This document shows, piece after piece, positions 1-64,000 of a stretch of DNA of 64,000 nucleotides (positions within the stretch are counted from its first letter, which is position 1; the number at the start of each line of letters is the position of its first letter). Source of the stretch: Gautieria morchelliformis (Eukaryota > Basidiomycota > Agaricomycetes > Gomphales > Gomphaceae); NCBI GenBank assembly GCA_015179125.1, contig WHVA01000316.1, forward strand, positions 62,001 to 126,000, given 5' to 3'. The notes beneath the pieces were generated by a model, which ran no database searches, had not been told where the DNA came from, and was given only the letters and a program-made list of their open reading frames with translations. The translations under genes were made by a program, and so were the position numbers.

Positions 1-1172
1 CGCTGGGAGTACCTTTGGGCACACCACTTCTCTTCCGAGTGCGAAGCACTCTGCATCAATCTGAGCTTTGTCTCAGATGGATAAGCGCCATTGTTGCGCA
101 TAATGTTTCTCTCCCCATCCTCGTGAGGCTATCCTGTCGTGCATTGGGCCAGCATTTTGATCCGTCTACTAATCCTTGTCTAGTTTCTTGACGAATCACG
201 ACTTTACAGTGAGTTATCGATCCCTTATCGCACAAGATCCTTTCCGCACTGGATCCCTTAATCTGCATAGGTGTGCACCTTAGGATGATTTGGAGCTTAT
301 GGGGTTGCTAAATACCTTTTCAGGTATCACTCCTTCGTGACAGGCTGGAGATGGGCTAAACCCATGGGACCTCAGCGGTGAGCCTGAGTTCCAGCCGCGT
401 GGGTATGTCCACTAATACCATCTCGTGTTCAGATTGCCAGTTCCCAGGGCTGGTGCAAAAGATGAGTAACTCTTCGTATGGCCAAATAGAAGCCTCGAAT
501 TATCAGCATCGCTGTTCGGAACAAACATAAGAGCCCCGATGTGAAGGTGGATAGCCGGAGAATTCATGGTGGACTGGGTCTAAGAAGCAGTCATGTGTTG
601 TTGTTAGAGCCAAAGAAACGAAATTCAGTGGACATGATTATCGGAAGAATCGGATTGCGTTTAAACTGCTGTCAGCACCCCCACGTGTTCGTGGCGCTGC
701 TCCTGTACGTCTCTCAAATGAAGAGATTCTCGACATCTCTCAGACATCATCAGCTTCGTTTTCGGGAGAAACGTCGATTCTATCCGGGGTACTTAGCGTA
801 GGTACTCACTTCCCGTATTTCTGGCGGCACACGTCAGACTATCACACTTGAGAAGATCGCAACCAGGGTGCAAAAAAAAATAAAAAAAGGGTTAGGGGCG
901 AGAGCGAGAATGCGAAGGCACTGGATGCCCATTGGTCACCAAAGGTCATTGAATAGTGGGAATGCAGCAGCAAATGTTCAGCGCAAGAGGATCGTTGAGG
1001 CGAGTGCGCTAGCGGCGCAGTAAAAGCGCTATGTGCCCACCAAGTAAGTGTTGAAGATGGTCATAATGAGAATAGGTCCGAGGCCTAAAAGGGGACCCCG
1101 ACAGGATGGGTACGATCGCCGGGGGAGAGGGATGACTTGCTCTATGTCAGGCTTATGGATTCTGGCAGTGCT
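1..1172. other. No recognised gene
   Basis: Several short open frames exist (for example 56-268 minus and 541-801 plus) but none shows a family motif, a plausible intron set or a convincing start context. A short A-rich tract lies near 870-887. The stretch may be old repeat DNA or intergenic sequence; I cannot assign it. Confidence 0.4.
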
Positions 1173-1185
1173 AAAGGATATGCTA

Positions 1186-1996
1186 GGACACGCTCAGCTA
1201 CATCGCCACCTACACAAGATAGGATCCAGCGCCACTCCGATATGCCCAGCCTGCCACCAACACGAGGAAACCGTACGCCACTTCTTACTGTCCTGCATCG
1301 CACACGCCCGCCATCGACAACCTATGATCAACGCATTGCGACGGGACGCACTCGACCTAACCAAGCTCCTGTCCGACCCCACGTATATAGACTACATGCT
1401 AGACTATGTGCACGCCACCAAACGCTTCCAGCCCACGCCCGCCCGCCCATCCACCCACCCTCCCCCCGACCACGACGCTAGATCGGCAGACAACGCACGA
1501 GAGCCCGGTACTAACCCAGTCTGATTTCATACAGGCACACGCAGCGACCCGCTCGCCCACGTCCTCCCCGCCGTCGCACACCCGTCTGCCCGCCCAGCAG
1601 AGTCGCACGCTCGCACGCACGCACCCCGCCCCGCTCGCATACCCGCGCTCACCCGCCCGTGTACACCCCGAACCACGTCTGGTCGGGCTAGCATGCTCCT
1701 AGTCAGCTCCTTCTTCCCAAAAAAAGACTCTTTCGTACATAGACAAGGCATACTACGGGCTCTTTCGAACGTGTTTCGGGATATGACCACACACATTACT
1801 ATTGTAATTTTCTTCCCTCATTCTCCTCTCTACATTACGCACATACGCTACAGCGGTTAATTCTCGAGGGTGTTAGTCCGAATTAGGACCCCCTGCCTTA
1901 GGGCTCATGTTTCGATGTTTTGTTCACGGGCACTCACCAGCTACACGTCATGTATTATCCTACATGAGCCAGCGTCTCAATGGATAAGAATGGATA

Positions 1997-2032
<36 letters not shown>
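1186..2032 (+). mobile_element. 5'-truncated LINE (non-LTR retrotransposon) 3' end
   Basis: The first ~340 bases encode the C-terminal end of a LINE ORF2: a G-H-x-x-L-x-x-x-L-H-x-I-G stretch followed by a C-x2-C-x8-H-x4-C knuckle (CPACHQ...HFLLSC), the usual Cys/His motif after the reverse transcriptase of many LINEs. The frame closes at 1524. A C-rich 3' untranslated part follows (about 1430-1690), and the copy ends in 35 A residues (1998-2032). AAAGGATATGCTA occurs at 1173-1185, just before the homology begins, and again at 2030-2042 after the tail, which fits a 13-bp target-site duplication. Dead on arrival: no reverse transcriptase or endonuclease is present. Clade is uncertain (Tad-like or Jockey-like). 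Confidence 0.72.
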
Positions 2033-2036
<4 letters not shown>

Positions 2037-2042
2037 ATGCTA

Positions 2043-2659
2043 CATGACGGAAAGGAAATAGCACCGGCTATTGCGCCATAAAGACGTCTGTTTAGTAGTA
2101 TGGTTCGAACCACGTCAGATGCGGAAATATATCAGGAAGGCCGCCGTCTCTGACACTTCAGCCTGAGCGAGCACCTCCAATTCCTCTGCCTTCATTCATG
2201 CATTTACATTTTGCTGCCTGTGAGGTAAAAATTACTCAGTAGATGCATCAAGCAGGAATAAATGAATTCACCCAAGGTGCCGCTTTGCTTTCCATCACCT
2301 GAGGGATGCCTCCAACCTCGTCTTTACCATACTGTACCATTTCGACCATAGGTGCACCTTTGCCATCGGAGCTATATGAACTGAATCTAGCCTAAGAGGA
2401 ATACTCACATGTCATCTTGGTGTGTCTCTACCGGTTCCTTACGAGGTCCGTGCTTTGGTTTGGCAGCGCCCTGCCCGAATGGCAACAATCAACTATGAAC
2501 TCGTAACATACTGACTACGTCAGAAAATCCCGAATTACCTGATCAGGCCTGTCGGCCTGATCCAGCCGTCGGTATCCTGACAGGGACTGATCAAGTGCTG
2601 CAATTACACGGCCAATCAATGTTTCCAGCTCCCTTAAGGTAGTACAACTCTGCCTTACA
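2043..2659. other. No recognised gene
   Basis: No open frame with a family motif. A T-arm-like palindrome (GGTTCGAACC, about 2103-2112) is present without the rest of a tRNA. Confidence 0.35.
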
Positions 2660-2990
2660 CACTGTAGGAAGAGTGGGCACTTAAAATAAGTACTTTTTGC
2701 ACTAGTACTTACAGCTGTTTCGGGTACACAAGGCGGAGTATGAAATTCATGCCGCGCGACGCCGCCTGCAAAGATCGCACTGTAGCTCGTCAACTGTTGA
2801 AGAATAAGACATTAATTTTGGTAGATAGTTTTTTCCTGTATATTATATACAATTTCATATAAAAATTGTAGCTTATTATGAAATATTGAATTTTTGGAAA
2901 CTTGAGCCTATATGCATCATTGTGACCCCAAATAGCATCAATCTGGGAGGTAGCAGGCTCAAATAAAGTAAGGGTGTGCATTTAGAAAGT
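2660..2990 (+). repeat. Inverted repeat arm A (partner 11580-11930)
   Basis: This stretch is homologous, in opposite orientation, to 11580-11930. The best core is about 50 bases around ACAGCTGTTTCGGGTACAC (2711-2729), followed by blocks such as CTTATTATGA and TATATGCATCAT in the same order and near-equal spacing. The arms are clearly diverged (my eye suggests 65-75 percent). They could be ends of one large DNA transposon or two separate copies of a short element. On the minus strand both arms can encode a shared peptide (RHEFHT-PCVPETAV), so an old coding origin is also possible. Confidence 0.5.
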
Positions 2991-3245
2991 AAGGCCTTGC
3001 ATGTATAAAGTTCTTGAACACTAATAACTAGTGTATAAGGGAAGTGGGGGGCTGCATAGTTTCCCAGTCTTTTAGCTTTCTATAAAGCAAAAATTCTAAT
3101 TGAGAGAGTGTACTACATGTACATGTAATAAAATATATAATAAGCAGACACAAGTTTATACTTGCCTTGACTTCCCATCTTGTGTGGACTACACGCAACA
3201 CATCACGTGATTCACGTGACATTACATATCTTGTACTTGTACCAT

Positions 3246-5974
3246 ATGCCGTGCTTTCTGCCTGAACACCAACGGCAGCGTCAAACCTACTCTGAAGACC
3301 TTCGAAAACGAGTAATATATCAACGGTTCACGCGGGAGAAGAAGATCGACGAAATCACGCTCGATCTGAACATGTCAAAACTTGTGGTCGAGCGCATCCT
3401 CCATCTATGGCATACTACTGGCGAGGTTATGTCGCAGGAACCTGGCAAGAAAGGCAAAAGGAGGAAGATCATGACTCAAGAGGAATTGGAGGCAAGTAAC
3501 ACGTCTTTCTGCCGTAGAATAAATGTACTCATAACTCCTTATCCTAGTTTCTTCTTCAACTTACAGAGGAGTTCCCCGACCTATATCTGGATGAGATACA
3601 GGGCCTATTGCAGCATCTGTATGGTGTGACGGTTGGAATTAGTACTATATGGGATACAATGACAGGCCTCGGTGTCATGATTCGTTTATTCTGCGAATCA
3701 TCCCTCAGCACAAGGCGAATGACCTCCCGAACCAGCGAACGACTTCCTGAACCAGCGAATATCTTGCCAAAATATTCATCGCCATACTGCTTTCACATTC
3801 GCTATTCGCATCATTCCTGCCAGCACGCCAGACCCACATGCTCAGGATGCATTCGGATAGTGTCAGTTGCAGCCTCCATGCAGGTTGGACTCAATGGGAC
3901 TCGCACCACTGCAGCGCAGGACGAATTAGCTTCGCTGAAGTTTTCACTACACAGTTGTCATGACACATTCATTTCTTGTATCGAGCTATCCCTGTTTCCC
4001 TTTCACCATTTTTCCATGTTCGCTCAGCTTCGCTCCATTCGCTCCTTGCCCCATTCACTATTCGCCACATTCACCAACTGGCCATTCACTACTTGCATCA
4101 TTTGCCAGTAGCCATGCCATCGAACACGATCAACATCCTTTACCTGGATTGTTGGTTCATCACTGGTCCTATCATGAATTGCAAGGAGGTGCAGGCTGTC
4201 ATGACTCATTTATTTCTTGTACCCAGCTATCCCTGTTGTCCCTTTCACCACTCTTCCATGTTCACGTGTCTTCGCTCCATTCACTCCTTGCTCCATTCGC
4301 TATTCGCCATATGACCATTCGCTACTCGCATCATTCGCCAGCAGGCACGCCATCAAACACGATCGACATCCTTTACCTGGATTGATTCTTCTCAACTCAA
4401 CCCCCTTTGGCTGTTCCTATGTCCAGAATGCATTCGCGGGGCATCCTACCCGTAGGTCATGTGGGACCAACCCAGCAGATGAAGAGTCCGTGCAGGGTGG
4501 TGTATATGCAGGTCCCAAGGCGTGTTTTTGTACATAGGGGCCTTCGCCTTCTTCCCTCTCCGTCGTTTCATGTTCGCACCCCTCTTCCATTCTATTGGAT
4601 GTTTATTCCATCTATTATGTATCCTGACCATGCACCCCTATCCAACCCTGACTCCAGATGGCCTCTTTCCTATTCGCTAGCACCATATGAGCATTCGGTA
4701 TAAGTAGTCTACATTCGCATGTATATTCTCCAGTTTAATTATCATACGTCCATCTTGTGCAAACCTGACCTCGCTGTGATCATCATCTTGAGCCTTCTCC
4801 TGTAGATTTCTATCTTCGACCAGAAGAGGACTTAGGCATCACTGGTGAGTTCTCATACTTCATCTTTGTTACCTTAGCCTTCGAGTTATTTTCTGTGCTG
4901 TCAGCGAAGGGCTCCGAAGGAGTGCCTTCGCCGATGAAAGGATTGTCACTACTTAGACAACCTTTCCATGACACCTTGCATGTTACATCGTCAAGTGCCA
5001 CGGGCTATTTCGCTATGACTGTAGATCAGGGCGAATTCCTTTCGAGTAACCCTCTTACTTCTTAACTCTTACCTGTTCGGTACTGTTCGCTGGGTGATTC
5101 GCTAGATCGCACACACTATTCGGGCATTCGCCACTAACATGCGATATTAACGCCCAAAAATCCAATCTTGACACTTGGCCTCACGCACAAAAAGGTATGC
5201 CTCAATATATTCTTTTGCGTCATCCAATCTAATCGGCCTCTTCGTAGCTATCCAAGGTGGCTGCCGAGCGTAATGCTAACCTTCGAAGTCTATACTGTTT
5301 CAGGATTGGTCAGGAGAGTCCCGAGCGTTTGGTATTTGTCGACGAGAGTCGAATTGATTGTCGCACCACATATCACCTGAATGGATGGGCTGCAAGGAAA
5401 AAGAGCTTCAGTAAAAGCTCGCTTCGTCCGAGTGACTGGGTAAGTACCTTCTCATTTGTTCATTTGCTGCTGACTTACGCATGATCTAGTTATTCAGTCC
5501 TTCCTGCCCTCAGTGCTGAGGGTATCATATATTCCGACGTGCGTGAAGGCGCCTACGATATGGACGCGTTTGTTCAGTTTATCCATGACCTGATGCCCCA
5601 TATGAACCCATGGCCCCTACCACGCAGCGTGCTTGTGATGGACAATTGCGCCATTCATCATTCAGAAGAAGTGGCAGAACTTTGCCAGAAACAGTAAGTT
5701 TTCTTCTCCTAGTCTTCTGTATATCTCAAGGGAGGCTGAATCTTATGACAGCGGTGTCCGGCTATACTACTTACTGCCTTATTCACCAGACTTCAACCCA
5801 ATAGAGGAAGCATTTTCTTTCCTGAAAGCCCACCTCCGGCGCCATGGTTCAGACTTTCGTGCAGCGATTGATTCTAAGGATGAGGGGGCAATCTTGTTGT
5901 TCTTTCATAGTGCTCTTGCCACCATTACTCCAAAACACTGTGAAGGCTGGATGACCCATTCAAGGTATTTGTAG
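3246..5974 (+). pseudogene. Tc1/mariner-type (DD34E) transposase gene, interrupted
   Basis: Cut-and-paste transposase of the DDE_3/Tc1 group. Residues 1-85 (3246-3495) hold an HTH with Y-S-E-D-L-R and L-N-M-S-K-L. Introns are likely at 3496-3566 (donor GTAACA), 5195-5247, 5440-5489 and about 5696-5751. The catalytic triad is visible: D in F-V-D-E-S (near 5340), D in V-M-D-N-C-A-I-H-H (near 5640) and E in Y-S-P-D-F-N-P-I-E-E (near 5810), with 34 residues between the last two. The gene is split by solo LTR X1 (3673-5173); removing it in thought leaves M-T-G-L-G-L-T-H-K-K across the junction. A reading-frame change appears near 5400-5430 before the G-Y-S-V-L-P-A-L block, so the copy is probably inactive. 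Stop at 5972-5974. Terminal repeats of the transposon were not settled. Confidence 0.75.
3673..5173 (+). mobile_element. Solo LTR, family X, copy 1
   Basis: A 1.5-kb sequence that begins TGTCATGA and ends TCTTGACA (TG...CA, 8-bp imperfect terminal inverted repeat) and is flanked by CTCGG (3668-3672) and CTTGG (5174-5178), a 5-bp target duplication with one transition. It encodes nothing recognisable. A TATA-like TATAAGTAG lies near 4700. The first part consists of three related units starting at 3673, 3956 and 4197, each opening with TGTCATGA; the units are rich in ATTCGC. The parent element is not in the window. Three further copies (19289-20529, 46820-47749, 7562-8007) are present. It looks like an LTR left after recombination of a full element; a large MITE is less likely because of the TG...CA ends and 5-bp duplication. 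Confidence 0.7.
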
Positions 5975-6149
5975 ATGCAAGCAGCCTTGTAGTAGCAGTG
6001 TAGCACTTCATCACAATTGTAACCTCATATGCCCCTCTGAAAATTATGTTGCAAGGTTTTTATTAGCTAGTCAGTGTTGCCATGACAAGCTCAGAGTTGG
6101 GTTGAGCCTGTGTTTATTCAAGCTAGATGACTGGTTCAGTGTCACCAGA

Positions 6150-6298
6150 TATTCGGGCTCATGTGGCATCATCATGTTTGATGTCACTTCAAGGATCATG
6201 TATAAGAATGTACACATGACATTCTGACCTGAGGGGCCTGTTGGCTGACCAGTGTGGCCAGACTATTCAGGGCCCATGCGGCACTGTCATGTTTGATG
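6150..6298 (+). repeat. ~125-bp dispersed unit, copy 1
   Basis: Contains GTTTGATGTCACTTCAAGG and GACCTGAGGGGCCTGTTGG and the T-G-T-G-G-C-C-A-G-A-C block. The same unit recurs at 8025-8059 plus 8599-8664 (split by a solo LTR) and at 8665-8786. The last bases, TGATG, are the left target duplication of the LTR at 6299-8024. No coding potential is seen; the bases just before (5975-6149) are also without a gene. Confidence 0.6.
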
Positions 6299-6574
6299 TG
6301 TAGTAACTTGGTTTGGGCAAGTAGGAAGTTATAGACCAGTAGTTCGATGGATGGAGCCTTCAGGAGACTATTTGGTGTTCTCCTCAGTGATAGTCAACAT
6401 TAGTAATATAAGGGAAAGCTACCTATTTAGTGTTCTACATGTTTTTTCAGTTAAATACTACGAAGATACACTATTAAACTCACCTCCTCAGTGATAGTCA
6501 ACACTGAGGAGGGAAGGGCATGCATTCGCCTGTTTCACTCGCATATACGAAGTTCTGGCACGCACATCAGGCAA

Positions 6575-7561
6575 TGGTGTGAAGGTCAAAGATGACATGG
6601 CAAGGTACTACAACCAACACCAGGTTCCGGAGTACCAAATTGGAGACAAGGTATATTTGGACGCAAGTGATATCTGCACCACATGCCCTTCACAGAAGCT
6701 TGCCCACCGCTACCTTGGGCCCTTCACAGTGATGCGGAGGGTCAGATGAAACGCGTACCGTCTCCGACTCCGAACTCCATGTCCCACTTCCACCTGTCTT
6801 CAATGTAGTGAAGTTGCTCCCAGCACCGGGGGATCCAATTCCAGGCTGGAGGTCTTATCCGCCATCTCCACTGGAAATCGTAGATGGGGAAGAGCATTAT
6901 GTGGTGGAATGGATCCTGGAGAGCCAGTTCGTGCAAGGACGATTCCAATTCCTCGTGAAATGGGAAGGATATGGGTACAAGGAAAATTCATGGGTCCCGG
7001 AGCAAGACGTCTCTGCCCCGGACAAACTCTGAGAGTTCTACAGGACACACCCTGGTGCCCCTCATTGAATCCATTCGCTAGCCTTTCAATCCCTTGTGTC
7101 CCGTGCTTCGAGGATGCAGCACACTAGAGGTGGGGTGATGTCAGGGAACACCCTGTTTTCCAGTTCCGACACCACACCAAATTCTGACTCCATTTCCAAC
7201 TCTGCTTCCAGTTCCGCTTCCATCTCTGACTCCGCTTTCGGAAATGATTCCGCTTCTGGGAGAACTTCCACATGTTCTGTTTGCCTTGCCAATTCCACTC
7301 CAATTTCTGACTTCCACTCTCGGAACAGTGTCAGAAGTCAAGCGACTCCTGTAGTATGTGGCATCAAGGGTCAATCAAGGGTCAGGGACGTCAGGGGGAT
7401 GCAGGGTTGATGGCGAGTGCCGAGTGTTGTCCCTGGCTGCAGACTAGTGTAGTATAATACGGGCTCGCTGACATTGGGGGTCCTTAGACTTTTCTCTTTG
7501 GATTTCCCCTTGTCAATTCCGTGGTAGTGTGACCTCCACAGCCAGCTAGGGTTGCCTTACA
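6575..7561 (+). mobile_element. Gypsy-B 3' end fragment with 3' LTR
   Basis: The end of a Ty3/Gypsy (chromovirus) pol: the linker after integrase (D-M-A-R-Y-Y-N-Q) and a chromodomain (Y-V-V-E-W-I-L-E-S, F-L-V-K-W-E-G-Y-G-Y-K-E-N-S-W-V-P) at about 6860-7015. A purine-rich tract (GAGGTGGGGTGA) precedes the LTR at 7139-7561 (423 bp, TGTCAGGGAACACC...GCCTTACA). The same family is better preserved at 47750-53694. Broken: all parts before the integrase end are missing, and the remaining coding part has about two or three breaks. It sits inside an X fragment which in turn sits in the LTR at 6299-8024. Confidence 0.75.
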
Positions 7562-8007
7562 GGTGTGCAGTCAGGATACAAATAGATGAAATGCATATAC
7601 AATAGAATAAAGGAGGAGTGCGAACATGAAACGATGGGGGGGAAAGAGGACAAAGGTACCTAAGTAAGAAAACACACTTTCAGACCTGCATACATGTTAC
7701 CCTGCACGGACTCTTGGTCTGCTGGGTCAATCTCACATGATCTACAGGTAGGACCTCCCGCGAATGCATCCCGGCCGTAGGAACACCAAGAGGGGGTTGA
7801 ATTGGGAAGGTGAAAGGGCCAGTGATGAACATCATGCCAGGTAAAGGATGTTGATCGTGTTTGATGGTGTGCCTATTGGTGAATGATGCGAGTAGTGAAT
7901 GGTCATTTCAGTGAATTCAGCGAAGAGAGAATGGAGTGAACATAGAGGTAGAGGGATAAAAAGGGAAAAAGGGTGCAACTTGATACAAGAATAAATGGGT
8001 AATGACA
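7562..8007 (-). mobile_element. Family X LTR fragment, copy 4
   Basis: Reads, on the minus strand, from TGTCATTACCCATTTATTC (start at 8007) through the family's CACGATC and TGCAGGGTAAC blocks to the junction with the Gypsy-B LTR at 7561/7562. The rest of the X copy is missing. It closely parallels 47041-47749. Confidence 0.65.
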
Positions 8008-8024
8008 CACATATGCACCCAACA

Positions 8025-8786
8025 TGATGTCACTTCAAGGATCACATATAAGAACGTACTGTAGAGGACAGGAATTATAGGCAGTAGGACTGGACTTGGT
8101 GCTCAAAAGAAGACTAGAAATTAATTCACTCTCTCAGTGAATTTAGTTGTCACTGTTAATATTATACACTACCTAGAATTAATTCACTACAGGATTTCTA
8201 GGTCAACAAATCGAAGAGAAATAAGACTAATTTACTTGCCTCTCTCAGTGAATTTAGTTGTCACTGAGAGAGGGGGGAAATGTGTCTCATGCGCATGTAC
8301 TACTAGCCGGCGCTTTAGTGCCCGTGGGGCACTGGTGTGCCGTGCTAAGCGCCCGTAGAACGTAGCACGGTAGTGAACAGCCTCAGCTCAAAAAGGAAAC
8401 TTGTCCACAACCACCCACAAAGGGTTGGTTGGACAGAACATGAAAAGAAGTAGAAATACAGCTTCGAAAAATCAAAGAAAAAAATTTGACAAATCATAGA
8501 ATGAATGTCAGCATGGTTTCAAGTCAAAATCAAAAGAAATCCGAATGGTGGAATCTATTTGGCTTGATTTTGGTGCAGGAGCATAAATGCACCCAACACG
8601 TACACATTTGATATTCTGACCCGAGGGGCCTGTTGGCTGACCAGTGTGGCCGGACTATTCAGCCCGTGTGGCATTGTCATGTTTGATGTCACTTCAAGGA
8701 TCATATATAAGAACATACATATTTGACATTCTGACCTGAGGGGCCTGTTGGTCGATCAGTGTGGCCAGACTATTCAGGGCTCATGT
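8025..8786 (+). repeat. ~125-bp dispersed unit, copies 2 and 3
   Basis: Copy 2 is 8025-8059 continued at 8599-8664, split by the Copia-A solo LTR; copy 3 follows directly at about 8665-8786. Both carry TGATGTCACTTCAAGGATCA, a TATAAGAA block and GAGGGGCCTGTTGG. Together with 6150-6298 they form a small tandem or segmentally copied array now separated by LTR insertions. A further partial copy (GGCATCATCATGTTTG) follows the MITE at 9137. Confidence 0.6.
8060..8598 (-). mobile_element. Copia-A solo LTR
   Basis: 539 bp, TGTAGAGGACAGG...AAATGCACCCAACA, flanked by CGTAC at 8055-8059 and 8599-8603 (perfect 5-bp target duplication). Homologous to the two LTRs of the Copia-A element at 34030-46819. 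Contains the conserved hairpin at 8239-8273 (13-bp perfect stem) and an upstream half-copy of it at about 8128-8155. Inserted within a 125-bp repeat unit. No coding sequence. Confidence 0.85.
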
Positions 8787-9135
8787 CACTGGAGGCATAT
8801 AACAATTTTCTGGTCTGAAAAACTATTCAAAAACCTGTAAAGATATTCCAAATTTTTTTAGTGTTTTTAATGTAAAAAAACTTTGACAAAATTTTGTGCT
8901 TTTGTTAGAATTTGTTGAGCAAGAAAATTGTAAAAGAAATTTAAAGTTTTTTGCGGGTTTTTTATGTGTTTTTATAAGTTTCTTTGTGAAAACACAAAGA
9001 AACTGATAAAAAACCCTGAAAAAAACTTTGAACTTTTTTACAATTTTCTTGCTCAACAAGCTCTAATAAAAACATAATTTATTACAGTTTTTTGAACAGT
9101 TTTTCAGACAAGAAAAACTTTATATGCCTGCAGTG
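8787..9135. mobile_element. AT-rich fold-back MITE
   Basis: A 349-bp palindromic element beginning CACTGGAGGCATATA and ending TATATGCCTGCAGTG. The two halves are imperfect inverted repeats of about 150 bases each (for example TTGAGCAAGAAAATTGTAAA near 8918 against its complement near 9040-9055), meeting near 8993 at AAAACACAAAG. No protein is encoded. The CACTG...CAGTG ends recall hAT or CACTA elements, but no convincing target duplication was found, so the superfamily is open. Confidence 0.65.
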
Positions 9136-9248
9136 TGGGGCATCATCATGTTTGCATCATCATGCTTTTGTTCCTCACTTCAGTGTTTCTTGCCATGAAC
9201 TCAAGATGTAGATTTCCCTAGCACTTGTGACAAACTAACTATGGTAAT

Positions 9249-11222
9249 CTAGTGGTGTTTAGGCTTCTTGGCCCCCTTCTCCTGATCTCCAACCTGAAAG
9301 CCATACCTCTTGCCTGCTACTCTGAGCTGGTCTGTGAGAAACAAAGCATCTCCCGCCTTCAGGCCATACAATGCCTTGAGCGACTCAACGGCGAGCCATG
9401 CGATGCTGGTGATGGGGTCCCCGAGGCTCTCCTCCTCCGCAAATCTACCGTGCAGAAAATCAAACCTGGAATATTGGAGGCCTTGAGCCTCTAACTCTGC
9501 GAGCCAAACACTGATAGTGGGAGTGGGAGTGTTCTGCAAGAGAGGGTTGGCCTCGACATCGGGACTTGCCACGCGATCGCTAGACGGCGGCGAGCACGAG
9601 CGCATTCTCTTTGGGGGGCGCGAGGAGGGGCGGAGGATCTGGATAAGCTCAGGGGGGAAGTTGATGTTGATAGGAGGAGGTGGGGGGATCTGCTGAGGTG
9701 CTGGGGGCTCACTGAAATACCGTGCTCCACCTCGACGCAAAGGAGGCTCAGGCATTGAATTTGCAATGCCAGCGTTCGCATGAAAGAACTTGAAGTACTC
9801 CACCTTCGGTGGGGTGTTCAGATCAACGCCCGGCGCATTTTTTAACTAATAATAATAATTAGTAAAAGAATAAAAGAAGAAAAAAAAGAAAGACAAAAAG
9901 AAAAAAAAAATTCTTGCACCAGCTCGAGCACCCATACCAGCTCTCCTTCGAAGTTAAGCACCTTGTGGTACCCATTAAGGGCACGTACTAAGCATATTGA
10001 ACCTGGATGTTGTTTGCAAGACCAGGTGGCGAGTAATTGCTTGAGTTGAGCCTGGTATGCCTTGGTCTTCGTGTCATCGAGGCCGCGTTTGTGGAGGGGG
10101 GGTTCGGTTTGGTCGGGTTGTTTTGGCGTGAGGAAGGGGTTAACGAGCTCTTTCTTTTTTGCCTTCGGTTTACTTGCGGTGACGGTCTGAGCCCTGACCG
10201 CTTCCTCTAAAAACTGGAAAAACTATAAAATTGCAATTGATTAGTGCAAAAATGTAAAAGAAATAAAAATTACTTACCTCGGGCATGAGAACAATCTCAA
10301 TGGCAGCTTCAGAACCCCTTTTTGCCACCTGACTGGCCCACTCGTCCTTCAAAGTGATCCAATTGTCCTCGGTTTCCAGGGTGAAACACCGTTTGGCCGG
10401 ATCCTTGTAGAAGTGGGTCACCAGACCCGCTCGCTTCTCCTTGGGTATGGCGTAGAGCCCTAGGACCTCGTGGATGGTAGTCTTCACGATGTGGAGGGTG
10501 CTTGTCGGCTTGAGAAAATGCGTGCGATTGACGATAACGCCGACCTGGTTACGAAAAGTGATGATAAATTTCATTTCTGTAGATAAAGTGTCAGGTAAAC
10601 ATCACAAATATACAATAAAACACTTACTATCAGGCATAGAAACCACTGCCTTTGCTTTGGCCGCCACTTTACCCTTCTTCTTGGGAGGCTCGACCGGAGA
10701 GGAGAGTGGTTCCATGTTGCTGTCGGGATTATCGTCGCTGCTGGGGGACTCGAAGTCTTCTGACAGGTCTGCGACCTCTTCCTCCTCGTCCTCTTCTCTC
10801 TCAGAGTCTCCAAACGCATCGGCATGCCCAAGGTCATCCTCACTGACTAACCCCAACCCTGGCTCTCGATCCCCCTCGTCCTCCTGGTCCCCCTAGTCCC
10901 CCTCTTGTTGCCGGACTTGGATGGCCCTTTGGAGGCAGAGGTGGATGTTGGGGCAATAGAAGGAAGGGGGTCTTTGGCAACGGGTGGTTTGGAGGTGGAA
11001 CCATCGTTGGTAGCCGGCACCTTGCTGCCTGCCTTCGTCTTTGAGGCAGGAGGTCGAATTGGGGGGATCACACCAGCGTCACACAGTCGAGCTGACAGCA
11101 TGCGACTACGCTTGCCATCGACGATGAGGGCAGGATCAACCGAGTCCCGCTGGCGGGTTTTCAGCGTGTTTGAATCCCCAAGTAGCTCAGCTTTAGCTTT
11201 CTTTTTCTTTTTGCCAGCCATG
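9249..11222 (-). CDS. Spliced hypothetical protein with Cys/His motif and C-terminal SAM-like domain
   Basis: Four exons in order: 11222-10628, 10576-10278, 10213-9920, 9845-9249; the introns of 50-75 nt have GTAAGT, GTAAGT and GTGCAA donors and all joins keep phase. About 590 residues. The start M-A-G-K-K-K-K-K is basic; an acidic/serine stretch (E-E-D-E-E-E-E) and a basic patch (K-K-K-G-K) follow, suggesting a nuclear protein. Exon 3 (9920-10213) encodes C-K-Q-H-P-G-x-x-C-L...G-Y-H-K-V-L, a pattern seen in a widespread Agaricomycete family of unknown role. The last exon is proline-rich and ends in a helical region (V-W-L-A-E-L ... L-K-A-L-Y-G-L-K-A-G-D-A) like a SAM domain. The reading frame appears to shift once in exon 1 near 10850-10900, so that exon may be mis-sequenced or the gene may be decaying. 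Function unknown. Confidence 0.62.
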
Positions 11223-11579
11223 AGAGGGTTATAGATAAAGCAGAAGAGAGGAAGGCGTCGAGTGGTTGTGGTAGGAGGGAAGGCTGCAATGAGGTGCCAG
11301 GGAGGCGCCAGGTAGTCACGTGACTCAGTTGCGCTACCCCGCGTCATAGCACAACGCGCTGCTGTCATGCCAGGTATGCCGAAACTACAGGTATTATATT
11401 TTGTTATGTATAAATATGTACTTTATTCTTATGTAAAGCTGAGGACTTGATGTAGAAGGATAAAAGGGCTGGGAGCAGGCAAACAGACATGCACATGATG
11501 CACCTCTCCCCCCTTCCACAGCCAGATGATTTCACCCTTGTTTTCTGTTTAAAACATTTGTATATGTATATTACTATAA
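11223..11579. other. 5' flank, no recognised feature
   Basis: Upstream of the minus-strand gene at 9249-11222. No clear TATA box or repeat was identified; AT-rich beyond 11390. Confidence 0.35.
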
Positions 11580-11930
11580 TCTGACCAATTTATGGCCTTT
11601 ATTGAAAGAATTTGAGGTTATAATGATGCATATAAGTGAAATTATCCAAATATTAAATAAATCATAATAAGCCAAGATTTGTATATATAATGGTAGCTAA
11701 TATATAGTACAGATTATATACAAAGTATAAACCCTTAATCTCCAATGGTTGTGGAGATACTGGTCGATTTTTGCAGGTGGCACCGGGCGGCATGAATTTC
11801 ATACTCTGCCTTGTGTACCCGAAACAGCTGTAATTCCAGTAGCTTTTTTCACCCCAAAATCAGTGTCAAAAAATTTAATTTAGCTACCACTAAAATTAAG
11901 TACATTTAAGCACTTAAAATAAGCTACCCA
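11580..11930 (-). repeat. Inverted repeat arm B (partner 2660-2990)
   Basis: Opposite-strand homologue of arm A. The core GTGTACCCGAAACAGCTGT lies at 11815-11833, and blocks ATGATGCATATA and TCATAATAAG lie further left, mirroring arm A. On the plus strand it can encode F-A-G-G-T-G-R-H-E-F-H-T-L-P-C-V-P-E-T-A-V. See the finding on the 9-kb inverted repeat. Confidence 0.5.
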
Positions 11931-13209
11931 AAGCCAGCCTATATCGACGGGTAGACGGATCAAATCACCATAACAAACCGACTGCTGCAAGCCCTGAGAC
12001 AGCAAATTCACTTACTAGGTTAGCATAAGCAAATCTCAGTGAGTACAACAAAAGAACCATTGCATTGTGCATGGCGAATTGTTCATGCATCTATAGCTTG
12101 AGAGCGCAGGGACTTGGGAGTCGGGGAGTGTTTACAACAGTACAATTGATGTGTAGTGACAACATAGCTTACTGGAGTAATAAAAATGATGAGAAAGAAA
12201 AGAAAAAAGAGAAAAAAAAAATGCCCCTATTCAAACTCGACATCTGGTTCCACGAAAACAGTCCTGGCGAAGTCACCACTGCGGTCAACAATTCCCCACT
12301 CATTCCCACACTTGACTTGACCTGTCCAACTATGCATTCAACCGTATGCAATCCACAACAACCAGCACGGTGGTCTCCCGAGTATGGTGCTGAGATGGCA
12401 GGGTGGGTAGTCATGCCTCTACAGACCTGTACACAGAAAATTAATCCTAATGATATAAAATCAGATAATTCGACAAAAAAGGCATACCTGAAAGTAGACT
12501 TGGTTCTAGATCAGAGAATGTCAATCAGGTGTTAGGTTACACTCACTTGTTGAAGAAGTTCGATGCTGTTTCACACATAGCGGTAGTTGTTTTTAACCAT
12601 ACTCCTCCGGTGCAATTTGGTAAGTCGATTCAATGTCCGACACTTTCCAAATTGCAACACCTTCTTCCTACCACCATGACCCCCCAACAACTAACAACCG
12701 TTTACATCGACGATAACTACTCTCAAACTTGGTGAACATGTCCTTGGTTAGATGATGGAGCCTGCAACCAGGCAAACACTAAGTAAGTCACCTTTTCATG
12801 TCCTCATTATTACCGCTCAATACCCATATCCATGACACAGGCCTTCGATCACAGTAGTATATTTCAGTCTCTACCTCAACGTAAGTAACACTTTCAACAA
12901 TCTTTGCCACGCATATAATTGACTCTGACTTAGTGTCGGCTGTCTCTTTGAGAACCGAGGCCTCAGGAAATATGTGTGCCATACGCAAGTCCAACAAACC
13001 TGAGCAGGATCTTTTTGCTTGGGCAGGTACCATATACGTGTGTCGAGACACCACACCCGCCTCTGACTCTGACAGACAACTTCGCACATTCAGACTCAAT
13101 GGGGGGTGACGTGGATGAGAATGGTCAATCTTGGAGGATTTAGGCACATCTTTGGTTTTGCTTTTTTTTTGTTTATGGGGTGCTCTTTTTCCTTTCTCTC
13201 TTGCGTTAT
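11931..13209. other. Unassigned; short protein-like frames on the minus strand
   Basis: Two minus-strand frames (13147-12788 and 12414-12169) look protein-like, with C/W-rich text in an overlapping frame near 13000, but no family was recognised and no consistent splice chain was found. They may be exons of a decayed gene. A purine-rich stretch at 12185-12220 (GAGAAAGAAAAGAAAAAAG) is low-complexity. Confidence 0.25.
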
Positions 13210-13409
13210 TCTCGACCTCGGCCCTCTGCGGTCACTATAACCATTCCACACAAACTGTGACGCCTCTTATCACCCCTGCTCCTGCAGCAACCATACAAAC
13301 ACATTCGTGAACACAACTTCACACTCCACACCCTCCCCACGCTCACTGCACTCTCTATCACACGAGGGAATGTGGGTGTATTTGACGGGTATACATATAA
13401 TGCCATGGG

Positions 13410-13782
13410 GTGTTCGGCATCACTGCAAAATGCGGCATCCCGCGCCTCGCCGCACTGCAAGCCCTCGGCAATGTCGGCAATGTTGTTGTCTGCAGCATTG
13501 CCTTCTTTGTCATCCTCTTCCTCATTGGCATTGCCGTGCGCTGCAAGGCCGCCATCGGTGCGTACAGTCCCTCTGCTCCCTGCTTATGCCTGTGTGCCCT
13601 GACCGTGCGCAGCGTGCATGGCGCTGTTGTTCTTTTGACGCTCTACCTCATCTCCCCCCTGCTCCAGCTTGTCTTGACCTTGACCTTTCTCCACCTGGAC
13701 TCCGCCGCCCTCGTCACCATCACCACTGTCCATGCAGGCATTGTTGCCGCACTGTTTTGGTCTTTTCTGGGTATGCTGAGTG
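13410..13782 (+). pseudogene. Possible Chs7-like (chitin synthase export chaperone) relic
   Basis: The open frame shows T-A-K-C-G-I-P-R-L-A-A-L-Q-A-L-G-N-V-G-N followed by hydrophobic segments (about residues 26-45, 72-92 and 100-122), as in the Chs7 family of multi-pass membrane proteins that help chitin synthase leave the ER. A 55-nt intron-like piece (GTGCGTACAG...GTGCGCAG, about 13559-13613) interrupts the family pattern between A-A-I-G and L-Y-L-I-S; removing it shifts the frame, so either the copy is damaged or the intron call is wrong. The family continues for several more membrane segments, and these are not seen downstream. I identify the family from memory of sequence pattern only; a different membrane protein is possible. 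Confidence 0.4.
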
Positions 13783-14229
13783 TGTGCTGTGCTTTGTGGT
13801 TGGATTTTTCATTTGGGTGTGTGTATCAGTGTTGGTTCATTTGGCTTGCGGTTGGCTGTGTGTGGTTCACGTGGGATTTCATTTGATGTGTGAGATGTGC
13901 TTCCGCTCCGACAACACACTCCTCCACCCTCCACCACACCGCCCTCCTCAGCTCATAGAGGTCCGGTGCGTCTGCCCTGATGGCCTGACGGTGCGCTTGG
14001 TGCCATGCCACGCCATCTACACTGCCTTCCTTTGTCCTTTGTGGACCGACGGGGTTGGAATGTGCATGCATTGCCTGGTGGGGGGGTATGACATCGAAAA
14101 TGCACTTTTATTTTTTTAAGCGTTTACAGACACATTTCATATCTTTTGTACATAAAACAGCATGTTTTGCGCATTAACACAGATGTTTCAACTGCATTAT
14201 TTTCTAAATGGCTTCGTTCCAGCACATTA
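13783..14229. other. No recognised gene
   Basis: GT-rich sequence (13790-13890) continues the open frame above without family resemblance, and the rest has no motif. Confidence 0.3.
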
Positions 14230-14235
14230 ACAAAA

Positions 14236-14325
14236 CAGTGCATTTACAGGACCAGCACATTTACAGAACCAGCAAGTTTACAGAACCAGCGCGTTTACAG
14301 AACCAGCACATTTACAGAACCATAC
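14236..14325 (+). repeat. 17-bp tandem repeat (about 5 units)
   Basis: Units of the type ACCAGCACATTTACAGA repeat about five times with few changes (CAG-A-ACC cores at regular 17-base steps), with a looser unit just before at 14220-14236. Minisatellite; no function seen. Confidence 0.75.
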
Positions 14326-14524
14326 CATGTTGCCAGAGCACAACATTCACATTGCTCCCATGTCAACACTGTTATTTCTTCAGACTTTCACAGATGTTAC
14401 TATGTGCACGCTGCATCATAATTAAGATGAACAAGCTTTAATGAAATACTCTGTGAGGAAGTGAGGACTCAATGGCCTCGAGTATGATTAAGCCTGCACT
14501 AGGAATATGAAGAGGAAATGAGTT

Positions 14525-14660
14525 CTACTACTAGTATAGATGAAGGAGCATGTGTGTAATCCTAATTAAAATGACGATAAGTGTGAGTAGACCAAGTAAG
14601 TAGAGACGAAGGAGTGTGGCCCTGTGAGTGTAATCCTAATTAAAATGATGATAATGAGTC
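14525..14660 (+). repeat. Imperfect ~68-bp direct repeat pair
   Basis: GTGTAATCCTAATTAAAATG occurs near 14554 and again near 14629, each preceded by a GAYGAAGGAG block. Low-copy tandem duplication in non-coding DNA. Confidence 0.55.
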
Positions 14661-14710
14661 GACCGATGTATGATGATGTCAATGTTAGACTACGTGCCAA
14701 ACCCAAACAA

Positions 14711-16397
14711 CTATTCTAACCAGGGATTGACCATGGGTTTATAAAGATGCTGGTATCCAAAATCCTTGACCAACATAGGGCCACGTGCGACCACCATGCT
14801 TTTTTCGACTTGTGACCTAGTAACAGGCCCTGGCCTCGGCTTGGTGCCTGTCACTGGCGTTGACGTTGATGCTGAAATTGATGTGGATGTTGATGTTGAT
14901 GTAGACACCAAATGCTTTGACGGCCAATCCAATATCAGTGAGGCTGAGCTCTCTTAAAACCACATCATAATTAATACATCTGAGACACTTGAGTAATAGA
15001 CTAATAGTAAGTACATACCTCGTGACCAGGGTTCTTTAGTGCTCTTCTCATCACTTCCTGAGCCGCTGAAAATATCAGCAAGCTCTATTTATTGTAGACT
15101 TTGAGCAGTCTAACAGCTAAGGAAGACAAATATGGTACATACCGATGTATTTTCCCTTCTTCTTCTTTCTCACTTCTTTGTCCAGCCCTGATTTTTCTTG
15201 ATCGCTTCATGTTATCAGTCTGAGGGGCAGGCTGCACTGGACTACTTACCGATAGATTGCTTTTGAACACATGGAATTGCAGAAGCTATCAGTCTCACTA
15301 TCAGCTGCCATGCACCAGGACCTATAAGAATAGGTACCTTTCTCTTTCATATCAGGTTTCCCTTTGTCATTGTCTGCATACTCGGACTCAGAATCAGAAC
15401 CACTGGTGGTCAAACATTCATTAATGCTTGATATATCCCACGCCATCTCATAGGCCTGTTTTGGAATACGCATTCGAGTTGCTGGATACTTGTAAGTGTA
15501 ATGTTATATATCCACAAAAGCAAAACTGACCAATGTATATCTTGTATTCTGACCAGGGCTTACCGGCAGTGCCCTTAACATGTTCCATATCCAACCCATT
15601 AGGTGCTGCATGGTCTTTCTTCAGCCGGTTCCTGTAACTCTTGAAGGCGCCAGTGTCATTCTGGTTCTTCAGGGACACCATATCGAGCATCCAGCCATTT
15701 GAACACCTGAGGAAATATTTCCCGCACCATTCATCGATTCTCTTATTGCTCCATTCGGTCTGGAACCAATAGTCACCCTGTTCATGTGCAGTCACAGCGA
15801 GCCCCCAAGATTCAATTGGTCCTCATGATCACCATCAGGTGTAACATTATTAATCAGGTCATCGCCCTTGGTAAGTTGTTTCATTAACATCGCAATTTTC
15901 ATCATTGAACAGAGATAACTCACATTGAAGCCATCCACTATCATTGCCACTGATCGAATATTGATCTGCCTCTCTACCTTATCCACAGGACATCCTCTCT
16001 TCCTATGTCATGTGATTCTCTGTTTAAAAGGCAAGTAAACTATCTGGTGACAGTAAATGTAGGCTGATGTGAATACCGTCAATACCACAGATTTAGTCCG
16101 CTCAATGTCTTTCTTCAGACCGCTCAAGGCTTCATTTGTAGCCTCATCCTTCATCGCCCTGGCCTTCGGCAGTGTTCCAATTTCAGCTTGGCACTTTTTC
16201 ATAATGTCCTTGACAATAGGCTCAATTTCAGTATCCATGTCAGAGCCATCATGCCAGCTCTTGTAATGGCCACAGTCCCAGCACCTAACAGCTGTATTGG
16301 GACTCTGGCCAGGACGAGCGGCATACTTTGGACAGTCACATCGAATGCTCTCATCACCACTATCACGCCATCCACAGACTTGTGAAGGGGCAACCAT
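14711..16397 (-). CDS. Multi-exon hypothetical protein with N-terminal Cys cluster
   Basis: Minus-strand exon-like frames follow one another: 16397 to about 16080, 15970 to about 15870, 15780 to about 15500, 15470-15246 and 14932-14711, separated by pieces that look like 50-100 nt introns; exact borders are not settled. The first exon carries C-G-W...C-D-C...C-W-D-C-G-H, a possible zinc-binding cluster, then a helical charged stretch (residues about 55-100). Later exons contain W-F-Q-T-E-W and a Ser/Asp-rich part, and the end has (S-T)n runs. The next gene on the same strand, 0.3 kb upstream, encodes an integrase-core protein. I do not recognise the family; a transposon accessory gene is possible. 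Confidence 0.4.
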
Positions 16398-16657
16398 ATG
16401 TTGAAAAGGTCAAGGTTGATATGGGTATGGGGAATGTGGAAGGTGGAAGGAAGGTGGAAGGTGGAAACCGGTGTTATTTTATGTAGTGGGTGGTGGTGCA
16501 CTCCTTTGGTTGTGATTGTGCTGAAAATTTCTTACCACTTGTATGGACCCATGCCCTAACGACCACAATTCCATGACCTATCACGGAAATTTCCACTAAA
16601 AATCTGCTAAAAAAAATCTGCTAAAACATGGTAAACTGAATTAAACTCTTTTCGTCA

Positions 16658-18713
16658 TCATTCCTCCAGCTGCAACAACAAGGAATTTAAGACATAGAGT
16701 GCCTGCCCCCAAAGTTTCGCTTGAGTGAACCAAATCTCATGCAGCAGATGTACTGCCACCTTCTTTGATTTCTGTCCAAAGGTTAACTCAACATGAGTGG
16801 GGTATATGCCCTCTGGCCACTCATCGCATGTCAGGTCCAGGTGCGATGGAATGAAATCATGTTCCTGAAGCTCTTCAAGTGTTTGTTTGAATAATCTATA
16901 GAATTGTTTGAACTTGAATGGATTATCTGCTCGAGGAACCTTCACAGGATGATGGTTGACATTTTCCTGCAGGTCAGGAGCAATCTCTGCCTTGAGTTCA
17001 CCCAGGTTGTCATCAAAGTCAGTCTGTTCTTTGTTTGACTCTGCTGAGCTGAATGCATCTGACTCCTCTGAGCTGGACTCATCTGATGGGTGGCTGGCTC
17101 CTGTCTGCCTTGATGAGTGACAGGGTCACCTGACACACTAAGGTATTGAGCAAGTGTGTCAGGGTGCACATCCTCAAAGTATTCCCGTCCAGATTGGCCA
17201 TGCATGGTTTCTCCTAGAAACCGTAGGCATTGCACAGGCCAAGCAATGTAAATAAACAAATTTCAATCTATCTTGACTATGCACTTACCAATGGGCTCTT
17301 GCCATGAGTTTTCTTCCCAGCAACAGGGTGGTGATTCCACTCCTCCTGAAATGCTGCACAGTCGTTATTAATCAAGGAAGTAAAAAGCTCGTGTAAAAGC
17401 CACAAGTGTGATGGTCTGGAGACGTCCAGACCATGCATCCGTTCAAGTTGGGTGAAAAATCCTCGCCATCGGCGAGCAAACTGTGTTCCAACTTCTACCC
17501 ATAGTCTTTCAATTCGTGTGTTTCTAGTATAACTAAAATAACAATGTTAATTATGTAGCTGGATACTGGTTGGTCACATATGATCCCTATATAAATGATG
17601 ATCACCCAGTTCCTTGCGTCCTTATCATCCAAACAGCGACTTGTATGTTTTCACCGCCATGATTGCCACGGACTTTTGAAGGAACACCATACGTATTGAT
17701 AGCTTTCATGAATAAGTTAAGAACAGTCCTTGCATGATTATTTGTACTGGCATGTAATCCAGTTACCTGATTATTAGGGTCAGCATGTTAATATTTGAAT
17801 GTGTATCTGCTCTTACTGTGCGACAATAGCCATCAATAAATCTATGGATTACAAAACCCCACCTTATCAGTTTGTGATGCCCATCACAATGCCAGATGAA
17901 ATTTGGGCAAGGTGAGCCATACTCATGCCTCAATATCCTCTCATTGCGGTGTAACACTCAACCTAAAGTATTAATACGCCTGTAGGATTCCCGAATGCGT
18001 GGGCCTGGGACCCGTATGCCGTGTCGATGCAGGAAACCAGTGATGTAAGACAAGCCAGACTCAGGTCGCCGTGTCTTGAACATTGTGAGTAATTTATCCA
18101 ATCCCCGATTTGAAATGGCTGTGAATCATTGGTATATGCCAGCATCCTTAAGCTTCCTTCGCAGAGTATTCCGATGGACACCCAGTGTTTCAGCCAAGAG
18201 CTTCATGCTGATCAATTGGTTGGGCTTTGTTGCCTCCTTGAGCCATGTTATGTCTATGACCTTACGTGGCCGCCCTGGTGAGCATGTGTGGATCAACTTG
18301 ACAGGAGAAATTTTCTCAAGGTTTAACTCCTCGCTAATATATATCAGTGTTAGGCATCTGGTGTATCAGATGTAGCCACTCACTCTTGCCTTGCACCAGT
18401 AGCAGCTCTCTCAAGATTGACTAGCAGCCTCCCAAGTGTCTCAGCTGCACGGCTGACCCATTCCCTTGGGAGTGCTTCACTTTTCAGAGCCTGAAGAATT
18501 GGGACAAGTTCTTTAGATACACGTTGAGCATGGAATTGAAGTCAAAATATATCCCCATCCTCTTGGTGCAGTACCCTACGGGCAGACCAGTGTGAATCAG
18601 CCAGAATTGTGCGGGCAGATTGCACTTAATAGGACCAATCAATCCCAGTAGGGAGCTCTGGTATATCTAATACTACAGCCTCAGAGTCAGCCATTTGCTG
18701 TGGAGGTGGTGAG
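16658..18713 (-). CDS. Integrase-core (rve-type DDE) protein, Agaricomycete family
   Basis: Minus strand, several introns (for example about 17520-17590 ending TTTTAG). In order: an N-terminal helical part; a helix-turn-helix (L-A-E-T-L-G-V-H-R-N-T-L-R-R-K-L, near 18190-18140); the integrase core W-H-C-D-G-H-H-K-L-I-R-W-G-F-V-I-H (about 17900-17850), V-P-S-K-V-R-G-N-H-G-G-E-N (about 17660) and R-I-E-R-L-W-V-E (about 17510); and a C-terminal region ending at 16658. The family is common in mushroom genomes in many copies with conserved introns. The first Asp and last Glu of the DDE triad are present; the second acidic site reads Asn. Apparent in-frame stops near the N-terminus may be unresolved introns. 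Likely a transposase-derived gene; activity doubtful. Confidence 0.65.
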
Positions 18714-18715
18714 TC

Positions 18716-19264
18716 GCTACTTTGGTGAGTTGGTGAGTCACTACTTGGTGAGCCACTACTTTGGTGAGTCACTACTGAATATTATGCAAGAAATAGTGGA
18801 ATAGCCGACTAGCTCTTGACATCTGTGTACTGTACAGTACCTAAGTTTCAATATCTGAGCTGGTATATCTAATACTACAGCCTCAGACTCAGTGATTTGC
18901 TGCAAGGTGGCGAGTTGCTACTTTGGTGAATTGCTACTTGAATACTGTATGACAAATAGTGGAATAGCCAACCAGCTCTTGCCATCCAAGTACTGTACAG
19001 TACCCAAGTTTCGATGTCTGATCCTAATGCCATTGTTGACACAATCCCTCTTTCTCCTCAACTTGCAAAAGAAGGCCCATTAGTAAGTGCAGAGAATCCG
19101 ATTGGTGAGTCGCTACTTGAATATTGTACGACAAATAGTTGATTAATAGCCGACTAGCTCTTGACATCCACCTACTGTACAGTACCCAAGTTTCAATGTC
19201 TGATCCTAATGCCATTGTTGACACAATCCCTCTTTCTCCTCAACTCACAAAAGAAGGCCCATTA
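18716..19264 (+). repeat. Tandem promoter/first-exon duplication upstream of the BTB gene
   Basis: Three related units of about 150-180 bases. Each has GTGAG(T)CGCTACTT, a TTGTA(C)GACAAATAGT-type block, AGCTCTTG(A)CATCC and the 12-bp palindrome TACTGTACAGTA (18828-18839, 18991-19002, 19173-19184). In units two and three the palindrome lies 12 bases before an ATG that opens a 69-nt exon (19014-19082 and 19196-19264) encoding M-S-D-P-N-A-I-V-D-T-I-P-L-S-P-Q-L, with GTAAGT donors. Unit one lacks the exon. A small GGTGAGTCACTACTT repeat decorates the left end. Confidence 0.7.
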
Positions 19265-21400
19265 GTAAGTGCAGAGAATCCAACTCGTTGTCATGACGCG
19301 TTTATTTCCCATACTCAGATGCTCTGTTCTCCCATTTCCCACTCCACCTCCGTGTTCGTTCTGATCGTCCTTGCCGTGTTCGGCGACCGATCTTCGCTGT
19401 TCGCACCATTTACCATAGCCACGTGGTCAAAGCACGATCGACGTCTTTGGACTGGCTTGGCAGTAACCGCTGGGCCTATCACCTCCTCTGATTAACCCTC
19501 TTTCGATGGTGTTCCTATTATCGGATTGTCATGACTTGTGTATTTCCTGCACCTTGTTATCCCCATTTCCCCTTTCGCCACTCTTCCCCCGTGTTCGCTC
19601 GGCTTTGCCCTCCACCTTGACCACTCCTCCCCTATGTCATCTCCGTTCACCCTTCCTTGCATCAGGCACACCATCAAAACACGATCGACATCCCTACCCG
19701 GCATGATGGCTCGTCAGTAGCTCCATCAGCTTCTCGATCCAACCCCCTTTTGTTCATATGAGCAGGGTGCGTTTGTGGGACATCCTACCCGTAGGTCGTG
19801 TGGGATCAACCCAGTAGATGAAGAACCCATGCAGGGCGGTGTATATGTGGGCCCTAAGACATGTTTTCGTACATAGGTGCCTTCGCCACCTTTACTCTCT
19901 GTCGTTTCATGTTCTCCCTCTTCTCTCACTCTATTGTATGTTTATTTCATCTATGTTGTATCATAACTGCGCACCCCTATCCAACCCTGACCCGTGACGG
20001 CCTCTTTCCTATTTGCTGATACCTTACGAGCATCCGATATAAGTAGTTTACATTCGTATGTATATTCCCCAGTTCAATTATCATACATCGTCCATCTTGT
20101 GCAAACTTGACCTCACTGTGATCATCGTCTTGAGCCTTCTCTTGGAGATTTCTATCTTCGATCAGCAGAGGACTTAGGCATCACTGGTGAGTTCTCATAC
20201 TTCATCTTTGTTACCTTAGCCTTCGAACTATTTTCTGTGCTGTCAGGGAAGGGCTCTGAAGGAGCTCTGAAGGAGCACCTTCGCCGGCGAAGGGATTGTC
20301 GCTACTTAGACAGCCCTTCCGGGACACCTTGCACGTTACATCATCAAGAGCCACGGGCCATTTCGCTACGACTGTAGATAGGGCGATCTCCATTCGGGCA
20401 ACCCTCTTATCTTGTGAACATTCATTGGTTCACCTATTCGCCGAACGGCATACTTATTTGCACAAGTTATTCGGGCATTCGCTGTGTTCACTAATACATG
20501 ATATTAACGCCTAAAAACCAATCTTGACACTTGTCAAATATGTCCTAATCTTCATTATACCCCCCTAGACCAAGCTTCCAGCAGTGAAGGGAGCACCAGT
20601 AAGTACTTATAAATCAGTTAAACCACGATTTGTCCCAATTAATCCACAATATGTTTATTTATTATCTAGCCTGATCAAACTATTCGACATGCAAAATATT
20701 ACCTTAAGGATGGATCTGTTATTTTTTTATTAAGTGTACTGCTCTGGTAAGTATAACCTGGTCTTCTAATGCATGCTTGGACCATTAGGTTGAAAATGTG
20801 CTGTACAAGTTGCACACCAGCCTACTTGAATCTGCATCCATAACCTTCCATGATATGTTTCTAATGCCATCTGACTCTATGGTTGAGGGGACAACAGACA
20901 ATGATCCTATTCATCCCCCCGCCCCTGTTACTGTGAGAAAACTCGACAATCTCATGTCTTGGTTCTATGCCCAGTAATACCTGTTGCTTGTACTATGTGT
21001 GACTAGATTAACTAATGTGGTGCAGATACAGTCAAATTCCTACCTCTGACCTCATGACAGAAGCCCTCGAGGACATCCTGGAACTCTCATCATACCTTAT
21101 GATTGAATCTGGGAGGTCCTTTGCCATTGCTGAGCTTGAACATCACTACCTGATGCCAACTGTCAAGCTGCTTATGGCCCAGCGCCATCAGATATCCAAC
21201 TGGGTACCAGGAGTAGTCCAGGCCTTGGTGATGAGGCCGCCTTCCTTTTTCACACTGGCAGAGTATGAGGCTCTTGGCACGCAAAACATTTACACCCTCG
21301 AGAAAGTGTGAAGCCAAATACAACACCACTGCTTATGTGTTGCATTCCACTCTCCCAATATTATCCATGAGGAGAGACTCTGTTTGCAGAAGGATGCATG
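19196..21400 (+). pseudogene. BTB/POZ domain protein gene, probably inactive
   Basis: Exon 1 19196-19264 (a second candidate at 19014-19082), exon 2 20569-20598 (T-K-L-P-A-V-K-G-A-P), exon 3 from 20670, and a BTB core at about 20800-20970 with V-E-N-V-L-Y-K-L-H...F-H-D-M-F-L-M-P and E-G-T-T-D-N-D-P-I, the signature of the large Agaricomycete BTB family (protein-protein interaction, often cullin-3 adaptors). The last part (21015-21311) gives I-A-E-L-E-H-H-Y-L and L-A-E-Y-E-A-L-G, the usual helices after the domain. Frame problems appear at the T-run end of exon 3 (about 20730) and near 21310. Solo LTR X2 fills most of intron 1. Role unknown; likely a decaying family member. Confidence 0.65.
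19289..20529 (+). mobile_element. Solo LTR, family X, copy 2
   Basis: 1241 bp, TGTCATGACGCG...TCTTGACA, flanked by CTCGT (19284-19288) and CTTGT (20530-20534), a 5-bp duplication with one transition. Two internal units start at 19289 and 19527, one fewer than in copy 1. TATA-like TATAAGTAG near 20040. Lies in intron 1 of the BTB gene in the same orientation. Non-coding. Confidence 0.72.
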
Positions 21401-21902
21401 TGGTGATGCATGGGAAGCTTCATGGTGGGGCGGTTTTGCAAAACATTACTTACACCCTGCCACCAGCTACTCCCGAGGAGGCTCTTGCAGACCTGCTAAA
21501 TGCAGCGATCCCAGGAGTCAACCACCAGTGCCATCTGAACACCGTTGAATATGTGGACTCAAAAGGAGTGTTTAAAAAGGAACATGAATATATTGGATCA
21601 GCTATCAGATAATTGACAATGTGGCAGTAGTGTTCTTGGTTTTCTACAGTCCTAGAGATTTGGAATGTTATCTCAAAATGCACATTATCATTCGCCAGTG
21701 TATGCTTATGGAAAGTGATGTTGTGATTTCTATTAGATTAATCAGAATGAATGAGGTTCTGATTGCTCAGGGAGTTTGGGCTGCCTTGTACGCAATATGC
21801 TCAGGCTGACTAATCAGGGTAGTTGGATCCCTGCTGACAAATCAGGTTGGTGGTGGACCGGTGAGAGAATGACTAAGCAGGGTAGCTGCGGGTCTGATGC
21901 CC
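21401..21902. other. Unassigned; frame continuing after the BTB gene
   Basis: An open frame (21265-21612) continues from the BTB end in another phase with no clear family; the rest up to the Gypsy-A LTR shows nothing. A GGGTAG-T/C-TG-containing small duplication (21816-21890) is present. Confidence 0.3.
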
Positions 21903-22462
21903 TGTAAGAACCCGGCCTTTGGCCAGTTACTTACCGGTATAACCTTTCTTCTGAGCCTGAGCCTTGTGATACTCGTGCCCGAGTACTTATAATGCTTATC
22001 CTGCGCCTGAGACCAAGCTAAAGCTAGAGCTCATATCCGACCTTGATCCCATGCCCGTATCCCCTTAGTTACTGATTCCGCTCCATCACGCATCATTCGT
22101 ATATTACCTCACCCTGACCTTGCCCCCCCCCCCCCCCGACCTCTCCTAATATGCTTGCCCCTGACTTGTACCCTAGCTCATATATAAACCCCCTTGTATG
22201 CATTCCTACTGCTCAGTTGGAAAATCAACTATCGTATACTTTGATCCTTAGTTAGTTTCTAAGCCTCGCCTCTTAAGCCAAACCTCGCCTCTTATTCGTT
22301 TGCCTCCGAGGTTGGGACTCGTGCGTAGGGTCGGCACAACACATAAGCTGAAGACTAGTCCCTCTCCGACTTCCCTATCAAAGCCTCGCCCCGTAACCTT
22401 GGACCTTGCCTCGGGTTCCGCTCCCGAGCTCGGTCAACCTTATGAAGGATCCTATCGTAACA
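21903..22462 (+). repeat. Gypsy-A old copy 5' LTR
   Basis: TGTAAGAACCCGG...CTATCGTAACA. A TATATAAA box near 22180 lies about 30 bases before the motif aligned with the start of R. A C-run (about 22123-22137) is present in both LTRs. Directly after it, 22465-22475 reads ATTTTCAGACT, the likely primer-binding site. Confidence 0.85.
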
Positions 22463-22506
22463 GTATTTTCAGACTGCTTTCACCCTACATATCCCTTTGC
22501 TTCACT

Positions 22507-23346
22507 ATGTCCATGATAACTCGTTCCCATACCCTTCGGGGTATCTCAGAACAACGACGTTTCTCGGAAGCCCCCGACGATTCACCACCGTCCCCGGGGA
22601 TACCCCTCACAGACCCCGCCGAGCCTAGTAACAAAGGCAAAGGTAGGGCTAACCCTGGTGACCCTTCAGGTGATCCAGGTGATGGCTCTGGAGGTTCCGA
22701 CAACGATCAGGACCTCGGTGACCTCGAGGACAATGAGCTGATGCGTCGAGTGTTCATCAAGCTCGCGAAACCTCGTGAGTCCGAAGCGCGGGCCAAGGTC
22801 AAGGAACCGGATAGTTATGATGGTACTGACCAGGCCAAGCTTCACACCTTCTTCCTCCAATGCATACTCAACTTCCAAGATCGCCCCTCAGCCTTCAAAA
22901 CTGGGGCCTCGAAGGTACAGTATGCTATTTCTTACCTGTCCGGCTCAGCTCTACAGTACTTTGAACCGGCGATCCTTGGCGAAGTCCAACCCGAGCCAGA
23001 TTGGCTCAAGGACTGGAACAGCTTCAAGGCCAAACTTGAGCTCAACTTTGGCCCCTACGACAACACTGCCCAAGCCGAGATCGACCTTGAGAAGATTGTT
23101 ATGAAGGAGCACCACAAGGCGACGTGATTCTTTATCGACTTCGCCTGAGCTTTGACTCGGACTCAGTGGAACGATGCGGCCCTCTGACACTTCGCCTACA
23201 AAGGCTTGGCCAAACGAATCAAGGACGACTTACTTCACTTTCTTCGATTCCGCAGCCTCGCCAAGCTTAGGAACTTCGTGCTGGAATGCGACAGCCGTTA
23301 CTGGGAGTGTAAGGAATATGATGCTATGATCAATGGTCGCAGCTCC
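22507..23346 (+). pseudogene. Gypsy-A gag, first part (fossil)
   Basis: Encodes the capsid-type Retrotrans_gag region: acidic start (M-S-M-I-T-R-S...), D-S-Y-D-G-T-D-Q-A-K-L, Y-L-S-G-S-A-L-Q-Y-F-E-P and the helices ending near D-S-R-Y-W-E. The second part, with the C-L-L-C-G-T-K-G-H-I-V-K-D-C zinc knuckle, resumes after the foreign block at 27373-27689. A few breaks. Confidence 0.8.
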
Positions 23347-24760
23347 ACACGCCTGCTTCACATGAATCTTCATCTCATTCACATCACTCACATGCCTCTT
23401 CACACTATTCGCAGGCTCTTCACAGTCCTCACCATTCAGTACACAGCAACCACACTCTAGCCGATTCCCGACAAGGTCTTCCTTGCCAGGCGCCTTTAGC
23501 GGATCAGGGACATCACGCTGACCCTGCACTCGGACAACACCTTGGCTATGCTTTCAGTGGCATGCCCTACTACGATCTGAATGCTGCACTGTTCGGGGGC
23601 ACCCCACTCTTCACAGGACAACCTCACCCCTTCATGGGTCAACCTCCCCCTCAAAAACCTCCAGCACAGATTCCTGCCCTACCCGGTGGGCCTGCGCCTC
23701 CTCTATTCATGGGACAACCTCACCCCTTTGTCGGACAATCTCCCCTGCATCAACCTTTAGCACAGATTCCTGCCCTACCTGGTGGGCCTGTGCCTCCTCC
23801 TCCACCACCTTTTGGGCCACCCTTGCCCCATGCTGGAGTACCTCTGATTGGGCCTCCCCAACCTCCTGGCCCACTCCACCTCTGTCAGGGGACCACCCGT
23901 TCTCCCCCTTATTTCCCTTCCTTGCATCTCTTCCTCACATCTCTTTCATTGCATCCTTCCTGTATTCCTCCTTCTTTTGTGCATCACCACCAGTGGTGTG
24001 ACTTGCTTATGTCATTCTGTAGCAGCTATATAGTTTGTCGCCGAGGTAAGGAGATCCTCACTCTGTTCTCTTTGGAGCTCCTCTACCTCAGGTGCCACTC
24101 TAGGGAGTAGAGCACCTGGTAGAGTCGCCCTTACAACCTCCTGGTGGAGGGCCTTGGCTGCAACCAGGATTCCCCTGGAACCCTTATTATCCTTTTCCAT
24201 TTGTCTACCCTCAAGCCGCCCCTCACGGTGATTCCCATGCTGTGAAACCTGACAAATTCACAGGAAAGGAACCTTGCCTTCTCTGAACATTCATCCCTAG
24301 TTGTGTTATGGTCTTCAACAACAAGCCCCGAAAGTTCCAGCAGGAGCGACAGTGAGTCTCCTATGCAGCATCCTCAGCGACATTGCCTTGATCTGGTGGC
24401 AACCCTTTCTCATTCAGGTCCCAGAACCCCCCATTTGGAATGACTGGCTCACCTTTGTTGACGAGCTTAATTGTCTTTTCGGTCAGGCCGACATCATACA
24501 GGTTTCCGAGCAAGCAATTCGCAAGCTCAAGATGCACGACACCCATCGTGTCAATCGCCACATGACCGCATTTGCTGAGCTGTCCTCTTACATCAAGTGG
24601 AGTGATGCTGCCCTTTACGACACTTTCTATAATAGCCTTGCCGAGCGTATCAAAGACCACATGCTCTCTTACAAATGTCCTGAAAGCCTCGACGATCTCA
24701 AGTGTCAGGCTCTTCACATTGACAATCACTACTGGGAATGCCAAGGCGAAAAGCAGATTA
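23347..24760 (+). mobile_element. Foreign Gypsy-type gag fragment inside Gypsy-A gag
   Basis: Begins with a His/Ser-rich then proline-rich open frame (23349-24110; repeated F-M-G-Q-P and Q-I-P-A-L-P-G-G-P motifs) and continues with a different Retrotrans_gag domain (K-P-D-K-F-T-G-K-E-P at about 24245 and I-W-W-Q-P-F-L...L-F-G-Q-A-D to 24750). It is unlike Gypsy-A gag. Broken, a few breaks, 3' end cut at the junction with the WD40 piece near 24760. Confidence 0.6.
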
Positions 24761-24762
24761 CA

Positions 24763-25500
24763 CCTTGTCACATCAGTGGCCTTCTCCCACAATGGAAACC
24801 GCATCATCTCCGGATCTGAAGACAAGACAATCTGTGTGTGGAATGCAGGCATGGGGGAGTGTTAGCAACTCGGGGCTATGGCAGGGAAGGTTCGGTAGAG
24901 TTCTTAGAAAGCTAGAATCAAATACACTCTCTCAGTGAATTTATTGTCACTATTATATTAATACAATACCTAGAATCAAATACACTACATGATTTTCAGT
25001 CAACATGCTATGTAAATATAAAGAATACTACTCGCCTCTCTCAGTGAATTTATTGTCACTGAGAGAGGAGCACTATCCTGTCTCAGAAGGCATATACGTG
25101 CACCCGGCCCTTTAGCGCCCAAGGGCTCGCGCGTCGAAGTCATTTAAAACTCCGCTGGGTGCAGCCGCCTGTGAAAATAGGAATAACAGAATGAAATGGA
25201 GAGATAAGGAGTGACTGGAAAATTTCGAAAATAATCAGAGAAATAGATGCATGGTACAAGAACAATGTGAGAAAGAATTGGAACACCATACAGTAAATCG
25301 AACATATTATGCTTGATTTGGGTGCAGGAGCATAAATGCACCCAACAGGGAGCTCATTTCAGCACCATTCAAAGGCCACACCGACTGGGTCAACTTGGTG
25401 GTGTTCTTGCATGACAACAAGCATATCGTCTCTGGATCTTGTGACCAGACGATCTGTGTGTGGAATGAAGATGCCGGGGAGCTCATTTCAGCACCATTCG
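24763..25500 (+). pseudogene. WD40-repeat gene fragment, split by a solo LTR
   Basis: Encodes H-L-V-T-S-V-A-F-S-H-N-G-N-R-I-I-S-G-S-E-D-K-T-I-C-V-W-N before 24860, then after the LTR a second repeat (G-H-T-D-W-V-N-L-V...S-G-S-C-D-Q-T-I-C-V-W-N) and the start of a third ending near 25500. This pattern belongs to the large WD40/NACHT-type proteins of mushrooms. Only about two and a half blades are present, fused to a gag fragment; no start, no end. A transduplicated host gene piece. Confidence 0.72.
24860..25347 (-). mobile_element. Copia-A-type solo LTR inside the WD40 fragment
   Basis: 488 bp, TGTTAGCAACTCGG...AAATGCACCCAACA, flanked by GGGAG at 24855-24859 and 25348-25352. Shares the hairpin (25035-25068; 13-bp stem, 8-base loop) and the right 300 bases with the Copia-A LTRs; the left 60 bases differ. 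Non-coding. Confidence 0.82.
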
Positions 25501-27372
25501 CAGGTCACACACCTAGTCAGCAGCTGTTACCTTGATTTAACATGACACAATCTGCTAATATCCTTTCCACAGGTAGAGGGCCTGGGTTTTGAGATGACTC
25601 ACCGCTAGACAATGGCTGGTTACTCAGCTCACCCTCAGAACTTTTCTTCTGGGTTCCACCCTGGTCTCAGGTATGTTTGTGGTGGCCAGAGAATACCGCT
25701 GTTATTGCAAAGTGGTCCACAAAGCTTGATCTCAGCAGGTTTGAGCATGGGACCTTGTGGACACAATGCAGAGGCACTGCATGAGTTTCCCAAAGCAAAC
25801 ACTCATTGACACATGGATATTGCATCCCCTGCTATCATAGTGATTTGACTTGCCATATTGTACTCGCAGTAACCCTCTGATAGTCTGTCTTGGACACAGC
25901 CTGTCCTGCAGCACATGTACTGTGTAAGCTACCAATTCACACAAGGTCATCATAAATGGGTGACAGGGTCTGGTATGAAAAGCACAATCTATGCTCTCCT
26001 CTGACCTATATTAGTTGCATGGTGCTCGCAATGTGATCCATGAGTATGTGCATCTGCCTGTGAAGTGAATTCTAACCTACCATAATGAGATGGTAAGTGA
26101 GAGGTCTGACTTACAGGCTAGCAGAAGGTGTGAAGGTCCCTAAGCCCAAAGGTACGGGCGGCCGTGATTCCAGTAGACATGAACACCTTGGGCTCGACAC
26201 TGGTGAGGAGGACAATAAACAAATGTACAAAGAAATCCTGGTAAGTTCTCATGTTTTCTTATATCTACTTTCGTTAATTCATACAGCGTTCGGTCCGTGA
26301 CTGGTCCTCTCAAATCCTGAATACATATGAGCCAATCCGAGAGCAAGACAACCGCAAGGTCTCACTTGTTGTATAGCATGTAAGTCTATTACAACTCTTT
26401 GATGCCACACAATATATACTCATTTTATCTACAGGTCCTTTAGGAATGCCCAGAGCTAAATCATTTTGAATGCATATGGCCGATCAAAGCACTGATCCAA
26501 CAGTTCCTCAAAAATAGCTCAGAGCTCAAACGTCCGTCTGCAAGGTGGCGAGAGGAACGATTGTCCCCCCTGCAATGTGAGGAGCCTCAAGCCCTCTCTG
26601 TTTCCAATACTAGTAAGAGTGCAGCTCCAGTGTCCTCGAGTAAGTTCACCACAAGCAAGTCGGCTTTTGCGAAAAAAAAAAAATCCTTCCAAAGTTTCTT
26701 CAGCAAGTGCCAGTAAGTCTATGACCAAGTCTACGTTGACTAGAAAGTTGGGTTCTGTGAATGATGGGACTCCCTTGCACAGGGTTTGACGATGGGTGCT
26801 GGGAAGTCCTCTGAGCCAGTTGGCTCCAAATCCAAGGTGCATTTATCATTGTATATTGTAGTTCTACACCTAATCAGTGAACAACGTGATGTGCTCACGC
26901 AAGGTTTCAACAACGGGTGCCAGGAAGCCCGGTGCAAATTTTTGTTTGGTAGGCAATCATGATGACCAAGCCACCAGCTCAATGAAAAGGAAAACACCAG
27001 AGGACAGCAAACTGTCTGTATAAGACGCTGGACGATGCGCCAGCTGTAAGTACATTCACCTATTCCACCACCCAGCCACCTAACAACTTACACTTGCTTC
27101 TAGCCCATGCATTCCAAAAGGGTAAGTGAACCATTTATTGTATATATCAGTGTTAACCTCCTCCAGCTACAGGCTGCCTCGAAGGCCGGTGTGACAAATA
27201 AATAAGCGCCCAGGAAAACAGCTCCCAAGAAAGCCGACCCTGAGCCCAGGAAGTCCAAGCGCCAGGTTCGTGCACCTGCAAGACCTGATGAAGCGCCAGG
27301 TTCGTGCTCCTGCAAGACCTGATGCCAACTGTCAATGAAGCCTAGATAAGAAAGAAACCCTTATATATATCA
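25501..27372 (+). other. Rest of the foreign block: exon-like pieces of unknown origin
   Basis: No complete gene. At 26120-26380 two exon-like pieces (V-K-V-P-K-P-K-G... and, after a GTAAGT...TACAG intron at about 26240-26285, R-S-V-R-D-W-S-S-Q-I) look like a host-type gene. At 26480-26600 A-L-I-Q-Q-F-L-K-N-S-S and a serine/lysine-rich tail follow. Lysine/proline-rich text at 27165-27330 includes a 34-bp direct repeat (GCGCCAGGTTCGTGC start, 27267 and 27301). These resemble scattered exons of Agaricomycete hypothetical proteins; no function assigned. Confidence 0.35.
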
Positions 27373-27699
27373 ACCAGTCTTCCAGCGGTTCCAATAACAA
27401 CAAGAACCGCAACAAGACCAACAACAACGGCAAGGGTTCCAACAACAACTCTTCGAACAACAAAAGCCAGCCCAACATATCGAGCAAGCTTGGGAAGGAC
27501 GGCAAACTACTTCCCGAGGAACGCCAATGTTGGGTCGACCAGGGCCTTTGTCTGCTTTGCGGCACCAAAGGCCACATTGTCAAGGACTGCCCGAAGAACA
27601 AGTCTACCAACGGTAGCGGCTCTAAAGGTCGGGCAGTGAAGACCCCTAACGAGGGGACTTCGGCCTCCATTTCGGAGGTGAAAAAATAGGTAGCAACCT

Positions 27700-30600
27700 C
27701 GGAACCACACGATCCGAGGATTGCGGTAACCTCACCCGTGTGCTCAGACTCAGTGCCGCTTCTCATTCATTGTCCAATGATTCGCTTAATGTAGATCTAA
27801 CCTTGCCTTCGCTTCCCGACGTCTCTTTTGTTGCATGAGTTGACTGCAGGTCTTCCAATTGTTTTATTGAATCCAGATTTGTCCAGAAGTACTCTATGCC
27901 TGCTTATCCTGTCTCTCCTATACCCTTGAAACTATTTGATGGTAGTACTAACACTACAATTACCCAAGCTCTAGACCTCTGTATCTGCTTTCCGGCCGGC
28001 GAACAACAATGGGTTACCTTCTACGTAACCTCGCTCGACTCGAGTTGCTCGGTGGTACTTGGCCACAACTGGCTCACCCGCTACAATCTGTTGATTGACT
28101 GGGTATTGGGGAGCATTACTTTCAAGACCATCGATTTGACTACGACTCCAGCGACCACAGCGATTTCAGCCCGCTCAGCTTCGGCTACGACTTCGACTTC
28201 ACCTATGGCACCTTCGCCCCCACCTTCGACCTCGCCTCAGAACTCGCCTCTGAAGTTGCTAGCACTGCTCGTTTCCCTAATCAATGCACCCGCTTTCATG
28301 CACGCATCCAGATTAGAAGGATCCAAAGTGTTTCAACTCAATCTGGCTTCACCTGAGCTCCTCGCCCGAGGGGAAACATCAGGAGAAAGCTCTCCCGAGC
28401 TTTCTGGGAACGTTAAGAAACATGTTCCCGAAGTATATCACAAATTTGCAGATGTGTTCAGCAAAGCACGTGCTGACACTCTAGCTCCTCACTGACCCCA
28501 CGATATCAAGATCAACCTTGAAGAAGGGACCTTGCCGCCTATCGGTCCCATCTACTCTCTCTCAGCTTCCGAACTCAAAGCACTTCGCGAGTTTATCGAC
28601 GAGCACTTGAACATCGGTTTCATCCGACCTCCACGCTCACCTCATGGTGCACTGGTATTGTTTGTTTGCAAAAAAGATGGCTCACTTCGGTTGTGTGTCG
28701 ACTTCCGAGGTTTAAACAAGGTCTCGAAAAAAGATCGGTATCCATTGCCATTGATTGCTGACTTACTTGATGCTCCAAAGAATGCTCGCATCTATATGAA
28801 GATTGACCTTCATCACGCTTACCACCTTGTATGGGTGGCTGAGGGTGACGAATGGAAAACCGCCTTCAGGACTCGCTATGGGTCGTTTGAATGGTTGGTT
28901 ATGCCATTTGGTCTTACTAATGGCCCCGCTGCTTTCCAGAGATTAATGAACGACCTCCAAACATGTTGAACATGTCAAGGAAGTCCTGCGACGACTGCAA
29001 CTCAACAACCTCTTCGCTAAAGAAGACAAATGCGAGTTTCATCAGGACTCGGTTGAATTCCTTGGCTACATACTCTCTCCCGAGGGCCTCACTATGGCGG
29101 ACGACAAGGTCAAGGTCATTCAAGACTGGCCTGAACCTCGCAAAGTTCGCAACATCCAGTCCTTCCTCGGTTTCGCCAATTTCTACCGACGTTTCATTCA
29201 CAACTACTCGAACATCACCATTCCTCTCACCCAACTTACCCACATGGGTACCCCTTGGAACTTTTCCAAGGATTGTCGACTAGCCTTCAACCTGTTGAAA
29301 AAGGCTTTCACTACTGCTCCTATCCTTACCCACTGGATTCCTGACCTTCCACTAATCGTAGAGACTGATGCTTCAGATTATGCTTTAGCGGCAATCTTAT
29401 CGTTGCGAACCTCGGAAGGCGAACTTTATACCGTCGCTTTCCACCCCCGCACATTCACCTCTACCGAACTCAACTATGATGTTCACGACAAGGAGCTACT
29501 GGCTATCTTTGAAGCCTTTCAACGCTGGCGACACTACCTCGAGGGTTCTGGCGACCCTGTCGACGTTATCACCGATCACAAGAACCTCGAATACTTTTCA
29601 ACAACGAAGCTCTTGACCTGTCGACAAGCTCGGTGGTCAGAATAACTTTCCCAGTTCAACCTTGCCATCCGTTTCTGACCTGGTCACCTTGGAACGAAGC
29701 CTGACTCTCTCACTAGACGATGGGACGTCTACCTTAAAGAGGGGAATAGCGACTATGCCACCATAAACCCACAGAACCTACGGCCAGTGTTTACTCAACA
29801 CCAGCTGGCATTGTCCCTTAGAGCTACTAACCTCGCCCCCGTTGTCCTCCGAGCTGCTTCGCTGCTTGATACCGAGCAGATCCGAGCTGACATACTAGCG
29901 AACCTCCCCTCGGACCCCATAGTCAAGTTGCACCTCGGCTTGGTTTCTGACCCGAGGTGGACCACAGACCCTGAGGGTTTCCTCAAGCTTGACGACCGAA
30001 CCTATGTTCCAGCGGCCCAAGACCTTCGACTTCGCATCCTGCAATACAAACACGACCACATTCTTTCGGGAGATTTTGGGGTCAATAAGACCTTGGAGTT
30101 GATCCGACGAGACTACACTTGGCCAGGGATTAGATGCTTTTTCAAGGAGTATTGCAAGACTTGCACCACTTGTATGCGAAGCAAGCCGCAACGTCACAAG
30201 CCCTATGGTCTCCTCAAACAACTCCCCGTTCCCGAGAAGCCTTGGAATTCCATCTCTATGGATTTCATTGAGCAGCTCCCACCTTCATCCGAGTTCACCT
30301 CCATACTAGTGATTGTTGACTGCTTCACTAAGCAGGTTATCTTCATCCCAACCACAGACAAGATAACCTTGCAAGAGCTCGCTCACCTCTTCGTCCTTCA
30401 TGTCTTTTCCAAGCATGGAGTCCCCTCACACGTCACCTCGGACAGGGGTTCCGAGTTCATCTTGCACTTCTGGCGTTCTCTAGGGAAAGCCTTGGACATG
30501 CGGTTGCATTTCACCTCGGGATATCATCCCGAGGGTGACAGACAGACTGAGCATGCTAACCAGACACTGGAACAGTACCTCAGGATTTACTGCAACTATC

Positions 30601-31340
30601 AGCAGTCCAACTGGGCTTCGCTCCTTCCCCTAGCCGAGTTCACTTACAACAATGCGCCTAGCGCAACCACTGGTATCTCCCCATTCTTTGCTAACAAGGG
30701 TTACCACCCGAACCTCGCGGTTCGCCCCGAGCGGGACCTCCCCCCGGCATGAGCTCGAGACTTCGTGGTTGACCTGGATGAGGTTCACCAAGAACTTCCC
30801 CGCACCATCCTCGAGGCTCAGGAGACCTACCAAGCCTCGGCCGATGTTCGTCGCAAGCCCCCCCCTGATTTCCAAGTAGGATCCCTCGCCTTTGTAAAGG
30901 CGCAGTACTTCAGAACAACTCGGCCTACTAAGAAGCTCACCGAGAAGTTTTTGGGTCCTTTTGAGATCATTTCCTGAGCAGGTACTCACTCCTTCACCCT
31001 TCAACTTCCAGAACACATGCATTCAGTCCATCCAGTATTCCACGTATCCATGCTCGAACCAGCCTCGCCCAACACCATCCCAAACCGAGTTCAGCCGCCT
31101 CCGCCCCCAGTCGTTATCGACGGCGAGCCTGAGTTCGAAGTCTCCGAAATCCTCGACTCGAAGATCGATAATAGACAAAGGAGCTGCAAGCTGCTCTATC
31201 TTGTTAGGTGGACTGGTTACGAAGGTACCGACGAAGAAACCTTGTGGATCAGAGCTTCCGAGCTTGATCATGCCTCGGAGCTGGTCACTGACTTCCACCA
31301 GTCTTATCCGGGCAAGCCGGGACCGTTGACTGCTCTATGA
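27700..31340 (+). pseudogene. Gypsy-A old copy pol (fossil)
   Basis: Protease-like D-C-R-S-S-N-C region near 27840; reverse transcriptase around 28530-29100; RNase H (V-E-T-D-A-S-D-Y-A-L) near 29365; integrase zinc finger (about 30060-30180) and core (about 30300-30700); chromodomain (V-S-E-I-L-D-S-K ... Y-L-V-R-W-T-G-Y) at 31138-31260. Same order as the young copy. Several breaks. Confidence 0.85.
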
Positions 31341-31442
31341 TCATCCCCTTGTTTAACCCACATGACCTCCAGTAGTTAGATAACAAAAACAATCCTCGCA
31401 ATAAGAAATAACACCAAGAAATTCCTTTATTCACTTAGTTAG

Positions 31443-32586
31443 TTACTCTAACATCCTCATATCTTCCCCCTTGCTCCCCTCACTATCCTCGCCTGACTCC
31501 TCCTCATTACTACTGCTACTTCGCTCCACCAGACCCCCATGTCCCCCATAATCCACCAAATCTCTCGCCCCCTGCATCCGCTTCAAGTAATTCTGCCTCC
31601 TCCTTATCCTCATGAACTCCACATCCGCCCTGTTCATCCTATCATTCGCAGCCCTAAACTCCCCCAACAACTCGCACACCCTTTCCCCAACCTCGCCAAC
31701 CTTCTGTCCCACATCCCTTATCACTGCTATCAATTCCCTCATCTCCGCACTTCGCTCCGACCTTTTTGTCTTCTTGTCCTTCTTCGCCCTCCGACCTTCC
31801 CCCACCTTGGCTTCCTTCCCCTCACTCTGCCTCGCTTCCCCGACCTCTCTCCCCTCACTCTGCCTCGCTCCCCCAGTCCCCTTACCCTTCGCCTCGCTCA
31901 ACCTCGCTTCCATCCGCTCCACCCTCGTCTCAAGGTTCCGCTCGACCCAGTCACTTGAGTCGTCGTCATCCTCAACCTCGTCCCGAACCTTGGCCTCTTT
32001 CCTCGGCCTTGGTCCATCCTCGGCGTCCTCGCTCCTCGCCCGCTTCCTGCCCGCCGCGCTCGCCTGACCTTTCCCTGGGTTCGCCTTGCGGCGACGACCA
32101 AGGGCTATACTGCAGCCCAATGATCGTGTCTTGCACCATACGCAAGCACCCTGGTCGGCCATGCCGAAGTTGAGGCTGATGGTCCGGAGGCAGGTATAGT
32201 CGCGCTCTTCGCAGTGCGTGCACCTCGCCTCAGTCTTCATTCCGAGGAGCCACTCGTGAGGTCCTCCATCGGCGAGCTTGTACCCGTACAGGGTCAAGTC
32301 AGACGGATGATATGCGAATAGCATCCATTTGTACTACTCAAATCAGCATGAATTAATGACGAGACCACTACGTACTCACGTTCTTGCCTTTCGGCCCCTC
32401 CTGCCACGGTTCCCGCATGTCGATAGCCCCCGCATCATCAATGGGCCATTGGGCTACCTTGGGTCGAACATCGTGCCTAACCTTGCCTGAGGAACCATCC
32501 TCCTCAGACAGCAGGGTCTGGTCGAAGGCTTTGCTCGAGCTGTGTTCATCGACGGCAGAATTGAAAAGGGCTTGAGGGTGCACCAT
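31443..32586 (-). CDS. Antisense accessory gene of Gypsy-A (old copy), looks whole
   Basis: Runs against gag-pol, between pol and the 3' LTR. Exon 1 32586-32380 (69 codons), intron 32334-32379 (46 nt, GTGAGT...GAGTAG, GCTGAT branch-like site), exon 2 32333-31443. About 365 residues: M-V-H-P-Q-A-L-F-N-S start; C-T-H-C-x6-C and C-V-W-C-x5-C clusters 27 residues apart; basic patches (K-R-A-R-S, R-P-R-K); heptad-like N-L-E-T-R-V-E-R-M-E-A-R-L and E-M-R-E-L-I...V-G-E-R-V-C-E-L-L coiled-coil stretches; basic R-R-R-Q-N-Y-L-K-R-M; serine/acidic tail. GATAAAAGG lies at 32623-32631, about 40 bases before the ATG. Product unknown; a nuclear zinc-binding or DNA-binding protein is my inference. The homologue at 37924-39049 is similar over its whole length. 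Confidence 0.7.
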
Positions 32587-32758
32587 ATTTGTTGGCACTT
32601 GGGTTTGCTGCCTCCTACCCTGCCTTTTATCTAACCTCGGCTACAATTTAAGCTTCGCCTTTCCGGCTACTTAACATCGGGCCGGGATCTAGATTTGAGG
32701 ATAGGCGAACCTTGTTCATATTATGGCCTCGAGGGTCTTGGCCATAAGGAGGGGATAC

Positions 32759-33319
32759 TGTAAGAACCCAGCCTTTGGCCGGTTACTTACTGGTATAACC
32801 TTTCTTCCGAGCCTGAGCCTTGTGATACTCGTGCCCGAGTACTTATAATGCTTATCCTGCGCCCGAGACCAAGCTAAAGCTAGAGCTCATATCCGACCTT
32901 GATCCCATGCCCGTATCCCCTTAGTTACTGATTCTGCTCCATCACGCATCATTCGTATATTACCTCGCCCTGACCTCCCCCCCCCCCCCCCCCTGACCTC
33001 TCCTAATATGCTTGCCCCTGACTTGTACCCTCGCTCATATATAAACCCCCTTGTATGCACTCCTACTGCTCAGTCTGAAAATCAACTATCGTATACTTTG
33101 ATCCTTAGTTAGTTTCTAAGCCTTGCCTCTTAAGCCAAACCTCGCCTCTTATTCGTTTGCCTCCGAAGTTGGGACTCGTGCGTAGGGTCGGCGCAGCACA
33201 TAAGCTGAAGACTAGTCCCTCTCTGACTTCCCTATCAAAGCCTCACCCCGTAACCTTGGACCTTGCCTCAGGTTCCGCTCCCGAGCTCGGTCAACCTTAC
33301 AAAGGATTGTATCGTAACA
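32759..33319 (+). repeat. Gypsy-A old copy 3' LTR
   Basis: TGTAAGAACCCAG...GTATCGTAACA, 561 bp. TATATAAA near 33040; AGTCTGAAAAT at 33072-33082 is the presumed start of R. About 25 differences from the 5' LTR, mostly transitions. Confidence 0.85.
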
Positions 33320-33820
33320 GTTGGCCCTGGTGAATAGGTGCGAGTTGCGCAGCTTGTCCCACAGTACATGATGTCTGTTAAAATCTCCTAACCACACCAT
33401 TCCTTCTATCTCCTGTTCATATGTAGTCCCTTATGCTGCTTTCTCCTGTATGTATTTTCGTACGGCTCTTATGCTGTCAGATTGTGTCCAGTTTATGTAT
33501 ATATTGAAAATTAGGACATCGCCCGTGTTTGTTTTGATTTTCACTGCTATGACGTCTGGTGAATCTATCTCCACTGCCCCCCACACGCTTGTAGCTATCT
33601 TCTTGTTTATCAATATCATTGATCTTGCTTGTGCCCCTTTGTCTTGGAAATGGGTCTTTGGGTATACTGAATCCCAGCTGTGTGTGGCTCTAGAATTTCC
33701 CAAGAAGTCAACATATGGTTCCTGGATTGCAAGAATGTCATATCGTTCAGGTGAGCACTTAGCTAGCATCTCTGCCGTTGCTGCTACAAAGATAGACACC
33801 ACCCATCCAAAACATCACAG
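33320..33820 (-). mobile_element. LINE ORF2 endonuclease fragment
   Basis: Minus-strand text with the endonuclease/exonuclease/phosphatase pattern: Y-D-I-L-A-I-Q-E-P-Y (near 33750), V-L-I-F-N-I-Y-I-N (near 33500) and W-L-G-D-F-N-R-H-H-x-L-W-D (near 33390). It is cut at 33320 by the Gypsy-A LTR, and the rest of the LINE (reverse transcriptase) is not found on the other side of Gypsy-A. A premature stop lies between the two frames near 33430. It belongs to a different part of a LINE than the 1186-2032 copy, so the two cannot be compared. The following bases to 34029 are CA-rich with no gene. Confidence 0.7.
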
Positions 33821-34029
33821 TCTTCTCTCACCTCCGATCCACACCACACACACATGTTCACACCAGCCATACAATCCTCACCAGCCCACACATGCCTCCC
33901 AAAGCCCATGTGTATCCATATAACCCACAATCACACCACTTCATAGAACCATGCATCAATGGTTGATACATCAAGCCGTGGATCCATCCTCAAGCCTGAG
34001 ACCATCTGATCTGTGGAGTGGCATGATGG

Positions 34030-34466
34030 TGTAGAGGACAGGAATTATAGGCAGTAGGTATGGACTGCTTGCTCAAAAGAATAGACTAGAAATTAATTCA
34101 CTACAGAGGATTTCTAGGTCAATAAATCGAAAGAACACTAGACTAATTTACTTGCCTCTCTCAGTGAATTTAGTTGTCACTGAGAGAGGGGGAAATCTGT
34201 CTCACTGTGCATGTACTACTACCCGGCCCTTTAGCGCCCAAGAGCTCGCGCGTCGAAGTCATTTCAGACTCCGCTGGGTGCAGCCGCTTGTGAAAATAGA
34301 AATAACAAGATGAAATGGAGAGGTAAGGAGTGACTGGAAAATTTCGAAAATAATCAGAGAAATAGATGCATGGTACAAGAACAATGTGAGAAAGAATTGG
34401 AACACCATACAGTAAATCGAACATATTATGCTTGATTTTGGTGCAGGAGCATAAATGCACCCAACA
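34030..34466 (-). repeat. Copia-A 3' LTR
   Basis: 437 bp. Lacks a 61-bp piece between two AGAAATTAATTCACT repeats that the other LTR keeps; this piece holds the half-copy of the hairpin. Full hairpin at 34155-34189. Purine tract TTGAGGGGGCG sits just inside on the coding strand. Confidence 0.85.
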
Positions 34467-34479
34467 CGCCCCCTCAAGC

Positions 34480-37190
34480 TTAATATATTCCGATTTGCTC
34501 GTTGAGGATCTTCACTCTAGGACTAGGAAGTCCTTTAGTGAGAATATCTGCCAACATTTGTTCGGTTGGCAAATAAACGAGCTTGGCTTGTTGATTTTTG
34601 ATTATATCTCGAAGGAAATATAATCTGATGTCGAAATGTTTGGTTCTCGTGTGTTGTTGAGTGCCATACGTGATGGCAATGGCTGATTGATTGTCTGAAT
34701 AAACTTGGATGGGTCTGTTCAGTGGTTGGAATATTTCAGAAATAAAATGGCGCATCCAGAGAGCCTCTTTGCCCGCATGGGTCAGGGCGACGAATTCGGC
34801 TTCAGTTGATGAGAGGGCTACTATCAACTGTTTCTGGCAACTCCATGAAACAGTGCCTCCATCAATCTGAAATAAGTATGCCGAATACGAACGCCTATGG
34901 CTCTGTGAACCCCAATCCGCATCTGAATACCCCATCAAGCCGTCTCGATTTCTTCCAAGTGTGAGCTTGTAATGCTTCGTGCCTTTCAAATATTTGAAGA
35001 CACGTTCGACTGCATTCCAATGTGTGCCACCTGGATTTTCGAGGAATTGCGAGAGCAATGACACCGCAAATGCAATGTCAGGTCGAGTGGCTACAGCTGC
35101 CCACATCAGTGATCCTATGGCTTGCCTGTATGGAAACTTCGACATGGCTTTCTTGCCTCTCTCTGTAGAAGGACATTGGTCTTTAGATAATTTAACGGCT
35201 GGATCAAGGGGCGTAGCATAAGTCTTTGCATCTTCGAGATTGAGTTTCTTGATGATCTTCTCGATGTATGCAGGTTGTGAAATTGCAATGGTTTTCTTCT
35301 GCCAGTCTCTTTCGATTTTAAGATTCAATAGCCAATGAATCTCGCCTAGATCTTTCATACTGAAGACCTGAGCAAGATCTCGTTTGACTTCGTCCAGGAC
35401 TGACTGATTCTCAGCTGTGATGGTGAGGTCATCCACAGCTGTTGCAATGATCACATGCCCCTTTCCGCCACGTCTATAAAATACAGCCCCATCTGTGGCT
35501 GACGTAGTGAATCCTAATTTGTGGAATTCACCACTTAGGCGTTTGTACCATTCCCTTCCAGATTGTTTGAGGCCGTAGAGTGCTTTCTTCAAAAGTAGCA
35601 CTTCGTCTTTGTCTCCGGATTCATATCCATACGGCTGCTTCATGTAAATAGGTTCAGGCAGTGTAGCATTGAGGTATGCATAGTCCACATCCATTTGATG
35701 GATAGGCCAGTCATTCCTAGCAGCAATGGCGCATATGATCCGTAGGGAGGATAACCGAGCAACAGGTGAGTATGTCTCATCATAGTCGACTACAAACTTC
35801 TGTGTGAAGCCTTGGGCGACCATTCTCGATTTAGGCATTATTGGTTTCCCTTCTGGATTACACTTCCAAAGGTAGACCCATTTATTACCGACAATATTGG
35901 CTCCAGGAGGTGGTTTAGCTCGTTCCCACACTCCTTTGTTGATTAGGGCCTCGTACTCTTTGTCCATTGATTTCTTCCACATAGGATTATTCAGAGCTTC
36001 GTCTGCATTGCTAGGTTCAATTTGACTCAAATCCGGCGCCTTGTCACTGTTTTGACCGTTGGTTGGAAACGCACTGATGGCACACTCATAGCTACTGATG
36101 CCATCAATCTCGGAGGATAATTCTTGGTCGAATAAAACTTCTTTATGGTCCTCAACATCCTCGTAAGCTAGCATAGTCATATGTGCACCAGCTTGTCTCT
36201 GAGTCTGAGATCTTGTTACGGGACCTGATGGGGCCGGCTGCACTTGTTGTTGATGGATCCTTTCGCTTCTCCTTATCGGTTCAGCTTCTCTAGGTCTGTC
36301 ATCAACTCCCTGAATAGGTTGCAGCTCTTCAAGATATTCCTCTGGTGTACTTTCATCAATTTCTTTGATCTTTGCCTCTTCGCTGACTAAGCGACCGGGC
36401 ACAGGCACTGATGCCAGAATGGCCTTCTTCTCCTCTCTAGACGTAGGTAGCTTGGATTGCTCAATAGAAATGATTGGGACCTTTCCCTTCTTCATCTCTG
36501 AATCAAACACAACATTCCGCTCGACAGAAACTTTGTGCGAGTCAGGCCAATAAATATAATGACCATGGCTCTGCGCAGAAATTCCTATCCACCGAGCTCT
36601 CTTGGCACGAGCTTCCAATTTATCTCCCTGAGTGACCTTAACATAGACTTCAGTTCCCCACGCGTGAATGTCTTTGAGATTCGGTTTCTCATGGTGGATC
36701 ATCTCGTAGGGCGTTTTATCCGGTAGAGCTCTTGTATGCGTCCTGTTCCTAAGATAATTGGCATGCTGTATTGCATAGCCCCATAATATCTTAGGAAGGC
36801 CTGAGTCCAGCAGCATGGCACGAGTTCTCTCAGTGAGAGTTCGGTTCAGATGTTCGGCAACACCATTAGACTCTGGTGTGTCGTGTACCATCAACTGATG
36901 CTTCGTGCCTTGTTTGGCTAGATGCTGTTCGAATTCAGAGCTCGTATACTCGCCCCCTCGATCAGAAACAAGTGCCTTGATGTGCACATTTCTCTGTCGA
37001 AGCATTAAAGCCTCGTAGAGCTTGTACTTTGAAAATGCTTCTGATTTGTTCGCCATGAGATAGATCACCGATTCTCTTGAGTAGTCATCGATAAAAGAGA
37101 CATAATATGACTTTTTATCGATCGTGAGGTGTCTTGCAGGTCCCCAGACATCAGAATAAATTCTGTCACCGAATTTTGATGTTCGGTCTC
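34480..37190 (-). CDS. Copia-A pol, distal part: integrase core, reverse transcriptase, RNase H
   Basis: Integrase core I-Y-S-D-V-W-G-P-A (near 37150), S-D-R-G-G-E-Y (near 36960) and E-H-L-N-R-T-L (near 36855); reverse transcriptase K-W-V-Y and A-V-D-D-L-T-I (near 35430), where the usual Y-x-D-D box reads A-V-D-D; RNase H W-G-S-Q-S-H-R-R-S-Y-S-A-Y and the final D-I-L-T-K-G-L. One long open frame to the Gypsy-A border at 37190. Reverse transcribes the element's RNA and integrates it; acts in virus-like particles. Separated from its first part by the nested Gypsy-A. Confidence 0.88.
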
Positions 37191-37751
37191 TGTTACGTTA
37201 CGATCCGTCGTAAGGTTGACCGAGGTCGGGGACGAAACCCGAGTCAAGGTCCGAGGTTACGGGGCGAGGTTTGGATGGGGAAGTCGGAGAGGGACTTGGC
37301 TTCAGCTTATGTGCTGCGCCGACCCTACGCACGAGTCCCAACTTCGGAGGTAAACGAATAAGAGGCGAGGTTCTAGCTTAAGAGGCGAGGCGTAGAAACT
37401 AGCTAGGGGTCGAAGGGACACGATAGTTGATTTTCAGACTAAGGAGTAGGAATGCATACAAGGGGGTTATATACGGACGAGGTGCAAGTCAGGGGCGAAC
37501 AGATTAGTGGAGGTCAGGGCGGGGTCAGGAGACCGAGGTCAGGGCGAGGTAATATACGAATGATGCGTGATGGAGCGGAATCAGTAACTAAGGGGATACG
37601 GGCATGGGATCAAGGTCGGATCTGAGTTCAAGCTCGGGATCGGGCTCGGGCACGGACAAGTATCATATGTACTCGGGCATGAATATCACAAGGCTCGGGC
37701 TCGGAAGAAGGTTCTACCGGTAAGTAGCCGGCCAAAGGCCGGGTCCTTACA
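37191..37751 (-). repeat. Gypsy-A young copy 3' LTR
   Basis: On the coding strand TGTAAGGACCCGG...ATCGTAACA. Contains TATATAAC and the R-start motif AGTCTGAAAAT (complement at 37430-37440). Confidence 0.9.
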
Positions 37752-37878
37752 GTATTCCCCCCTCATGGCCGAGACCCTCGAGGCCGTAATGTGAACAGGG
37801 TTCGCCTATCCTTGAATCTAGATCTCGGTCCGATGTTAAGTAGCCGGAAAGGCGAAGCTTAAATCGTAGCCGAGGTTG

Positions 37879-37888
37879 GATAAAAGGG
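37879..37888 (+). promoter_or_regulatory. TATA-like box of the antisense gene
   Basis: GATAAAAGGG, 36-45 bases before the antisense ATG at 37924. The same box (GATAAAAGG) stands at the same distance in the old copy (32623-32631, minus), although nearby sequence differs, which supports a promoter role. Inference only; no transcript data. Confidence 0.45.
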
Positions 37889-37923
37889 TGGGTAGGAGGC
37901 AGCGAACCCCATTGCCAACGAAT

Positions 37924-39049
37924 ATGGTGCGCCCTCAAGCCCTCTTCAACTCAGCCGTCGACGAGGACAGCACAAACAACGTGTTCGACCAGACATTGCT
38001 GTCTGCGGCGAACGGAGCCTCGGGCGAGGTTGTGCCCGAGGATCGACCCGAGGTTGGCACATTGCCAATTGATGAGATGGGGGCCATTGACATGCGGCAG
38101 CCGTGGCAGGAAGGGCCGAATGGAAAAAAGGTGAGTACCGTTGTTGGCTGGTCATGGACGCTGCTGATTTGTACAGTATAAGCGCATGTTGTTTTCATAC
38201 CACCCGACTGACTTGTCCCTATACGGGTACAAGCTCGCCGACGGGGGACCCCGCGAGTGGCAGCTCGCGACCAAGGCCGAGGCGAGGTGCGCGCGCTGCG
38301 AAGAGCGCGACTATACGTGCCTTCGGGCCGTTAGTCTCGACTTCGGCCTCGCCGACCAGGGTGCTTGCGTGTGGTGCAGGACCCGTTCCTTGGGCTGTAG
38401 CATCGCCCAAGGTCGCCGCAGCAAGGCGACCCCAGGGAAAGGTCAGGTGGGTGTAGCGAGCAAGAAGCGAGCGAGGAGCGAGGAGGCCGAGGGTGAACCG
38501 AGGCCGAGGAAAGGGGCCAAGGTTCGAGACGAGGTGGATGATGATGACAACGACTCGAGCGATTGGGTCGAGCGTAACCTTGAGACGAGGGTGGAGAGGA
38601 TGGAAGCGAGGCTGAGCGAGGGGAAAGGAAAGGAAACAGAAGGGGCGAGGCAGAATGAGGGAAAGGAAACCGAGGTGGAGGAAACCGAGGTGGAAGGTCG
38701 GAGGGCGAAGAAGGACAAGAGGACGAAAAGATCGGAGCGGAGTGCGGAGATGAGGGAGTTGATAGCGGCTGTGAGGGATGTGGGGCAGAAAGTTGGTGAG
38801 GTTGGGGAGAGGGTGTGCGAGTTGCTGGGGGAGTTTAGGGCTGCGAATGACAGGATGAACAGGGCGGATGTGGAGTTCATGAGGATAAGGAGGAGGCGGA
38901 ATTATTTGAAGCGGATGCAGGGGGCGAGAGACTTGGCGGATTATGGGGGACATGGGGGTCTGGTGGAGCGAAGTAGTAGCAGTAATGAGGAGGAGTCAGG
39001 CGAGGGGAGCGAGGAGAGCGAAGGAGAGGATATGAGGATGGTGGAATAA
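37924..39049 (+). CDS. Antisense accessory gene of Gypsy-A (young copy), looks whole
   Basis: Exon 1 37924-38130, intron 38131-38176 (46 nt, GTGAGT...TACAG, GCTGAT branch-like site), exon 2 38177-39049; about 359 residues. Order of parts: conserved M-V-R-P-Q-A-L-F-N-S-A-V-D-E start, F-D-Q-T-L-L, W-Q-E-G-P-N-G-K; then L-Y-G-Y-K-L-A-D-G-G-P; C-A-R-C-x6-C and C-V-W-C-x5-C; basic K-K-R-A-R-S; two coiled-coil-like helices; basic R-R-R-R-N-Y-L-K-R-M; acidic serine tail. Opposite to gag-pol. The paired cysteine groups recall short zinc-binding motifs in Agaricomycete hypothetical proteins, but spacing is not the classic Zn2Cys6. Function unknown; a role in regulating the element or host silencing is a guess. 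Confidence 0.72.
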
Positions 39050-39151
39050 CTAGTAAATGGAATAATAGACTTTTCTTGGATTTTATCGATTTTGTTTTGA
39101 AGGGTTTTGTCATCTAACTACCGGGGTCATGGGGATTAACAGGGAAAACGA

Positions 39152-42100
39152 TCATAGAGCAGTCAAGGGGCCGGGCTTGCCCGGGTAAGAGTCATGGAAA
39201 TCCGTGACCAGCTCCGAGGCATGATCAAGCTCGGAAGCGAGGATCCACGAGGTTTCTTCGTCGGTACCTTCGTAACCAGTCCACCTAACAAGGTAGAGTA
39301 ATTTGCAGCTCTTGCGTCTATTATTGATCTTCGAGTCGAGGATTTCGGAAACCTCGAACTCGGGTTCGCCGTCGATAACGACTGGGGGCGGAGGCGGCTG
39401 AACTCGGTTTGGTATGGTGTTGGGCGAGGCTGGTTCGAGCATAGATACGTGGAAGACCGGATGGACTGAATGCATGTGTTCTGGAAGTCGAAGGGTGAAG
39501 GAGTGAGTACCCGCTCGGGAAATGATTTCAAAAGGACCCAAGAACTTCTCGGCGAGCTTCTTGGTAGGCCGAGTTGTTCGAAAGTACTGTGCCTTCACAA
39601 AGGCGAGGGATCCTACTTGGAAATCAGGAGCGGGCTTGCGACGAACATCGGCCGAGGCTTGGTAAGTTTTCTGAGCCTCGAGGATGGCGTGGCGAAGTTC
39701 TTGGTGAAGCTCGTCCAGGTCAACCACGAAGTCTCGGGCTCGTGCCGAGGCGAGGTCGCGCTCGGGGTGAACTGCGAGGTTCGGATGGTAGCCTTTATTG
39801 GCAAAGAATGGGGAGACGCCGGTGGTTGCGCTAGGCGCGTTGTTGTAGGCGAACTCGGCTAGGGGAAGGAGCGAAGCCCAATTGGACTGCTGATAGTTGC
39901 AATAGATCCTGAGGTACTGTTCCAAAGTTTGGTTAGCACGCTCGGTCTGACCGTCACCCTCGGGATGATATCCCGAGGTGAAATGCAACCGCATGTCCAA
40001 AGCTTTCCCTAGGGAACGCCAGAAGTGCGAAACAAACTCGGAACCCCTGTCCGAGGTGACGTGCGAGGGGACTCCATGCTTTGAAAAGACATGAAGAACG
40101 AAGAGGTGAGCGAGCTCTTGCGAGGTTATCTTGTCTGTGGTTGGAATGAAGATAACCTGCTTAGTGAAGCGGTCAACAATCACTAGGATGGAGGTGAACT
40201 TGGATGAAGGGGGAGTTGCTCAATGAAATCCATAGATATGGAATTCCAAGGTTTCTCGGGAACAGGAAGTTGTTTGAGGAGACCATAGGGTTTGTGACGT
40301 TGCGGCTTGCTTCGCATACAAGTGGTACACGTCTTGCAATACTCCTTGACAAAGGATCTAATCCCTGGCCAAGTATAGTCTCGTCGGATCAGCTCCAAGG
40401 TTTTGTTGACCCCGAAGTGTCCCGAGAGAATGTGATCGTGCTTGTATTGCAGGATGCGAAGTCGAAGGTCTTGGGCTGCTGGAACATAGGTTCGGTTGTC
40501 AAGTTTGAGAAATCCCTCGGGGTCTGTGGTCCACCTCGGGTCATTAACCAAGCCGAGGTGCGACTTGGCTATGGGGTCCGAGGGGAGGTTTGCCAGTATG
40601 TCAGCTCGGATCTGCTCGGTATCAAGCAGTGAAGCGGCTCGGAGTACGACGGGAGCGAGGTTAGTAGCTCTAAGGGACGATGCCAGCTGGTGCTGAGTAA
40701 ACACTGGCCGTAGGTTCTGCGGAGTACGACGGGAGCGAGGTTAGTAGCTCTAAGGGACGATGCCAGCTGGTGCTGAGTAAACACTGGCCGTAGGTTCTGC
40801 GGGTTTATGGTGGCATAGTCGCTATTCCCCTCTTTAAGGTAGACGTCCCATCGTCTAGTGAGAGAGTCAGGCTTCGTTCCGAGGCGACCTGGTCGGAAGC
40901 GTATGACGAGGTTGAACTGGGAAAGGTATTCCGACCACCGAGCTTGTCGACGGGTCAAGAGCTTCGTAGTTGAAAAGTATTCGAGGTTCTTGTGATCGGT
41001 GATAACGTCAACTGGTTCGCCTGAGCCCTCTAGGTAGTGTCGCCAGCGTTGAAAGGCTTCAAAAATGGCGAGGAGCTCCTTGTCGTGAACATCGTAGTTG
41101 AGCTCGGTAGAGGTGAATGTGCGGGAGTGGAAAGCGACGGGATGAAGTTCGCCTTCCGAGGTTCGTAGTGATAAGATTGCCGCTAAGGCATAATCTGATG
41201 CATCAGTCTCTACGATCAGTGGAAGGTCAGGAATCCAGTGAGTAAGGATAGGAGCGGTAGTGAACGCCCTCTTCAACAGGTTGAAAGCCCGTCGACAATC
41301 CTCGGAAAAATTCCAAGGGGTACCCTTGCGGGTAAGTCGGGTGAGAGGAATGGTGATGTCGGAGTAGTTGTGAATGAAACGTCGGTAGAAGTTGGCGAAG
41401 CCGAGGAAGGATTGGATGTCGCGAACTTTGCGAGGTTCAGGCCAGTCTTGAATGACCTTTACCTTGTCATCCGCCATAGTGAGGCCCTCGGGAGAGAGTA
41501 TGTAGCCGAGGAATTCAACCGAGTCGCGATGGAACTCGCATTTGTCTTCTTTGGCGAAGAGGTTGTTGAGTCGTAGTCGTCGCAAGACTTCCTTGACATG
41601 TTCAACATGTTTGGAGGGGTCACTGGAGTAGATTAGAATGTCATCCAAGTATACCACCACACAAACGTCCAAAAGGTCGGCGAACACCTCGTTCATGAAT
41701 CTCTGGAAGGCAGCAGGGCCATTAGTGAGACCAAATGGCATAACCAACCATTCAAAAGACCCATAGCGAGTCCTGAAGGTGGTTTTCCATTCGTCACCCT
41801 CGGCCACCCGTACGAGGTGGTAAGCGTGACGAAGGTCAATTTTCGTATAGATGCGAGCATTCTTTGGAGCATCAAGTAAGTCAGCAATCAATGGCAATGG
41901 ATACCGATCTTTTTTTGAGATTTTGTTCAAACCTCGGAAGTCGACACACAACCGAAGTGAGCCATCTTTTTTGCGAACGAACAATACCGGTGCACCATGA
42001 GGCGAGCATGAAGGTCGGATGAAACCGATGTTTAAATGCTCGTCGATGAACTCGCGAAGTGCTTTGAGTTCGGAAGCTGAGAGAGAGTAGATGGGACCGA

Positions 42101-42890
42101 TAGGTGGCGAGGTCCCTTCTTCGAGGTTGATTTTGATATCGTGAGGTCGGTGGGGAGCTAGAGTGTCAGCGCGTGCTTTGCTGAACTCATCTGCAAATTC
42201 GTGATATACTTCGGGAACATGTTTCTTAACGTTCTCAGGAAGCTCGGAAGAGCTTCCTCCCGATGTTGCCCCTCTGGCGAGGAGCTCAGGTGAAGCCAAA
42301 TTGAGCTGAAACACTTCGGACCCTTCCAATCTAGATGCGCGCATGAAAGCGGGTGCATTGATTAGGGAAACGAGGGGTGCTTGCAACTTCGGAAGCGAGG
42401 TCGGAGGCGGGGGCGAAGATGCCGTAGGCGAGGTCGAAGTCGTAGCCGAAGCTGAGCGGGCTGACGTCGCCGGGGTCGCTGGAGTCGTTGTTAGGTCGAT
42501 GGTCTTGAAAGTAATACTGCCCAATACCCAGTCAATCGACGGATTGTAGCGGGTGAGCCAGTTGTGGCCAAGTACCATCGAGCAACTTGAGTCGAGCGAG
42601 GTTACGTAGAAGGTAACCCATTGTTGTTCGCCGGTCGGAAAGCAAATGCAGAGGTCTAGAGCTTGGGTAATGGTAGTGTTAGTACTACCGTCAAATAGTT
42701 TCAAGGGTATAGGAGTGACAGGATAAGCAGGCATGGAGTACTTCTGGACAAATCTGGATTCAATAAAACAGTCTGAGGACCCGCAGTCAACTAATGCAAC
42801 AAAAGCGACGTTGGGCAGCGAAGGCGAGGTTAGATCTACATTAAGGGAATCTTTGGACAATGAATGAGAAGCGGCGCTGAGTCTGAGCAC
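39152..42890 (-). pseudogene. Gypsy-A young copy pol (about two breaks)
   Basis: Protease-like V-D-C-G-S-S-D-C near 42790; reverse transcriptase with V-V-Y-L-D-D-I-L-I near 41650; RNase H V-E-T-D-A-S-D-Y near 41210; integrase H-H-C-C-type finger (about 40440-40310) and core with I-V-D-R-F-T-K and S-D-R-G-S-E-F (about 40180-39900); chromodomain at about 39380-39240 (F-E-V-S-E-I-L-D-S-K, Y-L-V-R-W-T-G-Y). The chromodomain marks it as a chromovirus, a group known to aim integration at modified chromatin. Confidence 0.88.
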
Positions 42891-42940
42891 ACGGGTGAGG
42901 TTACCGCAATCCTCGGATCGTGTGGTTCCGAGGTTGCTAC

Positions 42941-44173
42941 CTATTTTTTCACCTCCGTAATGGAGGCTGAAGTCCCCTCGTTAGGGGTCTTCGTTGCCCG
43001 ACCTTTAGAACCGCTACTATTGGTAGACTTGTTCTTCGGGCAGTCCTTGACGACGTGACCTTTGGTGCCGCAAAGCAGACAAAGTCCTTGGTCGACCCGA
43101 CGTTGGCGCTCCTCGGGAAGCAGTTTGCCATCCTTCCCGAGTTTGCTCGAAATGTCGGGCTGGCTCTTGTTGTTCGAAGAGTTGTTGTTGTTGGAACCCT
43201 TGCCGCTGTTGTTAGTCTTGTTGCGGTTCTTATTGTTATTGGAACCACTGGAAGACTGGTGGTTGTTAGTGGCATTGCTACTGGACTGATTAGTGGTGCG
43301 TGCAGGCTGGGAGCTACGACCATTGATCATGGCGTCGTATTCCTTTCGCTCCCAGTAACGGCTATCGCATTCCAGCGCGAAGTTCCTAAGCTCGGCGAGG
43401 CTGCGGAATCGAGGGAAGTGAAGTAAGTCGTCCTTGATCCGTTTGGCCAAGCCCTTGTAGGCAAAGTGTCGGAGGGCCGCGTCGTTCCACTGAGTCCGAG
43501 TCGAAGCTCGGGCGAAGTCGATAAAGAATCGCGCGGCCTTGTGGTGCTCTTTCATAACGATCTTCTCGAGGTCAATCTCGGCTTGGGCCGCGTTGTCGTA
43601 TGGGCCGAAGTTAAGCTCGAGCTCGGCCTTGAAGCTGTCCCAGTCCTCGAGCCAATCTGGCTCGGGTTGGACTTCGCCGAGGATCGCCGGCTCGAAATAT
43701 TGCAGAGCCGAGCCGGACAGGTAAGAAATAGCATACTGCACCTTTGAGGCCCCAGTCTTGAACGCGGTGGGGCGATCTCTGAAGTTGAGTACACATTGAA
43801 GGAAGAAGGTGCGAAGCTTGGCCTGGTCAGTACCGTCATAACTATCCGGTTCCTTGACCTTGGCTCGTGCTTCGGGTTCGCGAGGTTTCGCGAGTTTGAT
43901 GAACACTCGACGCATAAGCTCGTTGTCCTCGAGGTCACCGAGGTCCTCGGGCGGAAGGTTGGGGAGGTCCCGATCGTTGTCAGAACTTCTAGAGCCATCA
44001 CCTGGATCACCTGAAGGGTCACCGAGGTTAGCCCTACCTTTGCCTTTGTTACTAGGCTCGGCGGGGTCTGCGAGGGGTATCCCCGGGGACGGGGGTGAGT
44101 CATCGGGGGCTTCCGAGAAACGTCGCTGTTCTGAGATACCCCGAAGGGTGCGAGAACGAGTTATCATGGACAT
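42941..44173 (-). CDS. Gypsy-A young copy gag
   Basis: 410 codons in one frame. Acidic/proline start, then a Retrotrans_gag capsid region (D-S-Y-D-G-T-D-Q-A-K-L ... Y-L-S-G-S-A-L-Q-Y-F-E-P ... D-S-R-Y-W-E-R-K-E-Y), an Asn/Ser-rich linker and a C-x2-C-x4-H-x4-C zinc knuckle (C-L-L-C-G-T-K-G-H-V-V-K-D-C). Forms the particle shell and binds the RNA. A 50-nt gap separates it from the pol frame, as expected for a gag stop with a separate pol frame in this group; the expression mode is not evident. Confidence 0.88.
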   Translation of the reverse strand: MSMITRSRTLRGISEQRRFSEAPDDSPPSPGIPLADPAEPSNKGKGRANLGDPSGDPGDGSRSSDNDRDLPNLPPEDLGDLEDNELMRRVFIKLAKPREPEARAKVKEPDSYDGTDQAKLRTFFLQCVLNFRDRPTAFKTGASKVQYAISYLSGSALQYFEPAILGEVQPEPDWLEDWDSFKAELELNFGPYDNAAQAEIDLEKIVMKEHHKAARFFIDFARASTRTQWNDAALRHFAYKGLAKRIKDDLLHFPRFRSLAELRNFALECDSRYWERKEYDAMINGRSSQPARTTNQSSSNATNNHQSSSGSNNNKNRNKTNNSGKGSNNNNSSNNKSQPDISSKLGKDGKLLPEERQRRVDQGLCLLCGTKGHVVKDCPKNKSTNSSGSKGRATKTPNEGTSASITEVKK

Positions 44174-44203
44174 CGTGAAAAAAGGGATACGTAGGGTGTA
44201 AGC

Positions 44204-44214
44204 AGTCTGAAAAT
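44204..44214 (-). promoter_or_regulatory. Gypsy-A primer-binding site, self-priming type
   Basis: Two bases inside the 5' LTR the coding strand reads ATTTTCAGACT, the exact complement of AGTCTGAAAAT, which occurs in the LTR about 30 bases after the TATATAA box, where transcription should start. An 11-nt match between the mRNA 5' end and the primer site is the known arrangement of Tf1/sushi-type elements. The old copy has the same pair (22465-22475 and 33072-33082). Confidence 0.65.
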
Positions 44215-44216
44215 AC

Positions 44217-44778
44217 TGTTACGTTACGATCCGTCGTAAGGTTGACCGAGGTCGGGGACGAAACCCGAGTCAAGGTCCGAGGTTACGGGGCGAGGTTTGG
44301 ATGGGGAAGTCGGAGAGGGACTTGGCTTCAGCTTATGTGCTGCGCCGACCCTACGCACGAGTCCCAACTTCGGAGGTAAACGAATAAGAGGCGAGGTTCT
44401 AGCTTAAGAGGCGAGGCGTAGAAACTAGCTAGGGGTCGAAGGGACACGATAGTTGATTTTCAGACTAAGGAGTAGGAATGCATACAAGGGGGTTATATAC
44501 GGACGAGGTGCAAGTCAGGGGCGAACAGATTAGTGGAGGTCAGGGCGGGGTCAGGAGACCGAGGTCAGGGCGAGGTAATATACGAATGATGCGTGATGGA
44601 GCGGAATCAGTAACTAAGGGGATACGGGCATGGGATCAAGGTCGGATCTGAGTTCAAGCTCGGGATCGGGCTCGGGCACGGACAAGTATCATATGTACTC
44701 GGGCATGAATATCACAAGGCTCGGGCTCGGAAGAAGGTTCTACCGGTAAGTAGCCGGCCAAAGGCCGGGTCCTTACAG
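44217..44778 (-). repeat. Gypsy-A young copy 5' LTR
   Basis: Same sequence as 37191-37751 apart from one extra A near 44761. It supplies the promoter for the minus-strand gag-pol RNA. Confidence 0.9.
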
Positions 44779-46316
44779 TCTCTGGGTTCTCAAGGAAGAG
44801 GTTTGCGTGCAATCTTGGCCTGAATACACGCATCACAGACAATTCTATCGCCTGTGGAGCTCAGTTCAATGCCCAATATCATGCCATGATTTAATAGATG
44901 TTGTAGGGACTTCTGTGAGATGTGCCCCATTTTTTGATGAATTTCCATGGCAGACAAACACATATGGGCTTGAGCACTTCGTGACTGGAGGTCTAGTCGA
45001 TATAAACCATTGACCTTCGGTGCTTGCATCAATACCTTTCCAACAGCGTTAGATATCGTGCATTTCTGGCCACTGAGTCGAATGTCGTAGCCAGCATCAT
45101 CGCACCGGCCGATCGAGACGAGGGTAGCAGCAATTTTTGGTGCATAGTATGTATCTTGCAAAGTGACTTCTACTGTTTTATCTCCAACCTTATTGGATAA
45201 TACGAGCAGTCCTGAACCGAAGGCATCAAAGGTGCCTTTGTTGGCTGCTCGGATAGTCCTCGGCTGTGAGAATTGACAGTAGTTCCTCAATAAATTTTTA
45301 TGAGGAGTCATATGCGATGTCGTTCCGGTGTCGAGTATGACTATAACTCCTGAGGATGTGCTCAGATTGAAATTTGAGCACTCGTCGAAATTGGTGAAGG
45401 CAAGATGCCCATCACCACTTTCCTCAGAAGAGGACTCTTCTTCGGCAACATTCGCTTTTGCTTTACCCTTCTTCTTCTTCTTGCCTTTGGCTTTTTTCTT
45501 CTGACGTGGTCCTTGACCTTCTTTACCACCTCCTTTAGCCCAGCAATTTTCGATGGAATGTCCAGGCTTTTTGCAGTTGGTGCATATATGCACCTTCTGC
45601 GCCTTCTGGTCCTTCTTAGTAGATGAACCAATAAACACCTGCTCTTCTTGCGGGAATGTTTTCTTCCTGTCATACTGAGCCTTTAGTACCCTAATAATAT
45701 TATCAGGGACTAATGGCATCCCGCATTCTTCAAGCGAAGTGGTAAGGGCGTTCATGACTGCCTCATAGGATGGTGGAAGTGACGCAAGGATAATGTCCAT
45801 GAATTCTTCTTCGGAAACTCTGGCTCCCATCTCATTAAGACGAGCATATAGGTCTTGGGCCTTGTCCAAATGATCTCTCAAATCTCCATCCTCAGGACAT
45901 CTCATACTGCGGAGTTGTCTCTGTAGGCTGGTGAGGACCATCTTGAGCTTTTTGGTCATTTCATTGACCAGTGCATCCCAAGTCTCTTTTGCTGTCTTCT
46001 GCTTCTGTAGCATCAGAGCTAATGACTCTGACACTGAGACAATGATTTGGGTCTTGGCTTGTCCTTCTCTAGCAAGGTATCTCTCCAGCTTCTCCTCAGC
46101 CTTATCCATCTGAGTTTCCTCAGCTTCTGTAAGAATATGGGCTGGGGGCATAACTGGAGGATCAGGAGGTCGAGTGACTCTCCCTTCTACATGCTTGAGT
46201 AGATTTTTGGACTCGAAATAGCTGATGAGAGTGGCTCGCCACAATGGCCAATTACTTCCATCAGTAGCAAGCTTCTCAACACCCAATAGCTTTTCAGAAG
46301 TGTCTCCGGGGCCCAT
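44779..46316 (-). CDS. Copia-A gag, protease and start of integrase
   Basis: One frame of about 510 codons. N-terminal UBN2/Copia gag region (W-P-L-W-R-A-T-L-I-S-Y-F, residues about 20-35; M-T-K-K-L-K-M-V-L-T-S-L-Q-R-Q-L near 140); zinc knuckle C-T-N-C-K-K-P-G-H-S-I-E-N-C; lysine-rich patch; protease L-D-T-G-T-T-S-H-M (near 45320); gag-pre-integrase with H-Q-K-M-G-H...C-D-A-C-I-Q-A-K. The start codon is 46316-46314, only six bases from the LTR and inside the primer-binding site. Runs open to the Gypsy-A border at 44779. Confidence 0.87.
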
Positions 46317-46321
46317 AACCC
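46306..46321 (-). promoter_or_regulatory. Copia-A half-tRNA-iMet primer-binding site
   Basis: Directly after the LTR the coding strand reads GGGTTATGGGCCCCGG. This matches the anticodon-loop half of initiator tRNA-Met and the known primer site of Drosophila copia (GGTTATGGGCCC). The ATG within it is the gag start. Confidence 0.7.
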
Positions 46322-46819
46322 TGTAGAGGACAGGAATTATAGGCAGTAGGTATGGACTGCTTGCTCAAAAGAATAGACTAGAAATTAATTCACTCTCTCA
46401 GTGAATTTAGTTGTCACTGTAAGTATATTATACACTACCTAGAAATTAATTCACTACAGAGGATTTCTAGGTCAATAAATCGAAAGAACACTAGACTAAT
46501 TTACTTGCCTCTCTCAGTGAATTTAGTTGTCACTGAGAGAGGGGGAAATCTGTCTCACTGTGCATGTACTACTACCCGGCCCTTTAGCGCCCAAGAGCTC
46601 GCGCGTCGAAGTCATTTCAGACTCCGCTGGGTGCAGCCGCTTGTGAAAATAGAAATAACAAGATGAAATGGAGAGGTAAGGAGTGACTGGAAAATTTCGA
46701 AAATAATCAGAGAAATGGGTGCATGGTACAAGAACAATGTGAGAAGAGATTGAAACACCATACAGCAAATCGAATATATTATGCTTGATTTTGGTGCAGG
46801 AGCATAAATGCACCCAACA
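46322..46819 (-). repeat. Copia-A 5' LTR
   Basis: 498 bp. Has the complete hairpin (46508-46542) and, about 110 bases to the left, a half-copy with a weaker stem. Differs from the 3' LTR mainly in the 130 bases nearest 46819. Confidence 0.85.
46508..46542. other. Conserved LTR hairpin (13-bp stem)
   Basis: CCTCTCTCAGTGA, nine-base loop, TCACTGAGAGAGG. Present in every Copia-A-type LTR of the window: 8239-8273, 25035-25068, 34155-34189 and here. The variant LTR at 6299 has a hairpin with changed but still paired stem (6483-6512). Position within R/U5 is not known. Confidence 0.75.
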
Positions 46820-47749
46820 CCTAAGTCCTCTGCTAGTCGAAGATGGAAATCTCCAAGAGAAGGCTTAAGATGATGGCCACAGCAAGGTCAAATTTGCACA
46901 AGGTGAACGACGTATGATAATTGAACTGGGAAATATACATGCGAATGTGAACTACTTATATCGAATGCTCGTAAGGTATCAGCGAATAGGAAAGAGGCCG
47001 TCACAAGTCAGGGTTGGATAGGGGTGCGCAGTCATGATACAAAATAGATGAAATAAACATACAATAGGATGTGAGAAGAGGGAGAACATGAAACGATGGA
47101 GAGTGAAGGTGGCGAAGGCACTTATGGACAAAACCATGTCTTGGGACCCGCATACATGCTACCCTGCACGGACTCTTGGTCTACTGGGTTGATCCCGCAC
47201 GACCGATGGAAGGGATGTCCTGCGAACACACTTTGACCATACGAACGCCCAATGGGGTTGGATTAAGAAGACGATGGGGTTAATGATGAACCATCATGCC
47301 GGGTGAATGGTATCGATCTTTTTGATGGTGTGCCTGCTGGCGAATGTTGCGAGCAGTGAATGGCTGTTCAGCGAAATGCAAGGAAGGGCGAACAGAGGTG
47401 ACATAGAGGAGGAGAGGTCGGGGTGGAGGGCAAAGCCGAGTGAACACTGAGGAGGAGTAGCGAAAGGGAAAATGGGGATACCAAGGTGCAGGAAATACAC
47501 AGGTCATGACAATCCAATTGTCAGAACACCATTGGAAGAGGGTTGAGCAGAGGAGGTGGTAGGCCCAGTGATGACTGCCAAGTCAGTCCAAAGACGTCGA
47601 TCATGCTTTGACGGTGTGGCTATGGTGAATGGCGCGAACAGCGAAGATCAGTAGCCGAACACGGCAAGTGCGATCAGAGCGAACACGGAAATGGGGTGAG
47701 AAATGGCAGGACAGAGCACCTGAGTATGAGGAATAGACGTGTCATGACA
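46820..47749 (-). mobile_element. Family X LTR fragment, copy 3
   Basis: Minus-strand X sequence starting TGTCATGACACG (at 47749), with a second unit start at 47511, running to GAGGACTTAGG where Copia-A begins. The 3' 350 bases of X are missing. It forms the border both of Copia-A and of the broken Gypsy-B. Confidence 0.7.
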
Positions 47750-50700
47750 TTTGCCTGTCTTGAAGTAGAGAATGAAAAGCCCCCACTCCCCTCACTTCGT
47801 ACAGACCCACCGGATAAAGTCACACAAAAACCAAATCCGACACCCCATCCATCTTGCATCCGCCCTTGGGAGAGACGCCTCCCGAAGTGCTATGTTGTTG
47901 CTGCCACCCCGGGCCCCAAGTCACTAGTCATTAAGGTGGAGAACCAGATGACAGATATGGCGGAAGTCAAATCCGGACCCGCCCTTGTCGATTGCGGGGC
48001 CACTGGTCAGTTTATGGACCGGGACTATGTGGAACGGAACCGACTGACTATGTGGAAGTTGCAATGTGAAATCCCAGTGTTCAATGTGGATGGAAGCCCC
48101 AATGAGGCAGGGTCCATCACGTAGATAGTAGACACAATTCTCCACTACGACGGACACACAGAACGCACTTCCTTTGCAGTCACCAGCCTGGGGAAGCAAG
48201 ACATCATCCTCGGGTTTACCTGGCTTCAGGAGCACAACCCGGAGATCAATTGGCAGACTCAGAAGGTACTGATGAGTAGATGCCCAGCCAAGTGTCACAT
48301 GTGCCGGTCGGAAGTGCGGAAGGAGCGCCAGGAGCAGTGGAAGACCAAACAGCTCATACAGACATGTCGTTCTGGCCCCCATCCACTGCTTGCAGAAGAA
48401 GACTCGGAAGCGGAATTTGAACCGGATTCCACTCCCAATTCCAATTCCGATTCCGACTCAGCCCGGAAGAGACTCTGGCGGAGGGGGAGCACTTGCTGTA
48501 CGTAAACCTTCCACCGGAAGTGGAACACATCCGCGCCACCGGAAACATTTCGCAACGCCTTGCTGAAGCCTCCAAGAAGCATGATAAAGCGGAGGTGGAA
48601 ATTCCGGAGTACCTGCGGGAGTTCGAGGATGTCTTTGCCAAGGAGTCATTTGATGCCCTGCCTCCACGAAAGCTGTGGGACCATGCCATCGAGTTGGAGC
48701 CTGGGTCAAAGCCCACCAACTGCAAGGTCTACCCGCTGTCACCCAAGGATCAGGTAGAGCTCGATGCATTCCTTGCGGAAAACCTCCGTACAGGGAGGAT
48801 CCGCCCCTCCAAGTCACCCATGGCATCTCCGGTGTTCTTCATCAAGAAGAAGGACGGCTCGCTCAGACTTGTGCAGGATTACCGGGCCTTGAATGCGATC
48901 ACGATCAAGAACCGGTACCCCATTCCACTCATTTCCGAACTGATCACACAACTCTGTGGGGCAAGGTACTTCACTAAGCTGGATGTCCACTGGGGCTTCA
49001 ATAATGTTTGGATCCGGGAGGGGGACGAGTGGAAGGCCGCATTCCGCACCAACTGAGGACTCTTTGAGCCACAGGTCATGTTCTTTGGCCTCACCAACAG
49101 TCCTGCCACGTTCCAGACGATGATGAATGACATCTTCCATGACATGATAGCCGAAGGGGTTGTCTGTGTCTACCTCGATGACATCCTCATCTTCACAAAA
49201 ACAATGTCGGAACATGGGGAGGTGGTGCGGAGAGTGCTGGAACGGCTCCGGGAGTACAACCTGTGTCTCAAGCCGGAAAAGTGCGAATTTGGGCAGACGC
49301 GGATAGAGTATCTTGGGGTGATTGTGTCGGAGGGAAAGGTGGAAATGGACCCGGTCAAAGTTTCTGGTGTATTGGATTGGCCTGTGCCGCGGAACAAGAA
49401 GGAGGTCCAGTCCTTCATTGGGTTTGTCAATTTCTACCGGTGGTTCATCAAGGACTTCTCCTGCCACGCCCATGCCCTCTTCGACCTCACCAAGAAGGAG
49501 GTTGGGTGGCGGTGGGGAGAGCGGGAACAGGCCTCCTTTGACAAACTTAAGGAGCTGATCACTTCTGCCCCGGTCCTGATCTTTCCCGACGACTCTTGCC
49601 CTTATTGAGTTGAGGCGGATTCTTCTGACACAGCTACCGGAGCGGTCTTGTCGCAACAGTCATCGGAATATGGTGGGGGGTGGCATCCGATTGCCTTTTT
49701 CGCTAAAAGCCTTAGTCCGGTGGAGCGGAACTACGAGATCCACGACAAGGAGATGCTGGCAATCATCTGAGCGCTGGAGGAGTGGCGACACTTCCTCGAG
49801 GGTGCTCTATGCCCATTTGAGATCTGGACAGACCACAAGAACCTCGAGTACTTCCGCACGTCTAAGAAGTTGAACCGACGACAAGCACGGTGGTCCCTAC
49901 ACCTGTCCCAGTTCGACTTCATGCTCCACCACCGCCCCAGCCGCACCATGGGCAAGCCTGATGCCCTATCCCGCCGTGCGGATCATGGAAGCGGAAGTGG
50001 AGACAACGCTGATATGACACTACTCTGCCCAAGTCTCTTTGCAATCCGCGCACTCGAAGGAGTGACTGCAGTTGGGGCGGAAGCGGAAATGCTCCAGGAC
50101 ATCCAGAGGCAGTACCGGAATGGAGAGAAGGAGGAGTCGGTGGTGAAGGCAGTGGAGGAACTTCGGAAAGGGCACTCACGGTCTGTACGGGGAGCGGAAT
50201 GGTCGGAATGTGATGGGCTGCTCCACTTCAGAGGCAAGGTCTATGTTCCAAGTGGGGCAGACCTCCGCCGCCGCATTATGTCCCAGCACCATGACACACG
50301 GGTCGCTGGACATGCTGGCAGGTGGAAGATGCTGGGGTTAGTGGCTCAGAACTACTGGTGGCCTCAGATGTCCCGCTACATTGGACAGTACGTGAAGACA
50401 TGTGACCTTTGTCTCCGAACCAAAGAACAGCGACATCCGCCCGTCGGAGAACTTGTTCCACTCCCGATTGCAGAATCCCGCTGGGACACCATCAGTGTCG
50501 ACTTCATCGTTGAACTCCCAGAGTCCCATGGCTACGACGCGATCATGAATGTCGTGGACTCGGTAAGCAAGGTGTCCCACTTCATTCCGATGCACACGAC
50601 GATCACAGCCCTCAGAGCGGCCTGCCTGTTCCTTGCACATGTCTGGAAGTTGCATAGGCTCCCGAAGCAAGTTGTTTCCGACCGAGGTCCGCAGTTTGTC

Positions 50701-51617
50701 GCGGAACTGACTCGGGAGCTCTACCGCCTGCTCGGCATAAAGCTGGCTACCACCACGGCGTACCATCCGCAGGGTGACGGACAGATGGAACGGGTCAATC
50801 AGGAGTTGGAGCAATATCTCCGCCTCTTCGTCAATGAGAGGCAGGATGACTGGGATGAGTTACTTCCACTGGCGGAATTCCAATACAACAACCATGTACA
50901 TTCCGCCACACAACAGACTCCCTTCATGCTTGACTCCGGAAGACACCCGTGGGTGGGCTTTGAGCCGCGGCAGGCAGAGTCCCGACTCGAGACCGTCAAT
51001 GAGTTCCGAGACCGCATGGACTCCTCCCTTTCGGAAGCCAAGTCGGGCCTTGCGAAGGCCAAGGATGACATGGCAAGGTACTACAACCAACGCCGGGTTC
51101 CTGCCCCGGAGTACCAAGTTGGAGACAAGGTGTATCTAGATGCAAGTGACATCCGCACCACATGCCCTTCGCAGAAGCTTGCCCACCGCTACCTTGGGCC
51201 CTTCACAGTGACGCGGAGGGTTGGACGGAATGCATACCGCCTCCAACTTCCGATGTCCATGTCCCACCTCCACCCCGTCTTCAATGTGGTGAAGTTACTC
51301 CCTACTCTTGAGGACCCAATTCCAGGTTGGAAGGCTCGTCCGCCACCTCCACCGGAAATTGTAGATGGGGAAGAGCACTATGTGGTGGAACGGATCCTGG
51401 ACAGCCGGTTTGTGTGAGGACGACTCCAATTCCTTGTGATGGGAAGGGTATGGGTATGAGGAGAATTCGTGGGTCCCGGAGCAAGATGTCTCTGCTCCAG
51501 ACAAACTCCGCGAGTTCTATAGGACACACCCTGGTGCCCCTCGCCAAATCCTCTCACTGGCATTTCAATCCCTCGTGTCCCATGCTTCAAGGACACAGCA
51601 CGCTAGAGGGGGGGTGA
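47750..51617 (+). mobile_element. Gypsy-B coding part (chromovirus), 5' end lost
   Basis: Gag and 5' LTR are missing; the copy starts near the protease (A-L-V-D-C-G-A-T-G-Q-F, about 47985). Reverse transcriptase (K-D-G-S-L-R-L near 48850; V-Y-L-D-D-I-L-I near 49170), RNase H (about 49600-49860), integrase finger and core (about 50280-50800; I-S-V-D-F-I-V-E-L and S-D-R-G-P-Q-F) and chromodomain (Y-V-V-E-R-I-L-D-S, about 51380) follow. Integrase to chromodomain is one long frame (49870-51417). About five breaks overall. The purine tract AGAGGGGGGGTGA precedes the 3' LTR at 51618. Confidence 0.85.
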
Positions 51618-51906
51618 TGTCAGGGGACACCCTGTTTTCCATTTCCAGTTCCAACACCACACCCAGTTCCGACTCCATTTCCGACTCCAGTTCCGGTTCC
51701 GATTCGATCTCCGCCTCCGCTTTCGGAAATGATTCCGCTCCTGGGAGAACTTCCACCAGTTCTGTTTGCCTTGCCAGTTCCACTCCAATTTCCGACTTCC
51801 ACTCTCGGAACAGTGTCAGAAATCAAGCAACTCACGTAATGGGTGGCATCAAGGGTCGATCAAGGGTCAGGGAGGTCAGGGGGATGCAGGGTTGATGGCG
51901 GGTGCC

Positions 51907-53474
51907 TGTAAGGGCAACCCTGGCTGGTTGTGGAGATCACACTACCACACAACCGACAAGGGGAAATCCAAAAAGCTACCTAGAGTCTTAGGACCACGGG
52001 TCGAGTGAATTAAAGACAACAATAATCCCCAAGACATGAAAAGATAGTTCTGCGCTTGAACTCTTCCTCAGTTCAAGTATGTCACTATTCTCGTGGCTTT
52101 TCTGGTTTTCCAACTCAACAAACGTAGGATATTAACTCACTTACCCTGAGTTAGGTTAATATCTGCAGTGCATTGATTGATCAAGAAAGATCAATTACTC
52201 AAAAGGCTATTAACCCACTTAACTCAGAGTTAAGTTAATAAACTATTGCATGAATTGAATAACTAATAACCAAGTCTATTAGATCACTGCTCAGAGTGGC
52301 GTCTAATGGTACAGGATTACTAATCAGCTACTCTTAGTAATGTTGCTGTTCGCAGCGCAATTATTCAGAGCCTGCTGCAATTAAAATAGAGCACTCTTGT
52401 ACTTCTCAGAGCCAATCAGAGTTGCTGCAATCTTAGACTGTAGCCAAGTCAGTGAGCCAGTACTTCAGTACAAGGCTGTGTTGAAGTCACACTTCAGTTA
52501 CTCAAGGTATGAGTGGTTTGGGTGAAAGATGATTGATTGCTTCACTGCTAAAACTGCAGGCTATTTATACTGCATCTATCTAGCTTATGTAACTACTGCC
52601 AGGAACCTTGTAGAGGCTTCTACTACTGTGAAGAACCTTGTGGAAGCTTAGAGAAGCTTCAGGAAAGGTTTGGAAACTATTGGAAGGCTGTGGAAGGTTC
52701 TATTGCTATGTTGGGTTAAAGTCACAGTTCTGTGACAGTAAAGCTAAGAGTATGTAAGAAACTCCCACGCTCATTTGATTATCATGTGACGAAGGAAAGT
52801 CATGTGACTTCAAGCTGGATTGAGGTCATGTGACTGTGTCATGTGATTGTCAGGTGACCGTAGATAATCAAGTGACTTTGAGGTCAGGTGATTGTCAGGT
52901 GACTGTGGGTGATCAGGTGACCTTGAGCTGCTTTTGAGGTCATGTGATAGTCATGTGATCGTGGGTGATTCTTAGCTAAACTATCAACAGATTGCTGTAT
53001 CTTGTGGACCCAATGTGAGTGTAGCATAGAAATATTAATACAACCTTTCTTGAGGACATTTGAAACTAATTAACTACCTAGTAAATGTTCATAAATAGGT
53101 AGCTACTTTGTGGACGATCCCTAACAGGACCCCCAATGTCAGCGAGCCTGTATTATACTACGCTGCGCAGCCAGGGACAACACTTGGCACCCACCATCAA
53201 CCCTGCATCCCCCTGACCTCCCTGACCCTTGATTGACCCTTGATGCCACCTGTTATGTGAGTCGCTTGATTTCCGATACTGTTCCGAGAGTGGAAGTTGG
53301 AAATTGGAGTGGAACTGGCAAAGTGAACAGAATTGGTGGAAGTTCTCCCAGAAGCGGAATCATTTCCGAAAGCGGAGGCGGAGATGGAATCGGAACCGGA
53401 ACCGGAGTCGGAAATGGAGTCGGAACTGGGTGTGGTGTTGGAACTGGAAATGGAAAACAGGGTGTCCCCTGACA
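51907..53474 (-). mobile_element. Inverted solo LTR of the Gypsy-B group, chimeric or with nested piece
   Basis: Begins TGTAAGGGCAACCC and ends GTGTCCCCTGACA, the two ends of the Gypsy-B LTR read backwards, and has a 5-bp target duplication. It is far longer (1568 bp) than the 423-bp LTR at 7139. The piece 51907-53127 itself reads TGTAAGGG...CCCTAACA, also LTR-like ends, with an unrelated middle; 53128-53474 is ordinary Gypsy-B U3/R backwards. Either a second LTR subfamily sharing U5 recombined with Gypsy-B or another element inserted and lost one end. Non-coding. Confidence 0.6.
52781..52960. repeat. Array of 11 RTCANGTGAY motifs
   Basis: GTCATGTGAC, GTCAGGTGAC, ATCAAGTGAC and close forms occur eleven times in 180 bases, at spacing of about 11-30 bases. 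Each contains a CANGTG E-box-like core. They lie in the unique part of the inverted LTR. Possible transcription-factor cluster in a U3 region; inference. Confidence 0.6.
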
Positions 53475-53694
53475 GTGCCAAGTGTTGTCCCTTGCTGCGC
53501 AGCGTAGTATAATACAGGCTCGCTGACATTGGGGGTCCTTAGACTTTTCTCTTTGGATTTCCCCTTGTCAGCCTGTCAGGTGAGAATCCCCTCTCTTGTA
53601 TACTCTGTTCATTTATACATACTTTGGATTTCCCCTTGTCAGTTGTGTGGTAGTGTGATCTCCACAACTAGCCAGGGTTGCCCTTACAGTTCCA

Positions 53695-53990
53695 TGTTTC
53701 TGAGGAACCACTCCTGGGCTTCACCGGTCAGGCAAGTGCCCACATAGCCAACCTGCATGTCTATGCTTGTCGGCCCTAGGAGGCAGTTCATTTCAGCCAT
53801 TGTAGGATAGCTGTGACAAAGATCTCAAACTCTTTGAGGTCGGATCCCCCTGTGTATGGCTCGGGGTGTGCCAGCTTCATGCCAGCCTTTGCTAGCACAG
53901 ACTTCTCAGGGTCTGTGTCGCTACGACACGGAAATGTTAGGTGATGGGCAGGAAACAAGCATGCTCGACCCACCTGGTATGACGGTACCG
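53695..53990 (-). mobile_element. Gypsy gag fragment (fossil)
   Basis: Minus-strand text D-T-D-P-E-K-S...P-Y-T-G-G-S-D-L-K-E-F-E-I-F-V then Y-V-G-T-C-L-T-G-E-A-Q-E-W-F-L matches the start of a Retrotrans_gag domain. It abuts the Gypsy-B LTR end at 53694, so it is probably the target into which Gypsy-B inserted. Broken, short. Confidence 0.6.
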
Positions 53991-56954
53991 GCAACTGCCC
54001 GAACCAGGTCTGGTCTTGCGCGGGCAGCTTCCCAACAACCTTCGGTGCAAGGTCATCAAGACGATATGTATTGCTCCCGACTGAACGTTACTTGGATGCG
54101 TGGAAGGACCGACACCCCGGAGTGTAGGCACTAGGTGGTCAAATTGGTCCAGAGCACAGCTTTTGCGAGGGAAATTCTTGGCCGGCAGTGATCGTCATCG
54201 TGTCCCTTTATAGCACCACATGAAAAGTGTTATGCTATCACTATGGATACGGGGCGTGGTTAACTGGTGAGTGAATTATCATCACTGGGGCCTGAGATGA
54301 GAACATACCTCTCACAGCCTGTACGTAGTGTCAACAAGCGACGCAGTGTTGTCGCCACGATGTAGTCAACTCGGAAGACCGTTAAACATCTTCAATTCAG
54401 TGGCAAACGAATTCGACTCAAACTCCCCTAAGCTTGATCATCTCGTCATGACCGTACACCCGAGCCATGCATCACTTATGATCAAGGCTTATGATTTAGG
54501 ACACAGCTGTTCGCGCCAGGCATTCTGGCGTACTATTTGGGGACTCGATCAAGGTTGAGTGTGATAGGTTGCGCCCAAAGTTAGGTGCAACCCGTTCCGT
54601 TTAGAAATATGTGCAATCGCCTAGATAAACGCAAAGATTATCACCAGGCATGCGCTGCGCAGTCAAGTCCATATTTAATCCATTGCAACAGCAGCGGTGA
54701 GTTCAAAATTCAGTACTTATTATTTTTCTTTGCTTTACAGTAAACCAACGTGGCGCCGAGATGCACTGCCATTCTTTCATATTCGGCTGGTGTCGGAATT
54801 TCTTATTACGGGGCCTCATAGCCTGCATGAAATTTGGTGTGCTCGGACAAGGCGGACTTGTACAGCCCACTCCATTGATCATATGCCTAGGACCCAGAAT
54901 TCGTTTTTAGCAGCCACAAATAAAGTCTCACTTTCGATGTACCATCACCTATGGCGATGTTGCTCTAACACTCTCCTGTCAAGATTTTCATAGTAAAGTC
55001 CATGGCTCATGGGCGCGACGATATCCACCCTTACTCCTTTTGATTCGGAGACTCTGTGCCACGTTCACTGTGCGGCCGAGTGTGGCACCCAGGTGCTACT
55101 GAGGCCCTAGGCGGCACCATGGCTGTTGTTGATCCCAGAAGCTTGTAGTAAGTTACTGTGAAAGTCCGAGGTATGGCGATCCTCTGTTCTCATTCTCACG
55201 GGTGATAACATGATCATGTTGAAATGTTCCCTTGCTGTCCGCTGCTTGTGATAGATATCCTGCAGCCTAAATGCTAAAATCTCGGGGATCGCCGCCTCAG
55301 ACATTGTCAAAGATGCTGACGTTGATGGTGCAACAAAGGACCCACCGCAAAAACCGGTCACCAGTCTCCCGGATTTCACGTAGAGGGTCTGACGGGTATC
55401 AGAACGCAAAATTCGGCTAACCGTCGATCAGAGACATGAATCCGACCGAGGAAAGCATCGAAGAGGCCCAAGGAGACTCAAACACGCTGTAGTTGAGGAC
55501 AGTCCTCGGTATCATAACTGTTGGACACTCGAGAAACGACCAGCAGCAGAGGTCACAACCTTTTGATGGGTAGGCGTGGTAATGTATTGGCTGACGGCGT
55601 TCACAGCGCCCCTGTCGCAACGACCTTGACAGGAGCAGTACAAGGAGTTTCCTCCCGAACGACAGGTTTAGAATTGTACCCACAGTCACTGCCAGAGTGC
55701 GATCTGGGACCACGCGAGCGGAGACATGCGTTGCTTGGTGGAAAATGCAGGGTTTGACGCGAAGAAATATAATTGACGCGTGACACCGTGGCTCACAATG
55801 AGATTATGCTTCTGCCACTTCATGTGCCCTCTTACGTGTCAACACCGCCTCCCATGGCTTCCAATGGATGACCCCACGAGTTTGGGAATAGCTCGACCAT
55901 CGCAACATCGCTGTAATGACGGGGACAGCACGCGTCGCCCATTATTTCTCGATATGGAGCCCATGCCTTCCTTAGCCCTGTCATCGTGCCCATTCGGAAG
56001 GATCCGCTTCGTTACGAGTGCCTCCCAGTCAGGTCGGACATTGCAAATATGGTCGCCTGTCGCTTTGACCCTTCTTGAATCAAGTCCAGCATTGTCACTC
56101 TGGAGCGATTCACGAGCCTCTTTAGAGGCAGCGGCACGATCTCCAGGGGCGATATTTATCTTTCGAGCTAGAGCCGAGTAGGCTTCTTGCGTATTCGAAC
56201 CATGTCGAGGAGGGTTGAGGGTTCTTAGAAGTAGCAAGGCTTTGAAGGTTCGTACAGTGGGGCGAAGGTGAGGTTGCATTGTCAGAGATGGGCCCCCCGG
56301 TCCAACCTCGCTGCATAGTTTCGTCACATTTTCAACATTGAAGTCAGAGAAGATAATGAGCACGAATCTGGCTCGTGAGATATCATCCATGGAGCTCATT
56401 CGAAGTAGTCGTACTCAGCTTCTCGTCCTGGGCCATGGTAGTGCTTGACGGTAGTGTCCGAAGTCATAGAGGGTATACTAGGGCAGAGTATGGTCCCGAA
56501 TATGACATGACATGAGAGAGTTGAACTAGTAGAAAGGATGACGAGTGAATGAGCATGATGGTGGTCGCAGCGAAAGGAGCTGATTGCATAATCAGACACC
56601 CGTGTCCGGCCGTTAGAGCTCGTAGTCGTCATAGGCTATCAAATATTTCACGGATACTTATCCTTCCAGGGCTGACAGATCCAAAACTCATGAGGGATAC
56701 CCGGTAATGGCTCGTGCACGAAAAATATCGGAACCAATGATATACAGCCCGAATAGATAGAAATGTAGATACTGTACAATATCCGACATTCGAAACAGAA
56801 TTTCCCTTCTACCCTAGGAGATCATCGCGGCCATCCGCAAACATACGCGACCCTGCCAGCTTGCTGCACCTGCCGACTCGTTAGAACAGGGTTTGCGAGA
56901 GATCGTAACGATTCGGGTGCCCACCATTTGTAATATCCCTACATAAAAGTCACC
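53991..56954. other. No recognised gene (about 3 kb)
   Basis: Open frames exist on both strands (for example 56399-55839, 55713-55417 and 55409-55107 minus; 54328-54558 and 54697-54993 plus) but I see no family motif, and frames on opposite strands overlap heavily. The three minus frames in a row could be exons of one gene. Base composition is more even than in the repeats. Possibly a decayed host gene. Confidence 0.3.
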
Positions 56955-57503
56955 TCACGAGATCCACTGGCTCCGCACAAGCGAGCCATCGGGCTGCTTG
57001 AGAAATTCGTACTGGTGCACGACCAGTTTCCCACGAGCGCGGCGTCCCGTGCCTCCGCCTCTCCCCCGTCTCTGCTCGCCGTGGTCCCTTGTATTGACCA
57101 GCGGCATGGAAATCCTCCAGGGCTCTGAGCTCAAATTGAGCTCCGCGTCCATGGAGGTAGCATGTTGTGTGGTTGTGCGAGGGCTGCTGCCCCCGCGAGC
57201 TGCCTGGCTTTGCGCCTTCCCGCTCTTTCCCTTCACTCTGGCCTTCGCCTTTGGTGCTGCCCGTCGATGGTCCCGTCGAGCCGGGACTGTCGCGGCGATT
57301 GGTGGCGGGTTGACTGTGGCCATGCGTGGCCCAGGCTGTAGCCGCGGTAGTGGGGCGGGGATGGGGGGCGGCGGAGTGGCTGGGCGTGGCTGAGGCCTCA
57401 GAGGAGGTAGCCTCAGGTAGCCGCGATCCGCCGCTGCGAGCGCTGCGTCGCAGTCGTAGGTGAGGCGGAGGTCAGACAAGCCAGGTAGTTGTAGATTGTT
57501 CAT
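56955..57503 (-). CDS. Hypothetical proline/basic-rich protein
   Basis: 182 codons from ATG 57503 (M-N-N-L-Q-L-P-G-L-S-D-L-R) to a stop at 56955. Middle part proline-rich (P-P-P-P-I-P-A-P-L-P), followed by a strongly basic stretch (K-A-K-A-R-V-K-G-K-S-G-K) and R-R-G-R-G-G-G-T-G-R-R-A-R-G-K near the end; no membrane segment. A TATATATA element at about 57584-57592 lies some 85 bases upstream. It could be exon 1 of a longer gene (GTGAGG follows the last sense codons). No family recognised; nucleic-acid binding is possible from charge alone. Confidence 0.5.
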   Translation of the reverse strand: MNNLQLPGLSDLRLTYDCDAALAAADRGYLRLPPLRPQPRPATPPPPIPAPLPRLQPGPRMATVNPPPIAATVPARRDHRRAAPKAKARVKGKSGKAQSQAARGGSSPRTTTQHATSMDAELNLSSEPWRISMPLVNTRDHGEQRRGRGGGTGRRARGKLVVHQYEFLKQPDGSLVRSQWIS

Positions 57504-58180
57504 GGCTAGGAATTGGCAATGCGATTCGAGTCACGACTGGGGAAAAGTGGTGGGACGAAGAATCTTTGAAGATAGCCCCAGGCTTATATATATGTATGAA
57601 GAGAAGCGATCTAATCAGGCAGACAAAGAGTGAATTAGATCAGACCTGATTATCCGCCTTCTTTGTATGAACAATAGTATGCGTTGCACTGGATTAAGCC
57701 ATTTAGAAGCTTGCTAAGTCATATTAGTCGAAGCTATGCGCTTCCATTATAGATCCCCCACGTGTAAATGTCAAGCAATATTGAGAACTAAATTATGGCA
57801 CTGTTCGCCGCCGTGAGGCGGCTGGCCTGTGGACAATCGGACGCTGACGATATTATACAGTACATGATAAATTAGTACGTGTCTCGTGGTGTCTTTGGAA
57901 GACCCGACTCGGAGCCATCAAACCTTATGATCCTGACTTCTTACGAAACCACGCAGACGGTCCATGAGCGGTCGTACTTAGCAGTTTTTTTTCATCCAGC
58001 TCCAATCGAGGCGTCATCTGCATCGATACACGCACCTCGCACGCCTATAAAAAAATTTTTTTTTTTTGTCAAATCGCTGGCCACTTTGAATTCGCGATTT
58101 ATCAAAATAACATAAGTACAACACAAATTCTGTATGCGATGGTACTTTGAAGCTTGTTCTGGTTCCAATCGACGGTCGTC
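57504..58180. other. Intergenic, no recognised gene
   Basis: Holds the TATA-like element of the minus-strand gene near 57588 and a T-run at 58052-58067. Nothing else supported. Confidence 0.4.
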
Positions 58181-58308
58181 GGGCAGTGTCTCAACACGTG
58201 GGGCACCAACGCGTCGTCTCGAACATGTCTAACAGTGCATTGACACGTGGAGCACCAACGCGTTGTCCGGCAGTGCATCGACACGTGGGGTACCAACGCG
58301 TCGTCTGG
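58181..58308. repeat. Three-unit repeat with CACGTG and ACGCGT sites
   Basis: Units of about 38-49 bases share CAGTG-x-x-T-C/T-x-ACACGTGGGG-TACCAACGCGTCGTC. CACGTG is at 58195, 58244 and 58282; ACGCGT follows 13-14 bases later in each. Lies about 540 bases upstream of the gene at 58843. The motifs equal yeast-type bHLH (E-box) and MCB cell-cycle sites; function here is not shown. The sequence from 58309 to 58842 has no gene. Confidence 0.7.
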
Positions 58309-58842
58309 AAATATCACCGCGTTTTAGGGGTTCGTGATCGTGGTGGGAATTCTCACGAGTAGGTGAGATCTAGCGGGGTTATAGTGGGTGCTCGGGCTGT
58401 GATCAGTCGGGGTACTCGGATCATGAATATGGCGTGCCTTGCGTTCAGTTTAGATACCTTCATAGATGTTAGTCCTCATTCGTAGGTCCAAACAATATAG
58501 GTATTCAGCATCATACCACGTGAGCTCATCACAGCCTGACCGACCCGCCTCCTCTGAGCACAAGTTTTTATGAACTTGTCAAATTGTGCCCGCGCATATT
58601 GTGTATTTGCGATGCTATTACCTACATCCATGTTTAAGCCTCGCAAGTAGTCCTAATCTAATTATACTTGAGCCCCTCGAAACCAGGCAGATCGGTGGAG
58701 ATAAAATTAGTTCCATTACTCTAATAGGTAGCACCTCAACGCGATGCGTCATAGCTACATCGCGTCCACACCGCCCCATAGAAATTTCAATGTTAATTCT
58801 ACCTTAAGAGCCCTTCCACTGCCTTCCCCGCACCCTGAAAAC

Positions 58843-60950
58843 ATGCGGGTTGTTCACCATGACCCGAGCGACCCATATCCGAACCCACCGCCAACTCTGA
58901 CGAATTCGAAGTTGCGTAAGAAGTGGCATGCGATGGCTCTTGAGACTCGAGAAGCATTGTGGCAGGAAGTTGAGGGTTCGACAACTGAACCAGAGAGTGA
59001 TGACGGAATAGTTGACCCCCATGAGCTTCTTCGCGGCATTAACAACAAAAAACATTCGCTTGATGCAGGGGACGATGCACGCGCTGCCAAGAAGTCGGCA
59101 TGCTCTAACACCACGAGTTCTCATTATTCTTGTATTCCAATGAGAGATTTGACTCACCTTGGTCTTGCCTTACTGTCACTAGCTGCTTCTGCGCCACCTG
59201 AGAACGACCTTGGTGCTGGAAATTATAGTGCACAAATCACCAGGTCAGTATTGTTTGAGGTCGGTGAGCACATACTTATTGGTTGCCTACTTGAGTAGAG
59301 ACGGACCCTCACGCCCATTGAACCAGATAACGACTAAGTAAGTTATTAGTCGTGTATTCAAACGTGATAAGGTGACTTCACCTCGTCGGGTAGTTCGGCT
59401 GCACGCAGGGATATAGATCTGAGTGCGGCAGTGCAGAAGCACAACTGTAAGTGTGATTGTTATAGTGACAGGCATACTGAGATGTACTTACGACAGAAGG
59501 ATTGTCTGACGGTCATGAGGGGAATCACCAAGTCGAACGCCGGTCACATGCCATACAATCGCAACTTCCTCAAAGGGGTCGATCCTTGAAAATATCTAGC
59601 AGACGCAGGGGTGGCTCTATCACCACAGTGTCCAGCTCGGACAAGTGGAAATTACTTGCCAAGACCAAAGTGGCCCATCTCACTTCTGACGAAAAAATGC
59701 TGAAAGATGAGCTTCAGGTCAGCTCCATGAACCGTAATCATGACGTATACAATCTCACCGTCTCACAGAACATTGTACAAAGAAATTTCCAAGAACTCAC
59801 GGGTATCCGAATCAGCAGGAAGAAAAATATAGACCAAGAGCCGCTGCCACACCCACGTAGACGTGGTGCTTCTCCGAGACGTAATCAGAGTGGTGAAGAG
59901 CTGTTAACGCCTAATTTTACTGAGGACGTACAACATGCGCATAACCGCCTGATCCTGGACAAAACTGCAGATTTAGCAGTCGCTGAGATTAACGTGAGTC
60001 ATGTGTACGTATGGTCTTGGAGATCCAACTTACATGTGGTTGTTAGGCCAGCCCTTCCGATCTGATGCTTGAGCTATACCCATCAATTCCATTCAAACGC
60101 TCTCTGCTGTATGAGCTTGTGAAGACGACCTTCAGGGGATATGTGACCAAATACCAGGCTCAGAATGATCCAGAGAAGAAAAAAATGGAAGCGGCGAACC
60201 GGAAAGTTTCTCGACACAGGCGCAGGCGTGAGGATGTACGTATACCACACATCATACTAATGCTGTGAGGTATTGATGAGTGGCTCGTGGTAGAAAATGG
60301 CATGGAGACTTACTGCGGTGCCGAAATTCATGGTCAACTACCATCTCAATCCATCGGCTCTGCTCCATCCAGACTGGATGTCGAATGAGGATAGCGAGCC
60401 GGAAGGTTATGATAAGTGTGATGATGAACAGGCACAGCAAGAGGAGATGGCGATGTGGAGAAGGAATTGCCTGCTACGACTTGGAATCACTGGCGACGAT
60501 CATGATGACATTGCTATATTGGAGGTGGTGAAACCTGAGTGGCGAAGTGATTTGGTGAGTTCTGAGATTGTCATGAGTAAGAAGACACTTACTAGTATCG
60601 TTTACCAGGCATCAGGGATATTGCACGAATTGAGTCGTATCCACTACATGGATATGACCACCGCTGAGCGTAAGACCATGAAGTATAAGAGAATAAAAAA
60701 GATGACACGCACCGATCCCACACCACCCTTCAGTGCACCATACCCATTCATGGTGGAAGGCAAGTGGTGGAATGAGATGGTGAAAGGACAGCATGCGGAT
60801 TACCTGAATACTTGGTCATCGCATGTCGATCCGCCAGCGTTCGAAGGTGTAATGGAGTTCGAACCCAAAGATGTGCTGGAGGATGTGGAGGATGATGAAG
60901 CGCTTGCTGATGAAGGAGAAAATGATTTGGGAGATGAGGAGGAAGATTGA
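58843..60950 (+). CDS. Multi-exon hypothetical protein with acidic C-terminus
   Basis: ATG 58843 (M-R-V-V-H-H-D-P-S-D-P-Y-P-N-P). Exon 1 to 59243; intron 59244-59298; uncertain middle (59299-59600); exon to 59993; intron 59994-60046; exon 60047-60235; intron 60236-60293; last exon 60294-60950, with an optional in-phase intron 60555-60608. The last two fixed joins keep phase 0. Visible parts: L-R-K-K-W-H-A-M-A-L near the start, R-L-H-A-G, Y-P-S-I-P-F-K-R-S, R-H-R-R-R-R-E-D, and H-L-N-P-S-A-L-L-H-P-D-W-M-S-N-E-D-S-E-P-E, a motif seen in many Agaricomycete proteins of unknown role; the tail is Glu/Asp-rich. Stops in the middle part may be missed introns or decay. No known domain. Confidence 0.55.
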
Positions 60951-61055
60951 GGGTGTTCATGGGTAATAAGGCCGCCACAGTGAGAGGGATTTGATGAGTA
61001 CACAAGAAGAAAGATGACCTAAACCCGTGTACTACCTTATTCAATGTGAACGACC

Positions 61056-61310
61056 TGTTGTCATACTAATGCAGCATGGGGCTCATCTGTGGAACGAAGG
61101 AGATATAATAATCTGTTATACTACGATCTCAAGTAGATCGTTCTGCCTTTATATACAAAATATGATGTCCATTGTATTACCAATCTCTTCGAGCTGCTGT
61201 GCCGATGCGATGCCGGTGCACCAGCAACCCGGGGTCGAGAGCGATCTCGAACCTCTGGCTAAGTGCGCGCCGGCTCTGCCTGGGCGGCGTCATCATCCCG
61301 ATTACTAACA
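61056..61310 (-). repeat. Copia-B 3' LTR
   Basis: Coding strand TGTTAGTAATCGGG...GACAACA, about 255 bp, following a purine tract (GAGGGGGAG). Contains TGTATATAAAGG (near 61150). The other LTR is outside the window, so the right border is judged from the TG...CA rule only. It ends about 100 bases past the stop of the host-type gene at 58843-60950. Confidence 0.6.
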
Positions 61311-64000
61311 CTCCCCCTCAGCGAGAAGTCCCTTCGGCAAAATCCTAATTTCCCTAATAGATACCTGTGTTGATATAAATCCAATCCCTTTGTAAATATG
61401 TCCGCTATGTTCTCCTTTGTCGGTACGTACGTAAGTGATGCCTCGTGAGAGGCCACTTTCTCACGGATGAAATGATATGCGACATTGATGTGTTTGGTAC
61501 GTGCATGATACGTTGCGTCATGCGATAGTGTAATGGCGCCTAGATTGTCTGATCGAAGTGACGTGGGCTGGGTTTGATCGATTCCAAGTTCCTCGATAAA
61601 ACGCCTCAGCCAGATTAATTGCTTGGCGCCCTCGGTAAGTGCCATGTATTCGGCCTCCGTGGTAGATAGCGCGATCGTTCGCTGCTTTTTCGAGCTCCAT
61701 GCGATAGCTCCCCCTCCTAGTATAGCTACATAGCCACTAATAGATAGTGCGTCGTTTCTATTAGCATAATCTGAGTCAACGAATATTTCGAGGTCGAGAC
61801 CAGCGTCTCGTCGGAAGGTTATGCCGTCGTCACGTGACCCCTTGAGGTACCTGAGCGCGTGCTTGATCGCCGTCCAGTGCTCGGTTCCATAAGTAGTAGT
61901 GAATTGGCTCAGATGTTGTATGGTAAAGGCCAAATCAGGTCGCGTGCTGAGTGCTGCATACATTAATGATCCGATCGCTTTGGCATAGGGTACTACGGCA
62001 GTTGGACCTGTCGAGTCCATGGGTGTCGTGAGTTTGATCATTTTATGCAGAGGTGTAGATACGGAATGTGCCGTTGTCATGTTGAATCGATTGAGTATGA
62101 TGTCGATGTAATGTCCTTGTGACATGATCAGTGTTCCCTCATCCCTATTCCTCTCAACTCTAATTCCCAAGATTTTCTTCATTTCTCCTAAATCTGTTAA
62201 AGGGAATTTCCCATGAAGCTCCCCCTTGAGCTTAATCATCCCTCCCTTGGAGTCAGCAAATAGTCCGAAGTCGTCCACATATACTGATATGACTTCGATT
62301 GAATCCTTATCTTGTCTGATGTAGACGCATTCATCGGCTGTACTTTGATGGAAGCCGAGATTGAGTAGTAATTTGCGTAAGCGCTGATGCCAAGCTCGCC
62401 CCGATTGTTTGAGTCCGTAGAGCGCTCTGTATATTCTTAGAACGCGTCCAGATCCATCATCAAAACCGTCGGGCTGGTGCATGTAGATCTCCTCATCTAT
62501 GGTTGAATTGAGGTAGGCGCCTTTGACATCCATCATTTCGATTTCCCAATCGAGTGTGTTTGCGATTGCTAATAGAACACGTAGTGAATCGAATTTGACC
62601 ACGGGTGAGGTTATCTCATAGTAATCCATCCCTGGCCTCTGTGTGAATCCTTGAGCCACAACCCTTGCTTTAGCCTTATCGAATTGTCCGTCCGGTTGTG
62701 TTTTGACAGCGTATACCCATCGGCAACCGATAGCTACTCGTCCGGGTGGTAGTTCTGTTAACTCCCATGTTCCTAACGTCTTGTGTTGGTCCATCTCAAT
62801 TTCCATCGCTTTCTCCCAGATCGGCGCATCATCACGTGATACCGCCGCTCTGTAATTCTCAGGTTCAGTGACGATTTCTCTCGTTATGTAAACCTGCTCG
62901 GTGCGTCCTGAATTATTCAGTTTCCGGTAATCCGGTCTTTGAGTGATACGCGCGCTCCGTCGGATCTCTGGAGCTGGCGCTTGTTCAGGTGGATCAGGAA
63001 CGGGCGTTGTCTGGGGTGATGACATCTGTGGGGTAGATGTGATCGGGTCCGGCACATGCTCGCGCGGTGAGTGCTCCCCCTCGAGCGGTGCCGTGTCGTC
63101 ATCGTCGTTATCTGGGATAGGGTAGAGTTTGTTGTCGTTTTCGTCGAATGTAATATTTCTTGAAATTTGAACATGTTTTGAGGCTTTATTGTAATACCTC
63201 CAGGCTTTTGCATGTTCTGCTACTCCGACGAATATATGCTCTTCTGCCTTTGGATCAAGTTTGGCTCGTCGTTGATCCGGCACCATAACCCAACAATTTG
63301 TCCCGAATTCCTCTAGACGTGCTATGTTCGGCTTCTTGCCGAATAGTGCTTGGAACGGCGTTGCGTCATCTCCAAGCGCTCGCGTGGGTGATCGATTTTT
63401 GATATAGCACGTGTAAGCCACGGCCTCGGGCCAGAGTATTTTTGGCAGGTTCTTGGCAAATATCATTGCCCGTGCGTGCTCGAGTAAGGTCCGGTTGAGT
63501 CGTTCGGCAATTCCATTCTGGGCTGGGGAGTATGGAGCTGTGGTCTCCATGATAATGCCATATTTTGCACAAAATTCCTTGAAATTTTTATTGACATATT
63601 CCCCTCCATTATCCGAGCGAAACCTCTTCAGTTTCTGCCCTGTTTGGGTCTCGAGGAATGCCTTGTACGTCTCGAAGTGTCTGAGCGCTTCATCTTTGGT
63701 GCTCCCAAAATAGATTACGGTGTACCTCGATTTGATGTCCGTGAAAGAATAAAAGTATTTCTCACGCGATGGTCCCTCGGTCTGGGCAGGTCCCCATACA
63801 TCGGATACTGTCAGGTCACTGACCTGTTCTACAGTGTCCTCGGCTCTTTTGGGGAACGGCTCCACATGCCGCTTGCCTTGTATGCATGCCTTGCACTGGC
63901 TCGGCTCGTTTGACTCGTCGATCTCAAGTCCAGTAACTAGGTTGTTAGATTTCAACAATTTTATGGAGTTTATGTTGACGTGCCCTAGTATCCTGTGCCA
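61259..64000 (-). CDS. Copia-B pol, cut by the window edge
   Basis: One open frame of at least 899 codons from the window edge to a stop at 61259. Gag-pre-integrase end (C-K-A-C-I-Q-G-K), integrase core (V-S-D-V-W-G-P-A, R-S-D-N-G-G-E-Y, N-G-I-A-E-R), reverse transcriptase (W-V-Y-A-V-K-T, M-D-V-K-G-A-Y-L-N, V-Y-V-D-D-F-G near 62265), RNase H (V-D-S-D-Y-A-N-R, S-T-T-E-A-E-Y-M-A-L) and the final A-D-I-F-T-K-G-L. The visible part looks whole, so the element may be fairly young. Only distantly like Copia-A. The frame runs about 17 codons into the 3' LTR. Confidence 0.88.
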   Translation of the reverse strand, partial: WHRILGHVNINSIKLLKSNNLVTGLEIDESNEPSQCKACIQGKRHVEPFPKRAEDTVEQVSDLTVSDVWGPAQTEGPSREKYFYSFTDIKSRYTVIYFGSTKDEALRHFETYKAFLETQTGQKLKRFRSDNGGEYVNKNFKEFCAKYGIIMETTAPYSPAQNGIAERLNRTLLEHARAMIFAKNLPKILWPEAVAYTCYIKNRSPTRALGDDATPFQALFGKKPNIARLEEFGTNCWVMVPDQRRAKLDPKAEEHIFVGVAEHAKAWRYYNKASKHVQISRNITFDENDNKLYPIPDNDDDDTAPLEGEHSPREHVPDPITSTPQMSSPQTTPVPDPPEQAPAPEIRRSARITQRPDYRKLNNSGRTEQVYITREIVTEPENYRAAVSRDDAPIWEKAMEIEMDQHKTLGTWELTELPPGRVAIGCRWVYAVKTQPDGQFDKAKARVVAQGFTQRPGMDYYEITSPVVKFDSLRVLLAIANTLDWEIEMMDVKGAYLNSTIDEEIYMHQPDGFDDGSGRVLRIYRALYGLKQSGRAWHQRLRKLLLNLGFHQSTADECVYIRQDKDSIEVISVYVDDFGLFADSKGGMIKLKGELHGKFPLTDLGEMKKILGIRVERNRDEGTLIMSQGHYIDIILNRFNMTTAHSVSTPLHKMIKLTTPMDSTGPTAVVPYAKAIGSLMYAALSTRPDLAFTIQHLSQFTTTYGTEHWTAIKHALRYLKGSRDDGITFRRDAGLDLEIFVDSDYANRNDALSISGYVAILGGGAIAWSSKKQRTIALSTTEAEYMALTEGAKQLIWLRRFIEELGIDQTQPTSLRSDNLGAITLSHDATYHARTKHINVAYHFIREKVASHEASLTYVPTKENIADIFTKGLDLYQHRYLLGKLGFCRRDFSLRGSVSNRDDDAAQAEPART

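What the first reader, a model, noticed from the sequence alone, without database searches (positions are those of the whole stretch)
37879..39049. Spliced antisense gene carried by a Gypsy element, open in both a young and an old copy
Seen: two Gypsy-A copies hold, between pol and the 3' LTR on the opposite strand, a two-exon gene. Exon 1 is 69 codons in both, the intron is 46 nt at the same codon in both, and a GATAAAAGG box sits at the same distance. Proteins align over their whole length, with identical Cys spacing, while the intron sequences differ strongly. In the old copy gag-pol has about ten breaks, but the antisense frame stays open. Known: antisense ORFs are reported in some plant Gypsy elements; I know of no spliced Cys-cluster protein described for fungal chromoviruses. 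Inferred: selected accessory gene, perhaps taken from the host.
Basis: partly seen in the sequence, partly recalled or inferred. Interest (0 to 1): 0.82.

Follow-up and report, generated by a model that had tools for sequence, protein, structure and literature searches.

The report
Retrotransposon's own spliced antisense zinc-cluster gene
A family of jumping genes in what looks like a fungus carries, on its opposite strand, a small intron-containing gene that is under selection and appears to encode a zinc-binding DNA-regulating protein, and sister families in the same genome carry similar genes at the same spot.

Summary
The window's Gypsy family (A, a chromovirus) has matches to the antisense gene at 134 loci of this 122-Mb genome (capped search). 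Of 109 copies examined, 100 keep a GT..AG intron, nearly always 45-48 nt, and 62 are fully open. Selection follows the frame: dN/dS is 0.19 over 41 distinct open copies and lowest in the Cys domain and C-terminal helix. The two window copies give 0.18, within the 0.11-0.26 of their gag-pol pieces. Two sister chromovirus families carry antisense genes at the same place with a Zn2Cys6 zinc cluster: family 3 reaches Pfam's Zn_clus cut-off, and families 2 and 3 match each other at E 9e-8. The family-A Cys domain aligns with both in register, but weakly. Best reading: an element-encoded, antisense, spliced, DNA-binding regulator of the element itself, working like HTLV HBZ or plant antisense aORFs. 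Coding and selection are shown; splicing rests on sequence alone; DNA binding and regulation are inferred. Antisense genes in LTR elements are known in plants and in Botrytis Boty (brtn). My searches showed no spliced zinc-cluster version.

The parts
37191..44777 (-). Young Gypsy-A element (gag, pol with integrase and chromodomain), 5-bp target-site duplication GTCTC at 37186-37190 and 44778-44782, lying inside a Copia-like element (by look)
   Evidence: LTR matches 100% identical over 564 bp; flanks; Pfam RVT_1, RNase H, rve, Chromo, gag
37191..37751 (-). 3' LTR of the young element, next to the antisense gene's promoter side
37721..37731 (+). TAAGTAGCCGG motif at the LTR edge (U3 end), repeated at 37837 and in the 5' LTR at 44747
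37837..37847 (+). Second TAAGTAGCCGG motif, in the antisense gene's upstream region
37879..37887 (+). GATAAAAGG, TATA-like box, ATAAAA starting 44 nt before the ATG
   Evidence: ATAAAA at -43 to -45 in 100 of 109 copies
37924..38130 (+). Antisense gene exon 1, 69 codons
38131..38176 (+). Spliceosomal-type intron, 46 nt, GTGAGT..GCTGATTTG..TACAG
   Evidence: 100 of 109 copies GT..AG; GCTGAYT in 103 of 109; interior more variable than exons
38177..39049 (+). Antisense gene exon 2, 290 codons plus stop: Cys domain (CX2CX6C-X15-CX2CX6C), basic/acidic linker, long C-terminal helix
38288..38398 (+). The zinc-cluster-like six-cysteine stretch (exon-2 residues 38-74)
21902..33320 (+). Old Gypsy-A element (5' LTR about 21902-22463, 3' LTR about 32754-33320), interrupted by about 4 kb of other sequence at 23356-27373
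32380..32586 (-). Old copy antisense exon 1
32334..32379 (-). Old copy intron, 46 nt
31443..32333 (-). Old copy antisense exon 2, open
32623..32631 (-). Old copy GATAAAAGG box

Best explanation
The locus is a true accessory gene of a chromovirus (Ty3/Gypsy element with a chromodomain) in what is most likely a fungus. It is read from its own promoter beside the 3' LTR, opposite to gag-pol, and one 46-nt intron must be removed to make a 359-residue protein. SHOWN: a conserved two-exon structure across the family, frame-specific purifying selection, position and orientation fixed in every pair I could test, and antisense genes at the same site in two sister families that encode Zn2Cys6 zinc clusters. 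INFERRED: transcription and splicing themselves; that the family-A protein is a diverged zinc-cluster protein that pairs through its C-terminal helix, enters the nucleus, binds DNA in the LTR/antisense-promoter region and regulates the element's own transcription. The antisense orientation explains why the intron survives: splicing acts on the antisense mRNA, not on the genomic RNA that is reverse-transcribed.
For: Family-wide presence: 149 matches at 134 loci. Splice sites conserved, TATA-like box and branch region conserved. Codon-position divergence 0.082/0.078/0.193 against 0.283 inside the intron. MG codon model omega 0.20 (kappa 1), fixing omega at 1 lowers lnL by 496. NG86 dN/dS 0.19 over 820 pairs, Cys domain 0.12, C-terminal helix 0.105, linker 0.26; gag-pol pieces of the two window copies 0.11-0.26. 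Orientation: of the pol/antisense pairs found within 3.5 kb, family A 84 of 84, family 2 60 of 60 and family 3 26 of 27 lie downstream on the opposite strand. Family 3 Zn_clus 22.0 (L123) and 21.0 bits (L122) against a cut-off of 21, 13 of 13 members, PUT3 and LAC9 in the PDB at E 0.2-0.8 and CBF3B and PUT3 at 0.1-0.17. Family 2 Zn_clus in 11 of 11 members, best 4e-5. Families 2 and 3 hhalign E 9e-8, probability 94%. Family A against 3 E 8.5e-4 and against 2 E 3e-3, six Cys in register, 0 of 200 column shuffles as good in either case; Zn_clus is its commonest Pfam match, 21 of 28 members, best E 0.024. TAAGTARCCGG at LTR edge and promoter.
Against: The family-A Cys domain stays below Pfam's cut-off (13 of 21 bits), does not appear at all when the whole exon-2 protein is scanned at E <= 1, and an unrelated family (Endonuclease_7) also scores in 10 of 28 members. 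hhalign probabilities for family A are only 24% and 10%. Its middle loop of 15 residues is longer than the textbook 5-12 (recalled). Its profile finds no zinc cluster in the PDB (only an RNA polymerase subunit, E 1.3). The AlphaFold model is unusable there (mean pLDDT 52.5; only the C-terminal helix reaches 80-85) and draws strands, not a cluster. No expression, splicing, localisation or DNA-binding data exist here. The motif is present twice in only 44 of 81 rows. 47 of 109 copies are not fully open.
Confidence: 0.6

Rival explanations
1. Anti-silencing factor: the protein binds element DNA and relieves host silencing (methylation or small RNAs) rather than tuning transcription as such, as VANC proteins of Arabidopsis VANDAL elements are reported to do (recalled, not looked up).
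For: Same anatomy; motif shared between LTR and antisense promoter; the antisense proteins of families A and 2/3 are barely alike although pol C-termini are about 70% identical, which fits an arms race.
Against: No evidence on methylation or small RNAs; cannot be told apart from a transcription regulator by sequence.
Confidence: 0.17
2. Replication or integration helper: a zinc-binding, basic protein that acts on the RNA/cDNA or helps target integration, unrelated to transcription.
For: Cys-rich and basic regions; selection similar to gag-pol; chromodomain integrase in the same element.
Against: Zinc clusters of the sister genes match a class of DNA-binding regulators; a separate antisense promoter and spliced mRNA would be an odd way to make a particle component.
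Confidence: 0.12
3. The transcript, not the protein, matters: antisense RNA restrains gag-pol RNA and the open frame is incidental.
For: Antisense transcripts that may regulate LTR elements are discussed for plants (PMC7264820 passages).
Against: Selection follows the reading frame: frame 0 dN/dS 0.166 against 1.1-1.5 in four of the other five frames, each with 3 or more stops per copy, and 0.30 with 5.3 stops per copy in the fifth, reverse frame 1; splice sites kept while the intron diverges.
Confidence: 0.04
4. Recent capture of a host gene carried as passenger, without function for the element.
For: The zinc cluster is a common fungal domain (recalled); this genome has other Zn_clus matches.
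Against: 134 loci down to 75% identity, dN/dS near 0.2, fixed site in the element; comparable genes at the same site in two sister families.
Confidence: 0.03

Closest known systems
Plant aORF-3R genes (maize Grande gene23, rice RIRE2, Silene Retand; TRP28 domain in Retand)
   Same: Antisense, between pol and 3' LTR, conserved in many copies, own promoter upstream of gene23, nuclear product of Grande, predicted DNA binding of TRP28 (passages of PMC7264820 and PMC11963269)
   Different: Plant elements (Retand is non-chromovirus); the word 'intron' occurs 0 times in both texts; no zinc cluster in the passages seen
Boty-like retrotransposon antisense gene brtn (Botrytis cinerea; Zhao et al. 2011)
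   Same: Fungal element whose gag-pol includes a CHROMO domain, with an additional antisense gene
   Different: I saw only the title and citing passages, not the paper or its sequence, so whether brtn has an intron or cysteines is unknown to me; a Monilinia transcript similar to BRTN is reported
HTLV-1 HBZ and HTLV-2/3/4 APH proteins
   Same: Spliced antisense genes at the 3' end of a retroelement; HBZ is nuclear, has a bZIP domain and lowers viral expression, APH-2 is nuclear, APH-3 and APH-4 suppress 5' LTR transcription (passages of PMC10186651)
   Different: Human retroviruses, promoter in the 3' LTR, bZIP or no bZIP rather than a zinc cluster; no homology claimed
Fungal Zn2Cys6 transcription factors (PF00172; PUT3, LAC9)
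   Same: CX2CX6C twice, followed by basic residues and, in family A, a predicted long helix
   Different: Carried by a retroelement; family A has a 15-residue loop and a sub-threshold score

Membership tests
Antisense accessory genes of LTR retrotransposons (aORF-3R) | Located between pol and the 3' LTR, opposite strand | tested here: met
   In both window copies with LTRs mapped; orientation and side in 84 of 84 pairs of family A, 60 of 60 of family 2, 26 of 27 of family 3
Antisense accessory genes of LTR retrotransposons (aORF-3R) | Conserved in most copies of the element family | tested here: inconclusive
   84 of 150 listed family-A pol hits have a listed partner, from two capped lists; the one unpaired full-length copy that I opened (C715) has the gene
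Antisense accessory genes of LTR retrotransposons (aORF-3R) | Antisense transcription from its own promoter | not testable with these tools
   Only a conserved TATA-like box; no transcript data
Zn2Cys6 zinc cluster (PF00172), family 3 | CX2CX6C-X(5-12)-CX2CX6-8C (recalled) and Pfam gathering score 21 | tested here: met
   22.0 and 21.0 bits; 13 of 13 members match at E <= 1; spacing
Zn2Cys6 zinc cluster (PF00172), family 2 | CX2CX6C-X(5-12)-CX2CX6-8C (recalled) and Pfam gathering score 21 | tested here: inconclusive
   Spacing met; 11 of 11 members match at E <= 1, best 4.1e-5, but the L121 protein scores 11.6-15.6 bits
Zn2Cys6 zinc cluster (PF00172), family A (the window gene) | Pfam gathering score 21 | tested here: not met
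   13.0 bits, E 0.11; best of 28 members E 0.024
Zn2Cys6 zinc cluster (PF00172), family A (the window gene) | Six cysteines with CX2CX6C twice | tested here: met
   Three Cys invariant and three nearly invariant in 28 rows; middle loop is 15, outside the recalled 5-12
Zn2Cys6 zinc cluster (PF00172), family A (the window gene) | Fold | tested here: inconclusive
   Model pLDDT about 35-49 in the domain
HBZ-like antisense regulators (works like, not homologous) | Nuclear protein that regulates LTR transcription | not testable with these tools
   Would need expression and localisation data
Chromoviruses | Ty3/Gypsy pol with chromodomain after integrase | tested here: met
   RVT_1, RNase H, rve, SH3_Tf2-1, Chromo above cut-offs

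The most novel reading that the evidence does not exclude
A clade of fungal chromoviruses encodes its own zinc-cluster transcription factors on the antisense strand, spliced in at least two of three families, at one fixed site between pol and 3' LTR. The gene diverges much faster than pol, so that each family has its own regulator for its own LTRs: an element-encoded regulatory system convergent with HTLV HBZ.
Probability: 0.5. Interest if true: 0.82.

Novelty: new variant of a known kind. Interest (0 to 1): 0.7.

Why it matters
The function of antisense genes in LTR retrotransposons has been open (PMC7264820 says their functions are yet unknown). Here the sister genes carry a recognisable DNA-binding domain of a class whose members bind short GC-rich sites (recalled), at a hundred or more loci each with strong selection, so the regulator hypothesis becomes directly testable with one purified protein and one promoter. 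It also shows an intron kept inside an LTR element, which antisense orientation allows, and suggests that some multicopy 'Zn2Cys6 genes' annotated in fungal genomes may be element genes.

Tried and rejected
Chance open frame or non-coding antisense RNA: rejected by frame-specific selection. A single odd copy: rejected. Absence from other full-length copies: one search found no listed partner for 31 of 59 family-A-like RT hits, but the one I opened (C715) has the gene, with a frame-shifted exon 2, and was not in the capped list; the other 30 were not opened one by one. Structure: AlphaFold on exon 2 with two rows gave no usable Cys domain, so I ran no fold search. PDB profile search with family A found nothing relevant; the family-2 single sequence found nothing, and its profile gave only LAC9 at E 0.79 and an unrelated toxin entry at E 1.1. 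NCBIfam: no match. Viral and prokaryote contigs: no relatives; no other fungal genomes are held here, so the spread of the gene outside this genome is untested. CGG triplets upstream: 35-47 per kb, counted without a null, so no claim is made. Literature: the fungal LTR survey PMC3248453 has no 'antisense', 'zinc' or 'intron' in its main text; the co-option screen PMC10799480 has none of five zinc or antisense terms. In nine searches I saw no spliced antisense zinc-cluster gene in a fungal LTR element among the listed titles and abstract starts, in a library that lacks most subscription papers.

Full report
WHAT IS THERE. The window is part of a 122-Mb, 1113-contig genome. It holds two copies of one Ty3/Gypsy family with a chromodomain integrase (young copy). 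The young one spans 37191-44777 on the minus strand, with LTR matches identical over 564 bp and a GTCTC target-site duplication; the old one spans about 21902-33320 on the plus strand and is interrupted.

HOW COMMON. A whole-genome search with the exon-2 protein gave 149 matches at 134 loci, 75-100% identity; only 134 of 571 candidates were scored, so this is a lower bound. Of the 109, 100 have GT..AG ends and 98 begin GTGAGT; 75 introns are 46 nt, 20 are 47, 7 are 48 and 3 are 45, and four others (20, 27, 62, 63 nt) come from damaged or mis-joined copies. None of the 109 rows shows an intron cleanly lost. ATAAAA lies 43-45 nt before the ATG in 100 of 109, and a GCTGAYT branch-like string is in 103 of 109 introns.

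SELECTION. 62 of 109 copies are fully open by my criteria; 41 remain after removing near-duplicates at 1%. Mean pairwise difference is 0.082, 0.078 and 0.193 at codon positions 1, 2 and 3, 0.283 inside the intron, 0.153 in the 100 nt after the stop, and only 0.072 in the 150 nt before the ATG. A codon model (MG, kappa 1) gives omega 0.20; fixing omega at 1 costs 496 log units. NG86 gives 0.19 over 820 pairs, falling from 0.36 at dS below 0.05 to 0.18 at dS above 0.5, as expected if copies drift after insertion while the replicating lineage is under selection. The Cys domain (0.12) and C-terminal helix (0.105) are most constrained, exon 1 0.21, linker 0.26, tail 0.25. Read in other frames of exon 2 the ratio is 1.1-1.5, except reverse frame 1 with 0.30 and 5.3 stops per copy. 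The window pair gives dN 0.10, dS 0.57, ratio 0.18, against 0.11-0.26 for six pieces of gag-pol. Only open copies entered the codon analysis, which leaves out 47 of 109 and makes it blind to what happens in broken ones.

WHAT THE PROTEIN IS. 359 residues: exon 1 without any Pfam match at E <= 1, a Cys domain with CX2CX6C-X15-CX2CX6C, a basic then acidic linker, and a long helix (AlphaFold residues 172-256 of exon 2, pLDDT about 80-85 over its main part; the rest is unreliable). Pfam's Zn_clus is the commonest match over 28 Cys-domain members (21 of 28, best E 0.024) but below the cut-off, and it is not reported when the whole exon-2 protein is scanned. Endonuclease_7 also scores weakly in 10 of 28.

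SISTER FAMILIES. Following other Gypsy groups of the genome gave the key result. Family 2 (L121) has a 424-codon antisense frame at the same place with CX2CX6C-X10-CX2CX6C; 106 matches at 103 loci. Family 3 (L122; L123 by similarity) has an antisense gene with CX2CX6C-X7-CX2CX6C, broken in L122, and an intron-like stretch with GTGAGT, a CTGAC or TTGAC branch and TTTAG just before the cluster; 150 matches. All these lists are capped. Pairing of pol C-termini with antisense hits within 3.5 kb: family A 84 of 150 pol hits paired, all downstream and opposite; family 2 60 of 150, all downstream and opposite; family 3 26 of 42 downstream and opposite, one upstream. Family 3 reaches the Zn_clus cut-off and finds PUT3, LAC9 and CBF3B in the PDB at weak E (0.1-0.8). 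Families 2 and 3 match each other by profile at E 9e-8, probability 94%. Family A matches them at 8.5e-4 and 3e-3 (probabilities only 24% and 10%) with six cysteines in register, above all of 200 column shuffles each. Short fragments of families 2 and 3 give dN/dS 0.125-0.15 (14, 7 and 5 copies, those in which the cluster was readable). The family-3 pol C-terminus is 68-72% identical to family A and 71% to the two family-2-like hits (one of which, C425, is in both); A and 2 were compared only as DNA, about 71-72% over 300-400 bases. Yet the family-A antisense protein shows only a marginal BLAST match to the others. So the accessory gene diverges much faster than pol, or has been replaced.

MECHANISM. 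The promoter side is strongly conserved. An 11-base motif TAAGTARCCGG occurs at the LTR edge and again upstream of the TATA-like box; 69 of 81 rows have it, 44 twice. Because the LTR edge is in both LTRs, a protein that binds it would sit at the 5' LTR and at its own promoter. I infer a self-regulating DNA-binding protein. What is shown is gene structure, selection, site and the zinc-cluster kinship of the sister genes; splicing as an event, binding, nuclear entry and effect on transcription are not shown.

COMPARISON. [quoted passage not shown] passages read). One is reported for the fungal Boty element (brtn; only titles and citing passages seen). Spliced antisense nuclear regulators are known from HTLV (PMC10186651, passages). 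What is different here is an intron, zinc-cluster kinship and several families in one genome. I therefore call it a new variant of a known kind.

Noticed in passing
34480-37197 and 44790-46364 (-): A Copia-like element (by look, no family search) that the young Gypsy-A insertion splits; its 905-aa part is still open.
   Followed up: partly
47612-51895 (+): A further Gypsy-like element with gag-pol in several frames and a chromodomain-like end (by look); I did not look for an antisense gene behind it.
   Followed up: no
L121 549-1823, L122 901-1831, L123 433-961: Antisense zinc-cluster genes of two sister Gypsy families, 103 loci and about 150 matches in capped lists.
   Followed up: yes
L120 1895-2240: A family-2 copy whose antisense gene appears to have lost its zinc cluster by an internal deletion (no cluster among its ORFs) although its pol frame of 1257 aa is open.
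   Followed up: no
L123 about 960-1400: A low-complexity tandem stretch follows the family-3 antisense gene fragment.
   Followed up: no
37721, 37837, 44747 (+); 32789, 32673 (-): TAAGTARCCGG repeated at LTR edges and the antisense promoter in both window copies.
   Followed up: partly
32977-32993: A run of 17 C in the old element's LTR.
   Followed up: no
G000:C31, C298, C544: Some Zn_clus matches of this genome lie in these element genes, so counts of zinc-cluster transcription factors in such genomes may be inflated by elements.
   Followed up: partly
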